Below, one piece after another: positions 1 through 64,000 of a DNA stretch of 64,000 nucleotides. Below the pieces are notes generated by a model, which saw nothing but the letters and a program-made list of their open reading frames with translations, ran no database searches and was not told where the DNA came from. Source of the stretch: Prosthecobacter fusiformis (GTDB lineage Bacteria; Verrucomicrobiota; Verrucomicrobiia; Verrucomicrobiales; Verrucomicrobiaceae); assembly GCF_004364345.1 (NCBI RefSeq), contig NZ_SOCA01000002.1, forward strand, positions 571,711-635,710, in the 5' to 3' direction. A program made the translations under genes and the position numbers. Numbering within the stretch: position 1 is the stretch's first letter; the number at the start of each line of letters is the position of its first letter.

Positions 1-597
1 GACTGCGCGGCCGAGGAGCTCGCAGGTGCCTGGATGGGCAGGGTGACCTTTCACGACGACAGGACAGCCTGCAGCAAGTGCACAGATGGTATCCGTGCCG
101 ACCACGCCGATAGCGAAGGGGAAATTGCTGGCACCGAAGACCACAACAGGGCCGATAGGAAGGAGCACGCGACGGACATCCGGCTTGGGCACCGGTGCGC
201 GCTCAGGCTGGGCGCGGTCAATGCTGGCCTCGGCCCAGGAACCTTCACGGAGCAAAGCGGCGAACATTTTGCACTGGTTGATGGCGCGTCCACGCTCGCC
301 AGTCAGGCGGGCCATGGGGAGGGCAGTTTCGGCATGGGCGCGATCAAGAAGGGCATCTCCAAGAGCCAGAATTTCTTCGGCCAGATTTTCCAAAAGCTGG
401 GCGCGGGTCTCTGGGGTGGCGGTGCGCAGAGCATCGAAGGCACCATCGGCAGCACGCAGGGCCTCGTCTGCATGGGCAGGCGTGGCTTCGCAGAAAGCGG
501 GCTCCAGGGCCTCATTTGTAGCGGGATTAGTGGCGTGGAAGGGGGCGTGGTCGCAAGGGGCTTCGCGTCCGGCAATGAGTTGGTGGCCTGTGATCAT
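1..597 (-). CDS. alpha-ketoglutarate-semialdehyde (2,5-dioxovalerate) dehydrogenase, N-terminal part
   Basis: About 199 codons are present and the frame is still open at the window edge, so the catalytic C-terminal part lies outside. The ATG is at 597. The product reads like the N-terminal half of the NAD(P)-dependent aldehyde dehydrogenase subgroup that oxidises alpha-ketoglutarate semialdehyde to alpha-ketoglutarate. It has an INPAT-like start (ATNPATNEALEPAF), GERGRAINQ, PIGPVVVFGASNFPFA, and the AAGCPVVVKGHPAHPGT segment of the cofactor site. The active-site Cys and Glu cannot be seen. It lies 59 bp downstream of an FAH-family gene on the same strand, which fits the last step of a non-phosphorylating pentose or uronate pathway. 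The subfamily call rests on these motifs; a general aldehyde dehydrogenase is the fallback. Confidence 0.85.
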   Translation of the reverse strand, partial: MITGHQLIAGREAPCDHAPFHATNPATNEALEPAFCEATPAHADEALRAADGAFDALRTATPETRAQLLENLAEEILALGDALLDRAHAETALPMARLTGERGRAINQCKMFAALLREGSWAEASIDRAQPERAPVPKPDVRRVLLPIGPVVVFGASNFPFAIGVVGTDTICALAAGCPVVVKGHPAHPGTCELLGRAV

Positions 598-656
598 GGG
601 GTAGGGAAGGGGTGTGGTTTTAGCTTAAAAGTTCAGTGAAAAGGGGCGGCGATCTA

Positions 657-1484
657 TCAACCCATGGGGTTTACCAGGGTGCCAATGCCATCAATGGTGA
701 TGCTGACTACATCGCCACTGTGCAGGGTGAATTCGTCACCGGGGACGGTGCCGGTTCCGGTCATGAGCAGGGCACCCGTGGGGAAGGTATTGTCGCGGTA
801 GAGAAACCCCGCCAGCTCCTGAGGGGTGCGCTTGAGCTGATCCAGTGTGGCACCTCCTTCAAAGGCCACGGCACCGGCGCGCTCAATTTTCACCGCGATG
901 AGGGTGGAGGAGGGCAAGAGATCCGGGGTGACATAGATGCATGGCCCGACGGCAGCGCAGAGCTTGAAACATTTCGCCTGAGGAAGGTAAAGAGGATTTT
1001 CGCCTTCGATGTCGCGACAGGAGAGGTCATTGCCGACGGTATAACCAATGATCTCACCTCGATCGTTGATGGCGAGCGTGAGCTCCGGCTCTGGCACCAT
1101 CCATTTGGAGTCGCTGCGCAGATGCATGGCCTGGCCAGGATGGGCCACTCGCTGAGGGGTGGCTTTGAAAAAGATCTCCGGGCGCTCGGCGGCATACACG
1201 CGGTCATAAAAGCTGCCGCCGCCTGTGTCCTTACTTTCCTCCATGCGGGCAGTGCGGCTACGCCAGTAAGTCACCCCGGCGGCCCAGACCTCCTGGGTGC
1301 CAATGGGGGCCAGCAGGGTTTCTGGTGCAGGTGCGGGAACGGCCGTGCTGGTGGAGGCGACCTGTTCCAGATAGGCGTGAATATCCTCCACATTGTAAAG
1401 CGCGTCCCAATCGATACCCGTGATATGATACCAAAAGGTGGCGGTGTGCAGGTAGATGCCTTGGGTGGTCCGGTAGAGGTGCAT
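657..1484 (-). CDS. fumarylacetoacetate hydrolase (FAH) family protein, probable 2-keto-3-deoxy-sugar-acid dehydratase
   Basis: 275 residues, the usual size for single-domain FAH-fold enzymes. The metal site is visible as the E-x-E of [10 protein letters not shown] and the D of [12 protein letters not shown], followed by the family's C-terminal [15 protein letters not shown] and [14 protein letters not shown] segments. FAH-fold enzymes cleave or dehydrate 2-oxo acids. In oxidative pentose pathways a 2-keto-3-deoxy-arabinonate/xylonate dehydratase of this fold makes alpha-ketoglutarate semialdehyde, which the adjacent dehydrogenase would consume. It follows the B12-type regulator by 43 bp and precedes the dehydrogenase by 59 bp on the same strand, so one transcription unit is likely. 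The exact substrate is inferred from context. Confidence 0.8.
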
Positions 1485-1527
1485 GGTCGGGCCGCGAGCG
1501 TAGCGGCTGGCCTTCGTGTGTCAAACC

Positions 1528-2469
1528 TCAGACTGCGGCACTGGAGGAAAGCTGCACCAGCAATTGGTCCAGCGAACCGAGGTCCCTGGCCCAGTGGATC
1601 TTTAAATCCGTGAGGCTTTCCGCATAACCTGTGGCGGCGCGGCCACCGACAATGAGTGCCATTTTTTCAGGCATTAGATTGCGGATTTTGCGCAATTTTT
1701 CCTGAATGACGGGGCAGCGATCAGGATAGACGACGCTGAGTGCTATTGCGCGAACCTTGCGAGCGCGGGCACAGGCAACGATCTCTTCTGTGGGAAGATT
1801 GGGCCCCAGATAGGTGACGCGCCAGCCGAGGTCCCTAGCAGATGAGGCGACGAGTAAGGCCCCGAGTTCATGCACCTCACCAATGGGTGTGGAAATGACC
1901 ACTTCAGGGGCGGAGGGGGCGACTTGATTCCCCGGCAGGGGTGTCATCAAAATTTCCCGGATCACTGCGGTGGCGATGTGCTCATGGCTAGGCCGGATCT
2001 GACCTGCCTGCCAAAATTCGCCGACTTTTTGAATGAGCGGACAGATGACGCTATGGACCATGCAACGCTGGCCGAAGAGGATGCGTGCGCGCTGCAGGAG
2101 GCGGCGCAAGCGATCTGAATCATAGGCCATGGTGGCCTCAATGCACTGTTTCACAAAGTGCTCCTCCGTCTCCAGCAGGGCGGTGGCATCCACGCTGAAG
2201 CTGGCGGTGGCAGAAAGAGTGCGGGTGAGGCTTTGTTTGAGCATGTGCTCAAGCTGGGCTTTTTCCAGCCGGGCGATGTTGCCAATGCGGTGACCATTTT
2301 CCGTCAGTTCCCGCAGGAGTTTTAGGCGCTCGATCTCCTCATCACAATACATGCGGCGGTTGGTGCCGGTGCGGGAAGGTGTGAGCGCTTCATACCGGCG
2401 CTCCCAGATGCGGATCACATGCGGGCTCAATCCGCTGCGGATGCTGGCGGCTTGGATGGTGGAAAGCAT
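1528..2469 (-). CDS. MerR-family regulator with cobalamin-binding domain (CarH/LitR type)
   Basis: Start taken at the ATG at 2469 (313 residues), because MerR proteins begin directly at the helix-turn-helix; an upstream in-frame start at 2511 would add 14 unconserved residues. The N-terminus has the MerR DNA-binding signature (IRIWERRY, then NRRMY). It is followed by the helical cap with the W-x9-EH motif (W153, E163, H164) and a Rossmann B12-binding domain with E-x-H-x-x-G (E198, H200, G203). This is the architecture of CarH, which represses in the dark with adenosylcobalamin bound. The residue after the Trp is Gln (Q154), where, from memory, the light-state lower ligand His sits in Thermus CarH. 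It is divergent from the spmAB-type gene and upstream of the FAH gene, so it may control either. Confidence 0.88.
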   Translation of the reverse strand: MLSTIQAASIRSGLSPHVIRIWERRYEALTPSRTGTNRRMYCDEEIERLKLLRELTENGHRIGNIARLEKAQLEHMLKQSLTRTLSATASFSVDATALLETEEHFVKQCIEATMAYDSDRLRRLLQRARILFGQRCMVHSVICPLIQKVGEFWQAGQIRPSHEHIATAVIREILMTPLPGNQVAPSAPEVVISTPIGEVHELGALLVASSARDLGWRVTYLGPNLPTEEIVACARARKVRAIALSVVYPDRCPVIQEKLRKIRNLMPEKMALIVGGRAATGYAESLTDLKIHWARDLGSLDQLLVQLSSSAAV

Positions 2470-2504
2470 AATTTGAGGGGGGATACGGTGCAAAAACCGA
2501 CAGG

Positions 2505-2556
2505 GTAACAAATGGATACGGTGTTTATCTTTGAAAAGATCCAGGTTGATTGTTAC
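2505..2556. promoter_or_regulatory. possible operator between divergent genes: inverted repeat GTAACAA...TTGTTAC
   Basis: A perfect 7-bp inverted repeat has arms at 2505-2511 and 2550-2556. It lies in the 111-bp region between the starts of the MerR/B12 regulator and the SpmAB-type gene. Arms of this length separated by 38 bp could bind two repressor dimers, but the repeat is short enough to be chance and no good -35/-10 pair was found around it. Confidence 0.2.
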
Positions 2557-2580
2557 TCCATCAGCATTCTTTTCCAGCGC

Positions 2581-3999
2581 ATGCTGAATTATATCTGGGC
2601 CTCCCTTATACTGATAGGACTGCTGGTGGCAGGATTGCTAGGGCGCTTCACTGGCGATAATGGTGTCATTACGGCTGCACTGAACATGTCCAAAATGGCT
2701 GTGATGGACATTGCACTGCCATTAGCCGGTATGATGATGTTTTGGCTGGGGGTGATGAGGCTGATGGAAAAGGCGGGGCTTCTGGATTTCGCCGCAAGAG
2801 CCCTTTCCCCGATCATGAGAAGGCTGTTTCCCGATGTGCCGCGTGAGCATCCGGCGATGAGTGCCATGATCATGAACCTGGCGGCAAATATGCTGGGGCT
2901 GGGGAACAATGCGACGCCGCTGGGGCTGAAGGCGATGACCCACCTGCAGGAGCTGAATCCGCACAAGGATACGGCCAGCAACGCCATGGTGACTTTTTTG
3001 GCGATGAATACGGCAGCCTTCACGCTGATTCCCATGACAGTGATCAATTATCTGAGCGCTGCGGGAGTGAAGGGGGCTTATCAAATTATTTTCCCGACGA
3101 TCCTGGCGACGGCATGCACGACACTAACGGCTATTTTTGCGGCCAAGGCATTGCAAAACCTGCCTGCTTTCCGCATTCGGCCAACACCCGTAAGTGTGGT
3201 GTCTGAAGACCCTGAAGGTATAGCCAAGGAGCCTGAGGTTGAGAATCGCTCAATGACCTCCCGGGGGCGGCTTTTTCTGACGGTATTGCTGGTGCTTTTT
3301 GCGGGTGGTGTGGTGCTGGAGCTGGCTGCGCCGAGCGTGAGGCAGTCCGTGCTGGATGCGACGGGGCTGACGCAGGTGCTGGAGGCGGCGGATCAACGGG
3401 CTGCCGCCGCCAAGGCGACTGCACAAGCGGCAGGCACTGAGGAAGCGGGGACTGCGGCGGGACTCATCCGTAGGCTAATGAATGGGGCCTCGGGGGTGGC
3501 CATTCCGCTGCTACTGGTCATCACCATGGGGATCGCGCTGGCACGTGGAGTGAAGGTTTATGAGGAGTTTGTGGATGGTGCCAAAGAGGGCTTTGCAGTG
3601 GCTACGCGCATCATGCCTTTCCTAGTGGCGATGCTGGCTGCGCTGGCGATTTTCCGTAGCTCCGGTGCGTTGCTGCTGCTGGAACATGTACTGACACCGA
3701 TACTGAATCTGGTGTCGTTTCCGGTGGAACTGCTGCCGATGGCGCTGATGCGGCCACTAAGCGGCAGCGGTTCTTTGGGCATTCTCAATGAGCTGCTGGC
3801 GCGGACAGACATTCTTGAATATCTGAAATACACCGCAGCCATTATGTTTGGCTCCACGGAGACGACTTTTTATGTGTTGGCCGTTTATTTTGGCTCCATC
3901 AGCATCCGCAATACCCGGCATGCGCTGGCGGCAGGGCTGATGGCAGACTTTGTAGGGTTGACGATGTCAGTCGTCCTTGGACGGTTAATGTTCGCGTAA
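2581..3999 (+). CDS. fused SpmA-SpmB nucleoside-recognition-domain membrane protein
   Basis: Start taken at the ATG at 2581 (472 residues, MLNYIWASLILIG), which matches the usual N-terminus of SpmA; an earlier ATG at 2512 would add 23 non-hydrophobic residues. Two homologous halves are visible. Residues about 1-210 resemble SpmA (MNLAANMLGLGNNATPLGLKAM, here seen as AANMLGLGNNATPLG), and residues about 310-470 resemble SpmB (PLLLVITMGIALARG, MALMRPLSGSGSLGIL, FGSTETTFYVLAVYFGS). They are joined by a charged, alanine-rich linker. Several hydrophobic membrane segments occur in each half. In spore formers SpmA and SpmB are separate proteins needed for core dehydration; fused versions occur in non-sporulating bacteria, where the role is not known (nucleoside-recognition 'Gate' transport-like fold). 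Confidence 0.85.
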   Translation: MLNYIWASLILIGLLVAGLLGRFTGDNGVITAALNMSKMAVMDIALPLAGMMMFWLGVMRLMEKAGLLDFAARALSPIMRRLFPDVPREHPAMSAMIMNLAANMLGLGNNATPLGLKAMTHLQELNPHKDTASNAMVTFLAMNTAAFTLIPMTVINYLSAAGVKGAYQIIFPTILATACTTLTAIFAAKALQNLPAFRIRPTPVSVVSEDPEGIAKEPEVENRSMTSRGRLFLTVLLVLFAGGVVLELAAPSVRQSVLDATGLTQVLEAADQRAAAAKATAQAAGTEEAGTAAGLIRRLMNGASGVAIPLLLVITMGIALARGVKVYEEFVDGAKEGFAVATRIMPFLVAMLAALAIFRSSGALLLLEHVLTPILNLVSFPVELLPMALMRPLSGSGSLGILNELLARTDILEYLKYTAAIMFGSTETTFYVLAVYFGSISIRNTRHALAAGLMADFVGLTMSVVLGRLMFA

Positions 4000-4023
4000 G
4001 CGACGGGGGAAATGCAGGGCTTC

Positions 4024-6788
<2,765 letters not shown>

Positions 6789-6792
<4 letters not shown>

Positions 6793-7226
6793 GCCGGCGT
6801 GTCATGAGTCGCCCGATCTTTGGCAAGTCCACGGCGCACGGTGGCCACCAGGTGCTCCAGCGTGTAAGGCTTTTGCAGGACGTCCGTGAATCCGATGGCT
6901 TGGCAGAGGTCACGTGCATCTTCCTGGAAGAAGCCGCTGCAGGCGATGACGCACAGGTCAGGGTCCACTTTGTGGAGCTGCTCCATGACTTCAAAACCCG
7001 AGAGGCCGCCGGGCATGGTCAGGTCCAGCACCACGACTGAGAAGCGGTCCGGTGTCTGAAGGGACTCCTGAAAAAGCTGGAGAGCCTGGGCACCACAATC
7101 CGTGGCGACGACTTCCATGCCGTGAGCGTTGAGGATGGCTTTCGTGACGGCGAGCATCTGGTGCTCGTCATCCACGACCAGGATGCGTCCATGGGTGCGG
7201 TGGGGTTGGGAGGATGCAGTTAACAT
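6789..7226 (-). CDS. single-domain response regulator (CheY-like)
   Basis: 145 residues, essentially one receiver domain. The acidic pair is in ILVVDDE, the phospho-Asp in VVLDLTMPG, the Thr/Ser switch position in IACSGF, and the conserved Lys in LQKPY. There is no DNA-binding or enzymatic output domain, so it probably works as a phosphoryl shuttle or by protein contact. The stop overlaps the start of the hybrid kinase by 4 bases and the start is 24 bp after the end of gspE. This places the pair with the pilus/secretion genes and suggests control of that machine, which is an inference from position. Confidence 0.92.
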
Positions 7227-7250
7227 ATTCGGGAGAGAATGAGTCGTTGG

Positions 7251-9416
7251 TTAGGCGGCGGTGTAGGCGAGGCATTTGATCTCATCCAGGCTGGTATGGC
7301 CTGCGATCACTTGCAGGAGCCCCTCCTGATACAGTGAAAAGAAACCGTGTTTAAAAGCACAGGCGCGCATGGCGGACATGGGAGCAGCTTCTTCAATAAG
7401 GTCCCGCAGCTCAGTGCTGATTTCGTTGAGCTCCATGAGGGCTACCCGTCCTGAATAGCCTGTGCCATGGCATTCCTGGCAGCCGACCGGAGTATAAATG
7501 GGCTGGGTGAGTGGCTGTGATATCACATTTTGTTTGGCCATCAGCTCCTGTACGTCCGGCGGCACGGTCATGGGTCGCTTGCAAAAGGTACACAGCCTGC
7601 GGACGAGGCGCTGTGCCTGAGAAAGGGCCAGCGAATCTGCCAGCAGATACTTTTCTACCCCCATGCTCATGAGCCGGGATACGGCCCGCAGGCTGTCATT
7701 GGCATGCAGAGTGGTCAGCACAAGGTGACCAGTGAGGGCGGCATTCACGGCCGCATTGGCCGTCTCAGCATCACGTGACTCACCGATGAGGATGATGTCC
7801 GGGTCAGCACGGAGGAGAGAGCGGAGGCCATTGGCAAAGTCGAGACCTACATGGGGATTGGTCTGTGTCTGGTTGATGCCCTCCACTTCGTACTCAATGG
7901 GGTCCTCAATGGTCTGGATGTTGACGCTGTCGTCGTTAACGCTGTTGAGCAAGGCGTAGAGGGTGGTCGTCTTACCCGAGCCCGTGGGACCTGTGACTAG
8001 AATGAGTCCCTGGTCCCGCGTCATAGTGCGATTAAGGATGTCAATCTGGCGCTGGCCAAGATTGAAATCTGCCAGCCGCTTGACGCCGTCCTGCTTATCC
8101 AAAAAGCGCATGATGACTTTTTGAAATTCAAGGCGGGTCGGCACAGCAGCGACACGGACATCCAGGCGCCTGCGGCCAATGCTGAGACCGAAGCGGCCAT
8201 CCTGGCATTCCTGCCGGTTCTGGTTCATGCCAGCGTAATTTTTCAGCAGCGCCACAAATCGGTTCAACTGGGATTCTGGAGCCGTCAGGATGGTCTTCAT
8301 GTTCCCGTCCATGCGGGCACGGAAGCGGGCCAGATTGTAAAATTTCTCCAGATGCAAGTCCGAGGCCCGGCAGCGGATGGCGGTGAACAGTGCCCACTGG
8401 ACCAACTCTTCAGCCGTATGATTCGGGTTGGCCGGATTGATGCGGGCCATGTCCTCAGCCATGATGTCCACAACGTTCTCGTTGCCCGTGACAGAGGCAG
8501 TGAGTGTGGACTTGTCCATCTTCACCACACCGCTCGGGTCAAAGGTGGCGCCTGCGCGGTTGATCGCTTCCCGGATAGCGGCGGGGTCTGCCAGCACCGG
8601 GATGATTTTCACGGCGGCATTACCCATGGACAGCCACTCATCCTCAAAGGAGTAACAATCCTCCTGTTCGGTGAGGAGAAAGACGGCATTTTTGCCGATG
8701 TAAAGTGGATAGACCGTGTGACGCTCCAGCAGGGCAAGCGGGAAGAAAGTCTGGCGCTGGGCCTCACTCGCGGCAAAACAGAGGCTGCGGCCGCCACTGA
8801 TCATATATTGGAGCGCGGGTCCGAGATTTCTCTGAACCGAGTTAAAGTGGGATGCCTCCAGGGTTGCCGTTTTTTCCTTCTGGCTTTCGTAAAAGCCGCG
8901 CATCTTGGTGACTTCAGCCGGGTCAAAGGGATAATGCTCCAGCAGCCATTCGAAGGTACCGCTCAGGCCAAGGTCAGGAAAGCGGGGCGGCTGCACATTT
9001 TCCAGCGCGTTTTGTTGGGCAATGGGCAACTGACCAAAACGCTGGACCAAGTCCTTGCGTGTTTTCTGATATTGCTCTGGCGTGATGAGAATACGCAGAG
9101 TGAGAAAAGGGGGGACTCCCCAGGTATCCCCAGCGCGTGGATTGTGATGAGCCATCACCAGCAGCGGTCCCACCATCGTCACCGGCAGCCAGGGATCAGC
9201 CACATAAGGTACACGGCCCAACTTTCTGACAATGCGCTCCGCCTCCGGGGAGCAGCTTTCCCGGAGCAAATTGACCGGCAGCATGTTGTTTTGCAGCGCC
9301 AGTCCCTCAATAGATATGATGGCCGCCTGCTTGGCGTCAATTGTCCCGCTAGGCAGATTACTTGCTTCTCCAAAGGATTGAGAAGCAAGTGGGGGCGTGA
9401 GAAGATGGGCAGACAT
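7251..9416 (-). CDS. GspE/PilB-family secretion (pilus assembly) ATPase
   Basis: 721 residues. The N-terminal half (about 1-300) is divergent. The C-terminal half is a typical type II secretion/type IV pilus motor ATPase: Walker A GPTGSGKT with K482, the Asp box (TIEDPIEYEVEG), Walker B DIILIGESRD, the His box (LTTLHANDS), and a zinc-binding tetracysteine CTFC...CQEC (C609, C612, C646, C649). It acts at the cytoplasmic face of the inner membrane to drive pseudopilus assembly. It is the last of five same-strand genes that begin with the major pseudopilin; no GspD, GspF or GspG-O neighbours occur here, so the rest of the machine must be encoded elsewhere. Confidence 0.93.
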   Translation of the reverse strand: MSAHLLTPPLASQSFGEASNLPSGTIDAKQAAIISIEGLALQNNMLPVNLLRESCSPEAERIVRKLGRVPYVADPWLPVTMVGPLLVMAHHNPRAGDTWGVPPFLTLRILITPEQYQKTRKDLVQRFGQLPIAQQNALENVQPPRFPDLGLSGTFEWLLEHYPFDPAEVTKMRGFYESQKEKTATLEASHFNSVQRNLGPALQYMISGGRSLCFAASEAQRQTFFPLALLERHTVYPLYIGKNAVFLLTEQEDCYSFEDEWLSMGNAAVKIIPVLADPAAIREAINRAGATFDPSGVVKMDKSTLTASVTGNENVVDIMAEDMARINPANPNHTAEELVQWALFTAIRCRASDLHLEKFYNLARFRARMDGNMKTILTAPESQLNRFVALLKNYAGMNQNRQECQDGRFGLSIGRRRLDVRVAAVPTRLEFQKVIMRFLDKQDGVKRLADFNLGQRQIDILNRTMTRDQGLILVTGPTGSGKTTTLYALLNSVNDDSVNIQTIEDPIEYEVEGINQTQTNPHVGLDFANGLRSLLRADPDIILIGESRDAETANAAVNAALTGHLVLTTLHANDSLRAVSRLMSMGVEKYLLADSLALSQAQRLVRRLCTFCKRPMTVPPDVQELMAKQNVISQPLTQPIYTPVGCQECHGTGYSGRVALMELNEISTELRDLIEEAAPMSAMRACAFKHGFFSLYQEGLLQVIAGHTSLDEIKCLAYTAA

Positions 9417-9430
9417 GGGCGGGGGGGCAG

Positions 9431-9964
9431 CTAGAAACTGCCGGGTTTATAGTCTTCATCGAATTTCACCGGCTCCGTCATGTCGGAGCCATCAAAGACC
9501 ATCAACAAGCCGTTTCCGGCCTGCCCTGGACGCAACAATTCGAAGCTGCGGCCATTCCAACGGATGCGGAAGTCTTCGTCGGATGACGAGTCCTTCGGGT
9601 TATACTGCGGCGGCATGTAGGGGGAGCCGGTCGTAGCTTTCTTTTCATTGGGGTTCCGATACTGGAGATCGCGGAGGACGATGAGTTCATCCGTCACGCC
9701 ACCATCGTTAACCGGGAAGTACATCTCTGGATAGGACATGGACCACTGATGCAGGGCCGAATTCAACTTCTCGACTCGTGTGACGGCCAAGGTTTCTTTG
9801 CTCGCTGATAATGAGCCGCCTAGAGACATCATCATGATGCCCGCAAGCACTCCCAAAATGGCAATGGAGATGACCATTTCTGTCATAGAAAAACCTGACC
9901 GTGAGCGCGAAGTGCGCTGACGGGCAAGCTTGCCGTGATCAGAGATGAGCCGAGGCAGTTTCAT
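9431..9964 (-). CDS. type II secretion/type IV pseudopilin (minor)
   Basis: 177 residues. It has a long basic leader (about 23 residues, RSRSG) followed by the prepilin peptidase site G|FSMTEMVISIAILG, with Glu at mature position 5 and a hydrophobic helix of about 20 residues. The rest is an extracytoplasmic C-terminal domain with no recognised motif. It lies 10 bp after the preceding pseudopilin gene and 14 bp before gspE on the same strand, so it is part of the same operon. Which minor pseudopilin it is (GspH, I, J or K class) cannot be decided by eye. Confidence 0.85.
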   Translation of the reverse strand: MKLPRLISDHGKLARQRTSRSRSGFSMTEMVISIAILGVLAGIMMMSLGGSLSASKETLAVTRVEKLNSALHQWSMSYPEMYFPVNDGGVTDELIVLRDLQYRNPNEKKATTGSPYMPPQYNPKDSSSDEDFRIRWNGRSFELLRPGQAGNGLLMVFDGSDMTEPVKFDEDYKPGSF

Positions 9965-9974
9965 AAACTTCCGT

Positions 9975-10397
9975 TCAATAGAGAATATTGCCTGTCGGGC
10001 CGGTCAGCCCTGCCTTGGTCATGCTGGTGATCGATTCTGAAAAAGTGACCGCATAGCCGGAAGGCATGTACTGGCTTAGTGTCGGCTCTGCATAGCTCAT
10101 GTATTCCCGCAGCAGTTTGTAGCGGCCTTCATGATTTTTGGCGCCGGCCTTGTTCCATTGCTGAGCGGCCTCCGTACGGCCTTTGACCTGGATGAAAGTG
10201 GACTGGGCCAGGTTAAGCGCCTCCGCCCGAGTAATGGCCAGGTTGAGCTCTCCGTCGGACCTCATCCGGGTGATGGAGGGAATAGCCATGAAGGCGATGA
10301 TGCCGATGATGGAAACGCAGGCCATCATCTCTACCAGGGAAAATCCCAGGCAGCGTTTCCAGCCACGGTTCATGAAGATTGAGCGAGCGGAATTCAT
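9975..10397 (-). CDS. type II secretion/type IV pseudopilin (minor)
   Basis: Start taken at the ATG at 10397 (140 residues). Earlier in-frame starts reach back to 10466 and would overlap the upstream gene by 35 bases, and a later ATG at 10373 is also possible. The prepilin site is CLG|FSLVEMMACVSIIG, with Glu5 and a hydrophobic helix, then GIIAFMAIPSITRMRSDGE and a short extracytoplasmic region. The gene sits between two other pseudopilin genes on the same strand and is presumed to be a component of the same pseudopilus. Confidence 0.8.
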   Translation of the reverse strand: MNSARSIFMNRGWKRCLGFSLVEMMACVSIIGIIAFMAIPSITRMRSDGELNLAITRAEALNLAQSTFIQVKGRTEAAQQWNKAGAKNHEGRYKLLREYMSYAEPTLSQYMPSGYAVTFSESITSMTKAGLTGPTGNILY

Positions 10398-10431
10398 TTT
10401 TTTGTGCGGGCTAACTAAAAGTGTGGAATGA

Positions 10432-10941
10432 TCAGTCATCCAGCAGTTCGACTTTGGGCTCGTCATATTCAGCCCAGTCGGGAAGGGAAAGATATTGCCG
10501 GGAGCCTTCCAAAGCTGCGGACTTCAATTTGTCTGTGCCAAGGTCCTTGCTGTATTCTTCAAAGTGCAAGATCGTTGCCTCATCCAGAAAGCCTGCCCGT
10601 TTGTTGGGATCGGCGTTTTTGGGGTCGGGCTTTAGCTTGGCAAAACGGGCGGACGTGACTTTAAGGGAATTGTAGGTTTTGCGAATCGTTTCCATGGACT
10701 GGACCTGGACACCTTCTTGTCCATTGGCCGCAGAGACTCGCGTCTGCGACATGATCCAGGCATTGAGCGCCTCCTGGACAGCGGCCTGCTGCTGTCTGGC
10801 CACCATGCGATACGAGTCACGCGCACCATTTGAAATAGCACTGATTGCAAGCGAAGCCATGATGCCAATAATGGCAATTGTAAATATAGCTTCCACAAGC
10901 GTGAAAGCTGGACGGAGACGCTTGATAGGCAGTGCTTTCAT
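10432..10941 (-). CDS. pseudopilin with alanine before the cleavage site
   Basis: Start taken at the ATG at 10941 (169 residues), giving a normal basic leader (MKALPIKRLRPA). The more upstream ATG at 11043 would place coding sequence through a strong terminator hairpin. The cleavage region is RPA|FTLVEAIFTIAIIG: Glu5 and the hydrophobic helix are standard, but the residue before the cut is Ala instead of Gly, which prepilin peptidases tolerate less commonly. A helical mature domain follows. It is the first gene after the terminator that follows the major pseudopilin gene. Confidence 0.82.
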   Translation of the reverse strand: MKALPIKRLRPAFTLVEAIFTIAIIGIMASLAISAISNGARDSYRMVARQQQAAVQEALNAWIMSQTRVSAANGQEGVQVQSMETIRKTYNSLKVTSARFAKLKPDPKNADPNKRAGFLDEATILHFEEYSKDLGTDKLKSAALEGSRQYLSLPDWAEYDEPKVELLDD

Positions 10942-10949
10942 ATAAGAAT

Positions 10950-10987
10950 CCAAAAAAAATCCGTCGGGGAATGGAACCCCGACGGAT
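10950..10987 (-). terminator. rho-independent terminator/attenuator after the major pseudopilin gene
   Basis: A perfect 11-bp stem (ATCCGTCGGGG at 10959-10969 pairing with CCCCGACGGAT at 10977-10987) has a 7-base loop. On the minus strand it is followed by a run of eight T residues (the A tract at 10951-10958). It lies between the major pseudopilin gene and the next pseudopilin gene, whose start codon is only about 10 bp beyond the T tract. Partial read-through would give much pilin and little of the downstream proteins. Confidence 0.85.
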
Positions 10988-11069
10988 GATGAATTGCCCA
11001 TGTTAAGAGATCTGATGTGAATCACATACGGTCTCTTGAGCAAAACGCCGGGCGATTAAGCGAAGATTA

Positions 11070-11489
11070 CTATTCTTCAGCTTCGACGGCGAGAGCGTCA
11101 GCCTGATAATACACGGCGTCATCCTCGGTATTGTAGGTCAGGTAAGCGGCGGCTGCTGCCTGGTCTTCAGCGGAGATATTCGGGACGATGAACTTCTTGC
11201 CGCGGAACGGGCCACTCGTTGGTTCAACGCCAGCAACTGCGGCCGCAACGACTTCAGCGCCAGAAGTGTATTCAGGTGTTGGGACGTAGCCAGCAGCTAA
11301 AGCAGCGTTCATGATGGAAGCCACGGACTGAGCATTACGCTGAGCAGTGGCCTTCTTGGCGCTGTCGTTGATGGAGCCGATGTTTGGGATGGCGATAGCG
11401 GCGATGATGCCGATGATCGCGATCACGACCAGCATTTCCACAAGGGAGAAGCCAGCCTTAAGGGAGGTGGTGAGCTTTACTTTTTTCAT
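11070..11489 (-). CDS. major pseudopilin (GspG/PilA-like)
   Basis: Start taken at the ATG at 11489 (139 residues), giving a short basic leader MKKVKLTTSLKAG before the cleavage site G|FSLVEMLVVIAIIG. This region is a near-perfect N-methylation motif, followed by GIIAAIAIPNIGSIND. The mature domain is alanine-rich (AAALAAGYVPTPEY, AAAAAYLTYNTEDDAVYYQ). It is the first gene of the operon, with its own promoter region upstream and a strong terminator directly after it, as expected for the most abundant subunit. An upstream in-frame ATG at 11534 would give an implausibly long leader. Confidence 0.88.
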   Translation of the reverse strand: MKKVKLTTSLKAGFSLVEMLVVIAIIGIIAAIAIPNIGSINDSAKKATAQRNAQSVASIMNAALAAGYVPTPEYTSGAEVVAAAVAGVEPTSGPFRGKKFIVPNISAEDQAAAAAYLTYNTEDDAVYYQADALAVEAEE

Positions 11490-11574
11490 AGTGATGTGTT
11501 TCGTTATTGGGCTGTTGGTTCTGCTGTCTTCCAACTGGAAAGCCCCAGAGGTGCTTCTTGCTTGGAATATGGTA

Positions 11575-11603
11575 TTTATAGCTTATTCACAAAAAGTCGG
11601 CAA
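11575..11603 (-). promoter_or_regulatory. probable sigma-70-type promoter of the pseudopilin operon
   Basis: On the minus strand TTGCCG (11598-11603) is separated by 17 bp from TATAAA (11575-11580), close to -35/-10 consensus. Transcription would begin about 80 bp before the pseudopilin start codon. The 300-bp region 11490-11797 around it is otherwise AT-rich and without coding potential. Confidence 0.45.
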
Positions 11604-11797
11604 TATGATTTTTCGTATTTTTCACAAATAAATGACAATTCACTGTAAAATGAACGAATTTTGATATTAATCAGTGAAGCCATATAATAATGGACTGTGA
11701 AATATCACGTCTTTAGGGTCATTCGAGGGCTTAACTTGGTCATTTCGATATTGACCTGACTCCTTGCGCAGTCTCTGCCGCTGCTTTGACTTGCTGC

Positions 11798-13081
11798 ATG
11801 CAACCAACCATTCAGATTGCCCTCGTCGGTGCCGGTATGTTCGGCGGAGATGTCCACCTTCGTGCGTATGCAGACCTGCAGCGCTTCGGCATTGCTGGGC
11901 AATTGGCCCGTGTGGGGCTGGACAAGTATGCGCGTGACCTGGCTCCCGTGAAGTTCGACCTCGTAGCCGTGGCGACCCGTTCAGAGAAGTCTGCGCAGAA
12001 GTCCGCCGCTGCTTTTAAAGAGTGGACCGGTCACGAGCCCAAGACCTATTTCGGAGATGCGCCATGGGAGGATATTCTTCGCGATTTTCCAGACCTGGAT
12101 GTCCTGGCTGTGGCCACGCCGGATCATCTGCATACGCAACCCATCTTGGCCGCTGTGGCCAAAGGAGTACATGTGCTGACTGAAAAGCCCATGTGCCTGA
12201 GCATCCAGGAGTCCGATGAAATCATCGCCGCTGCCAAGGCCAAGAACTGCATCGTGGCTGTGGACATGCACAAGCGCTATGACCCTGACCACCTGCGCAT
12301 ACGGGATGACATACAAAACCGTATCGGTGCTCCCCTCTATGGCACCGCTTATCTGGAGGAGCCGTTGGAAGTCAGCACCAGCACTTTTAAGTGGGTGGAG
12401 TCTTCCGATCCTTTCAGTTATGTCGGCCCGCATTGGACGGACCTCATCTGGTCTTATTATAAGTCGAAACCGGTCAGCCTCACCGCCGTAGGCCAAAAGA
12501 AACGCCTGATCCGCGATGGCATCAATGCCTACGACGCCGTGCAGGTGCGTGTGGACTTTGACAACGGCATGAGCATCAATTTCCACAATAACTGGATCAC
12601 CCCGGCGGACTTCGAAGGCCCGGTCAATCAGGGGCATGAAATCGTGGGGGCGGATGGCAAAGTGGAGAGTGACCAGCAGTATCGTGGTTTCCGTTGGTGG
12701 AACCAAGGCGGCGGCACTAGAACGAGTAACAACCATTTTACCCGTGATGTCGCCCGGCCTGATGGGAGCAAAGGATACATCGGCTACGGTGTGGACAGCC
12801 TGACGGTGGGATTGGTAGCCATCAGCCGGGTAAAATTTGCCAAGGAAAGCCGTGATGCTGTGTCGGATCTTTATCCCACGGCAGAAGAGGCCCGCATCAC
12901 CTGTGCCCTAGTGGATGCTGCGGCCAAGGTGAGGGATCTCAACTTCAAATATCTCAATGAAGGGAAGGGGGCCACCGTGACTGCCCGCTTCGGTGAAGAT
13001 GGCATCACCATTGTGGACCCGAACCGCATCGCAGAAGGCGCAGATGCGGTGTTTGAAAGGATCTACGACAGGCCTCTGTGA
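11798..13081 (+). CDS. Gfo/Idh/MocA family NAD(P)-dependent oxidoreductase
   Basis: Start taken at the ATG at 11798 (427 residues); a TTG at 11786 would add four residues. The Rossmann dinucleotide site is IALVGAGMFGG, VLAVATPDHLH follows, and the active-site Lys is in LTEKPMCLS. The C-terminal half has the alpha/beta substrate domain, with VDMHKRYDPDH and a conserved His in VGPHWTDLIW. Such enzymes oxidise or reduce sugars, inositols and their derivatives. The gene stands alone, convergent with nothing and upstream of a TonB-dependent receptor. At 427 residues it is longer than the usual 330-390. The substrate cannot be assigned. Confidence 0.9.
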   Translation: MQPTIQIALVGAGMFGGDVHLRAYADLQRFGIAGQLARVGLDKYARDLAPVKFDLVAVATRSEKSAQKSAAAFKEWTGHEPKTYFGDAPWEDILRDFPDLDVLAVATPDHLHTQPILAAVAKGVHVLTEKPMCLSIQESDEIIAAAKAKNCIVAVDMHKRYDPDHLRIRDDIQNRIGAPLYGTAYLEEPLEVSTSTFKWVESSDPFSYVGPHWTDLIWSYYKSKPVSLTAVGQKKRLIRDGINAYDAVQVRVDFDNGMSINFHNNWITPADFEGPVNQGHEIVGADGKVESDQQYRGFRWWNQGGGTRTSNNHFTRDVARPDGSKGYIGYGVDSLTVGLVAISRVKFAKESRDAVSDLYPTAEEARITCALVDAAAKVRDLNFKYLNEGKGATVTARFGEDGITIVDPNRIAEGADAVFERIYDRPL

Positions 13082-13230
13082 GCCTGACCACATGGCAAGA
13101 CCGAATGTCTAAAATCAGCTCAGTGGCAATCATGGGTGGCCACATTTTGTTCATGTCGCCTGTTGATGGGATGAAATGACCATGTGGGAGTGACAAACAC
13201 ACCCGCATTTTAGCATTTTGCGGATCTCCC

Positions 13231-15417
13231 ATGCATAAAAAATACATTGCTACCACCCTATTGACCTTGGCCGGTCTTACCGGGATCCATGCTGCCGATC
13301 CCGTTCCCCCGCCAGCACCTGCTGAGACTGCTGCGGCCAGTGGAGAAACCCCCGTATCAAAACCGGCTGAATTGCCTGAAGTGGTTGTGACCGCGACGCG
13401 CACAGCTACGGAGGCCATCAAGGCCCCTGCGCAGGTCCGCCAGCTCAGCTCCGTGGATTTGCAGGAACGTCAGGTGCGCAGCCTGCCGGAGGCACTGGAG
13501 GAACTGCCCGGTGTGAATGTGCAAAAGACGGCTAATGCCCAAGGCTCTCCTTATATTCGCGGTTTTACCGGCTTTCGTAACCTGGCGCTGATTGACGGCA
13601 TCCGTTTCAACAACTCCACCTTCCGCGATGGGCCTAACCAATATTGGAATACCATTGATTCCTATGCCATTGACCGCATCGAGCTTGTGCCGGGGCAGGG
13701 GTCGGTCCTTTACGGTAGCGATGCCATCGGCGGCACGTTGAATCTCTTCACCAAGAGTTCCAATTTCCGCAATGAAGCACCGGGTTTCTTTTTCCATGGC
13801 CTGAGCGCGTACCGTGGGTCCACCGCCGAGGAGAGCAACATGGGACGCCAGGAGTTCCAGTTTGGTGAAGGTGGACGCTGGGGCCTGCACTTGGGGGCCA
13901 GTCTGAAATCCTTTGGCGATGTCCATGCCGCCGGCCTGGGTGACCAGCCAGAAACTGGCTATGATGAATGGGCCTATGACATCCGTCTTGATGTGGCTCT
14001 GGATGCGAACTGGACGCTCACAGCAGTGCATCAACAGCTTCGGCAAAACGACGCGTGGCGCACGCATCAGACTGTGGAAGGCGTTTCCTGGCAGGGAACC
14101 AGGGTGGGGACTGACACCAAACGAGCTTACGACCAGGAGCGGTCCCTGTCCTATGTGCGGCTGGAAGGCCAAAACTTAGATAATCTGGCGGGATTCATTG
14201 ATGCCGCGAGCCTGACGGTATCCCTGCAAAGTGCGAACGAGTATGAGCACCGGATTAGATATGATCAGCCGGGAGTTCCCCCACCCGCAGATCGGGTTGA
14301 CTATTCACAGGTGGAATTGCGGACCCTGGGCTTAGACCTGCAATTGCAAAGTGACACCTCCATCGGCCGTTTTATTTATGGCGTGGACTATTACCGCGAC
14401 TCCGTCAGCAGTGGCAGCCAGCGCTACCGTCGAAACGGCACCCTAAACTCCATCGGCATCCAAGGACCCGTGGGCGATGACTCCACCTATGACCTCCTGG
14501 GTGCTTACCTGAATTATGAAGTGGACCTTGGCTCCCGTGTCCATCTCTTCCTCGGTGCTCGTGAAACCTACGCGGCGGCAGACATCGGTCGTTATGCTCC
14601 ATCCGCTGGGGTTGTGGATTCCTACAGTGACAGTTGGACGAATTTCTCCGCCAGTGGCCGGATCGTGGTGGATCTGGATACGAAGGACCAGTTCAAGGTT
14701 TTCGCCGGTATTTCCCAGGGCTTTCGTGCGCCGAACTTGTCTGACCTTTCACGTCTGGATACCAACCTGAGCGGTGAGACTGAGCTGCCATCCCCAGGTT
14801 TGGACCCGGAGCAATACATCAACTACGAAATCGGTTTCAAAGCGGATACCCGCTACTTCAGCGGCAGCCTGAGCTACTTCTATACGCAGATCGATGACAT
14901 GATCATCCGTCGTCCTATTGGAGGCAGTTCGGTCATCAAATCCAATGCGGGCGAAGGGTTCATCCATGGCATTGAGCTGGCTGGTGAAGTGCGTTTCAAT
15001 GACAACTGGTCCGTCTTCGGCCATGTGAGCTGGACGGAGGGCGAGGTGGACCAGTATCCCCGGGCCAATGACCCCACGATCCGCAACGAACCTGCCAGCC
15101 GCGTGGTCCCCTGGATGGGCCGTGCCGGCGTCCGCTGGAATAGCACAAACCGCCGCGTCTGGGCGGAGCTCGTCAGCCTGTCCCACTCCCAGTATGATAA
15201 CCTGACTTCCGCTGATCAGCGCGATAACCAGCGCGTGCCTCCTGACGGCAATCCAAGCTTTAACATCATCACCCTCCGCGGTGGCTGGCAGATCACGGAA
15301 CACATCGGCGTCACCCTCGCCCTGGAAAACCTGCTGGATGAGGAATATCGCTACGCAGGCTCGGGCTCCAATGAGCCTGGATTCGGCCTCGTGGCCGGTG
15401 CCGTCATCAAGTTCTGA
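13231..15417 (+). CDS. TonB-dependent outer-membrane receptor
   Basis: 728 residues. A signal peptide (MHKKYIATTLLTLAGLTGIHA) is followed by a proline/alanine-rich spacer, a TonB box-like LPEVVVTATR, and the plug domain (about 60-180, with DLQERQVRSLPEALEELPGV, SPYIRGFTGFRNLALIDG and GSVLYGSDAIGGTLNLFT). The beta-barrel ends in an aromatic C-terminal strand (GLVAGAVIKF). The conserved FRAPNLSDLSR and DPEQYINYEIGFK segments fit siderophore/cobalamin-type receptors, and the ligand is not identifiable by eye. It imports a large ligand across the outer membrane using TonB energy. The gene is monocistronic, ending in a strong terminator; no TonB/ExbBD or ABC transporter gene is adjacent. Confidence 0.92.
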   Translation: MHKKYIATTLLTLAGLTGIHAADPVPPPAPAETAAASGETPVSKPAELPEVVVTATRTATEAIKAPAQVRQLSSVDLQERQVRSLPEALEELPGVNVQKTANAQGSPYIRGFTGFRNLALIDGIRFNNSTFRDGPNQYWNTIDSYAIDRIELVPGQGSVLYGSDAIGGTLNLFTKSSNFRNEAPGFFFHGLSAYRGSTAEESNMGRQEFQFGEGGRWGLHLGASLKSFGDVHAAGLGDQPETGYDEWAYDIRLDVALDANWTLTAVHQQLRQNDAWRTHQTVEGVSWQGTRVGTDTKRAYDQERSLSYVRLEGQNLDNLAGFIDAASLTVSLQSANEYEHRIRYDQPGVPPPADRVDYSQVELRTLGLDLQLQSDTSIGRFIYGVDYYRDSVSSGSQRYRRNGTLNSIGIQGPVGDDSTYDLLGAYLNYEVDLGSRVHLFLGARETYAAADIGRYAPSAGVVDSYSDSWTNFSASGRIVVDLDTKDQFKVFAGISQGFRAPNLSDLSRLDTNLSGETELPSPGLDPEQYINYEIGFKADTRYFSGSLSYFYTQIDDMIIRRPIGGSSVIKSNAGEGFIHGIELAGEVRFNDNWSVFGHVSWTEGEVDQYPRANDPTIRNEPASRVVPWMGRAGVRWNSTNRRVWAELVSLSHSQYDNLTSADQRDNQRVPPDGNPSFNIITLRGGWQITEHIGVTLALENLLDEEYRYAGSGSNEPGFGLVAGAVIKF

Positions 15418-15442
15418 TTCCTGGCCCCGCCAGCATGAATGG

Positions 15443-15478
15443 AAGGCAGGAGAACACCCTCTCCTGCCTTCTTTTTTT
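15443..15478 (+). terminator. rho-independent terminator of the TonB receptor gene
   Basis: A perfect 10-bp stem AAGGCAGGAG (15443-15452) pairs with CTCCTGCCTT (15461-15470) across an 8-base loop, followed at once by CTTTTTTT. It begins 26 bp after the receptor's stop codon. Confidence 0.9.
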
Positions 15479-15599
15479 GATTTTTATATCGCAGCGTACG
15501 GTCCGGCTTGGAAAGCTGCGGTTGCGGGTGTTATCGTCAGAAGACAAGATTGACGGTCATATTCTGTCATTTCGTCCGTTATCCTTGTTCCCCCTGACA

Positions 15600-15956
15600 A
15601 TGTCTGACACCCCGACCCTCCTTTACTGCCGCTGCGCCTATGCCCAGGTCGTCCCCTCGGGCGTGAAGAATGCTGTGCTGCAGCAGCTTTGTGATTCAGG
15701 CGCCAGTTTTGAAACCGTCTCAGACCTGTGTGAAATGACCGCCCATCGGGACCCCCGGCTTCAAGAGCTGGCCCGCTGTGGCAGGCTGCGCATCGCCGCC
15801 TGCTATCCACGCGCCGTTACCGGTCTCTTCCAGCAGGCCGGTGCCCCCCTGCCAGAGGGGACGGAGATCCTCAACATGCGCAGCCTCACCGCTGAAGAAA
15901 TCACCCGCCAGATGCTGCGTACGGAAGACCTGGCCATGACCGCCGAGCCAGCCTGA
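15600..15956 (+). CDS. small cysteine-containing protein, possibly HdrA-like fragment
   Basis: 118 residues from the ATG at 15600; the frame is open further upstream, but that part includes the terminator and reads as non-coding. It has CRCAYAQVV near the N-terminus, a central Cys (DLCEMTAHRD) and RLRIAACYPRAVTGLFQQAG. This pattern of CxC, central Cys and 'aCyPR...lF' recalls part of heterodisulfide-reductase HdrA-type proteins, which place Cys residues around a flavin or Fe-S cluster. The stop is 20 bp before a 4Fe-4S ferredoxin-type gene, so the two probably work together in electron transfer. The family assignment is a resemblance only. Confidence 0.7.
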   Translation: MSDTPTLLYCRCAYAQVVPSGVKNAVLQQLCDSGASFETVSDLCEMTAHRDPRLQELARCGRLRIAACYPRAVTGLFQQAGAPLPEGTEILNMRSLTAEEITRQMLRTEDLAMTAEPA

Positions 15957-15976
15957 ACCCTCCATAAATTTCCCCC

Positions 15977-16852
15977 ATGATTACTCACACCGCCCGCCCG
16001 CTGAAAGTCGTCTTATACGAAGGCAAAGGGGCCATTCCGCTGCCTGCTGAGGCCCGGCTGAAAGTCATGACCGCCCTGCTGGACAAAGGCTATGCCGTCG
16101 CCCGCGTGACCACCTCCGGCTCCCAGACCTCCGCCCCCCAGGATGACCATACCCTCCTGCTCCTGGGCTCCTTTCCAGAGCGCCAGGCACCTGCCTTGGA
16201 GGACGTCACCGGCCGCATCCAGATCGAAGCCCGCGACATCACGGATCTGGATGCCGAAAGCATCGTCGCCCTCGTGGACAAAACCCGTGGGCAAAAACCC
16301 ATGAACGAACCCGGCAAATGGAAGCCCTGGTTCCCCGTTATCGACTACAGCCGCTGCACCAACTGCATGCAGTGCCTCAGCTTTTGCCTCTTCGATGTCT
16401 ATGGCGTCAGCGAGGAAAACAAGATCCAGGTGCAGAATAACGACAACTGCAAGACCAATTGCCCCGCCTGCTCCCGTGTCTGCCCAGAGGTGGCCATCAT
16501 GTTTCCCAAGTATCAGGCAGGCCCCATCAATGGCGATGAGGTCAGCGCCACGGATCACGGGCGAGAAAAGATGAAAGTGGACATCTCCTCCCTCCTCGGC
16601 GGGGATATTTACTCCGCGCTCAAGGACCGCAGTGCCGCCGCCAAAAGCCGTTTTAGCAAAGAGCGCAGCCCAGACAAGGCTCTCGACGAACGCAAAAAAT
16701 GCCTCACCAAGCTCGTCAGCGATGGCTTCATCCCCATGGATGTCCTCGCCTCCCTGCCCAGCCCGGATGAGATCCTGCGCAAGTCCGAGATCGCCAAAGC
16801 TCGCGCCGCAGCCGCCCTGGCCGCCCAGCCTGGAGCCCAGCCAGCAAACTGA
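15977..16852 (+). CDS. 4Fe-4S dicluster ferredoxin-type protein
   Basis: 291 residues. An N-terminal alpha/beta region (1-110, no motif recognised) precedes two cluster-binding motifs at about 127-167: CTNCMQCLSFC (C-x2-C-x2-C-x3-C) and CKTNCPACSRVCP (C-x3-C-x2-C-x3-C, reversed type). The C-terminal region is charged and helical (KSRFSKERSPDKALDERKK) and ends Ala-rich. It probably carries two 4Fe-4S clusters and passes electrons to an unknown partner; the small Cys protein just upstream is the best candidate. It is cytoplasmic, as no signal peptide is visible. Confidence 0.85.
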   Translation: MITHTARPLKVVLYEGKGAIPLPAEARLKVMTALLDKGYAVARVTTSGSQTSAPQDDHTLLLLGSFPERQAPALEDVTGRIQIEARDITDLDAESIVALVDKTRGQKPMNEPGKWKPWFPVIDYSRCTNCMQCLSFCLFDVYGVSEENKIQVQNNDNCKTNCPACSRVCPEVAIMFPKYQAGPINGDEVSATDHGREKMKVDISSLLGGDIYSALKDRSAAAKSRFSKERSPDKALDERKKCLTKLVSDGFIPMDVLASLPSPDEILRKSEIAKARAAAALAAQPGAQPAN

Positions 16853-16906
16853 GCTGCCCTTGACTTTCCTGGTGGCATCGGCATCACATCCGCTGCACAT
16901 CGCCCC

Positions 16907-17548
16907 ATGCCCGAAGCCTCCCCTCAAAAATGGTGGATCGTCCGCCGCTCCGCCATTCATCAGCGCGGCATCTTTGCCAGCACCTTCATCCCCAAGGGAG
17001 TGCCCATCATCGAATACACCGGTGAAAAAATCACCAAGGCTGAAAGCGAGCGCCGTGGCAATGCCCTCGCCGCCCGGGCCGCCAAGACAGGCGGCGCCGC
17101 CGTCTATATCTTCACGCTGAACAAGACCCATGACCTGGACGGCAGCACCGCGCAAAACACCGCCCGCCTGATCAACCACTCCTGCGAGCCCAACTGCGAA
17201 GCCTTCATCACCCGGGGCCGGATCTGGATCTATTCCAAGCGCAACATCCCGGAGGGGGAGGAACTCTCCTTCAATTACGGCTTCGGTCTCGATACCTGGG
17301 AAGACCACCCCTGCCGTTGCGGCAAGCCCAAGTGCATCGGTTACATCCTGGATCGGCAGTATTGGCCGCAACTCCGGCGCATCCTCAAAACCCGCGCCGA
17401 AAAAGCCGCCAAGCTCGCCGCCCTCGAAGCCCGTGCCGCCGAGCTCAAACAGCAGCTTGAGGAGTTGGATGAGCCTGCCCCTCCAGCCACCAAGGTGGCC
17501 CAAAGGAAAAAAGCCAAAGCCACCCGAAAAAAAGCCGCCGCCTCCTAG
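16907..17548 (+). CDS. SET-domain protein-lysine methyltransferase with basic tail
   Basis: 213 residues. The SET core is complete: the N-terminal SAIHQRGIFASTFIPKG strand, the cofactor/catalytic motif RLINHSCEPNCEA, ELSFNYGF (the ELTYDY equivalent), and a post-SET CRCGKPKCIGYI that would hold zinc with an earlier Cys. After residue 155 come a helical segment (EARAAELKQQLEELDE) and a Lys/Ala tail (RKKAKATRKKAAAS) like eukaryotic H1 or bacterial histone-like tails. SET enzymes methylate lysines of proteins using S-adenosylmethionine; the target here is unknown, and the basic tail suggests a DNA- or chromatin-associated one. It lies 54 bp after the ferredoxin gene. Confidence 0.92.
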   Translation: MPEASPQKWWIVRRSAIHQRGIFASTFIPKGVPIIEYTGEKITKAESERRGNALAARAAKTGGAAVYIFTLNKTHDLDGSTAQNTARLINHSCEPNCEAFITRGRIWIYSKRNIPEGEELSFNYGFGLDTWEDHPCRCGKPKCIGYILDRQYWPQLRRILKTRAEKAAKLAALEARAAELKQQLEELDEPAPPATKVAQRKKAKATRKKAAAS

Positions 17549-17567
17549 CCCCGCTTTTCCAGCGGGG
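17549..17567 (+). terminator. hairpin after the SET gene, weak terminator candidate
   Basis: CCCCGCT and AGCGGGG form a 7-bp stem with a 5-base loop directly after the SET gene's stop codon. No T run follows, so factor-independent termination is doubtful. Confidence 0.35.
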
Positions 17568-17647
17568 AACTTCATCAAAACCCAAGTTCCCCCTTTTCAA
17601 CCCGCCAAGATGCTTTAAAATCCCCCTTCAGTTCCACGAACGCATCA

Positions 17648-17737
<90 letters not shown>

Positions 17738-17943
17738 CTTTCTGAGAGACAAACCAGAAAGTACACTTTCAGACCCGCGCTTCCCCGCAAACACGCGGCT
17801 TCGTGGCTCTCTCAGATTGAGATAATGGATGGAAAACCACCTCCTCTTTCCCATTTCCCTCTCGCGTCTCTCAAACTGATTCAGGTCGTTGTACACTTTC
17901 CGGATTTCAGGAATTGTGAGAGGCTTTTTCGAAGGGCACCTGC
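17738..17943. other. non-coding left end of the island
   Basis: 206 bp without a plausible gene. It holds an 8-bp inverted repeat, CTGAGAGA (17742-17749) and TCTCTCAG (17808-17815), and two copies of GTACACTTTC (17761 and 17891) 130 bp apart. These could be recombinase binding sites next to the attachment core, but this is unproven. Confidence 0.4.
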
Positions 17944-19737
17944 TCAGGCTGGGTTCTCATTTTCGAACCTGAGGTCACTCAGTTGTTGTTTCCAGTCGAG
18001 TGAGCGTGTTGCCAGGAGGTCCTGCACCTGGAGATGGGCTGGTTGCGTGCCCTGGAAAATCGCCCGCTTGATCGCTGGGGCCAGATAGGCCGCGTTCAGA
18101 AGTCGTCTCACGTAGGCAGGTTTGATCCCATGTCGCTCGGTGATGTCCTGGAGCGATTTGTCCGGGTGTTCGATGAGTTCGGTTCGCCAAAACTCGGCCT
18201 GGGCGATAGTTTGGATCAGAGCCGGATTAGGGGCGGTTCTTCGTGTGGTGATGGGCTTGCCAGTCTCACCATCAATGATCTCGCATTTTCCACGCTGGGG
18301 CTTGAAGGACACGGATGCCGTGAGGATCATTTTATTTCCCTCCTGAGTCACCTTGGTGGAAATAGGAGCAGGCAGAGTGTTTAGCTCGGCAACATTTGCG
18401 GGAGGGGCTCCAGCCAGTTTTGACAAATAATCGGTGGTGATGTGGATGGTAAGGGATTCTGGGCCAACGATGATCTTAGGGGCAAGTGCTTCGATCCACC
18501 GGGCATATTCAACAGGCGTGGTGAGTCCGGCGAGATGCCGCGCTTGCATTGAAAGCCGATGACGGATCTCTTCAACAGTGAGGTCAGCTGATACAGCCAA
18601 GTCTGTGAGTCTTGGCAGCGAATGGAAAAGCATGCGGCGAACCACTTCCTCCAGTAGCGTGGCATTCAGCGTCTTGAGGGGAGAAGAATCGTAGCCCTGG
18701 CGGATGGCCTGCTGCGAAACGTAGTAGCGATAGCGTTTTCGTGTCTTGGTCCCATCGGCAGCTTTTTCACTTTTGTTGGTATAGGTTGGGGTCAACGCCT
18801 GACCGTCCAGGCCGAAGAGAAAGCCCTTCAGCGGATGAATGAGGCGGCTTTTGGCGATGGCGGTTTCATTGCGATGCCCCACGATCTTTCGGTAGTCCGG
18901 CTGATGCTCACGCAGCTTGGCTTGGACAGATTGCCAAAGCTCGGTGGAAATGATGGCTTCATGCTCGCCCTGATATTCGTGGCCTTTATGCCGGATCAGC
19001 CCTCGATACACGGGATTGGAAATTACCCGGTGCAACTCTTTGGCCACCCAGGCTTTGGATTGCTGAACTCTGCCTTTGCGACTGACGAACGATTTGGTGG
19101 CCAAGTTCTGCCGGTTCAGTTCAAGCACTGTCTCAATCAACCCGGTACTCTCAAGATACACCTGAAAGCACTTCCTGACAGTTTCTGCTTCTGCCGGATT
19201 GATCACAAGCTTCCGATCCTGGACATCATAACCCAGCGGAGGCACGCCGCCCATCCACATGCCTTTCTGTTTGGAGAGTGCTATCTTGTCGCGAATGCGC
19301 TCTCCGGTGACCTCGCGCTCAAACTGGGCAAACGACAGCAGAACATTGAGCGTCAGTCTGCCCATGCTGCTGGAGGTGTTGAACTGTTGGGTGACGGAGA
19401 CAAAAGAGACTCCGTGTTCGTCGAAGTGCTTCATGAGCTGGGCGAAGTCAGCTAGCGAACGTGAAAGGCGGTCCACCTTGTAAACCACCACGACATCAAT
19501 CTTTCTTGATCGGATATCAGCCATGAGTTTCTGAAGGCCCGGTCGGTCCATGTGGCCCCCTGAAATCCCACCGTCGTCATAGGTTTCGTTCAGCGCTTTC
19601 CAACCCTCATGCTTCTGGGAGCGGATGAAAGCCGAGGCAGCGTCCCGTTGAGCATCCAGAGAGTTGTATTCCTGCTCCAGCCCCTCTTCGGAACTCTTGC
19701 GGGTATAAATGGCGCAGCGTTTGATTGATTCAGCCAT
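17944..19737 (-). CDS. large serine recombinase (resolvase/invertase family)
   Basis: 597 residues. The N-terminal resolvase catalytic domain has IYTRKSSEEG with the nucleophile Ser15, the DGGISG segment, VVYKVDRLSRS, and LLSFAQFEREVTGERIRDK. It is followed by the recombinase domain (PPLGYD, NPVYRGLIRHKG) and a C-terminal DNA-binding region. The zinc ribbon usual in this class is not evident: only one lone Cys is seen there. Such enzymes cut and rejoin DNA at short att cores. The first 8 bases of the gene overlap the end of the DUF2924 gene, so the two are translated together. It lies about 200 bp from attL, as expected for the enzyme that mobilises an element. Confidence 0.93.
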   Translation of the reverse strand: MAESIKRCAIYTRKSSEEGLEQEYNSLDAQRDAASAFIRSQKHEGWKALNETYDDGGISGGHMDRPGLQKLMADIRSRKIDVVVVYKVDRLSRSLADFAQLMKHFDEHGVSFVSVTQQFNTSSSMGRLTLNVLLSFAQFEREVTGERIRDKIALSKQKGMWMGGVPPLGYDVQDRKLVINPAEAETVRKCFQVYLESTGLIETVLELNRQNLATKSFVSRKGRVQQSKAWVAKELHRVISNPVYRGLIRHKGHEYQGEHEAIISTELWQSVQAKLREHQPDYRKIVGHRNETAIAKSRLIHPLKGFLFGLDGQALTPTYTNKSEKAADGTKTRKRYRYYVSQQAIRQGYDSSPLKTLNATLLEEVVRRMLFHSLPRLTDLAVSADLTVEEIRHRLSMQARHLAGLTTPVEYARWIEALAPKIIVGPESLTIHITTDYLSKLAGAPPANVAELNTLPAPISTKVTQEGNKMILTASVSFKPQRGKCEIIDGETGKPITTRRTAPNPALIQTIAQAEFWRTELIEHPDKSLQDITERHGIKPAYVRRLLNAAYLAPAIKRAIFQGTQPAHLQVQDLLATRSLDWKQQLSDLRFENENPA

Positions 19738-20191
19738 GATGGTTCTCCGTCAGTCCGAAAAACAAAGGTCCCGACAGATGCTGGCCGCTGATCTTCCGGG
19801 CCAGCGCACTCAGGGATTTATAGGGCTCGCCTTCGCAGACAAACTGACGTGGGCCGGTCACCTGGACCGTGATGCGCCTGCCCTCCCAGTCGCGGGTGAG
19901 CACCGAGCCTGTTTCCAGCGTGATCTTGGAAACTGGCTTGGGTTCAGGAGCAGTGGTTTTCCGGGTTTGAATTGACTTTTCAAACTCGGTCATATGGCGG
20001 CGCAAAGACACGGTGGTGTTTTTGTCGAGCCGCCCAAGCTCCGCCTCCTGCACGCGGTAGGCCAGTTCCCGAAGGAGACGGTCCGTGCGTGCAGGAGGCG
20101 GTTGATTGCCGGGCAGTTTGCGCCAGCGGTCCAGCAGTTCGTCTTTCGTTAATGTCTCCAGTTTTTCAATGGATTGCATGTCCAGAGACAC
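19730..20191 (-). CDS. DUF2924 family protein
   Basis: 153 residues. It matches the DUF2924 pattern: an N-terminal helical part (LTKDELLDRWRKLPGNQPP, LLRELAYRVQEAELGRL), then GSVLTRDWEGRRITVQVT, YKSLSALARKISGQHLSGP and FFGL. This family is commonly encoded immediately upstream of serine recombinases in prophage-like elements and is presumed to assist recombination, but no biochemical role is established to my knowledge. The overlap with the recombinase gene supports a joint function. Confidence 0.85.
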   Translation of the reverse strand: MSLDMQSIEKLETLTKDELLDRWRKLPGNQPPPARTDRLLRELAYRVQEAELGRLDKNTTVSLRRHMTEFEKSIQTRKTTAPEPKPVSKITLETGSVLTRDWEGRRITVQVTGPRQFVCEGEPYKSLSALARKISGQHLSGPLFFGLTENHHG

Positions 20192-20213
20192 ACAGCTCCG
20201 CTGAAGCCTAACA

Positions 20214-21179
20214 TCAAGTCATACAGAGAGGTTTGTTTTTGGATTGTGCCCGCAGGTCATTCAGAAACTTCATTGTGACCTTGGTCGGGCTGGGTTCGCT
20301 GATGCTGATATAAGTCTTGCCATCCTTTTCATGGGTCTCAGTCACCGGGTCGGAAGAGGGTGAATACAGGCCTTGCAGATATTGATAGCTGAACGCTTCC
20401 CCACCCATGTCCTTCAGATGACGTTCGAGGTCATTCCAGCCTTCGAGGCTGGGGTGCAGCAGATCACCTGCCTTTTGTTGATGAGGTATTTCCGGCGGGA
20501 AAGGCCAGATCCTGTCCTTGAGAGCCACAGCAGGTAACGCGATCTTTGTCCAGGCAGGTTTCCGGGCGAGAAACGCACTCAAGTCATTTTCACCGAGCCG
20601 ACGGGTAGCCATTACAACCACACCTTCCTTCGGATTTTTCAACAGCCGCTCGATTTCCGCGAATTGTTCCGGGCGGGACCTGTCCAGGCCATGGAGGCTC
20701 TGCGGGTTATCAATGATGACGATGTCGCTCTTCTTATGATACGAGGTATATCCCACGCCAGCATGCCGGATGCCTCCGCCGTAATTCAGCTCAACCGCCT
20801 TTGAACTGCTCTTGATGGCAGCCCTGGGAAAAGTCGAGCGGTATCGGCTGGAACTCATCAGTTCAGCACATAGTTCCTGGATTTGAAGAGCTGACTCTGG
20901 ATGCTCAGAAAGGATCAATACTGATTTCTTCGGGTCTCGTCCCAGAAGCCATGCAGGAAACGAAACCGAGCAAACGTGGGTTTTCAGATAGCCGGGAGGC
21001 AGGTTGAAGATCAGCCGTCTCTTGTCGTGCCGAGTCTCCTGATAGCTCGTCTGAATGAGCTCCGCCATGAGCGTGATATGCCAGTGGGGAAGGAAACTTT
21101 TTCCCGGATTAAGCTCCCGGAATGCAAAGTCGACGAAACTGTCGAGGCGTGTCCTGTAAATCAATTGGGACTCAGTCAT
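20214..21179 (-). CDS. phage terminase large-subunit-like ATPase
   Basis: 321 residues. The ATPase half of a terminase is visible: RRLIFNLPPGYLKT in the Walker A place (PPGYLKT, where phage enzymes often have PPRxGKS), SVLILSEHPESALQIQ, and DIVIIDNPQS as Walker B. A coupling-like VVVMATRRLGENDLSAFL follows. Only a short region is left after it, so the RNase H-like nuclease domain of full terminases (usually 450-600 residues in all) appears absent. It may have been recruited for a non-packaging role or be a degenerate form. The start overlaps the DUF5681 stop by 4 bases. Confidence 0.75.
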   Translation of the reverse strand: MTESQLIYRTRLDSFVDFAFRELNPGKSFLPHWHITLMAELIQTSYQETRHDKRRLIFNLPPGYLKTHVCSVSFPAWLLGRDPKKSVLILSEHPESALQIQELCAELMSSSRYRSTFPRAAIKSSSKAVELNYGGGIRHAGVGYTSYHKKSDIVIIDNPQSLHGLDRSRPEQFAEIERLLKNPKEGVVVMATRRLGENDLSAFLARKPAWTKIALPAVALKDRIWPFPPEIPHQQKAGDLLHPSLEGWNDLERHLKDMGGEAFSYQYLQGLYSPSSDPVTETHEKDGKTYISISEPSPTKVTMKFLNDLRAQSKNKPLCMT

Positions 21180-21553
21180 AGTTCCTCCTTTCCGCGCTTC
21201 GCGAAACGACGTTGTGCATCAAGCAATGCCAATTGGTCATCCAGGTTTTCGTCGAAGTCTTCCAGCTCGACCTCTTCATTTTGGATCATAGATAGGAGCG
21301 TGTTGCGCGCACTTGCCTTTCCTTTGATTGCATCATTGAGGATGGAGATGAACAGCGCTTCACGCTTGGTGATGAGCCTGCCGCTCACCGAAATCTTTTC
21401 ATCGAGCATTTCGTTGAGGATCTCTGTGTTTTTCTTCCTTTTCTTGGGTCGGCCAAGCGGATTGCCTGACTGGCCTTTTTTGAACTGGAACTTCTTTGGC
21501 GGTTTGCCATAGCCCACTTCTTCATCGCTGTTGTTTTTGTCTTCCGAGTTCAT
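21176..21553 (-). CDS. DUF5681 domain protein
   Basis: Start taken at the ATG at 21553 (125 residues), since the region above it is antisense-like and overlaps the methyltransferase gene. The DUF5681 signature VGYGKPPKKFQFKKGQSGNP followed by LGRPKKRKK is complete, then ITKREALFISILNDAIKGKASARNTLL and an acidic tail. The basic Gly/Pro-rich motif suggests nucleic-acid binding. In phage-derived modules this family lies next to terminase-like genes and may take the small-terminase position; that is context-based inference. Confidence 0.82.
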   Translation of the reverse strand: MNSEDKNNSDEEVGYGKPPKKFQFKKGQSGNPLGRPKKRKKNTEILNEMLDEKISVSGRLITKREALFISILNDAIKGKASARNTLLSMIQNEEVELEDFDENLDDQLALLDAQRRFAKRGKEEL

Positions 21554-21560
21554 GGCGGCA

Positions 21561-22868
21561 TCAGAGGAGGTTGCGGTCTTTGTAAGTGATTCCCGTTTCA
21601 ACATGGACGGCTTTTTTGCCGGTCCATTCCTGCCAGCGTGTGATGGCCACATCCACGTAGCGCGGTGACAGCTCAATCCCGTGGCAGATGCGACCGGTCT
21701 TTTCGGCTGCAATGAGCGTGCTGCCGCTGCCCAGAAACGGGTCGAGAACGATTTCCCCGCGACGTGAGCAATCCCTGAGTGCATCCTCAATCATGGCCAC
21801 AGGCTTGATGGTTGGATGAAGGTTGAGCGCTTCATTGCCACCCTTGTCACCGTCGCTGTCCTTCAAATGCATGACCGAGGGATAATTCCACACGTTCGTG
21901 CGATAACGCCCGTGCTGGCCTAGCTCAAAGTGGTTCTGGTGTTTGCCGGTACCGTTCTTGAACACGAAAACGAGCTCATGCTGGCTGCGGTAAAACGTGC
22001 CCATGCCTCCGGCATTCTTGGCCCAGACGCACAGGTTTTTCCATTCTGAATACACGGCTTTGCCTGCGGCAACCAGCTCAAAAGCATGCCGCCAGTCCAT
22101 GCAGATGTAGTGAATGGAACCGTTGGTTGAAAACGATGATAGGTGATCAAAGACCGTTTCGAGAAATGCCTGGAACTCTGCCGCCGTCATCTCTCCCGCA
22201 CCCATGGCAAAGTCACCATGGTTGGCTTCGCAGACCTTGCCGATGTCCCTGGCGGAGAGATTATAGGGAGGGTCGGTGAAGATGATGGAGGCTTTCTCGG
22301 AGCCGGTGAACAGGGTTTTATAAGACCCATGGTCAAGGCTGTTGTCACATAGAATGCGGTGTTCGCCAAGTTGCCAAACATCTCCAAGTCGGGTGATGGA
22401 AGGAAGCGAATCTGCATTTGGAACCGGAGGCTCTTCCGATGAACCATCCTCGTCCAGTGAGAGGAGATTTTCGATTTCACCATACTCGAACCCGGTGACT
22501 TCAAGTTCAAAATCCAGATTGAGATCAGAGAGGAACTTGAAGTTCTCTGCCAGCAAGGTGTTGTCCCATTCGGCGTTTTCCGTCAGCCGGTTGTCAGCAA
22601 TCATGAAAGCGCGGATCTTGCTGTCATCCAAGTCATCAGCTCGGATTGCAGGGACTTGGTCGATGCCTAACAATTTGCAGGCGGCAACCCGGCCATGGCC
22701 GCAGATCAAGCGGCTGTTCGCGTCCACCAGGACAGGCGCTTTGAAACCGAAGGTCTGGATGCTGTCGGCGATCTGGCGGATCTGCTTCTTGCTGTGTTTG
22801 CGAGGGTTGTGCTGATGGGCAGTTAATTGGGCGACAGGGATGGTTTCAATGGAGAGATGGGAATACAT
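21561..22868 (-). CDS. ParB-domain DNA methyltransferase (N6-adenine/N4-cytosine)
   Basis: Start taken at the ATG at 22868 (435 residues), directly before the ParB motif. Residues about 1-150 form a ParB/Srx-like domain (LTAHQHNPRKHSKKQI, LICGHGRVAACKLLG, RAFMIADNRLTENAEWD). Residues about 165-425 are a methylase with the catalytic FTDPPYNL before the SAM-binding DPFLGSGSTLIAAEKTGR, the beta-type order. It would methylate an exocyclic amino group of adenine or cytosine in a specific site. No cognate restriction enzyme is beside it, so it may be a self-protection methylase of the element. It is the first gene of the five-gene minus-strand module. Confidence 0.88.
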   Translation of the reverse strand: MYSHLSIETIPVAQLTAHQHNPRKHSKKQIRQIADSIQTFGFKAPVLVDANSRLICGHGRVAACKLLGIDQVPAIRADDLDDSKIRAFMIADNRLTENAEWDNTLLAENFKFLSDLNLDFELEVTGFEYGEIENLLSLDEDGSSEEPPVPNADSLPSITRLGDVWQLGEHRILCDNSLDHGSYKTLFTGSEKASIIFTDPPYNLSARDIGKVCEANHGDFAMGAGEMTAAEFQAFLETVFDHLSSFSTNGSIHYICMDWRHAFELVAAGKAVYSEWKNLCVWAKNAGGMGTFYRSQHELVFVFKNGTGKHQNHFELGQHGRYRTNVWNYPSVMHLKDSDGDKGGNEALNLHPTIKPVAMIEDALRDCSRRGEIVLDPFLGSGSTLIAAEKTGRICHGIELSPRYVDVAITRWQEWTGKKAVHVETGITYKDRNLL

Positions 22869-23393
22869 AATAATTTGGCGTTGGCATGAGGGCATGGACT
22901 TCCACGGGGGATTTCCATGGCGTGAGGGTGTGGATCTATGCGCACGGCATCGCGTGCGTTTTTTTTGTTAGATCTCAGCTTTCAATCAGCCTTTATGAAC
23001 TCTTCCGGTCTCACATTTCGGGTCTCTCTCCCGACAGAGGGGCACTGCCGCCTCCGTGTGAGAATTCTGGGGCACTGCCGCCAAAATTCTGGCACGCTTT
23101 CATTTGGGTCTGACGTCACATTTTATCAAATGACGGGCATCTCGCCCTGGCTGGCACCGCCGAGCCTAATGAGAAACTTTATGGGCACCGCCGCACAAAG
23201 ATTTCAGTGACCGCAGATAGAATCATAACGACAATCAAATGCAAGCATTTTATGGCTGAAAACGCATCATCGAAGCGGCATAACAAGCTGTTGTTTCTGA
23301 CACCCCTTGAGGCTACTCACACGCACCTTCTTGGCCAGCTCTCCGGTTGATCTGAGCCCAACTCAGAAGCTGAATCTTGATGGCATGGAAAGA
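22869..23393. other. 525-bp intergenic region with short GC-rich repeats
   Basis: No plausible gene is present. It must contain the promoter of the methyltransferase-to-recombinase module. The main structure is four copies of a GGCACYGCCG element (23039-23193), listed separately, and a TGACGTCA palindrome near 23111. Confidence 0.5.
23039..23193 (+). repeat. four GGCACYGCCG elements in two spaced pairs
   Basis: GGGGCACTGCCGCC occurs exactly at 23039-23052 and 23069-23082 (30 bp apart). The related GGCACCGCCG occurs at 23153-23162 and 23184-23193 (31 bp apart). The near-equal spacing, three helical turns, is what a cooperatively bound protein would need; the binding protein is unknown. Confidence 0.6.
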
Positions 23394-23633
23394 TCAATAC
23401 CCCGCTTCCCGAAGCAAATCAGACGCCTTCAATTCCAGAGCACGAGCAATGCGGTCAACCGTCTCAATATTGGGCGAACGCTCTCCGCGTTCCAGAAAGC
23501 CGATGTAGGTCCGGTGGTGCCCTGTCAGCACCGCAAATTCCTCCTGGGACAGACTCCTCTCTTCACGCAACTGCCTCACCACGCGTCCAAGACTGCGGGC
23601 GATTTCACGGGAGTTTTTTGAGAGCGAGGCCAA
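23394..23633 (-). CDS. small XRE-family helix-turn-helix regulator
   Basis: 79 residues, nearly all one Cro/C1-type domain: LGRVVRQLREERSLSQEEFA, then LTGHHRTYIGFLERGERSPN and IETVDRIARALELKASDLL. The size and layout match controller (C) proteins of restriction-modification systems and small phage repressors. It lies between the methyltransferase promoter region and a lipoprotein gene transcribed the other way, so it may regulate either side, with the GC-rich repeats nearby as possible targets. Confidence 0.88.
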   Translation of the reverse strand: MASLSKNSREIARSLGRVVRQLREERSLSQEEFAVLTGHHRTYIGFLERGERSPNIETVDRIARALELKASDLLREAGY

Positions 23634-23717
23634 GCCTCAATGAATAGCGCGCTGCTACTTTTGATTCGACATACAGAAAGTAGCGTTAAATGTGTTTGAG
23701 CCGCTGGGCTCAACATC

Positions 23718-24245
23718 ATGAAATCCATCCATCCTCGCTTCATTGCCCCTCTGCTCGCCATCTCCATCTTGGCCAGCTGCCAGTCCTTCAACTCAGCCGT
23801 GACGCCTGGAGTGCGTGTCACCAAAGATGATTTTGATGGTGCGACGATCATCCGCCAGGATCCCGTTTGCGCAGCATCCAGCATGCGTGAGGAACCGCTG
23901 CCTCTGGGCTTCAGTTGGAATTCCTCCACCCCTGACAAAGTTTACCTCACTGTTGGAGTGGTCGGTATTCAAAACGTGTTTGGCCTCGCCTTCAATGTCG
24001 GTGGCCGGACAATTGTGGCTCAAACGGCCAGTCTCACCACAGAGTACGGCCCCTGGTCCACCCGCCGTTTTATGATCGACTACAACGACTTCGAGACCAT
24101 CGCCACGGCCCCGCTGGTGAAGATGAAAGTCTCAGTAGCCAACAGCTACGGAGTCTGCTCCTTCGGCACCTCAACGAACGCACTGGTTGGAAAGAAGATC
24201 CCAGCATTTCTTCAGCAAGTGCGCGCTGCAAGGGGCAGCCAATAA
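23718..24245 (+). CDS. hypothetical lipoprotein
   Basis: 175 residues. A signal peptide ends in a lipobox (LAISILASC), predicting lipidation at the Cys and anchoring in the membrane. The mature part is beta-rich with no recognised domain; LTTEYGPWSTRRFMIDYNDF and two Cys residues (DPVCAAS, YGVCSFG) could form a disulfide. It stands alone between two divergently placed XRE genes. Function unknown. Confidence 0.72.
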   Translation: MKSIHPRFIAPLLAISILASCQSFNSAVTPGVRVTKDDFDGATIIRQDPVCAASSMREEPLPLGFSWNSSTPDKVYLTVGVVGIQNVFGLAFNVGGRTIVAQTASLTTEYGPWSTRRFMIDYNDFETIATAPLVKMKVSVANSYGVCSFGTSTNALVGKKIPAFLQQVRAARGSQ

Positions 24246-24271
24246 GGATGCAAGCTGCTGAATTTTCAGGC

Positions 24272-24526
24272 TCAACACCGGGAAGAATTCAATCGGCGCT
24301 CAACCTCCGCCACAATATTTGCCAGTGGCACCTTCATTCCATCTGCCAGCATTTTGCAGATGAGGATTGATGGAATCCGGTCCCCTGCCTCCATGGTCAC
24401 AATACCGGTTCTTCCCACGCCGGAAATTTCGGAAAGCCTCTTCTGCGACAGTCCAGCCTTCTCCCGCGTCTCCTTGAAGACGGAGGCGAGAACACTGGAA
24501 AATTGGTCGGGAGGCGGGTTTGCCAC
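24272..24526 (-). CDS. XRE-family helix-turn-helix regulator next to mcrBC
   Basis: 84 residues with one XRE domain (FKETREKAGLSQKRLSEISG, GRTGIVTMEAGDRIPS, ILICKMLADGMKVPLANIV). It is divergent from the McrB-like gene with only about 25 bp between the annotated starts, and short palindromes lie in the gap. It probably represses itself and the McrBC pair, in the manner of restriction-system controllers. Confidence 0.85.
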   Translation of the reverse strand: MANPPPDQFSSVLASVFKETREKAGLSQKRLSEISGVGRTGIVTMEAGDRIPSILICKMLADGMKVPLANIVAEVERRLNSSRC

Positions 24527-24549
24527 CCAACACGTTATCGCTTGCTAAG

Positions 24550-24575
24550 TATTGCAATATGTCCGCATTAGGACA
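24550..24575. promoter_or_regulatory. candidate XRE operator at the mcrB start
   Basis: Two adjacent dyads: TATTGCAATA (24550-24559), a perfect 10-bp palindrome, and TGTCC-gcatta-GGACA (24560-24575). They lie between the divergent XRE and McrB-like genes and overlap the first possible McrB start codon. Confidence 0.4.
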
Positions 24576-26390
24576 CGTCTGGATAACACCCCACTCCATG
24601 TCCTGGCAGCAGACAACCACTCCTTCTTTATCGTGACTAGTGCTACTCGAATTCGAAATCTCTACACCTACTTGATCGACCATCGACGGCCTCATGTAGA
24701 TGGATGGCTTCTCGACTACCTGCATTTTTGTCGTAAGGTGGCAAATGTGCGTGAAGCACTGGTGGCTGGGCACAAACTCCGCGAACACTCCGCTTACACC
24801 AACACTGCCTTTGCTGAGTCAGAGGATCCCTGGCGGGCATTCGCCAAGCAGCTGATCTATGAAAAGACAAACGGCATTTCATCCCGAGGCCAGTCGGTTC
24901 TTAGCTGGGAAAATTTCCTCCGCTTCATCGAGGAGAACAGCTTCGTTTTGGCTTTGGAGGAAATGATCAAGGCTCCGAACCGCGAGACATTTGATGGCTT
25001 CTCGGCTGCGTGGGAGATGGTCCGCCAAAAGCATGGAGCCAGCCGGAATCCGCTGCTGATCAACCGCACCCTCGCAGCCTGCACTTGTGATGTCAGCAGC
25101 ACGGTGAACGGGGCTGATTTTGAAACAGTTTTCGCGTGGCTGGTTAATGAAGAACTCATCGCGCCGACAGATGCTCTTGAGGCAGACTGGTATGATAAAA
25201 ATGTCCACTTGATGGGCTGCCTTCACGAGGTGTTTGCCCATGAAATATCGATGAGCGATAACGACCCGAAAAAGATCCCTGAACAGCTGCTGAGCATCTT
25301 TGTCTGGGAGCTTTCTCAAAACATCGCCAACCCCTTCAGTCTTAAGAAGCAAGTGGTGAAGTATGGCGCACCAGGGACGGGAAAAACGTACAGCGCCAAA
25401 CAGAACTCCCGGCTCCTGTTCTCCATCTGGCAGGAAAAACATGGGCGAATTGATCCTGAGTTGAAGTTTGATCAATGCTCCGAGATCGTCCAGTTCCATC
25501 CCTCCTACGGTTACGAAGATTTTATTGAGGGATTGCGTCCCGTCTCCACGCTGGAAGGCAGCTGGCAGCTCCGGTTGCAGAATGGCATCTTCAAGCGGTT
25601 CTGTCAGAGAGCAGGTGCCTGGGAAATTGACGTTTACCAGATTCCCGGTGATGGGCCGGATTTGGCCGCGAAGTGGCCTGAGTTGACCCTTGGACAACTG
25701 AAGCCTCACATTGGAGGATCCTTACAGCATCCGAGTTGGCAGAACATTGCCACCTTGGATGATTCGGTGAAGATTGCGGACGTCACTCCGCCTTTCTTTT
25801 TCATCATTGATGAAATCAACCGGGCCGAGCTTTCACGGGTGCTGGGTGAACTGATGCTCTGCATTGAGTATCGGGGGACTCAAGGAGCCATCTCCACACA
25901 GTACGCCGCTTTGAATACCGGAGAGAGCACCATGCTTAACACTGCGGGTGGGCCAAGGTTTTTCATCCCGCACAATGTTTATCTGATTGGCACCATGAAC
26001 ACCATTGACCGCAGCGTGGAGAGTTTTGACCTCGCTCTCCGCCGCCGGTTCCGCTGGGAGCGGATTGATCCTGACATCTCGACTCTTCGGTATCATCTTA
26101 CTCAGCGGGATGTTTTGCAGGCAAACAGATCAAGGCCGTGGGCAAAGCTTGCAGACAACCTGGAGGCCTTGAATAGAGCGATCCGGCAAACGGATATCCT
26201 CGGTCCCGACTATGAAATTGGGCATGCCTATTTGATGAATCTCAGGTATCCCAACACGCTGAGTTGCAGCGAAGTCCGCTCTAGAGTCTGGGAGGATTCC
26301 ATCGAACCCCTGCTTGAAGAATATCTCCGAGGATCGGGGCGAGCGGAGGGCCTCATGCCTGAATTCAGAAAAGCTTTTGGAATCGCGTGA
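24552..26390 (+). CDS. mcrB: McrB-like AAA+ GTPase/ATPase of a modification-dependent restriction system
   Basis: Up to 612 residues. The N-terminal 250 residues are unrecognised and should hold the DNA-recognition part. The McrB-type AAA+ core follows: Walker A YGAPGTGKT (K278), QFHPSYGYEDFIEG, Walker B FFFIIDEINRAELSRVLGE (D420), the McrB signature IGTMNTIDRSV (482-488) and arginine-finger region LALRRRFRW. McrB rings translocate DNA and activate McrC cleavage. The first in-frame start is a TTG at 24552, inside a palindrome that looks like an operator; GTG at 24633 is a reasonable alternative. The stop overlaps the McrC start by 4 bases. Confidence 0.9.
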   Translation: MQYVRIRTRLDNTPLHVLAADNHSFFIVTSATRIRNLYTYLIDHRRPHVDGWLLDYLHFCRKVANVREALVAGHKLREHSAYTNTAFAESEDPWRAFAKQLIYEKTNGISSRGQSVLSWENFLRFIEENSFVLALEEMIKAPNRETFDGFSAAWEMVRQKHGASRNPLLINRTLAACTCDVSSTVNGADFETVFAWLVNEELIAPTDALEADWYDKNVHLMGCLHEVFAHEISMSDNDPKKIPEQLLSIFVWELSQNIANPFSLKKQVVKYGAPGTGKTYSAKQNSRLLFSIWQEKHGRIDPELKFDQCSEIVQFHPSYGYEDFIEGLRPVSTLEGSWQLRLQNGIFKRFCQRAGAWEIDVYQIPGDGPDLAAKWPELTLGQLKPHIGGSLQHPSWQNIATLDDSVKIADVTPPFFFIIDEINRAELSRVLGELMLCIEYRGTQGAISTQYAALNTGESTMLNTAGGPRFFIPHNVYLIGTMNTIDRSVESFDLALRRRFRWERIDPDISTLRYHLTQRDVLQANRSRPWAKLADNLEALNRAIRQTDILGPDYEIGHAYLMNLRYPNTLSCSEVRSRVWEDSIEPLLEEYLRGSGRAEGLMPEFRKAFGIA

Positions 26391-27841
26391 TCAAGTCACT
26401 GAGCCAGATCTTGAGCGACGGGACTTTGGTGGACAACACGCATCACCAGGCAGTTCTGGGAGTCTTCCAGTCGGGATGGCGTCAAGAAAAGGTAGAGATT
26501 AGACAGGGACGCACTGCGAATAATCCAGCGGCTGTGTGGCCACTTTTGCAAAGCGCTGCCAACCTCCAGATCGACCCAGCTAACATTGTTCTGCGTTCTC
26601 CACAGGCTGACTACGAACACAACACGGATGATCCGTTGATCGCCCTGAGTGGATTCGATCCTCTGAATTTCAGCCTCACCACAGGAAACCTCATTGGCTC
26701 CATCAAGTCGGGAGGCCACACCCTCCGCATCTCAAGCCGCTTTGGCGACGAGTTCCTCCGCTACATCATCGCAGACGCCGATGGGTTTGCCGAGATCCCA
26801 GAACAGGGTGGAACGGCCAAAGGAGGTTACGAATGGCTGCTGAATTACTTTTGGCTGATCAAGCTGAAGAAGGCGTTTCGCTTGGGAATGCCGAAATCGT
26901 ATGAAACCCGCAAAGAATCCCTGACGCAGGTGCGAGGACGGATGGATCCAATCGATTGCCATTTGAATCAGTCGAGGGCTCGCTTTGCCTGTACCTACCG
27001 CGAGCACAGCTATAATAATCCAGCAACTCAGCTCATAGCCCGCACTCTTGAGGATCTGGATGCACGCTCAGGTCTTCACGGCCTGCATTCTCTCAAGCAG
27101 ACTTTCCAGACGGCCACAGGAGGTCGTCGTCATCCTCTGCAAACACTGCTTGCAGCACCTCCCATCCGAAACCCTTACTATGCCGATTACAATCCGGTCA
27201 TGGACCTGGCCAAGCGCATCTTGAAAGGTGATCTGGCCGATGTAGGTCACAACAATCAGACCAGCGCTCTCCTGTTTGATGTCTCGATGCTGTTTGAGTA
27301 TTTCATACGAAAGCTGCTTCGCAAAGCGGGCATGCAGTTGCATGACAAAGCGACAAGCAAGTGGTCCATTTCCCCAGGCATTCCTCACGCCCGCCGAGCG
27401 CTGATCCCGGACCTCGTTTTTGAGCATAAGGGCCGAACTTTTGTGTTTGATGTCAAATACAAGAACTTTCATTTCGACGGGAGAAGCCCCGGTGTGAATC
27501 GAGAAGATCTCTTCCAACTGCACACCTACGTCGGACAGGCCACGAACCATTTTGATGTCGGGGGCTGCGGTTTGATTTACCCGGTGAGGGAATCGCAATG
27601 GCATCGCCAAAACCTCGCTACTACCGGAGGTATTCTCACCAGCACAATCAGGCAAGGAGGTCGGGACATTCCTTTGCACGTCGCCTTCGTCATGGTGCCC
27701 GAGCGTGGGGATGTTCCAGAATCTGAATGGGGACAGGTGTTTCAGAGGCGCTTTCAGACGAGCATTGATACCTTTTTGGATTGTTTTTGTAGCAATATTT
27801 TCGGGGCATTCCACATCGGCCAGAGAGGCGTGTGGGGGTAA
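26387..27841 (+). CDS. mcrC: McrC-like endonuclease subunit
   Basis: 484 residues from a GTG that overlaps the mcrB stop (GTGA). The McrC family pattern is clear: YEWLLNYFWLIKLKKAF, QVRGRMDPIDCHL, then LLFDVSMLFEYFIRKLL and the PD-(D/E)XK nuclease core with IPDLVFEH (D342) and FVFDVKYKNF (D355, K357). McrC cuts DNA when bound to the McrB ring, usually at modified cytosines; the modification recognised depends on the unrecognised McrB N-terminus. The pair forms a complete type IV restriction unit. Confidence 0.9.
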   Translation: MIKSLSQILSDGTLVDNTHHQAVLGVFQSGWRQEKVEIRQGRTANNPAAVWPLLQSAANLQIDPANIVLRSPQADYEHNTDDPLIALSGFDPLNFSLTTGNLIGSIKSGGHTLRISSRFGDEFLRYIIADADGFAEIPEQGGTAKGGYEWLLNYFWLIKLKKAFRLGMPKSYETRKESLTQVRGRMDPIDCHLNQSRARFACTYREHSYNNPATQLIARTLEDLDARSGLHGLHSLKQTFQTATGGRRHPLQTLLAAPPIRNPYYADYNPVMDLAKRILKGDLADVGHNNQTSALLFDVSMLFEYFIRKLLRKAGMQLHDKATSKWSISPGIPHARRALIPDLVFEHKGRTFVFDVKYKNFHFDGRSPGVNREDLFQLHTYVGQATNHFDVGGCGLIYPVRESQWHRQNLATTGGILTSTIRQGGRDIPLHVAFVMVPERGDVPESEWGQVFQRRFQTSIDTFLDCFCSNIFGAFHIGQRGVWG

Positions 27842-28110
27842 AGCAGCCAAGCTGCATGTGCAATTCTGGGATCACTGCTCATTCGCTCCAGCGCCTTGTC
27901 CGCAGCTGACATGGTCGCGTCAGCAATTTTCGACACCCCTGCATCCTCGGCAAGCAGTCGGATGACCTCCTTCCAACGGCGAGTCATCGGAAGGGTTCCA
28001 AGGCACGTGTCCCATAGTTCAGTGAGAGAATTGCTTAACTGTGTCCCACCAAGGCGGTGTTTGGCAACCAAATGTTCCAGCTCGGGAGATTTCCATGTTG
28101 TCGACGACAA
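27754..28110 (-). pseudogene. probable gene fragment, unknown family
   Basis: Up to 118 codons from a TTG at 28110. The first 90 residues read like real protein (WKSPELEHLVAKHRLGG, RRWKEVIRLLAEDAG, DPRIAHAAWLLYP) and the frame stays open 110 bases further upstream, to a stop at 28219-28221, without a better start. The last 30 residues lie antisense to the end of mcrC and look arbitrary. This is best read as a truncated helical protein cut by the arrival or rearrangement of neighbouring modules. A genuine small gene cannot be excluded. Confidence 0.3.
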
Positions 28111-28348
28111 GATCAGCTCGCGGTGGATAAAAAGGCTTCGCCCCTTCTGTGCCCAAGGGCTTTGAGAGAGGATGCTCGTTTGTAAGGCTTCTTTGGGCGG
28201 AGTTGACCACCACGGCGTCTAAAATTGAGCAGTTTTTCGAGCGGGTCGCTGCTATTCTTGCAGTTTTTGTCGAAATTGCGAGGCGGCAACCCTATGAATG
28301 TCTCATCACACGCAAATGCTGGCCACCAGTCGCACATAAAAATCGCAA
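28111..28348. other. non-coding upstream region of the seven-gene array
   Basis: 238 bp with no convincing gene on the plus strand. It presumably carries the promoter of the array that starts at 28349; no clear -35/-10 pair or repeat was found. Confidence 0.4.
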
Positions 28349-31300
28349 ATGGACGCTCTCTCCCTTCACTCCAAAATTCTGGAAGGCTACCAGGACTACA
28401 TCAAGAGCTTCATCGATATTCACGACTCCGATATTCGGTACAAAGTCGAGGAAGCACTGAAAACAGGGAAACTCTGGCCTGAGCCACTCATTCAGTTCAA
28501 CCCTTCCTTCGAGAAGAATGGCTCCATTGAAACCCTGGTCAATGATGGAATGCTGCACGCTGAGGGTGGAAAGGTTTTTAGCGGATTTTCTCTCTACTCT
28601 CATCAAATTGAGGCGATGAGGCTGGGGGCAAAGCCAAGCAGTTTTGTCGTCACCTCGGGCACGGGCTCAGGCAAGTCACTGACCTATCTGGGTTCCATCT
28701 TCAATCATCTGTTTCGCTCCGGCGCAGGCAAGGGTGTGCAGGCGATCCTGGTCTATCCGATGAACGCTCTCATCAACTCCCAGGAAGAGGAATTGAAGAA
28801 GCTCGCCGCAGCCTATGAAGCTAGCACGGGCAAACCTTTCCCGCTCAAGTTTGTTGCATACACAGGACAGACCAAATCCGAAATTCGCAAGCAAGTCATC
28901 GACTCACCACCAGACATCCTTCTCACGAACTACATGATGCTGGAGTTGCTGCTGACTCGGCACGGCGAGCGTGGGATCCGGGACTCAATCTACAGCTCAC
29001 TGCGCTTCTTGGTTTTTGATGAACTCCACACCTATCGAGGAAGGCAGGGAGCTGATATTGGAATGCTCATCCGGCGAATTCGTGGTTGTTGCAAATACCC
29101 GATAACGACCATTGGCACGTCGGCGACGATGGTCTCCAGCGGCAGCTATCATGATCAAAAAGTCGCAGTGGCATCAGTCGCGGAGCAGATCTTTGGCGAG
29201 CCTTTCACCGCAGATCAAATCATTGGAGAAACACTGGCTAGGTCATTACCAGGGTCAGGCGTTACCCCAGAGGCTGTGGAGCTGTCAAAAGCCGTCCATT
29301 CGCGCATACCGACTGCTGCTGGCGTTGAAGCTTTAATGACCTACCCAACCGCCCTTTGGCTGGAAGGAAAGATCGCTCTTAGTGTTGACCACGAATCGGG
29401 TGGGAGACTGAAACGCGGCACTCCCCGCCAACTTCGAGACATCGCTTCTTTGCTTGCCGAAGATAGCGGTGAGGACGTGGAGGCATGCATTTCACATCTT
29501 GCCGCACTCTTGTTGTGGATCAGTGAAATCAATCTTCGGCTAGCAAAAGCTGGCCAGCGCTACACCATTCTCCCGTTCCGGCTCCACCAGTTCTTCGCTC
29601 AGACAGGTTCCGTCTATTCCACCCTCGGCATTCCTGGAGACCGCTTCATCACACTCGAACCCGGCGTTCACCACTCCGACCCTTCAGGTGAGCGGTTCAT
29701 CTTTCCCCACGTCTTCAGCCGCGCCTCGGGCAAAACGTACATCTGCGTTTTCCACGACACAAAGACGGGCAGGTTGCTCCCTCGCGATTTCAACACTCCG
29801 GAATCGCAAAGCGAAGATCATGTCGCTGGCTACATCATCCCCGGTGAATTAGAGATCTGGAACCCATCTGAAGATCTCGAGAATCTTCCGCCTGCCTGGA
29901 TTCAAAATCTCGACGCAGGGACCGTAAAGAAGGAATATGCCGAGCGAATGCCCATGCAGGTGTCCTACGATGCTGAAGGACGTGTCGAGTTCGGAAAGGT
30001 GAGCCTTCCACTCATGGGGTGGTTCATGCGTTCTGCCCCCAAGGGACTTCTTTTCGATCCTACCGCCGGATTGTTCTTCGATGGCAACACAAACGAGCGC
30101 ACCAAGCTGACAACCCTTGGCAATGAAGGTCGCAGCACTTCGACCACCATCACTTCTTTTCTCGTCCTACGAGAGATGTCCGCGCGGCAATTTCCCCTAC
30201 AAGATCAGAAGATACTCAGCTTTACTGATAATCGTCAGGATGCGGCTCTCCAAGCTGGCCACTTCAACGACTTCATCCGTGTTGTCCGCGTCCGCGCAGC
30301 TATTGCCCGCGCCCTTGCCACGGCTCCTGGCAAAACTCTCAATTACAAGCAAATCGGAGAAGCTGTTTTCTGCGAGTTGAAACTGAACTTTGCCAGCTAT
30401 GCCCACTCGTCAGACCTGAATCCATTTCCTGCCGTCCGCACTCAATACGAAGAGGTCTTTAGTCGCTACCTTGCCTATCAAGCCATTCACGATCTTCGCC
30501 GAGGCTGGCGCGTCATTCTGCCCAATTTGGAGAAGTGCGCTCTGCTGACCATTGACTACGAACATCTCGACTCAAACGCAGCCCATGAGCCGGGCTGGGC
30601 CAATGTGCCATACGTTTGCAATCTCGGGCCAGAGAAGCGTGCTCTCTTCATTCGAAATGTTCTCGATTACTTTCGTTTAGAGTATGCGATTTACAGCCAA
30701 ACGCTGCTGGAAAGCTCCACGCTAATCGAGGCTGACAAGGAGTTCAAAGACAAACTCCGTGCTCCTTGGACTTTTGAAGGCCCGGATGTGTTTCGTCCCA
30801 CCATTCTGCGCACCTGCAAGCTGCACCGGCGGGAAAATCGCAGCGGTTCCTTGGGCATTGCCAGCGCCTTCGGCAAATACGTCAAACACTTCATCAAAGA
30901 ACAGTTCCCTGAAGCCGTGGTGGACAGAAATGCCTATGACGAATTTCTTGCCACCTTACTGGATGCCCTGTGCCGCGCGGACTACCTGATCACCCGTAAG
31001 GCCCGTTCGGAATCCAATGCAGAAGTTTCTGTCTATCAGCTCAAACTCGATCACATCCTCTGGAGAGCAGGTGACCAAAAGACGGTGCGTCGTGATGAGG
31101 TGAAACTGCGGAGCTACCGAGAATATGGAGAAAAGCCCAATAACTTCTTCCAGTCTCTCTATCTGACCGACTTTTCCGCTCTGAAAAACCTCGTCGGTGC
31201 CGACCACACCGGGCAGCTAAAGAATGAGCCTCGTATCGAGCGTGAGGAGAAGTTCCGCGCTGAATGGAAGCTCCCCGATGGCTCGGCTGATGAGTCTAAG

Positions 31301-33502
31301 ATTCGCGCTGACTCCATCAGTGCCCTGTTCTGCTCGCCCACCATGGAATTAGGCATCGACATCTCCAGCCTTAGCATTGTTCACATGCGCAATGCTCCAC
31401 CGAATCCGGCCAACTACGCTCAACGCAGCGGACGTGCTGGACGCAGTGGACAGGCAGCGCTGGTCTTCACCTATTGCTCATCCTATTCGCCTCACGACCG
31501 GCACTATTTCCAAAACCGCGAGAAACTCGTCTCAGGTTCCGTGGAAGCACCGCGCCTGGACCTTGCCAATCGAGAACTGCTCGAATCCCACCTCAATGCC
31601 TTTGTTCTTTCCGATGTAGGCCTGCCGCAACTTCACGATTCTGTGACGGACATTCTGGAAGTCGAGCATCCGCAATTGCAAATGCGCACCGATGTTCGTG
31701 CCCGTCTTACGCTTGATGAACCTACCCGTTCCCGGATTACCAAACAGTTCCGCAATGTGCTTGGCCTTCTCCACGCGAATCTTGAAACACAGCTTTGGTT
31801 TACCCAGGAATGGCTGGACAAGCACATCACCGGTATTCCCAATTCTCTTGATGCCGCGCTCACTCGCTGGCGGACCTTATACAGGGAGGCTCGAGCCAGC
31901 CTAACCAAAGCATCGCAAAGCATTGAGAGCGGGCTGCTCATTTTCGGCAGCGATGAATATAAGCAGCAAAAGCGCCTTCAGGATCAGGCATCAATCCAAC
32001 TTAAACTCCTGAAAAACGAGAGTTCCGGAGGAAGCACGGAAATGACGGAGTTCTATGTATTCCGCTATCTAGCCTCCGAGGGCTTCCTTCCTGGTTACAA
32101 CTTCACGCGTCTTCCCGTCCGTGTTTTCGTGAGCGAAGGAGATGGTGGAGACTACATCTCACGCCCTCGCCTCATCGCCCTGCGTGAATTCGGCCCCGGA
32201 AACATTATTTATCACAGCGGCGCGAAGTATCGCATCAACCAAGTGATTCAGCCAGAGATCGCCACTCAGCTCCGCACGGTTCGTGTTTGCAAGTCCTCGG
32301 GCTACTGGCTCAGTGACACGGAGAGCATGCTCAATTGTTGTCCTTTCACGGGTGTGGATCTTACCGAATCCAAGAATCGCGAAGACTTTGTAGATGTCTT
32401 ACCGCTGACGGAATGCAAAGCCGAAGTCAGGGAATACATCACCTGCGAGGAGGAGGAACGCCGCCGTTTGGGCTTCGAGATCGATACCTACTTTTCCGTT
32501 CCCGACGGTGACATGTCTCGGGTTCAGCGTGCAGTCGTCAGGTCGGGTACTGACGATTTACTCAATCTCGCCTTTATTCCTGCCGCTCGCCTGGTTCAGC
32601 TCAATCGACGTGACCGAGGCCGCAAACAGGAAGGATTTCCCCTGGGCCTGAATACAGGCTTCTGGAAAAGCGCAAATCAGGATCAACCCTCGAAAGAAGA
32701 AATCCGCTCCGTCCTGATTCAAACCCACTCCACCGCTGATGCCCTATACATCGAGCCGGTCAAAAGTCTGGGTTTGAACCGCGATGGCGTACTTTCACTC
32801 ATGTATGCGCTCAAACGTGCCATTGAGAACACCTTCCAGATCGAATCCTCCGAACTCGGCAGTCAGCCTATGGGAGGCAGCGACACGCCCAACCTCTTTC
32901 TCTATGAAGCCAGTGAAGGCAGCCTCGGTGTCTTGTCTGAACTCGCTACAGATAAGGATGCCTTCCAGCTTGTGGTCGCCGAGGCCATCCGCCTGTGTCG
33001 TTTTGAGGATGCGACACACACCGAGCGTGCGACTTACGATGACCTTCTCAGCTACTACAATCAGCCTCATCACCTGACGCTCGACCGCTTTTTGATTCAG
33101 GATGCCCTGCAAAAAATGGCTTCCTGCACCATTGAGGTGCGCACTTCGCAGAGCCATCTCAGCTACGATCAGCAGTTCGAGCAGTTGATGAAGGACAAAG
33201 ACCCGACTTCCTCCACGGAGGAAACCTTTCTGAAGTTCATCCACAAGCATGGCCGCCGCCTTCCAGACGCCGCCCAAAAAGGTGTCCCAGGCCTGTATAT
33301 CCGCCCGGATTTCTTTTACGCGCCCGACACCTGGGTCTTCTGTGATGGGTCACCGCACGATGAGAACAGCGTCATGGAGGATGACCATACGAAACGAGAA
33401 GCAATTCGCAACAAAGGCGACGAAGTCATCATCTGGCACTACAAAGACGACCTCGCTGCACTCGTCTTAAAATACCCCGACATCTTCAAAAAAGTCCGCT
33501 AG
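28349..33502 (+). CDS. DEAD/DEAH helicase with DUF1998 region and nuclease-like C-terminus (DISARM/Druantia-like)
   Basis: 1717 residues. The N-terminal helicase lobe has Walker A VVTSGTGSGKSLTYL (K109), VYPMNALINSQ, LLTNYMMLELLL, the box VFDELHTYRGRQGADIG (D224-H227) and GTSATM. The second lobe near 990-1035 has MELGIDI and QRSGRAGRSGQ. A DUF1998-type segment lies near 1515 (LFLYEASEGSLGVLSELA). The last 80 residues read YIRPDFFYAPDTWVFCDGSPHD, a Vsr/MutH-like nuclease pattern seen at the end of such helicases. DISARM splits these parts into DrmA and DrmB, while Druantia DruE joins them; this single chain combines them. It starts a same-strand array with 6-bp spacing to the next gene. Role as a defence translocase is inference. 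Confidence 0.85.
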   Translation: MDALSLHSKILEGYQDYIKSFIDIHDSDIRYKVEEALKTGKLWPEPLIQFNPSFEKNGSIETLVNDGMLHAEGGKVFSGFSLYSHQIEAMRLGAKPSSFVVTSGTGSGKSLTYLGSIFNHLFRSGAGKGVQAILVYPMNALINSQEEELKKLAAAYEASTGKPFPLKFVAYTGQTKSEIRKQVIDSPPDILLTNYMMLELLLTRHGERGIRDSIYSSLRFLVFDELHTYRGRQGADIGMLIRRIRGCCKYPITTIGTSATMVSSGSYHDQKVAVASVAEQIFGEPFTADQIIGETLARSLPGSGVTPEAVELSKAVHSRIPTAAGVEALMTYPTALWLEGKIALSVDHESGGRLKRGTPRQLRDIASLLAEDSGEDVEACISHLAALLLWISEINLRLAKAGQRYTILPFRLHQFFAQTGSVYSTLGIPGDRFITLEPGVHHSDPSGERFIFPHVFSRASGKTYICVFHDTKTGRLLPRDFNTPESQSEDHVAGYIIPGELEIWNPSEDLENLPPAWIQNLDAGTVKKEYAERMPMQVSYDAEGRVEFGKVSLPLMGWFMRSAPKGLLFDPTAGLFFDGNTNERTKLTTLGNEGRSTSTTITSFLVLREMSARQFPLQDQKILSFTDNRQDAALQAGHFNDFIRVVRVRAAIARALATAPGKTLNYKQIGEAVFCELKLNFASYAHSSDLNPFPAVRTQYEEVFSRYLAYQAIHDLRRGWRVILPNLEKCALLTIDYEHLDSNAAHEPGWANVPYVCNLGPEKRALFIRNVLDYFRLEYAIYSQTLLESSTLIEADKEFKDKLRAPWTFEGPDVFRPTILRTCKLHRRENRSGSLGIASAFGKYVKHFIKEQFPEAVVDRNAYDEFLATLLDALCRADYLITRKARSESNAEVSVYQLKLDHILWRAGDQKTVRRDEVKLRSYREYGEKPNNFFQSLYLTDFSALKNLVGADHTGQLKNEPRIEREEKFRAEWKLPDGSADESKIRADSISALFCSPTMELGIDISSLSIVHMRNAPPNPANYAQRSGRAGRSGQAALVFTYCSSYSPHDRHYFQNREKLVSGSVEAPRLDLANRELLESHLNAFVLSDVGLPQLHDSVTDILEVEHPQLQMRTDVRARLTLDEPTRSRITKQFRNVLGLLHANLETQLWFTQEWLDKHITGIPNSLDAALTRWRTLYREARASLTKASQSIESGLLIFGSDEYKQQKRLQDQASIQLKLLKNESSGGSTEMTEFYVFRYLASEGFLPGYNFTRLPVRVFVSEGDGGDYISRPRLIALREFGPGNIIYHSGAKYRINQVIQPEIATQLRTVRVCKSSGYWLSDTESMLNCCPFTGVDLTESKNREDFVDVLPLTECKAEVREYITCEEEERRRLGFEIDTYFSVPDGDMSRVQRAVVRSGTDDLLNLAFIPAARLVQLNRRDRGRKQEGFPLGLNTGFWKSANQDQPSKEEIRSVLIQTHSTADALYIEPVKSLGLNRDGVLSLMYALKRAIENTFQIESSELGSQPMGGSDTPNLFLYEASEGSLGVLSELATDKDAFQLVVAEAIRLCRFEDATHTERATYDDLLSYYNQPHHLTLDRFLIQDALQKMASCTIEVRTSQSHLSYDQQFEQLMKDKDPTSSTEETFLKFIHKHGRRLPDAAQKGVPGLYIRPDFFYAPDTWVFCDGSPHDENSVMEDDHTKREAIRNKGDEVIIWHYKDDLAALVLKYPDIFKKVR

Positions 33503-33508
33503 CAAGCC

Positions 33509-36370
33509 ATGTCTCAAACTCTCTCCCGACAGCCCGGCACACTCGTCCGCATCCGTGAACGCGACTGGGTCGTGCAGCCTTCGGAGAATGCCGATCTTCT
33601 CATGGTCAAGCCACTCGGTGGCTCCGATGAGGAACTCACAGGCATCTTCCTTCCTCTGGCTGAAGGTGCCGATACTCCCCGTGATGCCGAGTTTCCTTGT
33701 CCAGGAAAGGATGATCTCGGAGACTTTGCCCGCGCCCGTCTGCTGTATGATGCCGCCCGTCTTGCCTTTCGCAGCGGCGCGGGGCCATTCCGTTCTCTTG
33801 CCAGGATATCATTCCGCCCGCGCAGCTACCAAATGGTGCCCCTGGTCATGGCATTGCGTCAGGAAACTGTGCGTCTGCTCGTCGCTGATGATGTCGGTGT
33901 CGGTAAAACTATCGAGGCCCTCCTGATCGTGCGCGAGCTTTTGGACCGCCGCAAAATGCGCCGCTTTGCTGTCGTCTGTCTGCCTCATCTTTGTGACCAA
34001 TGGCAACAGGAAATACGCGACAAGATCGGCGTCGAGGCCGTGGTCATTCGGTCGAATACGCAGGCCCGTCTGGATCGCGAAATCCAGGGAGACACATCCG
34101 TCTATCAGTATTACCCGTTTCAGGTCCTCTCGATTGATTACATCAAGCAAGACTCCCGCAAGGCTACCTTCATCAATGAATGTCCTGAGCTGGTGATCGT
34201 GGACGAAGTTCATACCTGCGCCCGCCCACAGGGAGCCGCCGCTTCTCAGCAGCAGCGCCATGCTCTAATTAAAGCAATCGCGGCCAAGCAGGGCCAGCAC
34301 CTCATCATGCTTTCCGCCACCCCCCACAGCGGAAAGCCGGAGGAGTTCGGCTCTTTACTCGGCCTAGTAGATCCATCTTTTGAAAATCTCGATGTCGCTA
34401 CCGCATCTCAGCCAGAGCGTCAGCGGCTTGCCCGTCACTTTATCCAACGTCGTCGTCAAGACGTTGAGCGCTGGATGAATGAAGACACCCCATTCCCAAA
34501 ACGCGATTCTGGCGAGTTCGACTATGACCTGTCAAAACCCTACCTCACGTTCTTCGATAAGGTGCTGGACTTCGCACGCAACCTCGTCGCTGGCGATGAA
34601 TCTTCCGAACGCCAGCGACGCGTCCACTACTGGACAGCGCTCGGCCTCCTGCGAGGCGTCATGTCCAGTCCGGCGGCTGGTGTCGCCATGTTCCGGGCTC
34701 GGCGTTCCAAGCTCGGGGATGACCTCCTGCCGGATATCGAAGCAGATGATCCCAGCCCCGTCCACGATCACCCTGAGGGACACGAGTCCGATCTTGCCCC
34801 GGTCGAGGTGGTCGAGAGCACTGGTTGGTCTGAGTCTCAGCAACGCCGAATGAGGGAGTTCGAGAAGGAACTCGCCAGCCTCACAGGGCCGAGGTTTGAT
34901 CACAAGCTAGAAGCCGCTCGCATGATCATTGAAGACTGGCTTCAGCTAGGCTTTTATCCAGTGATCTTCTGCCGCTACATCCAAACAGCAATTTATTTGG
35001 GCGAGCAGCTTAAGCCATTGCTCGCCAAAAAATTTCCCAAAGCTGCCGTTGAAGTCGTCACCTCCGAAGATCCTGACGAAGTCCGCCGCGACCGCATTGC
35101 GGCCATGGGTGCCTACCCTCAGCGGGCCCTGATCGCCACCGACTGCCTTTCTGAAGGCATCAACCTTCATGAGCACTTCACTGCGGTTCTCCACTATGAT
35201 CTGCCCTGGAACCCGAATCGCTTGGAGCAGCGTGAAGGGCGTGTGGACCGCTTTGGTCAGCGGGCCAAAGAAGTGAAAGCCTACCTCCTCTTCTCCAAGG
35301 ACAGCGCCGTGGATGGCGTCGTGCTGGACGTCATTCTGCGTAAAGTCCGCGAAATCAAAAAAGCCACAGGCATCAATGTCCCGTTCCCCGAGGATAGCAA
35401 AGGCATCATCGACACCATCACCCAGTCTCTGCTGCTCAATCCCGACAGGAAAATCAGCACCAGGCGGTCGGACGCGAATCAGATCGAATTCAATTTCGAG
35501 GAATTCAACGAGGCTCAAAAACTCGAACTCGAAGTCTCCGACAAATACAAAAAGGCCGCTGACCGTGCCAGCCAGAGCCGTTCCATCTTCGCCCAGCACG
35601 CCATCAAGGCGGAGGAGATCGAGCAAGACCTTCGTGAAAACGATGAGGCCATAGGCTCCCCTCAAGTTGTGGAAAATTATGTGGTGGTGGCACTACGTTC
35701 GCTGTTCGGCGTGCAGATTGACCGCGAGATAAATGGCTACCTGCTCTACACGGCCAACCTGCCACCAAGCGCTAAGATACTCTTGCCAGCTAAAGCTTCC
35801 GTGAAGGTGTCTTTCGAGTCTCCCACGCCTGAAGATCACATCTACCTCGGGCGCAATCATCCCCTCGTCGAGCAGCTTTGCCAGATAACTCTCGCCCGCA
35901 GCATCGAGAGGCATCGCAGCCGTGCCGCACGGACCGCCGTGCTCCGCACCACTGCTGTGGAAAAACCCACCACACTCCTCATGTTCCGCTGTCGGAATGT
36001 CATCGAGGAAAAGCGCGCTAGCGGACAACAGCTCGTGGCCGAGGAAATGCTGCTTTGGGGATATCGCGGTTCTTTGGATGATCAGGACTTTTTATCCACC
36101 TCAGAGGCTCAGCGACTACTCTCAACTGCTACGCCCTCAGGTGATTTCTCGCCAGAGCGCTCCGCACGTTTGATCACCGATCGAGTTGAGACTCTGAGCG
36201 ACCTTCGCCCCGCCTTTGACCAGCTCGCCGAGCAGCGTTGCCAGCACCTTGTCGAAGCCCACGAACGCTTTTCTAGTCTTGTCGAAAAGAAACGCTTCGG
36301 CGTTGTCTATCCCGTCCTCCCCATGGACGTCCTCGGCATTTACGTGCTCATGCCCACGCAAGGAAACTGA
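33509..36370 (+). CDS. SNF2/RapA-like helicase (DISARM DrmD-like)
   Basis: 953 residues. SNF2 helicase motifs are complete: Walker A LLVADDVGVGKTIEA near 125-138, VVCLPHLCDQW, DEVH box LVIVDEVHTCARP near 230, LSATPHSGKPEEF, and the second lobe with TDCLSEGINLHEHF and RLEQREGRVDRFGQR. The ends (1-90 and 640-953) are specific to RapA-like proteins used in defence loci. DrmD of class 1 DISARM is of this kind and accompanies an adenine methylase; here the methylase is two genes downstream. The protein should move along or remodel double-stranded DNA. It lies 6 bp after the DUF1998 helicase gene. Confidence 0.88.
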   Translation: MSQTLSRQPGTLVRIRERDWVVQPSENADLLMVKPLGGSDEELTGIFLPLAEGADTPRDAEFPCPGKDDLGDFARARLLYDAARLAFRSGAGPFRSLARISFRPRSYQMVPLVMALRQETVRLLVADDVGVGKTIEALLIVRELLDRRKMRRFAVVCLPHLCDQWQQEIRDKIGVEAVVIRSNTQARLDREIQGDTSVYQYYPFQVLSIDYIKQDSRKATFINECPELVIVDEVHTCARPQGAAASQQQRHALIKAIAAKQGQHLIMLSATPHSGKPEEFGSLLGLVDPSFENLDVATASQPERQRLARHFIQRRRQDVERWMNEDTPFPKRDSGEFDYDLSKPYLTFFDKVLDFARNLVAGDESSERQRRVHYWTALGLLRGVMSSPAAGVAMFRARRSKLGDDLLPDIEADDPSPVHDHPEGHESDLAPVEVVESTGWSESQQRRMREFEKELASLTGPRFDHKLEAARMIIEDWLQLGFYPVIFCRYIQTAIYLGEQLKPLLAKKFPKAAVEVVTSEDPDEVRRDRIAAMGAYPQRALIATDCLSEGINLHEHFTAVLHYDLPWNPNRLEQREGRVDRFGQRAKEVKAYLLFSKDSAVDGVVLDVILRKVREIKKATGINVPFPEDSKGIIDTITQSLLLNPDRKISTRRSDANQIEFNFEEFNEAQKLELEVSDKYKKAADRASQSRSIFAQHAIKAEEIEQDLRENDEAIGSPQVVENYVVVALRSLFGVQIDREINGYLLYTANLPPSAKILLPAKASVKVSFESPTPEDHIYLGRNHPLVEQLCQITLARSIERHRSRAARTAVLRTTAVEKPTTLLMFRCRNVIEEKRASGQQLVAEEMLLWGYRGSLDDQDFLSTSEAQRLLSTATPSGDFSPERSARLITDRVETLSDLRPAFDQLAEQRCQHLVEAHERFSSLVEKKRFGVVYPVLPMDVLGIYVLMPTQGN

Positions 36371-36388
36371 TTCATCACTCCTCAATTC

Positions 36389-36955
36389 ATGGCACGTTCA
36401 TACATCCATAACTCTACATGGTTGCTTCCCGACAAGTTTTCGAAGCCTATGCAGAAGGTTCGAGAAGCTGCCAGACAGCTCAAAGCATCTGCTGGCCACG
36501 AATTCCTCAGATTCACCCTTGATGGTCATCTTGTTGGCGATCTTGGCGTGGCAATTGCAGAGCACTTTTTTGCGATCAAACTGCATGATTCCCATCGAAC
36601 GGGTCACGATGGCACGCTCGAATCGAAAGGAACAATTGAGTCCGTTGAAATCAAAATCCGTCGGGAATCAACGGGTATATGGTTCGATTCGGAGCCTGAA
36701 CACATTATTGCCTTCCGCCTCGAAGATGCGGATTCTCGTGTCACGCTGGTTTATGCGGGACCCGGTTCAGTGCTGCGGGAAATTCGTCCCAACGCCGTAA
36801 TCGCCAAGACTGTTCCCACAAATGTTGATGCGAAAATTCATAAGTTTACCGCACGCCAAACCGTCTCACTCAATCAATTAGCAAAGCACTTCACATATGA
36901 GGACTTCATGAAGAATCCTTCTATCCCCTTCCGCAATCAGCCCATTGTTGCCTGA
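36389..36955 (+). CDS. small PD-(D/E)XK-like protein
   Basis: 188 residues. The segment GDLGVAIAEHFF ... GHDGTL ... VEIKIRR has the order Glu, Asp, E-x-K expected of a restriction-endonuclease-like fold (E in AIAEHF, D in TGHDG, E-x-K in VEIKI). Downstream TLVYAGPGS is like the small DUF6998-type proteins found beside methylases. If active it would be the DNA-cutting or nicking subunit of the array; it may instead be a recognition subunit. It sits 18 bp after the SNF2 helicase and 6 bp before the methyltransferase, so it is certainly part of the same transcription unit. Confidence 0.72.
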   Translation: MARSYIHNSTWLLPDKFSKPMQKVREAARQLKASAGHEFLRFTLDGHLVGDLGVAIAEHFFAIKLHDSHRTGHDGTLESKGTIESVEIKIRRESTGIWFDSEPEHIIAFRLEDADSRVTLVYAGPGSVLREIRPNAVIAKTVPTNVDAKIHKFTARQTVSLNQLAKHFTYEDFMKNPSIPFRNQPIVA

Positions 36956-36961
36956 CAACCC

Positions 36962-39900
36962 ATGCTTCACCCCTCCATCCGCCTTGAAGGCTCCATCCTT
37001 TCTGCTGACATCCTCGATGCTATTGAGCGGGGGGAGCGTTCGCATCAGATGCCCAGGGATTTCGGACTCGATCCCACCACCAAGGTCAAGGATGAGATCG
37101 CCGATGCCTGGGCCGCCGCCCGCGCCTTCTGGGCCGTCTATCAGGTGAAAATTTCCCGGCTCAAACCCGGAGCCACCGGCACCACTGAGACCCGTAATCA
37201 ATGGCTCGTTCCTCTGCTAGGCCTGCTCGGCTACCAGCTCAACCTTGCCGATTCAGAGATCCTCCAAGGAAAAACCTACCGCATCTCCCACCGCGATCCC
37301 GCGCGTGATCAACTCCCCGTCCACCTCATCGGCTGGCACGAGTCGCTTGACCGCCGCAGCACCGTACCCAACGCCCCACGCATGTCCCCACATGGGCTGG
37401 TTCAGGAGTACCTCAACCTCACCGAGCACCTCTACGGCATCGTTTCTAACGGCCGCCTGATCCGCCTGCTCAGGGATTCCCCCCGCCTCGTCAAACTCAC
37501 CTTTATCGAGTTCGACCTCGAACGCATCTTCACTGAGGAACTATTTGCGGACTTCGCCCTCTTCTACCGCCTGCTCCATGCCTCCCGCATGCCCGTTCGG
37601 CAGGACGCCGTCGCCGAGGCACCAATTGAAATCTATCACCAGGACTCCCTCGACTCCGGCTCTCGCATCCGGGACGGCCTCAGCACCGCCGTTCATCGCG
37701 TTATCCTCGATCTCGCCAACGGCATGCTCAACCACCCGGCCAACCACCACCTCCGGGATCTGGCTGCTAACGATCCCCACGAGCGCTTCGCTGCCGACTT
37801 CTACACCCACCTCCTCCGCCTCATCTATCGCCTTCTCTTCCTCATGGTCATTGAGGAACGCGGCCTCGCCCATCTCCCTAAAACCGACAAGCGTCTCCTT
37901 GAAATCTATGACCTCGGCTACTCGCTCACCCGCTTGCGCCGCCTATCCGAAAAGCCCCACTTCGGCGACGCTCGCCACTGTGATGCCTGGCTAGCCCTCA
38001 TCGCCCTCTTCCGCCTCGTGGATGAATCGGGAAGGGGGCTCAAACTCGGCGTCGCCCCGCTTGGTGGCGATCTCTTCAATCATGGCACGCTCGGGGTGCT
38101 GGAAGATTGCTCGCTCGACAACGCCACCTTCCTCGGGGCTCTCCGCCAGCTCACCCTTTTCACCAATCCAGTCACCCGTCAGCTCATGCGGGTCAATTAC
38201 GGTGCCCTCAATGTGGAGGAATTCGGCTCCGTCTATCAGAGCCTGTTAGAGTTCAAACCCCGCGTGACCGGAATCAACGGCAAATGGCACTTCGCCTTCG
38301 CGCAAGGTGATGACCGCGCTGCAACCGGCTCCCACTACACCGAGGACGAACTCGTCCAGCCCCTCCTCAAGCACTCCCTCGATCACCTCATCGCGGACAA
38401 ACTTAAACAACCCGATCCAGCCGCTGCCCTTCTTTCCCTCCGCGTTGCCGATATTGCCTGCGGCTCCGGCCACATCCTGCTCGCCGCCGCCCGCCGCATC
38501 GGCATGGCCCTCGCCATTGTTCGCACCGGCGATGACCAACCCAGCCCCGCCGCCCACCGCGAGGCCGTCCGCGATGTGATAAAGCGCTGCATCTACGGCG
38601 TGGATCTCAATCCCCTCGCGGTCGAACTCTGCAAAGTCGCCCTCTGGTTGGAAGCCCACGTCCCCGGCGAACCCATCGGCTTCCTCGACCACCATATCAA
38701 ATGCGGCAACGCCATCGTCGGCTTCGTCACCCGCGACGAACTCGACAAAGGCATTCCCGACGAGGCCTTCAAGACCCTTCCTGGCGACGACAAGGACATC
38801 GCTGCCGCCTTCCGGAAAACCAACAGAGCCGAACGCAAGGAACGAATTACCGGCCAGAAGCAACTCATGCTTGCTCCCGAGCTTCAGGAGAAACTCGACG
38901 CCGTCCTCGCTCGCATGACGGAACTATCCGCCATGCCCGAGCAAACCCCCGCCGAAATCGCCGTCAAGAAACAGCGCTACGCCACAACCCAATCCCAGGA
39001 AGCCGAGTTACTCGGCCAGATCGCCGCCATCCCCGTCGCCCAGTTCTACCAACCGAAAACCGCCGGCAACAAAGCCAACCTCATCACAGACGCCACCTTC
39101 CGTCACTACCTCGCCGGCCACACCCCGCAAGGCCAGGCCACCGCATCAGCTTGGGCACTCGCCGAACGCAAAAAAGCCTTCCACTGGTTCCTCGAATTCC
39201 CCGACATCATCGCCAATGGCGGCTTCGACTGCATTCTGGGAAACCCTCCCTACCTCGGCGGCCAAGCCCTCAGCGGGACCTACGGCCATGCCTTCTGCGA
39301 ATATGTGAAGTGGCAATATGCCCCCACCGGACTCAGTGAATTACTCGTCTTTTTTCTCCGCCGTATTTTCACCATTCTTCGCCCCAATGGCTTCACCGCC
39401 TTCATCACCACCAACTCGATCAAGGATGGCGACGTGCGGAAGGATGGCTTGGAACAAGTGATTGCCGCAGGCGGCACCATCAACATGGCTGTGCGCGGCA
39501 TTAAATGGCCGGGCGTTGCAAATCTCGTCGTCTCCATCGTTTCCATTCATCGCGGCAATTGGAAGTCTCAGTGCTACCTCGACGGCAAATCGGTGGAATT
39601 AATCAGCGCATTCTTCGAGGACTCCCAAGACGGTGGCGAGCCTGTGAAACTCGAAGAGAATGAGAAGAAAATCTTCCAAGGTTCGATCTTTCTCGGAGAA
39701 GGTTTTCTTCTCTCTCACGAAGTGGCAGACACTTTGCTGAAGAATTCTGCTAAAAACGCGGAGGTGATTTTTCCGATTCTCAATGGCCAAGAAATCAACA
39801 GCTATCCAGATCAGAAGCCCGAACGAAAGATTATCAATTTTCGAGACTGGCCGATAGAGAGAGCGAGCGATTACTCAGAACCATTCGCAAAAATCGAACG

Positions 39901-41359
39901 GGATGTAAAACCGGTTCGAGAGAAATCAAATCGTCAAACCCGCAAAGACCGCTGGTGGCAATATGCCGAGAGAGCGACTGGTTTATATACAAGAATTGGT
40001 AATCTTGATCGATGCTTCGCCGCTGCCGTGGTAACAAAGCACCTGTCATTCTCCACTGTTCCCACCGATATAGTTTTCACTCACAAGCTATACGTCCTCA
40101 CCAGCGACCGATGGGATCTCTTTTCAGTGATTCACTCGACGATTCACGAGATATGGGCCAGGAAATTCAGTGGGACACTCGAAACCCGACTGAACTACTC
40201 ACCCTCTGAGTGCTTTTTGACCTTCGCCTTCCCCGCCGGGCAGTGGCAGCACCCCGACCCGGACCTAGCCGCCATCGGCGAGCGCTATCACGAGCACCGC
40301 CGCGACCTCATGCTCCGCCTCTGGCTCGGCCTCACCGACATTTACAACCTCTTCCACGCCCCCGATCTCGACGCGCGCCTCGACAAGCTCTTCCAGAAGC
40401 GCGCCAAGGCCGGCGATTGGCAGCGCGCCGAAAGCGTCCCATCTGAACACCGCGCCACCGCCGGCTGCCTCACCCCTGAACAAGCTAACACCGCCATCAT
40501 CGAGCTCCGCGCCCTCCACCGCCAGCTCGACCAAGCCGTTCTCACCGCATACGCCTGGCACCAACCCGGCCCCGACGGCCCCGCCATTGATCTAGCCCAC
40601 GACTTCCAACAAGTCGAAACCCTCCCCGAAAACGACCGCACCCGCTACACCATCACCCCCCAAGCCCGCAAAGAACTCCTCAAACGCCTTCTCACGCTCA
40701 ATCACCGCCGCGCCGAAGACCAAAGGAATTCAGGATCCGCAAATGCAAAACCTGCACCATTCGCCAAATCGACGAGCAAAGCAACCAAATCTCAGGAACC
40801 ACAACTCAACCTCGACATCTTCAATGTCCCTGCGCTCACGCCCGCAACACCTGCAATGGCATCATTTGCTTCGTCTTATCCTGTCACATTGGCAGACAGC
40901 TTCTTCTGCTCCATTACTTTGGCGATGCTCGATTGGTCTGACGCTATCTCAGCATCCGATCATCTCGATGCACTAATCCTCATCACTGATGTCAATCTTT
41001 GTGACACTCTTTTCTCGCCAGGGTTGACACCGGAAAACAAGCGCCTCTTAAAATCCATCTCAAAAGAGGCTGATATGGCCAGGAGGGACGGACTCAAATG
41101 GTCAACATGTCTCCATTACCTCCAGCACCGTAAAGCGGTCACGGTCGACCAAAATACCCCACGGATCATTTGCAAGGGGACGGAATTCATCACGGTTCAA
41201 AAATCCCTGCCCAGTGCCAAGAGCGCGATTGCTGTTCTGGCTCTCGCGGTAGTCCGAAATCTCAACGAGATCAGGAATCACCACGATCTCACACCGGTTC
41301 AAAGAGCCGCCTTTGCCAGCTTCAATAAAATCCACGACGAAATCTACGCTGCGGCTTAA
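36962..41359 (+). CDS. large Eco57I-type N6-adenine DNA methyltransferase (DISARM DrmMI-like)
   Basis: 1465 residues. A long N-terminal region (1-480) precedes SAM motif I [15 protein letters not shown] (about 495), [20 protein letters not shown], and the catalytic [10 protein letters not shown] (about 758). A TaqI-like recognition segment (about 800-1080) and a helical C-terminus follow; the last 200 residues look like a separate domain. It should methylate adenine in a specific site to mark self DNA. The composition changes sharply inside the gene: GC-rich to about 39340, clearly AT-richer at 39560-40200, GC-rich again to 40720, then lower to the end. This suggests the recognition segment and tail were exchanged. 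The helicases upstream would be the attacking partners. Confidence 0.88.
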   Translation: [1465 protein letters not shown]

Positions 41360-41370
41360 CCCAATTAATC

Positions 41371-43449
41371 ATGAGCATCCTCGCCCAAATTTCGCAGTCG
41401 CCAATCAAGGCCTCACCCGAAGTGTGGATTCACAAGATCGGCCTTCTGAGCCGAATTGTTCCTGAACCCGAGTTCATTCGCGAGACCATCACCCTTCGCA
41501 AGGGGCTCAATATCATATGGGCTGAGGAGCCAGAGTCAGCAGAAGCCGGAGGCGACATTGCCGGCCACAGCGCTGGGAAAACAACCCTATGCCGGATTAT
41601 TCGCTACATTCTCGGGGAAAAGACCTTCTCCAACAAAGCTAACACGCATGCTGTCAAAAAGGCATTCCCGAATGGCTACGTCGCCGCAGAACTCTACGTG
41701 AAGGGGCAGCTTTATGCTGTGCTTCGGCCCCTGGGTGAAAATCGCAACTCCTACGTTCTAAAGGGGGGCACAATGGAACAAGTGATCAAAGACAAGGGCG
41801 AAGTGGCCTATCAGGAAAACTATCCAGTGAAACTCGGATTAGCTCAGCTTATTGATGATTTTCCGACCGGCACCGTTGTTCGAACTAACGAGCCCATACA
41901 GTGGGGCCATATTCTCGCATGGTGCGCTCGTGACCAAGAAGCACGTTTTCAAAATATCCATGATTGGCGCTCGTCCCGTAGCGAATCTGACTGGCCATCT
42001 TTTCGTTTCCCCAAGTCGGATCCACTATTTGTCATGCGAGTCGCATTGGGTCTGTTCCTTCCTGATGAGTTAAAATCGGAAGAAAGTCTCGCTGAAATTT
42101 CAAGGCAGCTAGCTAACGCGGAATCAGAGTTTGAACGAGCGAAACGCGAACCTGAATACTGGCGAGATCACCTCACTGACAAGCTTAGAAAGGAGTTGAT
42201 CAAGTACGCGCCTAACCGACGAACAGAAATCCAAGAAGCTCCATTACAGGGGGAAGGTCTTTTCCCAGACCTGAAGCGACTAACAGCTAAAACTGCATAT
42301 GAATTAGGAGAGAAGCAAGACACTGAGGAGGAGCAGATCAAGGTCATCGACACCCAAGCCAAGGATCTCCTAGAACAGACCGTGCAGATAAAAAGTGAAA
42401 TCAAACAACTGCAGGCACTTTTTCAAGTGGACACGAGAGCAGCATTAGAACTCAAGAAGGAGCTAAATGCTCATGAGACCGCAAAAAAGCAAATTGATGA
42501 GGCTAAGTTTCTAATGTGTGGATACGGCCACCTTTTAGTGGGTGAATGTGCTCATGTAAAAAATCGTCAAATGCTTCTTTCGGGGAAACCGATGCCTAAT
42601 GAAGTTTTGAGTCCTGAAGATCTAAAAGCTCGCGAGGCGGAACGCAAAAAGGTTGAAAATCAAATTTCAGGCCTCGACCGAGTCATTAAAGCCAAGGAAT
42701 TCGAAAGTGATGGACTCGCCAAGCGGAGGGAGGAGATTAAAACTTCAATAGAGACGCGAGGTAGACTCTTGACTGACCTGCAAGAGTGTTTAGAAGACTT
42801 GATCACTTGGTCAGAGCGTGCTTCGAGCCCACTCAAATTTGAGAAGCTAAAGCATAAAGCAATAGAAATAGAAAAACTAAAACTCAGTATCACCGCTAAG
42901 CAGGTAGCACTGAATGAGCTGATTGCAGAGCATGATAGCAATAGGGATTTACTGTCGCTGATTTTCTCTGCGTCTGCCAAAGCAGTGTTGCCGTCTTCAG
43001 CCTACGATGGGGTTGTGAAATTCCAAGATCGTGAGCTTAATTTTCAGATTACCAAGAAGGGTACAATGAGTGGTGAGGCAATGGAGACCTTGGCGGTCTT
43101 GCTTGGTGACCTAAGCTGCTTGATCTACAATTCTCTCTCCGAAAAGTCTCACCTGCCCGGCATTATGATCCACGACAGTCCACGGGAAGCTGATTTGGGA
43201 CTTAGACTGTACCACAGTTTCATCCGCTTCGTTGCCAAACTGGACCAATCGTTCACAGAGAAGACCGGTTGTCCGTTTCAATACATTCTTACGACCACCA
43301 CTCCGCCTCCCGACACCTTAAAAAAATCGGATGCGGTGCGTCTGCAACTGGACGCATCCAAGCCGGGCGGACTGCTTTTTAGGACCGATCTGTCCTTTGT
43401 AGGCCAGGAATCAGACCTACTGTCGGGCCAGCCACAGCCTTTGTCCTAA
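41371..43449 (+). CDS. SMC/Rad50-like ABC ATPase with coiled coil
   Basis: 692 residues. Walker A AGHSAGKTTLCRIIRYILG lies near 64-82. Long charged helices form a coiled coil (about 230-330 and 400-500), and Walker B PGIMIHDSPREADLG lies near 597-611, the DSPRE form of DUF2326-like and related ATPases. A segment at about 383-396, CGYGHLLVGECAH, lies where the two coiled-coil arms turn and has two Cys and two His, like a zinc hook. SMC-like proteins bridge or sense DNA in several defence systems. It starts 11 bp after the methyltransferase. Composition is AT-richer than the upstream genes. Confidence 0.8.
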   Translation: MSILAQISQSPIKASPEVWIHKIGLLSRIVPEPEFIRETITLRKGLNIIWAEEPESAEAGGDIAGHSAGKTTLCRIIRYILGEKTFSNKANTHAVKKAFPNGYVAAELYVKGQLYAVLRPLGENRNSYVLKGGTMEQVIKDKGEVAYQENYPVKLGLAQLIDDFPTGTVVRTNEPIQWGHILAWCARDQEARFQNIHDWRSSRSESDWPSFRFPKSDPLFVMRVALGLFLPDELKSEESLAEISRQLANAESEFERAKREPEYWRDHLTDKLRKELIKYAPNRRTEIQEAPLQGEGLFPDLKRLTAKTAYELGEKQDTEEEQIKVIDTQAKDLLEQTVQIKSEIKQLQALFQVDTRAALELKKELNAHETAKKQIDEAKFLMCGYGHLLVGECAHVKNRQMLLSGKPMPNEVLSPEDLKAREAERKKVENQISGLDRVIKAKEFESDGLAKRREEIKTSIETRGRLLTDLQECLEDLITWSERASSPLKFEKLKHKAIEIEKLKLSITAKQVALNELIAEHDSNRDLLSLIFSASAKAVLPSSAYDGVVKFQDRELNFQITKKGTMSGEAMETLAVLLGDLSCLIYNSLSEKSHLPGIMIHDSPREADLGLRLYHSFIRFVAKLDQSFTEKTGCPFQYILTTTTPPPDTLKKSDAVRLQLDASKPGGLLFRTDLSFVGQESDLLSGQPQPLS

Positions 43450-43480
43450 TTCCTATCAGCCCCCACCCTGCCATAATCTC

Positions 43481-45781
43481 ATGAACTATTATCGGGACCT
43501 GCTGGCCTCCGCCTTTGGCGTCCTTTCCGGCAACAACACTCCGAAGATCATGGCCCTCGTGACCTCAGCCGAAAGATCTTCGGGCACGAACGAGACGTTG
43601 AACGAGCCGTGGCCGGTGGGCTTTCTGAGTGCGTCTCTGCCTCCGGGTACAAACATTCAATGCCTTGAGGGCGGAGAGTCCTTCATAAATGACGCAACTT
43701 CGGCGGTTGGCATATCAAAAGAAAAAAATGTGTTCGCGTTTCCACCACTTTTAGGAGGCCCCAGAATGACTGCGGAGTGGCATGATCGCTTCGGAAGACT
43801 GGATATCGCGGGTGCTTTGGCCGAAACCCTCATGAATCAGACAGATGACGGACGGCAGGTCGAAGTCCTTGCCATGCTGGTTCCAACGCACTTTTTGAGT
43901 TCGTTACGGTCCAGCTCCTGGCGCAAAGAATTCTTTCCAGCTCACAGCGCAGTCGTGATCGAGCATGAACACGATGACGTGCCTGCGGCACTGGGACTTC
44001 CGTTTCACAGTGCGGTCCGGCTTACCACGGTCTTCTTTCGACGACAACCTGGCCCCATTCGATTTTTCAAGATCACGACTGAAGCCCTTGCTGAACCTCC
44101 TCAACGTCTGGCGTCCGCTTTGCAATCACTGATCAAGCAGCCGGCTGGAAAGAACCGTTTAGGCTACGTCTATAAGGGCCAACTAGAGGATGGCTATCCA
44201 TGCAGCCATGACTATTACTCAGAGGAAACCGAAAGGCTCCGCCAGGAAATCGGGGTGCTTGGTCAGCGCGTAGCGCTGAAATCTGTTGCCGATGTATTAA
44301 TGGGCCTGAGACCGTGCAATCCAGACCAGCTACCCGGAAATGGCGAGGTCGGCCTACTTACGATTCGTGCCGCCGACATCACGCGAGATGGGCGGGTGGA
44401 TCTATCTGATATTCAGCCTTACATCCGCCCGGCTATTGTTCGGCACTACCTAAAAGATGGTGATTTCTGCATTCGCAGCATTTATCAGGGAGACACAGGT
44501 TTTGTCGTGGGAGTTTTTGAAGGAGATGGGCGGCCAGTTACTTTCGGGCACTCCGTCATTGTGGTGCGTCCCCATGCCAGCCTTAATTCTGCACAGCGTC
44601 AGGTGCTTTTGAGTTTTCTCCGTTCTCCGCTGGCCCATCGCCTGGGCAACGCCAAGCAGGTGATGTCCAGCATGGCAGGTAGGTACCGGGTGTCGCCCCA
44701 TGTATTGTGTGAATTCCCTGTGCCTATCGCAGATGAGGAACTTGTCTCCAGCATTCAACAGCTCAACGACGCCAGAATGGCCTTCACAAAGTGGATTAGC
44801 CACATTGATGAGGAATCCAACGCCATATTGATTGAATCAACCGCACATGGATCGCGCAGCCGCCTCTTGAACGCAGGGCAATTAGCCCGCCAAAGACACC
44901 GGGCAGGCGAGCAGGTGGAAGAATTCGACTATCGCGTCCGAACGCAGTTTCCACATCCACTGGCTTATGTCTGGAGAGAACTGCAGGTAGCAGGCGCTGA
45001 TCGCTACCACCGGTTTAGGGCCGTCACGAAAGCTGCGGAAGGCCACACCTGTTTCCTGGCCTTGATTGCAGTTCTAATGAGCCGTGCGGCAGGCCAACCC
45101 ATCAAGTATGTTGGAGAGATCGCGAAACGGCTCTCTCAAAGACGCAGCGGCACCAATTTCGGCGACTGGTTTGCCATCCTCGAGGAGGTTAATGAAGGCA
45201 AAACATTCCGTGGACTCAAAGGCAGCAGTCCCTTTGTCGAATTGACACAACTCAGTGCCAATGGAACTTGGGAGCAAGCGATCAGGCATTTGATGGCCCT
45301 GCGAAACGATGACAGCCATGGACGAATTGCACCGGCCAGCGTCTCCGCAAATCTTCTCACGGAGGCCGAGAAGTCGCTCGAAACTGTTTATCGTGCCACT
45401 GAGTTCCTGACAGACTATCAGCTTCTTTTCATCACGGACACGCAGTTAGATTCACTCCGACAAATCAACCGGTTTCAGTACCGGGACCTCACAGGAGACA
45501 ATGCACTGGCTCAATTACGTGAAGATCAATCATCACGGGCCGACCTTGAAAAAAACAGCCTGTACCTGCGGGACCGCCAGAAGAACCTCCATCTTTTCCG
45601 GCCTCTGCTGCAATATTTGGAGTGTCCTGAGTGCCATCAGTTGTCCACCTTCTTCCTCGACACCTACGACCCGGCTTCTGGCGGCAGTGCCGTGGGACTG
45701 AAAAGCTTTGAGAGAAACTCCGTGCGCACCGAGCCTATCGCCGAGGACTTCCGGCATGTGGGGCTTTTGCCCACAATATGA
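43481..45781 (+). CDS. methyltransferase-like/HsdS-TRD-like/HEPN-like fusion
   Basis: 766 residues, not a family I recognise as a whole. Residues about 85-230 resemble the second half of an N6 methylase (FAFPPLLGGP where NPPF/Y is expected, then LVPTHFLSS), but SAM motif I is missing and the catalytic Asn is Phe, so it should be inactive. Residues about 260-430 resemble a type I specificity (HsdS) target-recognition domain (VGLLTIRAADITRDG, LKDGDFCIRS, RPHASLNSAQR, CEFPVPIADEELV). Residues about 520-660 contain LRNDDSHGR, an R-x4-H motif (R608, H613) of HEPN type. CPEC near 715 suggests a zinc ribbon. It starts 31 bp after the ATPase gene and may give the array its site specificity. Confidence 0.72.
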   Translation: MNYYRDLLASAFGVLSGNNTPKIMALVTSAERSSGTNETLNEPWPVGFLSASLPPGTNIQCLEGGESFINDATSAVGISKEKNVFAFPPLLGGPRMTAEWHDRFGRLDIAGALAETLMNQTDDGRQVEVLAMLVPTHFLSSLRSSSWRKEFFPAHSAVVIEHEHDDVPAALGLPFHSAVRLTTVFFRRQPGPIRFFKITTEALAEPPQRLASALQSLIKQPAGKNRLGYVYKGQLEDGYPCSHDYYSEETERLRQEIGVLGQRVALKSVADVLMGLRPCNPDQLPGNGEVGLLTIRAADITRDGRVDLSDIQPYIRPAIVRHYLKDGDFCIRSIYQGDTGFVVGVFEGDGRPVTFGHSVIVVRPHASLNSAQRQVLLSFLRSPLAHRLGNAKQVMSSMAGRYRVSPHVLCEFPVPIADEELVSSIQQLNDARMAFTKWISHIDEESNAILIESTAHGSRSRLLNAGQLARQRHRAGEQVEEFDYRVRTQFPHPLAYVWRELQVAGADRYHRFRAVTKAAEGHTCFLALIAVLMSRAAGQPIKYVGEIAKRLSQRRSGTNFGDWFAILEEVNEGKTFRGLKGSSPFVELTQLSANGTWEQAIRHLMALRNDDSHGRIAPASVSANLLTEAEKSLETVYRATEFLTDYQLLFITDTQLDSLRQINRFQYRDLTGDNALAQLREDQSSRADLEKNSLYLRDRQKNLHLFRPLLQYLECPECHQLSTFFLDTYDPASGGSAVGLKSFERNSVRTEPIAEDFRHVGLLPTI

Positions 45782-45805
45782 AGACAGCCCGACCGCTCAA
45801 TCACC

Positions 45806-47236
45806 ATGGCACGCAAACCTTTCCATCGGGCATCATTCGACGATCTGAACATTAGCCCCTATCAATCGGCCTTGGTCAGAGAATGTGAGATTTGCAAGTG
45901 TCAATACACCATCGACGCCCATGAACCTTGGGAGTGGGCGGGAGGTGTAACATCGTTTGCCAATTTCGAGTGCTGTGAACACTGGTGCCTCGCCTGCACA
46001 CTCGGAGTAGGCCCGACCGATTTTCCTGAATCCTATCCCGAAGAGGAGAGTGCAGCAGAACTTGATCCGACCGATGAAGCCGCTGTTGCAGAGCAAGCCA
46101 GAGGAAACATCGCTGCTCTCCAGATCGGACCAAGGTATGAAGATTGGGCAGATGACCGCACAGACGAGGTTTATGCAGCCCAGTGTCGTGGAGACATCCT
46201 GAAAGCTTATTCCTTCTTCACGGATCAGGGCATTACACTGATCATCATGCCACTGAATCGGGCTATCAGTGACCGCTCGGTTCACTACCCCAACGGCATC
46301 ACCTATTACCCTCCTGGCACGCCAAATCTCGATGGCCTGGATCATCTAGACCAAGTGGCAGACCCAGATGATCATGATCGAGCAATGCGCTTGTCCGAAT
46401 ACGCGGGAGCGAACCTCGGCAATCTCAGACAGCACGCACTGCTGGTTTTTCCCGCAACCCTGAATCCTCAGCTCATCGCGAAAGCAGATCACGATGTTCA
46501 TCTCGATCTCATTCGCCGCATTTCAGAAGAGGTGGACAAGGTTTGCCTCAACTTTGTGCGCTACTACAGTTGCAAACTGGAAAAGCCTCATGCCATTCCT
46601 GCACGGGCGGGCCAGACGGAGTCGGACCCGGCCATGAGTATTTGCCTCGTTTATGATCCCGCGAAAAAGACGTCCCGAATCTACGGGGGAGCAGCATTCC
46701 CATTCGCTTTCACAGGCGGAATCGGCATCTGGCTGCGACAGCCCGAGTGGCAAAGATTCCCAGGCGAAGGGGAGGTAGGCAAGATCGTGTATCACGCACT
46801 CACGCTCTATGCCACCATGCTGGAATCCAGCAGCGATACTAACCGGTTTATTCAGGCACTTTCACTGTTGGAATTTCTAGCCTTCCCCAGCGGCTATGCA
46901 AAAATGGTGGAGGTCAAGAAAGTCATTGCGCGTTACGTCGCGACAGATCAAGCCTCCTATAATTCCGTTCTCGAACGATTTCGTGAACTAACCGCAAATA
47001 AAGACCCCGTTTCAAAAATCGAGTCGGGCCTGCGCACCCGCGTGATTCATATCGGTGACCGGATCGAATCGCTGATCCCAAATCCCAGAGACCGGCGGAA
47101 GCTATTTGTGGAGCTGGACGGTTATATACGCCCGGTGATCGATCACATGATTCTCCACTCCGAACTCGGGTTTGATGAATATTCCGAGATCCGCAAAACC
47201 TTGCCTGCATTCTTACAGCAGACTTTGCCCTCCTGA
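45806..47236 (+). CDS. zinc-finger protein with HEPN-like C-terminus
   Basis: 476 residues. The N-terminus has clustered Cys (CEICKC at 27-32 and ECCEHWCLAC near 54-64), probably zinc-binding. The middle is unrecognised. The C-terminal 140 residues are helical, with GLRTRVIHIGDRIE: R-x4-H at about 409-414 in the place and style of the Apea-type HEPN motif (R-x4-6-H), typical of ribonucleases that cut host RNA in abortive defence. It starts 24 bp after the fusion protein gene, and the array's continuity ends after it in insertion-sequence debris. An RNA-cleaving effector role is inference from one motif. Confidence 0.68.
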   Translation: MARKPFHRASFDDLNISPYQSALVRECEICKCQYTIDAHEPWEWAGGVTSFANFECCEHWCLACTLGVGPTDFPESYPEEESAAELDPTDEAAVAEQARGNIAALQIGPRYEDWADDRTDEVYAAQCRGDILKAYSFFTDQGITLIIMPLNRAISDRSVHYPNGITYYPPGTPNLDGLDHLDQVADPDDHDRAMRLSEYAGANLGNLRQHALLVFPATLNPQLIAKADHDVHLDLIRRISEEVDKVCLNFVRYYSCKLEKPHAIPARAGQTESDPAMSICLVYDPAKKTSRIYGGAAFPFAFTGGIGIWLRQPEWQRFPGEGEVGKIVYHALTLYATMLESSSDTNRFIQALSLLEFLAFPSGYAKMVEVKKVIARYVATDQASYNSVLERFRELTANKDPVSKIESGLRTRVIHIGDRIESLIPNPRDRRKLFVELDGYIRPVIDHMILHSELGFDEYSEIRKTLPAFLQQTLPS

Positions 47237-47285
47237 GCACGGCGCAGCCATCCAGTTTATCATCAATCAGTCTCCTCCCATTCTC

Positions 47286-47438
47286 ATGAGAAAACAATCT
47301 GGCAGTGTGGTTTACTCCCCAAGCGATCTGGTTCGCTATTTCACATCACCGTTTGCGTCATGGATGGATCGTTTTCATCTGGAAAATCCAGCTGTGTATG
47401 TTCCTGAAGAGGAGACGGAGGATCAACGATTGATTTAA
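47286..47438 (+). pseudogene. N-terminal stub of a RecB-like (TM0106-type) nuclease
   Basis: 50 codons starting MRKQSGSVVYSPSDLVRYF and running to TEDQRLI before a stop at the junction with IS66 sequence. The 'SPSDL...F..sp...' opening followed by an acidic 'eeetedq' stretch is the usual start of RecB-family PD-(D/E)XK nuclease/helicase proteins. The rest has been lost at the insertion-sequence border. Confidence 0.5.
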
Positions 47439-47497
47439 GCTTTCGCATCTCAGCCCAGGCTTTGGGGGTGATGTCCTTGACCTGCTGGTTGTTCATG
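47439..47497 (-). mobile_element. IS66 transposase C-terminal remnant (minus strand)
   Basis: Reads NNQQVKDITPKAWAEMRKL on the minus strand, the highly conserved tail of IS66-family TnpC transposases. It is fused at its upstream end to a second IS66 tail lying in the opposite direction. Confidence 0.7.
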
Positions 47498-47669
47498 GGC
47501 GACGCCAAAAGCGGTGCACGCGCCGCCGTGTTCTACACGCTGATTGGCAACTGTCACCGAGAAGGCATCAACGCCGAATCCTATCTCACAGACCTCTTCA
47601 CCCGCCTGCCCTCAGAGACCAATCAGACCGTCCACCGCCTCACCCCCAAAGCCTGGGCGGCTGAACAAA
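47486..47669 (+). mobile_element. IS66 transposase C-terminal remnant (plus strand)
   Basis: Reads WLFMGDAKSGARAAVFYTL, IGNCHREGINAESYLTDLF and HRLTPKAWAAEQ, the final 60 residues of an IS66-family TnpC. No upstream part of the transposase is present, so this is a fragment inverted relative to the one beside it. Confidence 0.8.
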
Positions 47670-47719
47670 GTGCTCTCAACCAATCGCAAGCAAAAACCTG
47701 CGTGGCCTCAATGTAGCCA

Positions 47720-48132
47720 AAACTGTCAAGCTCCCAGGGGCGGAGCTGCGTTTGACGGATACTGAGAAGCTGCATCGCCAGCGGGATTTGCGTGGCATCT
47801 GTGATCACCATCTGCGCGCCGCCCGGCAGCAACACCTTCAATGCACCCGCCAAGGCCGGGGCAGGCTGCAAGCCTGCGTCCACCAGCACCTGGGCAAAAC
47901 ACACCGGCTCGGGCCTGTCCATCTCCTGGTCCCGGGATGTTGTCCCCGCCTTGTTCCTGCGCTGCTGGAGCCAGGTGGCGAAGGTTGAGTAACGCACCCC
48001 GGCCAGTTCAGCGAACCGGGTCAAGCTCAGGCCGCTGCGATCAAACTCGGCTAGCAACGCCTCCCGGCGCTCCGGCGGCAGCCTCACACGCCCCCGTTTG
48101 TCTGTCTTCAAGATCATCGACGTCACACTCAT
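47720..48132 (-). mobile_element. IS66-family TnpA-like gene, remnant
   Basis: The ATG is at 48132. RGRVRLPPERREALLAEFD, GLSLTRFAELAGVRYSTFA and TWLQQRR form the helix-turn-helix of the first IS66 accessory protein, and LKVLLPGGAQMVITDATQIP is its usual C-terminal part. The frame continues beyond the expected end into unrelated sequence down to 47623. tnpB and the body of tnpC are missing, so the element cannot move by itself. Confidence 0.75.
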
Positions 48133-48278
48133 AAACGTCGTACTTCATTCGCTACGAGATTTACGATTCCACCGCTATCCCATGGCGCTTGGCGTAACGG
48201 TTACCGGCAAAATGGAGCGATACTCAAACATGCGGGCGAACCCGGCCAAAAGCATCGGCTTCAGCTCCGCCGAAGCCG

Positions 48279-48437
48279 ATGCGCAAAAAGCAGATCGCCG
48301 CTCGCGGTGTGCCGTCGAAATATCACGTCGTCAAAGGCATCACACACTACGGCATCTATCGCGAAGGCTTCGAGGAAGCCATGCGAGTAGAGACAGCTTG
48401 GTTTGAGAAGCATCTGAGAGGGGCGACACTGAGGTGA
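48279..48437 (+). pseudogene. C-terminal fragment of an alpha/beta hydrolase
   Basis: 52 codons ending in GVPSKYHVVKGITHYGIYRE, GFEEAMRVETAWFEKHLRG. The conserved His with following Gly-Ile-Tyr is the catalytic-His end of dienelactone-hydrolase/X-Pro peptidase-like alpha/beta hydrolases. The rest of the gene is absent, replaced on the left by the IS66 remnant. Confidence 0.6.
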
Positions 48438-48471
48438 CACGCACTCATGAAGTATATCATCAACTCACCAA

Positions 48472-49824
48472 CTAGGCGCAAGCAGAGGTAAACGTCACTC
48501 TTAGATTCGGATCTGAAGTCCCCAGATAAAGTTCATGACCCAGCAGGTTTGACATGTCGAGGACGGTTGCATCAACAAGAAGGACATCCCAGTTTGTTGA
48601 GCCCTCCTTGAACTCAAGAGTCTGCCCACGCAGTTCTTGCCAAGGCATACCGTATGGTTTTATCAAAACGACCAAGTCTGCACTGTTGCTAAAACCAGAG
48701 GCTTCCCATGTCAGCGTCCAGTGACTTCCTGCTTCCACACTGACTTGTATCCAGTGAACACTCAGCGGCCAAGTTTTACATTCCCATTCCAAGTTGCCTT
48801 CCCCCGGTACAACTCTCAGTTCTATCCGAAGGCTCGGCAGCCGAGGTGGAAAACGACGAGCTATGGCCTCCGCAGTGCTCCCAGGGACAGGGATAATCAG
48901 CGTCTTGCAGAAATTCAGCCATTCATTCTTCAGGGTGGTCTGGTTATCGTTCAGGATGACATCAAGGGCTTTCCACGGCCCCTTCGTCAACGCGGCGGTA
49001 TTCGTATCTGAAATGGAAGGCCCTGATCTCATTCCGGGTCTGCACCAGATTTCGCGGTGAATCCCCTGACAGGTGGATTCCAAATGTTCCATGAAAGGGA
49101 AAGTCCAGTATGGACTCGGACTCAGACGGGAAATGTTACCCACACCGGTGATTCCAAGAGGAGCACAGCGGAGGAAATCAGGTCCATAATCAAGATACGA
49201 AGCGGTATTTTTAGCTGCGCCAACTTCTGCAAAGACTGCACTCATTTCTGCCAGAGAGAGCCAGTGTGGCTCCATGAGGGTGTCATTCAATGCGATGAAC
49301 TGCCAAACGTGCTCCAGTTCGTGGGTCAATGCCGAGCACAGCCAATCTTTTTCTTGCTCGACCGAACGCAGAGGTTGGGGCAACTCGATGCAGACCAGAA
49401 ACTCGAAGCAGTCTCGCTCATCATTAAAATGCGGCATTGTGAACGCCTCACTGGTTTCACCCGTGACGAACTTCATGACTGGACCGATGACAACCAGCAG
49501 CTCAAACTTGACGCCGTTCGTCTCCGAAAGGAGTCCAAGATGAGCAGCCCCCCAGTTACTCAGGACGTCCTTCGCTGCCACCACCAGTTCTTCTCGCACA
49601 CCGATCCAAACCTGAGAATGGAATTCAGGGAGCAGTTTTGGATATGAATTCCATTTGGACGGTGGTCTGAAACTGATCAAATACTCCCCGGCGTCGGGCT
49701 TCTCTGGCACCAAGCGCATCTCGATGTTCTTACTGACTGGCTTGCTACGCCAGGGTAGGCTTGAAGTGACATGGCGAACACGCTCATGGCACCGTTTTTG
49801 CCTGTTGTTGGTTTTGGGTGGCAT
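48472..49824 (-). CDS. HExxH metallopeptidase-like protein, last gene of the sigma/STAND operon
   Basis: Start taken at the ATG at 49824 (450 residues), 8 bp after the response regulator's stop; a start at 49860 would overlap that gene. The catalytic motif THELEHVWQF (H168, E169, H172) is followed 21 residues later by a Glu in WLSLAEMSAVFAE (E193), the gluzincin arrangement of zinc ligands. Two Trp-rich beta segments (WEASGFSNSADLVVLIKPYG, GSTNWDVLLVDA) form the C-terminal third. No signal peptide is visible, so it should act in the cytoplasm. As the only enzyme-like output in an operon of sensors it is the best candidate effector. The family is not recognised beyond the zinc motif. Confidence 0.72.
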   Translation of the reverse strand: MPPKTNNRQKRCHERVRHVTSSLPWRSKPVSKNIEMRLVPEKPDAGEYLISFRPPSKWNSYPKLLPEFHSQVWIGVREELVVAAKDVLSNWGAAHLGLLSETNGVKFELLVVIGPVMKFVTGETSEAFTMPHFNDERDCFEFLVCIELPQPLRSVEQEKDWLCSALTHELEHVWQFIALNDTLMEPHWLSLAEMSAVFAEVGAAKNTASYLDYGPDFLRCAPLGITGVGNISRLSPSPYWTFPFMEHLESTCQGIHREIWCRPGMRSGPSISDTNTAALTKGPWKALDVILNDNQTTLKNEWLNFCKTLIIPVPGSTAEAIARRFPPRLPSLRIELRVVPGEGNLEWECKTWPLSVHWIQVSVEAGSHWTLTWEASGFSNSADLVVLIKPYGMPWQELRGQTLEFKEGSTNWDVLLVDATVLDMSNLLGHELYLGTSDPNLRVTFTSACA

Positions 49825-49832
49825 GGGGACAG

Positions 49833-50582
49833 CTAGTTTTTGGTGGAACGATCCCAGCAACTGAATGCCCGGAATCCGATGCGCGTAATCTTGGTTGAGA
49901 GAGTGTCATTTGGCTCAATGTCGAACAGTTCCAAGGCCCTGCCGCGTGTCGGTTCGTCCAAAGCGGGCCAGACAGTGTGCATCCGATGAATGAACTTGTA
50001 GATATTGAATCCCTCCGGAGTATTGCTTGTTCTACGTCCAATAGGCATCTCAACGGCACCCAACTCTTCGGGTAGCCACTCGCTTGCCAGTGGCTCCTTA
50101 ATCTCAGGAAAGAACAAGTCTTTGGCTAGCAGAGGGAGGTCGGATGCTTTTTTCGTGTAAAGTCCCCCACGAAAAGGAATCGGATGATCCGAACTCGGCC
50201 AGAGCGCTACCATGTCAGGATCGTCGGAATATGAAGTGATTTGCCCTATCCAACGTGCTGGAGGCTTGCCGGCTAGCGCCTGATATACACAATACTTACC
50301 CAATTCAGTGCTTTTCACAGGATCTGCTCCAGTGATGGACGGGAGAAGATAGTCCAGTAAAACAGCATCGTATGGTGAGGCTTGTTCGACGGCTGACCTG
50401 AGTAGCGACATTGCTGACTCGGCATCCTGGGCAAGTGTGAATTGGATATCGTAGTAGCTCCCAGCAAAGTCGATCAAGAACTTCATTAGTTGATCGCGCC
50501 AGATAACTTCATCCTCGACCATCAGAAGACGAAAGGCAGGCAATACAATTGAGATGTTTGTTAGTGACTCTTGTGTGTTCAT
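49833..50582 (-). CDS. response regulator without DNA-binding domain
   Basis: 249 residues. The receiver has RLLMVEDEVIW, phospho-Asp in AVLLDYLLPS, TSYSDDPD at the switch position and LYTKKAS with the conserved Lys. About 90 C-terminal residues are unrecognised and contain no helix-turn-helix, so output is probably through protein contact. It overlaps the kinase gene by 4 bases (start inside its stop) and is followed by the peptidase gene. It is presumably phosphorylated by the adjacent cytosolic kinase and could gate the peptidase. Confidence 0.82.
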   Translation of the reverse strand: MNTQESLTNISIVLPAFRLLMVEDEVIWRDQLMKFLIDFAGSYYDIQFTLAQDAESAMSLLRSAVEQASPYDAVLLDYLLPSITGADPVKSTELGKYCVYQALAGKPPARWIGQITSYSDDPDMVALWPSSDHPIPFRGGLYTKKASDLPLLAKDLFFPEIKEPLASEWLPEELGAVEMPIGRRTSNTPEGFNIYKFIHRMHTVWPALDEPTRGRALELFDIEPNDTLSTKITRIGFRAFSCWDRSTKN

Positions 50583-53500
50583 GTGTTCATTGCATTTAAT
50601 CCCATCTTTTCCATGGAGGTGCGTACAGGCATAACAAATTCAAAAACGGCACCTTTGCCAAGCTCCCCTATTTCGCGAACACTTCCACCGTGCGCCTCAA
50701 TGACTCTCCGAACATAGGCAAGTCCTAACCCTCGCCCGTTAGTGTTTGCCGCGTTGCGAAAAGATCTTCCGTCAAAAATTCGCTCTTTAATATCCCCTGC
50801 CACACCACAGCCATTGTCTGCATAGCGCAAAACGACAGACTCTTGATCATTCAAAAAGACCGACTGTAATGACAAGACGATACTCAATTCTGCATCCTTC
50901 CTTACAAAATCACGTGAGTTGTATGCGAGCTCGATAAAGACATTCGCCAAGTGATTCCTGTCCCAAAGTCCATTTACTTGCCGGGGGATGCTCTCCCAGC
51001 ACCACTGCCCGTCGTTCGTAACGACGATGCGGAGTGCTCCCTCGACAATCTTTGAAAGGTCAGATTGCTCAAGATGAAGTCTGACTTCACCGATTCGATC
51101 TTTAAGTCTTCGCACAGAATTGCGCGCTTGATCGTGAAATGCTTCAAGATCATCATTTATGGGTTTCAGTTCCGGCAACTTTGCCTCGCGGAGACGGTAA
51201 CGGGCTATAAAGGCGGCAAATGGACTGATCTGGCTCAATAAATTATGGGCGGTCGTCCGAAGCGCCTGTTCATGGGCATCCACGACGATCATCTTCTGTC
51301 GTATCTCCTCCCGGCTAACTCTATCGAGCAATCCCCCCAAAACCACGGACAATGCACCAAGTTGCTTGGGCAACTCTGCGGGCAATTCTTCGACCGCATC
51401 AGCGGAGAAATTGATCGTCAACTTGCCTAAGACGCTTTTTTCTGAAAGCAGCGGCAGATCAATGGAGATGTCGCCCTTTTTGCGTTCGAGAACTTCAAAC
51501 TGAGATTTCCATTTTATGCAATAATACTTTAATCCTCTTAATGTGCTGCCCTCACGATCAGCCTGGCCATCGTCAGTCAATCTCAGTGCGATCGGCTCGC
51601 GTTTCCTGATGCAAAGCCAAGCGGTCTCATTGTCGGCTCCATCGTCGTCGAAATAGACCTCCCCCGCCATGAAACGTTGCTTGTGTTCTGAACTGAGTCC
51701 AAGAGAGAGTTTTCCGACAAGCCGATTGGGGCGTTCAGCGTCGCGAAGATAAAATCGCAGCTTTGCATGTTCAACGCGAAGCCATTTCTTGATCTCAGCC
51801 AAAATGAGTTCCAGAGCAGCCGAGAAATTGTTCATGCCCTCCAGCTTTCTTATCAACTCAAAGGAGTTGTAGAGAAAGGCGCGATCTCGAAAAGTTAAAA
51901 CCCACCCCCTAGGGGCACCTTCTTTGTCTGACAGTGGATGACACTCCCTCAGCCAGACACCACTCATCCTGCTAGTGATGCACTCTTCCTCTCGGCTTTC
52001 TCTTACTTTTGAAGGAGTGAGAGCTTCGCGAACTTTTGGCGTGAGTTCAAGAGAATCAAGATAAATGGGCTCCGTTTGCCATCCTGGAACGGAGAGCCGT
52101 AGTTCAAGCAAGTCACAAGCTCTCTGATTGGCGAATAGGATGCGCTGGTTGCGATCTAGAAGGAGCGATGGCGAATAATTGGCTTCAATGCTCTCTTGTA
52201 GCAGCTTGAGACGAAGCCCCTGATCCCAACTAGGTTTGATGCGTTCACTCAAGTTGCAGACAAACCTAGCATCTGCCTGACTGAATACCTCATTTTCTGC
52301 GCTCTCCAAAAGGAGAATGCCTTTGACATCCGGCAACATAATGCACGCGACCTCTCTCTTGAAGGCACTCAGTCGGGTTTGGCGTAGAACGCTGTTCACG
52401 CGATCGGCTGGAAGCAGAATGCCTTTTTGGCCACTGATACCCAACAATTGAGCGAAATGAGATGGGATCGGTATGTGAACGAAGTCGCTTCGCTTGAGCC
52501 CTGGTGCCAACGAATCGAAAAGAGGTGAAAGGGTTTCGCCCTCAGCCTGAGGGTGCCTAATCGCTAAGTAGATGATTCTGCTGACCGAACGCAGTGAACG
52601 AAGAATTGGTGGCGCTATGGCAGAGAGCACAGAATCCGTCTCCCAGGCTGCGTCCTTAGTGAGTCTCCAGAAAACCTTGAGAATCTCCTGCTCAGCCTTC
52701 TCTCGAAGCGCCCTGTCCAAGAAAAGCCGCCTCTCCCTAGCCCGCCTGTATCCCCGGAGAATACGCTGGATAGCACTAGTGCGCAGCGGGTGTTCATGCA
52801 GCGGGTCGTCCCTGCCATCAATCAATATAGCGGAAGCCGGTTTTCCATCGTGATCACGACAAAGAACCCAGTGGTATCCATCTTTGCTGGAGTGAAACTC
52901 TTCCTCTTTCGTTTCAGGTTTGGTTGCAAGCAAAGCCCATATTGAACGCACAGGCTGGGGTAGCTGCTCAATATCGCCAAGTTGGCTGGTTTTGACCCAT
53001 GCTTCCTGCCAATCGAGTGACCAGCAGCTGATCTTTTCATTAGGAATACCTGTGAGATGATTCAAAGCCTGGCGCAATTGATAACGCAAGTTAGCAATTG
53101 CCTCACCATGACCATTTGTAGCCTCACTTATTGTGCGGTGAAAGCGTATCGCGACACCATCCACAAGTCGCATGAGAGAAACGTGATCGCTGTCGGAGAG
53201 AGGGCGCACCTTTTCCTCAAACGGAAGTTCCTCGTAGAGGCGGTAGGCGTTGCCCCAGTCATGTCCAAACGCATAAAGGTCACCGATGCTGCGTCTCGTA
53301 AAATAGTCGGTGGCGAAAGATTCCGTATAGGGGCTGAACCATCTAAGCATGCCCTCTTCACGCCGGGCGAAGCCTGCAAGTTCTAACAGGTGGGGTTCCT
53401 CGCCGACATAAACTGGCTCGTGCGTCCATAGCAATTTTTCCAGATCCCCCAGCACTGCGAGGCTTTCTCTCTCGGAGTGCAAAGATAGCCTGTTAGATTC

Positions 53501-54343
53501 GACCGGACTTGCTTCTTTCGCTGCAGCGAGAATGCAGTGACAACCGTAGCGAAAGGGCACGACGCCTGCGACTGGAACAATATGTGTATCAGTCAGTTTT
53601 ACAGGTAGATGCCCCAATCCAATGCGTGTCGGAACCAATCCTGGTTGTTCGAAATGAAAGTTCAGTTTGTCTCCGATACTCCAGAACACTGCACGAGCCA
53701 GAGACACATCTCCGCCAGTTCTCTGAAAAATCTCATGGAAGACCTTGCGCGCCTCGTTCAGCGCTTTGGGGAATTGAAGGCGTGCTTGCCTCATGCGCTT
53801 GGTCAAAAACCGGTGAAAATGGCGGCGGTCATGCGAATGAACCACAAGTTGATTAGCGCAACTCCACGCTGACGTGGGGCTGCCGTCAACGAGATCGATC
53901 AGATTTCCCTCTCCGGTGACGACCGTGATCAGCACCCTGTCTTTAACAAGGCTCTGAACGCTGCTAAGCACGCGATGAGCCAGCGTCTTGGAGATTCCAT
54001 CCAAATTTGTCAGGAACAACCTTAGCGGGTGGTTGGGCGAGTAGTTTTGTCTCACCGCATCCGACCACTCTTCTATCGTATCACAAGACTTCACATCACC
54101 TTTTATTGAAAGAGCCTGAGCCACGACGTGTTCTCGACATATTAACTTAGGTCCCGCAAAGGCCACTATTGGGAACGGCTCCCTGCCTTGTTTTTCGCGG
54201 AGCCGATTAATGAGTTCAAGCAGGTAACGTTTGCCTGCACCAGGCGGCCCGATGATTACAGCGCTCAAATCGCGATCAAGCAACTCGTCGAGCTTCCGCG
54301 TAGATTGGTCACCAATCAGGCAATATTCAAAGTGGGGCTTCAT
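50579..54343 (-). CDS. cytosolic AAA/STAND-GAF-PAS-GAF histidine kinase
   Basis: 1254 residues without a membrane segment. The N-terminal P-loop is VIIGPPGAGKRYLLELINRL with a Walker B-like RLFLTNLDG, resembling STAND NTPases. The middle (about 250-520) is unrecognised. A GAF-like region (ending GILLLESAENEVFSQADARF) is followed by a PAS-like segment (SPSLLLDRNQRILFANQRAC) and a second GAF-like region. The kinase has ALRTTAHNLLSQIS with the likely phospho-accepting His, N-box FIELAYNSRDF, YADNGCGVAGD and GRGLGLAYVRRVIEAHGG. Starting with a NTPase switch is unusual for a histidine kinase and suggests it senses an intracellular event. Both ends overlap neighbours by 4 bases. Confidence 0.85.
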   Translation of the reverse strand: MKPHFEYCLIGDQSTRKLDELLDRDLSAVIIGPPGAGKRYLLELINRLREKQGREPFPIVAFAGPKLICREHVVAQALSIKGDVKSCDTIEEWSDAVRQNYSPNHPLRLFLTNLDGISKTLAHRVLSSVQSLVKDRVLITVVTGEGNLIDLVDGSPTSAWSCANQLVVHSHDRRHFHRFLTKRMRQARLQFPKALNEARKVFHEIFQRTGGDVSLARAVFWSIGDKLNFHFEQPGLVPTRIGLGHLPVKLTDTHIVPVAGVVPFRYGCHCILAAAKEASPVESNRLSLHSERESLAVLGDLEKLLWTHEPVYVGEEPHLLELAGFARREEGMLRWFSPYTESFATDYFTRRSIGDLYAFGHDWGNAYRLYEELPFEEKVRPLSDSDHVSLMRLVDGVAIRFHRTISEATNGHGEAIANLRYQLRQALNHLTGIPNEKISCWSLDWQEAWVKTSQLGDIEQLPQPVRSIWALLATKPETKEEEFHSSKDGYHWVLCRDHDGKPASAILIDGRDDPLHEHPLRTSAIQRILRGYRRARERRLFLDRALREKAEQEILKVFWRLTKDAAWETDSVLSAIAPPILRSLRSVSRIIYLAIRHPQAEGETLSPLFDSLAPGLKRSDFVHIPIPSHFAQLLGISGQKGILLPADRVNSVLRQTRLSAFKREVACIMLPDVKGILLLESAENEVFSQADARFVCNLSERIKPSWDQGLRLKLLQESIEANYSPSLLLDRNQRILFANQRACDLLELRLSVPGWQTEPIYLDSLELTPKVREALTPSKVRESREEECITSRMSGVWLRECHPLSDKEGAPRGWVLTFRDRAFLYNSFELIRKLEGMNNFSAALELILAEIKKWLRVEHAKLRFYLRDAERPNRLVGKLSLGLSSEHKQRFMAGEVYFDDDGADNETAWLCIRKREPIALRLTDDGQADREGSTLRGLKYYCIKWKSQFEVLERKKGDISIDLPLLSEKSVLGKLTINFSADAVEELPAELPKQLGALSVVLGGLLDRVSREEIRQKMIVVDAHEQALRTTAHNLLSQISPFAAFIARYRLREAKLPELKPINDDLEAFHDQARNSVRRLKDRIGEVRLHLEQSDLSKIVEGALRIVVTNDGQWCWESIPRQVNGLWDRNHLANVFIELAYNSRDFVRKDAELSIVLSLQSVFLNDQESVVLRYADNGCGVAGDIKERIFDGRSFRNAANTNGRGLGLAYVRRVIEAHGGSVREIGELGKGAVFEFVMPVRTSMEKMGLNAMNT

Positions 54344-55896
54344 GAGAGAGGCGAACTGGTTCTTGCTCCTTCCAACTCTTCTTCTAACAGAGCTTCAAAT
54401 CGGGAGCGTTGCTGGTGGCTCTCCGCAACGATGTCCCATCGCGCCATCCGGTAAACACCACTCTCATAGCCAAGGAGGTGATGAATAACAAGTTCGTCGC
54501 AAATCTCGATGCAACGAGCGACTCCCACTCCAATACCGTGCTTTTTGAACTGAGTTTTAAGCCAAAGAGGCTCTGCCTCGCCTCCCTTTTCTGCCGAGTG
54601 GGCAAACAGCAGAGCTGCCGCACGCGCCTCGACACAAGACAAATCGTTCAATAACCCAATGATTCGTGTTGCTGAGATGATTCTGTTGAGAGCCTTGCGC
54701 AACGCCTCTGAGGGACTGGCTCTGCCGGCTTCCTCGACGAAAAATGCTCCCAATTCCTGGACGAGTCCAGGGACGCGTCCAAGCCTGTGGATCGCATTGC
54801 GAAAGTCATGACGACAAGACGAAAAATCGAAGCCCATATCTACTAGCGGGCGCTCTATAATCTCCATGGCCTCATCAATGCTCAACGGCGGCATTGGGGC
54901 AGCTTCCAACCTGATAAAATTGTCGTCTTTCGAGTGCACAGCATGTTTCATCAAGCCCCAGCGACCAACGAGAATCATGCGATAAAGTCCATTGACGGCG
55001 AGATGAATGAGCACGCCCATCGTAGGCAGGTCCAAATGTTTATCCGTCTCGTCGAGGACGATTTCGAAAGGCCCGCCCAGTCTTGACTTTACCTTTGCCA
55101 AGAAATCGGGCAATGAGTCGGCCGGATCGTGATAGGCTGACAAACTAGGGTCAATGGCCATTCGAATCGCTCTGGCAAGCGCGAGGTCTTGGACCGGTCG
55201 GGCGAATAGATCCACATAAACGCCTCGGCCATCCCGATTTCCACCTGATGAGGCGGACAAGTGACGCTTAACCAATGACGTTTTTCCCATCATGGAAGGA
55301 CCGATTAAGGCAAAGTTTGTGTTCGGATTATCTCGGAGTGTTTGCAAGATTGCATGGCGTCCACGAAACGAGGCATCCACAGCCGGTCGCTGATGGTCAA
55401 ACGGGTGAAGCTGTCCAGGCTTGAATTGGGAACGGATCAATTGCTTCAGAGTCTCAATGGGACGAGGTGAGGATAACAGTTCTGCAATATTTGCAGGCTG
55501 TAGCACAAGGGCGAGTCGCCCGGCTGTTCGATGTTTTGCGAGTTCATACTCTTCATCACCACAGGCGAGAATAATCGGCATGTCCCCCGCGCTCTCGACT
55601 TTTTTCCAGAACAAAGAGTCTGCCTTAGCCCACGAAGCATCGCATGATGCGAGAATCAGGATGTAAACTTGATCGGCACCAAGGCCCCGCAATGCCACAT
55701 TCGGACGATTAATCGTGAAGACTAGTGTTCTGTTGACGATCTGTCCAGGGCGGGCCGTCACGCCGAGCGCACCTGCAAACATGTGCATCAGAGTGTGCGC
55801 ATGCCCTTCAAAAGCGGAATCGCGGCCTTCGCGGAGCAATGAAAACCTGCCCTGGGAGGTTGCTATCCCTTCTTGAAGATGAGGGAGTGAGGTCAT
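54340..55896 (-). CDS. STAND-like AAA ATPase
   Basis: Start taken at the ATG at 55896 (518 residues); a TTG two codons upstream is possible. After an N-terminal alpha/beta domain (about 40-150, with VYILILASCDASWAKAD, no clear phospho-Asp) comes RGRHAILQTLRDNP, the lead-in to Walker A FALIGPSMMGKTSLVKRHL, and Walker B FEIVLDETDKHLDLP. RLGRVPGLVQELGAFF is the lid, and a winged-helix-like C-terminal region follows. STAND ATPases act as ligand-triggered switches. The stop overlaps the kinase gene start by 4 bases, so the two NTPase proteins are probably made in fixed ratio and may form one sensing complex. Confidence 0.8.
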   Translation of the reverse strand: MTSLPHLQEGIATSQGRFSLLREGRDSAFEGHAHTLMHMFAGALGVTARPGQIVNRTLVFTINRPNVALRGLGADQVYILILASCDASWAKADSLFWKKVESAGDMPIILACGDEEYELAKHRTAGRLALVLQPANIAELLSSPRPIETLKQLIRSQFKPGQLHPFDHQRPAVDASFRGRHAILQTLRDNPNTNFALIGPSMMGKTSLVKRHLSASSGGNRDGRGVYVDLFARPVQDLALARAIRMAIDPSLSAYHDPADSLPDFLAKVKSRLGGPFEIVLDETDKHLDLPTMGVLIHLAVNGLYRMILVGRWGLMKHAVHSKDDNFIRLEAAPMPPLSIDEAMEIIERPLVDMGFDFSSCRHDFRNAIHRLGRVPGLVQELGAFFVEEAGRASPSEALRKALNRIISATRIIGLLNDLSCVEARAAALLFAHSAEKGGEAEPLWLKTQFKKHGIGVGVARCIEICDELVIHHLLGYESGVYRMARWDIVAESHQQRSRFEALLEEELEGARTSSPLS

Positions 55897-55898
55897 GA

Positions 55899-56459
55899 TC
55901 AAAAAGCAGGTTCTAACTCTGCGAGGCAGGCTTCCAGTTGAGTCCGGGCTTCAGGGGTGTATGTGGCCTCAATTACGTCAAGTTGAGCTGAAACTTGGGA
56001 TTCCGACATGCCCCCAAGCGGGTTAGAATGGCGAAAGCCTCCGTTGTGACCAGTTCTTGCCAAGACTTGGACGGCTTGGTGGACGGTAAGATTCTCCGCC
56101 ACCCATAGACGAAGGTGAAGTCGGATCCGTTCGGCTGCCATTCCAACAGATTTTGCTAGGCTAATCCAAACTGAAGCGGGAGATGTGCCTTTAGCTCCGG
56201 GTGTCATAACGTTGGAAAGTCGCACCTGCGCATGCAGAGCAACCGAGGAAAGATAGTCAGGGAGTGAAAGTGCCTGAAAACCAGCAACATGCACAGCGGC
56301 GTCCAGTTTACGTAATTCGGCTGCGCACCGGGCGGCCGTCCTTGCCCGTTCAAGGTATCGTTCCGTAGGTTTGGGTTGGCTCATATGAGCGGTGGTGGAA
56401 AGGACAAGCCGCTCGATGAGCAAGGCATCCATGGCATGGGATTGAGTATTATTGTTCAT
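55899..56459 (-). CDS. unknown helical protein downstream of an ECF sigma gene
   Basis: 186 residues, predicted mostly helical (RYLERARTAARCAAELRKLD, SVWISLAKSVGMAAERIRLH), no membrane segment and no recognised domain. Position directly after a sigma factor gene would suit an anti-sigma factor, but the zinc anti-sigma motif (HxxxCxxC) and a membrane helix are both absent, so this is not supported by sequence. It is translated 43 bp after the sigma gene and ends 2 bp before the ATPase gene's ATG. Confidence 0.7.
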   Translation of the reverse strand: MNNNTQSHAMDALLIERLVLSTTAHMSQPKPTERYLERARTAARCAAELRKLDAAVHVAGFQALSLPDYLSSVALHAQVRLSNVMTPGAKGTSPASVWISLAKSVGMAAERIRLHLRLWVAENLTVHQAVQVLARTGHNGGFRHSNPLGGMSESQVSAQLDVIEATYTPEARTQLEACLAELEPAF

Positions 56460-56502
56460 AGTAGGTCAAGATGGAGGGTTTGGGCTGAAAGAAGTGCAAA
56501 GT

Positions 56503-57084
56503 TCAAGCAGACAGGAGATCACGCATGCGACCGAGAAGGCGGTGTTTGCGAACGCGAACCTGCCCAACGGACATTCCCATCTGCGGGGCAATCTGTGCGG
56601 CGGTTTGGCTTGCATTAATGGACAGCTGCAACAACTCGCGTTCTGATGGATCAAGTTGTTTGAGAGCCTGATCCAACCGATCAAAAACTTCCGGTCGGGA
56701 TTCTACGGCCACTTCATCAAAGTGAAGAACCGCGTCCTCGCCTCCAATCTCCATCCATGCCTGTAATTCAAGGCTCTCTTGGCGAAGCGGATCATTTTTG
56801 TCCTTGTCGAGCATGTCATAGGCGTGGTTACGACCAATCACAAAAATCCAAGTGCTGAGCTTGGCACGCTTCACCTTGAAACGATGCAAGCGGTTCAGTG
56901 CCTTTACCACGACTTCGGAGGCGAGGTCTTCGGCATCGCATGGACGCACCCCCCAAGAGTGTGCGTGTGCGTTCACAATGCCCCAGACAAGCTCAAAGAA
57001 CTCCTCCTCAGCAGTTTTTTCCTGGGCTATGACCGCCCTGATCAATTCGGCCTGACTGGCGTATGATGAAGTGTGGTTGGGCAT
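56503..57084 (-). CDS. ECF-type RNA polymerase sigma factor
   Basis: 193 residues. Region 2 is visible as DAEDLASEVVVKALNRLHRF and AKLSTWIFVIGRNHAYDML; region 4 as LKQLDPSERELLQLSINAS followed by TAAQIAPQMGMSVGQVRVRKHR, the -35-binding helix-turn-helix. It has the size and layout of an ECF sigma factor and heads the six-gene operon, so it probably directs its own operon. A TGTAACG element lies 34 bp before its start (57118-57124, minus strand), a possible part of its promoter, with no convincing partner element. Confidence 0.9.
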   Translation of the reverse strand: MPNHTSSYASQAELIRAVIAQEKTAEEEFFELVWGIVNAHAHSWGVRPCDAEDLASEVVVKALNRLHRFKVKRAKLSTWIFVIGRNHAYDMLDKDKNDPLRQESLELQAWMEIGGEDAVLHFDEVAVESRPEVFDRLDQALKQLDPSERELLQLSINASQTAAQIAPQMGMSVGQVRVRKHRLLGRMRDLLSA

Positions 57085-57186
57085 AATGCGTTTGGTTCAC
57101 AAGATGATACGGGAGAGCGTTACAGGATTCTGTTTTTCCATTCTTTTGTCCACCTTTCGCCGGTCCGGGGAACAACCTTTGTGACC

Positions 57187-57425
57187 ATGACTGCGAACCA
57201 TTCCCTTTTCCTCCTCTCTGTCCTCGGTACCTCGATGATGCCGGTGTCAGCGCAGACGGTGCCGGCGACAACACCCAAGCAGGCTGGAGTGCCTGCTTCA
57301 CCTCCTGCGTGGTTCAAGAAGCTGGACCGGGATGGGAGCGACGAGATTTCGCGGGAGGAGATGCCGAAGTTGTTCGGGCGGATGGATGTGGACAAGCGTC
57401 TGGTTAGGAGCATCATTCATGGCGG
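57187..57425 (+). pseudogene. truncated exported EF-hand protein
   Basis: From the ATG at 57187 the reading gives a signal peptide (MTANHSLFLLSVLGTSMMPVSA), a proline/alanine spacer and one EF-hand calcium-binding loop (LDRDGSDEISREEMPKLFGR). After about residue 78 the sequence loses protein character and is followed by a junction region with a long hairpin, so the gene is broken. Exported EF-hand proteins of this type are common in Verrucomicrobia and Planctomycetes. Confidence 0.6.
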
Positions 57426-57601
57426 TGGGGATGGATGGTTAACGAGAACTCTTCCTTGCAAATACGAGCTAATCATGGGGACCTGGGCCGCCATGATTGC
57501 TCAATCAACTGTTCGAGTTAGTGTCTGTCCTGGCGTCAGAGCGGCTATGCTGTCCGACGGCCTCAAAGGGCCAAGAGTGCCCGCAAGCTCACGCTGACGC
57601 A

Positions 57602-57635
57602 CTGTGGCAGGTCGGTCCCATCCGACCTGCCACAG
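57602..57635. repeat. perfect 14-bp inverted repeat (hairpin)
   Basis: CTGTGGCAGGTCGG (57602-57615) pairs exactly with CCGACCTGCCACAG (57622-57635) across a 6-base loop, TCCCAT. No T run follows on either side, so it is not a normal terminator; it sits at the junction between two broken genes. Confidence 0.75.
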
Positions 57636-57702
57636 CATCCGGACAGCGACCAGCTTAGCCGCAACCTGGATGTCAGGACAGCTTCAACATACAAAGAGTG
57701 TC

Positions 57703-59100
57703 CGCTTTACCGATGCCGATCTCGCCTTCTTTGAGAAGAACATCCGCCCGGTGCTCATCACGAGCTGCTACGAGTGGCACAGTGTGGAGGCAGACAAGCT
57801 GAAGGCCGGGCTGGCACTGGATGCGTGGGCGGCCTTGCTGAAGGGAAAGCCGGAGGAGAGTCTGCTCATCGCCTCTCTGCGGCATGATGATCCTGATTTG
57901 AAAATGCCGCCGGAGAAGCATGGCGGAAAGTTGAGCGATGCAGTCATCGCGAACTTCGTGGAGTGGGTGAAGCGCGGCGTGCCGATGCCGGAGGGCCAGT
58001 CAGTGGCCGCTCAGCAGAAGATGAAGGCGCGTATGGATCATTGGGCGTTCAAGCCGGTGCAGGACTCGCCTGCGCCAGTGGTGAAGAACGCGAACTGGCC
58101 GCTCATGGAGGTAGATCGCTTTGTTTTGGCGGAGTTGGAGAACAAGGGCCTCGCACCCGTGGCGGATGCGGAGCCTGCGGCCTTGCTTCGTCGCGTGCAT
58201 CTTGATCTGACAGGCCTGCCGCCGACAGCGGAGCAGGTGCAGGCTTTTCTCGCGGCACCGAGCGAGTCGCGAATCGAGGCGGTGATCGATGAACTCATGA
58301 AGTCGCCGCAGTTTGGCGAGCGCTGGGGCCGTCACTGGTTGGATGTGGCGCGGTATGCGGAGAGCAGTGGCAAGGAGACGGATTTCGCCTATCCGCAGGC
58401 GTGGCGGCATCGCGATTATGTCATCAAGGCCTTCAATGCTGACATGCCGTTTGATCAGTTCATCCGCGAGCAGATCGCGGGCGATTTGTTTGCGGCACGC
58501 GATGACAAGCAGCGGGCGGAGTTGCTCATCGCGACCGGATTCCTCGCCATCGGGCCGAAGTCGCACATCGAAAAGAATCCGCTCCAGTTTGAGATGGATG
58601 TCGTGGATGAGCAGATCGACACCGTGAGCCAGGCCTTCCTCGGCATGACGATGGCCTGCGCCCGCTGCCACGATCACAAATACGATCCCGTCTCGCAGCG
58701 CGACTACTACGCGCTGGTGGGCATCTTCCGCAGCACGGACACGAAGTTTGGTACGATCAAAGTCATCCAGAACAACAACCCCAGCACGCTCGTGGCACTG
58801 CCCGCCGTAGCGGAGCAGCCCGATGCGCTGAAGCCCCTCTCGCCGCGTGAACGCAGCCGTTTGGAGACCGCCATCGCGAAGAGTGCGGCCCACATCGCCG
58901 AGCTGACGAAGAATCGCGAGTTCGCCTCTGCCCAGTTTGTGCGCACGCGGCTTCGTCTGGAGACGAATCGCGCCCACCTCGCCGCGTATGAGGAGGACGG
59001 CACGCCGAAGCAGTTCGTCACCTGCATGCTGGAGCGTGAGAGGCCGCGCGGCACCGCGCTGCTGCTCCGTGGCGATCTCCCAGTTCCGATACCTGAAGCT
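57703..59100 (+). pseudogene. decayed PSD1 / DUF1549-DUF1553 family gene
   Basis: About 465 codons resembling the cytochrome-c-like plus DUF1549 part of Planctomycete/Verrucomicrobia surface proteins: FFEKNIRPVLITSCYEWHSV, LKMPPEKHGGKLSD, LDLTGLPPTAEQVQAFL, ERWGRHWLDVARYAESSG and MACARCHDHKYDPVSQRDYY. The haem motif that should read CxxCH is CYEWH (TGC to TGG type change), a stretch of about 15 residues before GKPEESLL is missing, no signal peptide precedes it, and it ends inside DUF1553 with unrelated residues. It is therefore a relic. Confidence 0.75.
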
Positions 59101-59410
59101 TCGACACATGCTGAGGGTCTGCGACCACGCCGGTGACCCGGCGGTCTCGCCTCGGCGACCAGGGCATTGTAGCCTTCCGCTTCGCTTAACAGCGTCGGCA
59201 ATCCGGGAGAGCGTATATCGGGGCTCAATATCTCGCCTGCGTCTGCCCCTGTCAACGCTTCGGAGCAGTCCTCACAGACTGGCCAGCATGACTGGCTGGG
59301 TCTTTGCTGTATGACTCTTTCATACACGGCTTCAAGTTCGTTTCAACTGGCGCATCTATCCGTCAAGACAAGCGCCTGCTGAAGCCAGGTTGACGGAAGT
59401 GTGCCAAGAG
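59101..59410. other. non-coding junction sequence
   Basis: About 310 bp without a plausible gene between the decayed PSD1 gene and an IS66 remnant. It contains several short dyads and has the look of an insertion-associated, structured RNA-like sequence, but no known element was recognised. Confidence 0.3.
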
Positions 59411-59540
59411 CTACGCGGCTCGTTGTTTCAGCTTCTGGTTCTCTGCCCAGGCTCTTGGCGTGACGTCTTTGACCTGATGGCATGGTCATGCTCGGCAGGC
59501 GGGTCAGCACGATCGAGGCATTCATGCATTCGCAGAACTC
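59411..59540 (-). mobile_element. frameshifted IS66 transposase C-terminal remnant
   Basis: On the minus strand one frame gives NASIVLTRLPSMT and, after a frameshift, the next gives QVKDVTPRAWAENQKLKQRA followed by a TAG at 59411-59413. This is the same conserved IS66 tail as at 47439-47497. Confidence 0.7.
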
Positions 59541-59810
59541 AGACAGATTTCCCTTGCAACTTATGATAACAGGGAACACGGGAATTGGAGTCCAAAACTG
59601 CTGACAATCAGGGCCTTGGAGAGAAGGCGAGAGCTCCAAAACCCGAGATTAGTTACGTTTTGCTCGGAATGTCGCTGTAAATTCGCGTTATCAGGGAATT
59701 CAGAGAGACCATTTCGATCTTAGAATAGTCCACCGCGGCGAACAAAGGGAGCAAGGAGAGGGCATCTTTTCCAGGCGAAGCCAAATTCGGAAAGCCACGC
59801 GAAGCACGGC

Positions 59811-59829
59811 AATCCCACCCTCTCCGCCA
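59811..59829 (+). repeat. right attachment-site copy (attR), 19 bp of tRNA-Ser 3' end
   Basis: AATCCCACCCTCTCCGCCA, identical to tRNA-Ser bases 17719-17737 including CCA, with no tRNA structure upstream. The flanks differ on both sides. Confidence 0.85.
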
Positions 59830-59838
59830 TTCTTCGCT

Positions 59839-59890
59839 GACTTTAGGAGGCGAAGAATGCCCTCCGAAGCTCGCAGAGCGAAGGATGGGG
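59839..59890 (+). repeat. 52-bp direct repeat, copy 1
   Basis: Begins GACTTTAGGAGGCGAAGAAT and ends GCGAAGGATGGGG; identical to 59981-60032. It contains partly complementary parts (GGAGG...CCTCC and CCGAAGCT...AGCGAAGG), giving an imperfect REP-like hairpin. Confidence 0.8.
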
Positions 59891-59980
59891 CTGATCTTGT
59901 CCCGCCCGGCTTCGAATGGCACGCCATCTTTGCAACTCCGGTGCATCATTTATGCCCTACATCTATTTGATTTGAAGTCC

Positions 59981-60032
59981 GACTTTAGGAGGCGAAGAAT
60001 GCCCTCCGAAGCTCGCAGAGCGAAGGATGGGG
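59981..60032 (+). repeat. 52-bp direct repeat, copy 2
   Basis: Exact second copy, 142 bp after the first, in the same orientation. Both copies lie just outside the right attachment copy. Confidence 0.8.
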
Positions 60033-60280
60033 TCCACCTTTCCTGCAATAGTTTAATCAGGTCTTTTTCAAAGCCAAGCCACCATTCGAGGTGGGTGAAT
60101 GCCATCCGGGGCTGAAATTAGAGAAATACCGCAACATATGAGGCTCAAGATGGCTAGTGGTAGCCGACATAATGGACCCGTCTTCGGGCGTATCCTAAGC
60201 TACTCCCTGCGGACATCTAATTCGGTAAATTTTGTGCTAGCGTTCCACAGTGTAAGCTGGATTATGAAGAATATTCTACA

Positions 60281-62557
60281 ATGTCCTTAGATATTTATCT
60301 CCGCTTCTTGGAATTTAGCCAGTTTCGCAGACTCGGCCATGTACAACTCGATATAGATAAGAAGACCACGATTCTGGTCGGAGCCAACAATAGCGGTAAG
60401 ACATCCATCTTATCAGCAATACGCCATTTTCTCGCTGATAGCACTACCTTTGGGGCTTTCGACATTAGCCTGTCTGTGTGGCCTAAACTGCGGGCGCTTG
60501 GTAAAACCTGGGAGAATCTGACGGAAGATCCTTTAACAGTTGGAGGACCTGACGATGTTTGGCAAACACAACTCGAAACGCTTCTCTTGTGCATGCCTTC
60601 CCTGGATCTCTGGTTCCACGCAGAAGCTGGCATGTATCACTATGTTTCTCCTTTTCTTTCAAAACTCAGTTGGGACGGCGGACTTGTGGGACTTCGTTTG
60701 AGGCTGGAACCAGCGTCGGACATTGACGCCCTGAAGCAGCTTGCTTGGACCTATGCGACCGCACGCGCACCAGTCAAAGACATGGGAAACGACTCCCTTG
60801 CTTGGCCCATCGACATTTTGGACTTCTGGCTACGCGAACCACTCGAACTGGGGCAAGTCCGTGCCTACAAGCTGAATGCGGATAACAATCCACTGAACGC
60901 CTCTGAAAGCTATACAAGGCAGGTTCTGCCCCCCGGGGCCGATTCGGTGGATCGCAAGCAAGTCAAGAAACTGATATGCGTTGATTTCGTCGCGGCCCAA
61001 CGGGGACTTGGCAGAGAAGAGGCTGATTCACGATCCGCTGTCGGGGCTCATCGGGTTGGAATGTTCTCAACACAACTGCTGAAATTTGCACGTCAACACT
61101 TCAATGTTACCAGCACAGGGCACGGACATCGCGCTGACCTTATCAAGGCCGTCGCTGACGCTCAGCTAGACTTGGACAAAAAAATTCGGGACGCTCTCGC
61201 TGACTCCGTAGAGGAAGTGAAGATGCTCGGCTATCCCGGCTTGAACGACCCCCAAGAAATTCGTTTTCGCACGCGCATCCAAACGGCTGACCTGCTCGAT
61301 CATGGAACAGCAGTCCAATACAGCATGCGCCCGGACTCCCTTGACGAACTCCTGCCGGAGTATTCCATCGGCCTCGGCTACCAGAATCTTCAATCCCTCA
61401 GCTACCAGTTGGTTTCGTTCAAAACAGCCCGACTGAGACCTGAAAAGGATTCCCCTGCACCCGTTCACCTAGTGATGATCGAGGAGCCGGAGGCGCACCT
61501 CCATGTTCAGGTGCAACGCATCTTTGCAGACAAGGCGCACAAACTGATCAGCCCGACTGAAAAGGATCAATCAGATCTCAAGAGTCAGCTCTTGATAAGC
61601 ACTCATTCGAGCCACCTCGCTCATGCGGAGAGCTTTGACAGATTGCGATATGTTCGCCGAGTTGCAAGGGGCGAGAACAATCTCATGCCATCGACCGAGG
61701 TGGTCAATTTGGGACAAGTCTTTGGGAACGACAATGCGACTCGAATTTTTGCTGAGCGCTATTTCCGCGTTCAGCACACGGATTTGCTGTTTGCAAATGC
61801 GGCTATTTTTGTAGAAGGAGTCGCCGAGAGAATGTTGGTACCGCTTTTCATTGAGCGGGACTTTAAATCGCTGGACAGCCGGTACATCTCCTTCCTCGAC
61901 ATTGGTGGAAGTCATGCCCACCGACTGAAGCCCCTTGTCGAAAAGTTGCGAATTCCGACGGTCATCATTACTGATGTCGATCCTTGCGAAGAAAGGGACG
62001 GCAAGCCAAAGAATAATGGCACCCCTACCAAGAAGCTCGTTGCAGTTGCAAACACGGGACAACCTGGACTCCACTGCGGCAATCCAACCCTGCGAGACTG
62101 GCATCCAAAACGACAGTTACTCGACAACTATAAAGAGCCTACCGAGGCGGAGATGGTATGGCAAGAGGCTCCGGATTGTTCTGTTAGATTTGCTTGGCAG
62201 TTGCCAATTGAATCAGCCGCGGGGTGCTGGCCCAGCACTTTTGAAGATTCACTCGTTCTCACAAACCTGCCATGGTTTGGAAGTCTCATGGAAGAGCAAC
62301 GCGACGAAAAGGGACAACCAATTAAGCCGCCCACTGGAGCACTGGGCTCCGTAGCGAAGATGGTCGCGGGAGAAACAGATGTTCCAACTCTTCTTAATTC
62401 GCTCCACACCCTCATGCACAAGTCATTCGACAAAGGGGACTTTTCTACGAGCATCTTCGAAATGGTCTCATTGAATGAGCCCGTTGCATGCCCATCGTAT
62501 ATCGCGAAAGCCCTCACGTGGTTGCAAGCACAGCTTGAGCCAATCAAGCCCTCGTGA
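60281..62557 (+). CDS. OLD-family ATPase/TOPRIM nuclease (Gabija GajA-like)
   Basis: 758 residues. The ABC-type ATPase has Walker A ILVGANNSGKTSILSAI near 31-47, Walker B VMIEEPEAHLHVQVQ near 397-411 and the His switch LISTHSSHLAHA. The TOPRIM nuclease domain follows: AIFVEGVAERMLVPLFI (metal-binding Glu) near 508 and VIITDVDPCEERDG with acidic DxD. OLD class 2 proteins pair with UvrD-like helicases and nick DNA; GajA of Gabija is one. It is longer than typical GajA (about 580 residues), with extra sequence within the ATPase and after the TOPRIM. The helicase gene starts 1 bp after its stop codon, so the two are translated together. Confidence 0.85.
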   Translation: MSLDIYLRFLEFSQFRRLGHVQLDIDKKTTILVGANNSGKTSILSAIRHFLADSTTFGAFDISLSVWPKLRALGKTWENLTEDPLTVGGPDDVWQTQLETLLLCMPSLDLWFHAEAGMYHYVSPFLSKLSWDGGLVGLRLRLEPASDIDALKQLAWTYATARAPVKDMGNDSLAWPIDILDFWLREPLELGQVRAYKLNADNNPLNASESYTRQVLPPGADSVDRKQVKKLICVDFVAAQRGLGREEADSRSAVGAHRVGMFSTQLLKFARQHFNVTSTGHGHRADLIKAVADAQLDLDKKIRDALADSVEEVKMLGYPGLNDPQEIRFRTRIQTADLLDHGTAVQYSMRPDSLDELLPEYSIGLGYQNLQSLSYQLVSFKTARLRPEKDSPAPVHLVMIEEPEAHLHVQVQRIFADKAHKLISPTEKDQSDLKSQLLISTHSSHLAHAESFDRLRYVRRVARGENNLMPSTEVVNLGQVFGNDNATRIFAERYFRVQHTDLLFANAAIFVEGVAERMLVPLFIERDFKSLDSRYISFLDIGGSHAHRLKPLVEKLRIPTVIITDVDPCEERDGKPKNNGTPTKKLVAVANTGQPGLHCGNPTLRDWHPKRQLLDNYKEPTEAEMVWQEAPDCSVRFAWQLPIESAAGCWPSTFEDSLVLTNLPWFGSLMEEQRDEKGQPIKPPTGALGSVAKMVAGETDVPTLLNSLHTLMHKSFDKGDFSTSIFEMVSLNEPVACPSYIAKALTWLQAQLEPIKPS

Positions 62558-62558
62558 A

Positions 62559-64000
62559 ATGAGTACCGATCTAATCCTTCCCAGCAACGACCGAGATGCC
62601 GGGGTTGTTGAAGAAATCTGCGGCTATCTCACCGAAGATCCTCCTCGCAGCTACTTCCTTTTCGCAGGCGCAGGCTCTGGAAAGACCCGCACGCTTGTAG
62701 AGGTGTTGCGCCGGATGACTGGTGTCGTGGAGCACGAGAAAGGCGGCCAGCTTGCTCTGCGCTTGCGCATGTACGGCCGTTCGATACGCGTGATCACCTA
62801 CACGAAAAACGCGGTAGCGGTGATCAATGGTCGCCTGGGGGACAATAGTTTAGTGGGGGTCTCCACGATCCACGCATTCTGCTGGGAGCTTATCAGCGGG
62901 TTCAATGATGACATCCGCGCGGCGCTCATTGCCTTAAAAGAAATTCAATTTGAAAAGATAAGGTTCGAAGCGCTTGCAAAGCCAAGGGGTATCACCCCGG
63001 TCAAGCAGCGGGATCTCGATGAGATCACGGCAGAGATCGAAGCGATTCGATCAATTGCAGTCTTCATCTACCATCCTGACCGCGAGTCGCATGGCCCTGG
63101 AGCACTTGCTCACCATAACGTGCTCGACGCGACAGCCTGGCTTTTGAACAACAGACCAACCCTTCGAACGATCCTGAAGGATCGCTATCCTATCGTTCTT
63201 ATCGATGAATCACAGGATACAATGAAAGGCGTGCTGGATGCTCTGATGGGCTTGGCAGAGCCGAGGGGTAGCGGTCTGACTCTTGGATTGCTAGGCGACC
63301 ATCGTCAGCGGATCTACACCGACGGCCATTCGGACCTCCCGAGTCGGGTGCCGTCAAACTGGGCGACGCCCGAACTGCAGATGAACCATCGGAGCCAGCA
63401 GCGTATCGTGACCCTAATCAACCGCATCTGGGTTGCCAAGCTAGAGGGTAGAACCCAACCGGCAAACGGCGTAGAACAGCATTGGAGGACCGAGAAGACG
63501 GGTGGCTTGGTACGGCTGTTTGTCGGGAGCACCTCTCTCTCCTCCGAGAACAAGGTTCTTGGCGAACGTTGGTGCGCCGATCAAATGCGCGTTGAGAGTG
63601 GTTCAGCTGCATGGAACGACGGCGAGCACCAAGTGCTCGCTCTGGAACACAAGCTTGTCGCGATGCGAGGATCGTTCCTTGATGTTTATGGTGCCATGGC
63701 ACTACTTGACCCCAATGCTGCAGCACCTTCGGGTAGTGGCGAAAATAAGGGGCCTGCCGTCGCAAAGTTCCTGCTGAATGAACTTGCCGAACTCGAACTA
63801 TGCGTGGGTAGAGACGGCTATATCGACGAGTTCAAGCTCACGGAGGTTCTACGGCGGCACGGTCGCCTCGAAATCATGCCCGGAGACGCGGTGGCTAGAG
63901 CAAGCCGAGTTGCCGAGATTCTTCAGGGCATTAGGGAATTTGGTGTTGCATGCGTCAACCCTGCCTCCACGATTGGAGAGATAATCGCACCCGTGTTGAC
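62559..64000 (+). CDS. UvrD/PcrA-like helicase (Gabija GajB-like), partial
   Basis: 480 codons are in the window and the frame is open at the edge. Superfamily 1 motifs are FLFAGAGSGKTRTLVEVL (Walker A), VITYTKNAVAVINGRL (motif Ia), VSTIHAFCW, VLIDESQDTM (motif II), LGLLGDHRQRIY (motif III) and LQMNHRS (motif IV). The C-terminal motifs lie beyond the window. In Gabija the helicase senses or processes DNA ends and joins the GajA tetramer. Here it is already near the size of GajB (about 500 residues) without being complete, so it is a longer variant. Confidence 0.85.
   Translation, partial: MSTDLILPSNDRDAGVVEEICGYLTEDPPRSYFLFAGAGSGKTRTLVEVLRRMTGVVEHEKGGQLALRLRMYGRSIRVITYTKNAVAVINGRLGDNSLVGVSTIHAFCWELISGFNDDIRAALIALKEIQFEKIRFEALAKPRGITPVKQRDLDEITAEIEAIRSIAVFIYHPDRESHGPGALAHHNVLDATAWLLNNRPTLRTILKDRYPIVLIDESQDTMKGVLDALMGLAEPRGSGLTLGLLGDHRQRIYTDGHSDLPSRVPSNWATPELQMNHRSQQRIVTLINRIWVAKLEGRTQPANGVEQHWRTEKTGGLVRLFVGSTSLSSENKVLGERWCADQMRVESGSAAWNDGEHQVLALEHKLVAMRGSFLDVYGAMALLDPNAAAPSGSGENKGPAVAKFLLNELAELELCVGRDGYIDEFKLTEVLRRHGRLEIMPGDAVARASRVAEILQGIREFGVACVNPASTIGEIIAPVL

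Follow-up and report, generated by a model that had tools for sequence, protein, structure and literature searches.

A pseudo-methylase, target-recognition and HEPN-like fusion protein in an ARMADA type I locus of Prosthecobacter fusiformis

Can a DNA-specificity subunit gate an RNase? This question is made testable by a 766-aa protein of Prosthecobacter fusiformis, encoded at positions 43481–45781 of the window, i.e., the whole stretch of 64,000 nucleotides analyzed here (contig NZ_SOCA01000002.1, positions 571,711 to 635,710). The sequence-only reading had proposed that a probably inactive methyltransferase segment, a type I specificity-like domain and an R-x4-H (HEPN-like) motif share one chain, and that this could couple site status to cell shut-down. 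The proposed reading is partly supported by our analysis: the architecture withstands both refuting conditions set for it (no HEPN helix bundle, or an R/H pair that is not conserved), and the functional coupling is a prediction.

The gene, its locus and its family

The fusion gene is the sixth of seven co-directional genes separated by short gaps:

28349–33502 (+): YprA-family (DruE-like) helicase, the first ARMADA type I gene
33509–36370 (+): BrxHII/DrmD-like SNF2 helicase of ARMADA
36389–36955 (+): DUF6998 protein
36962–41359 (+): PglX/DrmMI/MmeI-like methyltransferase with an intact NPPY, the ARMADA methylase
41371–43449 (+): LmuB-like/DUF2326-type SMC ATPase, 31 bp upstream of the fusion gene
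43481–45781 (+): pseudo-methylase/TRD/HEPN fusion gene, 766 aa (ORF, 28-member alignment, AlphaFold2 model with pLDDT 82.4)
45806–47236 (+): 476-aa protein, 24 bp downstream of the fusion gene

The operon has the gene order of ARMADA type I, that is, YprA helicase, BrxHII-like helicase and PglX-like methylase (PMC12458937), and the fusion gene lies in a defence island. An McrB-like AAA_5 protein and McrC (PF10117) are encoded directly upstream of the ARMADA locus (24552–27841), and an OLD-family protein (AAA_15 and TOPRIM; 60281–62557) is another likely defence gene. The window also contains a ParB_N domain fused to an N6/N4 DNA methylase (21561–22895, minus strand); a giant histidine-kinase-like protein (HATPase_c, 1254 aa; 48472–54343, minus strand), next to a 249-aa protein (49833–50582) and a 462-aa protein without Pfam matches; and, upstream of the island, a tRNA-Ser (17648–17737), a possible integration site.

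Searches of Pfam, PADLOC and PDB sequences give no match to the 766-aa protein, and its one NCBIfam match is below the cut-off; a PDB sequence search with the family profile yields spurious matches only. A single-sequence scan of the genome contigs finds no relative. Seven plasmid records with relatives, in Streptomyces, are found by tblastn, and an alignment including these plasmid homologues reaches 29 genome-contig loci. Almost all relatives come from Actinomycetota; one of the 29 loci is a short contig labelled as a Bacillota MAG. None is seen in viral contigs, phages or E. coli genomes. The 387 other sampled genomes of the same order and the 388 of the same phylum contain no relative either, and hence the P. 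fusiformis copy was probably acquired horizontally.

Full-length relatives are mostly about 740 aa long, and a short form (about 515–535 aa) lacks the first, methylase segment. The family alignment comprises 28 homologues (18 clusters at 70% identity), with 29 of 766 positions invariant. The full-length AlphaFold2 model built with these homologues (mean pLDDT 82.4) shows, in this order, a truncated N6-methylase fold, one target-recognition domain (TRD), a helical linker, a HEPN-like helical domain, and a beta domain with a CxxC pair. Mean pairwise identity is 34% for the N-terminal segment, 36.5% for the TRD, 54% for the HEPN-like domain, and 56% for the C-terminal domain. The sensing half (N-terminal segment and TRD) thus diverges faster than the HEPN half, as expected for a recognition module that would be under arms-race pressure.

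Methylase-like segment and target-recognition domain

The first half of the protein contains the following features:

43481–44230 (+): truncated, catalytically dead N6-adenine methylase-like segment, residues 1–250 (Foldseek; no NPPY in full-length homologues)
43739–43750 (+): F87-P88-P89-L90 at the motif IV (NPPY) position; [LVIA]P[PTLS][WFIL] in relatives
44264–44731 (+): fast-evolving HsdS/TaqI-like TRD, residues 262–417 (AlphaFold2, Foldseek, divergence, profile comparison)
44735–44920 (+): paired long helices forming an HsdS-spacer-like linker, residues 419–480 (AlphaFold2 helices 419–450 and 455–480)

Comparison of the predicted structure with HsdS and N6 methylases, suggested beforehand as a check, gives clear results: the first half matches methylase-plus-TRD structures (E from about 1e-7 to 3e-11). 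The PDB matches found by Foldseek are the VvMTase HsdM-S (7eew, 3.3e-11), CamA (about 1e-10), M.TaqI (1.7e-9) and BpuSI (6.8e-8); M.BseCI is also matched. A methylase fold followed by a TRD is the architecture of type I HsdM-S and gamma methylases, and it is found here at E values of 3e-11 to 7e-8.

The sequence-only reading had noted FAFPPLL in place of NPPF/Y and a missing SAM motif, and both observations stand. FAFPPLLGG occupies residues 85–93, no NPPF/Y is present and no SAM motif was found; the roughly 85 residues preceding the motif IV position are too few for motifs I–III. None of the full-length homologues has NPPY at motif IV, the position being occupied by [LVIA]P[PTLS][WFIL]; the [NDS]PP[YFW] motif IV and SAM motif I of an active N6-adenine DNA methylase are absent from all of them. 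With no space for motif I and with another sequence in place of NPPY in every full-length homologue, the methylase is dead throughout the family. Judged from these sequences, its inactivation is a common property of the family and not decay of the P. fusiformis copy.

The HsdS-like recognition region, also anticipated, is located by AlphaFold2 and Foldseek at residues 262–417. At E ≤ 1, none of the 28 members gives a match to Pfam Methylase_S (PF01420); among neighbouring ORFs, the best non-family protein retrieved by a TRD profile is a true Methylase_S protein, weakly (E 0.014). The predicted TRD fold is clear in the model despite the missing Methylase_S profile match. There is no sequence similarity between the TRD and those of the neighbouring methylase or HsdS. 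TRD swapping of the HsdS kind was considered and rejected, as the TRD merely diverges faster.

HEPN-like domain and C-terminal beta domain

The second half of the protein contains the following features:

44939–45418 (+): HEPN-like helical domain, residues 487–646 (domain model with pLDDT 88.2 and pTM 0.86; fold matches)
45038–45040 (+): E520, invariant acidic residue in HEPN helix 2
45302–45319 (+): R608-N-D-D-S-H613, Rx4H motif at the end of helix 3 (R and H in 28/28, N in 27/28)
45419–45778 (+): C-terminal beta domain with invariant C715-x2-C718, a possible Zn ribbon, residues 647–766

The string LRNDDSHGR, with R608 and H613, is present as reported. Shuffling the protein would still yield about 1.9 R-x4-H matches by chance, so the evidence is the conservation of the motif, not its presence. 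The 766-aa protein has 11 R-x4-6-H strings, and only R608..H613 is kept in 28/28 homologues. This check on the R/H pair, set in advance, is passed in full: R608, H613 and E520 are invariant (28/28), and N609 is found in 27/28 members, at a mean HEPN-domain identity to the P. fusiformis copy of 29.5% (range 23–33%). The position +4 from E520 is Cys524, not the Lys or Arg of the usual Ex3[KR], a full pattern that is not universal in HEPN.

Residues 480–650 were also modelled separately (pLDDT 88.2, pTM 0.86), and the layout expected of a HEPN fold is seen: helices 492–503 and 508–537, an insert at 542–593, and helices 595–612 and 623–639, i.e., two helical hairpins that make up a four-helix core, helices 2 and 3 being separated by the insert. 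Arg608 lies within helix 3 and His613 at the start of the loop, with the polar Asn directly after Arg. The helix order, the insert, and the motif at the helix 3 end and loop start correspond to the published description of HEPN (PMC3710099); an acidic residue in helix 2 also belongs to that description, and E520 agrees with it in position, with Cys at +4.

The natural PDB structures matched by Foldseek with the highest probabilities are all HEPN-type proteins: 2q00 (0.66), 7bxo (0.60), 5yjc (0.44) and 1wty (0.35). We take 7bxo to be a HEPN toxin–antitoxin, 5yjc to be Csm6, and 1wty to be HEPN-type as well. 2q00 is listed as HEPN-T in Table 1 of PMC3710099. None of the Foldseek matches to HEPN is significant: there is no E below 0.5, and the best natural HEPN has E 0.69 (range about 0.7–2.5). 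The Pfam HEPN families match none of the 28 members; HHalign against DUF4145 gives a non-significant probability of 0.5%; and the HHalign comparisons with single HEPN_RiboL-PSP and ApeA sequences and with an S23 four-helix control are not significant. The motif columns are aligned with those of DUF4145 and RiboL-PSP, while the S23 control is aligned elsewhere. A viral fold search finds nothing. Since known HEPN proteins give no individually significant match in either sequence or fold, HEPN membership rests on topology and motif. HEPN is the best reading of the modelled residues 487–646, with membership not proven.

The CPEC pair, which the sequence-only reading had listed together with the R-x4-H motif, is present at residues 715–718, in the separate C-terminal beta domain. 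Zn_ribbon_LapB gives weak matches in 10/28 members (best E 0.023).

Neighbourhoods of relatives and possible mode of action

Several relatives reside near other defence genes; the counts of neighbour types are lower bounds, as only selected neighbours were scanned. The relative in Nonomuraea (L010) adjoins ARMADA. In Rhodococcus (L023), YprA, BrxHII and a methylase precede the relative, with the methylase-to-fusion-gene order of P. fusiformis. Other relatives are found between YprA/UvrD helicases and McrBC (L031), near Wadjet (L014, L026, L035), near type I restriction-modification (R-M) systems (L024, L029), near pPIWI-RE (L013), and near NACHT-like ATPases (L015; members of the cluster also in L019 and L020). 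For most lone homologues, no methylase is encoded nearby. No conserved antitoxin partner is seen: homologues of the 476-aa neighbour do not occur beside other members of the family.

The majority of the family lies away from ARMADA, and most ARMADA loci examined have no fusion gene; it is absent from the plasmid ARMADA loci read. At its position, the ARMADA loci of Mesorhizobium, Caballeronia, Paraburkholderia and Deinococcus carry HNH or DUF262 genes or nothing comparable (HNH or DUF262 in Mesorhizobium and Caballeronia, none in Paraburkholderia). As other ARMADA loci have different genes or none at this place, the fusion gene is a mobile accessory and not a core ARMADA component.

Plasmids of Mesorhizobium, Caballeronia and Paraburkholderia carry SMC genes similar to that at 41371–43449 after the methylase, and the slot after the SMC gene (L037:16961–17731, L038:17262–19100) is occupied by an HNH nuclease, a DUF262 protein, the fusion gene, or nothing. 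The SMC ATPase, not mentioned in PMC12458937, is a possible component of an ARMADA subtype.

We lean, with reservations, towards a single-chain DNA-sensing HEPN effector. The dead, truncated N6-methylase segment and the one HsdS-like TRD would form the DNA-reading half, and the HEPN domain would be the candidate RNA-cutting half. Since HEPN RNases generally work as dimers, two chains would place two recognition domains on DNA, like a type I or IIB enzyme. The HEPN nuclease would be set free for RNA cleavage when the protein binds its site on invading DNA or, alternatively, is no longer in contact with an R-M complex of the host; the target could also be invader transcripts, cut directly. The protein would back up the ARMADA, type I R-M, McrBC or Wadjet systems next to it. 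ARMADA type II is reported to act directly, without growth arrest (PMC12458937), so any shut-down by the fusion protein would be a separate layer. Since most lone homologues have no methylase nearby, self-protection of sites is not accounted for by the sensor model. More tentatively, such a protein might confer immunity by itself, with an R-M recognition module that neither methylates nor cleaves DNA sensing a DNA sequence and thereby activating an RNase.

The main rival of a DNA-gated HEPN RNase is a PrrC-like guard, which we consider unlikely: the pseudo-methylase/TRD half would pose as a specificity subunit and dock on a methylase or R-M complex of the host, and loss of this contact, e.g., caused by a phage anti-restriction protein, would free the HEPN RNase, with the DNA sequence not being the direct trigger. 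The pair of PrrC and PrrI is a known precedent, short forms without the methylase segment adjoin type I HsdM/HsdS/HsdR (L024, L029), and the ARMADA methylase is a neighbour in P. fusiformis, L010 and L023; however, for many homologues the scanned neighbours include no methylase within 10 kb, and the TRD resembles neither neighbouring HsdS nor methylase in sequence. Slightly less credible is a non-catalytic HEPN-like module for dimerization or RNA binding, in a protein that would bind DNA as a regulator or would block invader methylation. It agrees with the lack of a significant sequence match to active HEPN families and with the proposal that the inactive methylase and TRD of DndH block invader methylases (PMC10853773), but not with the retention of Arg and His in all members and Asn in all but one, at about 30% domain identity; such invariance where a helix passes into a loop is typical of an active site. 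Very improbable is a dedicated ARMADA subunit that would add a second sequence specificity and an RNase arm here and work only with ARMADA: the tight co-directional operon, with 31 bp after the SMC gene, and the relatives adjoining ARMADA in L010 and L023, the latter with the same gene order, are offset by the majority of the family residing elsewhere and by the four genera with HNH, DUF262 or nothing comparable in this place.

Returning to the DNA-sensing effector, a close parallel is DndH (PMC10853773), which similarly combines a TRD, a methylase fold with eroded SAM and [SDN]PP[FYW] motifs, and a nuclease in one chain; however, it has a DNase (REase) and HerA/FtsK, whereas the fusion protein has a candidate HEPN RNase in a far smaller chain. 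PrrC and RloC with type I R-M (PMC3710099) also couple a HEPN RNase to R-M as a second line of defence, but they sense through an ABC ATPase instead of a pseudo-methylase/TRD. Type IIG enzymes (BpuSI), M.TaqI, CamA and the VvMTase HsdM-S share the fold of a methylase followed by a TRD; here, in contrast, the methylase is truncated and dead, there is no REase, and HEPN-like and beta domains follow at the C-terminus. The description of ARMADA type I mentions neither HEPN nor HsdS, and in type II a GajB-like helicase carries a RelE-like RNase domain (PMC12458937).

The pseudo-methylase/TRD/HEPN fusion is not described in the literature searched, mostly outside subscription journals, and the family has no entry in the Pfam, PADLOC and NCBIfam libraries used. 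The 2013 survey found HEPN in R-M systems fused to endonucleases, helicases and ATPases, not to methylases (PMC3710099); this family breaks the rule, although its methylase is dead. If the proposed sensing holds, restriction-type self/non-self recognition would be coupled directly to RNA cutting or cell shut-down, and the fusion protein may contribute an RNA-directed layer in some neighbourhoods of ARMADA, type I R-M and Wadjet.
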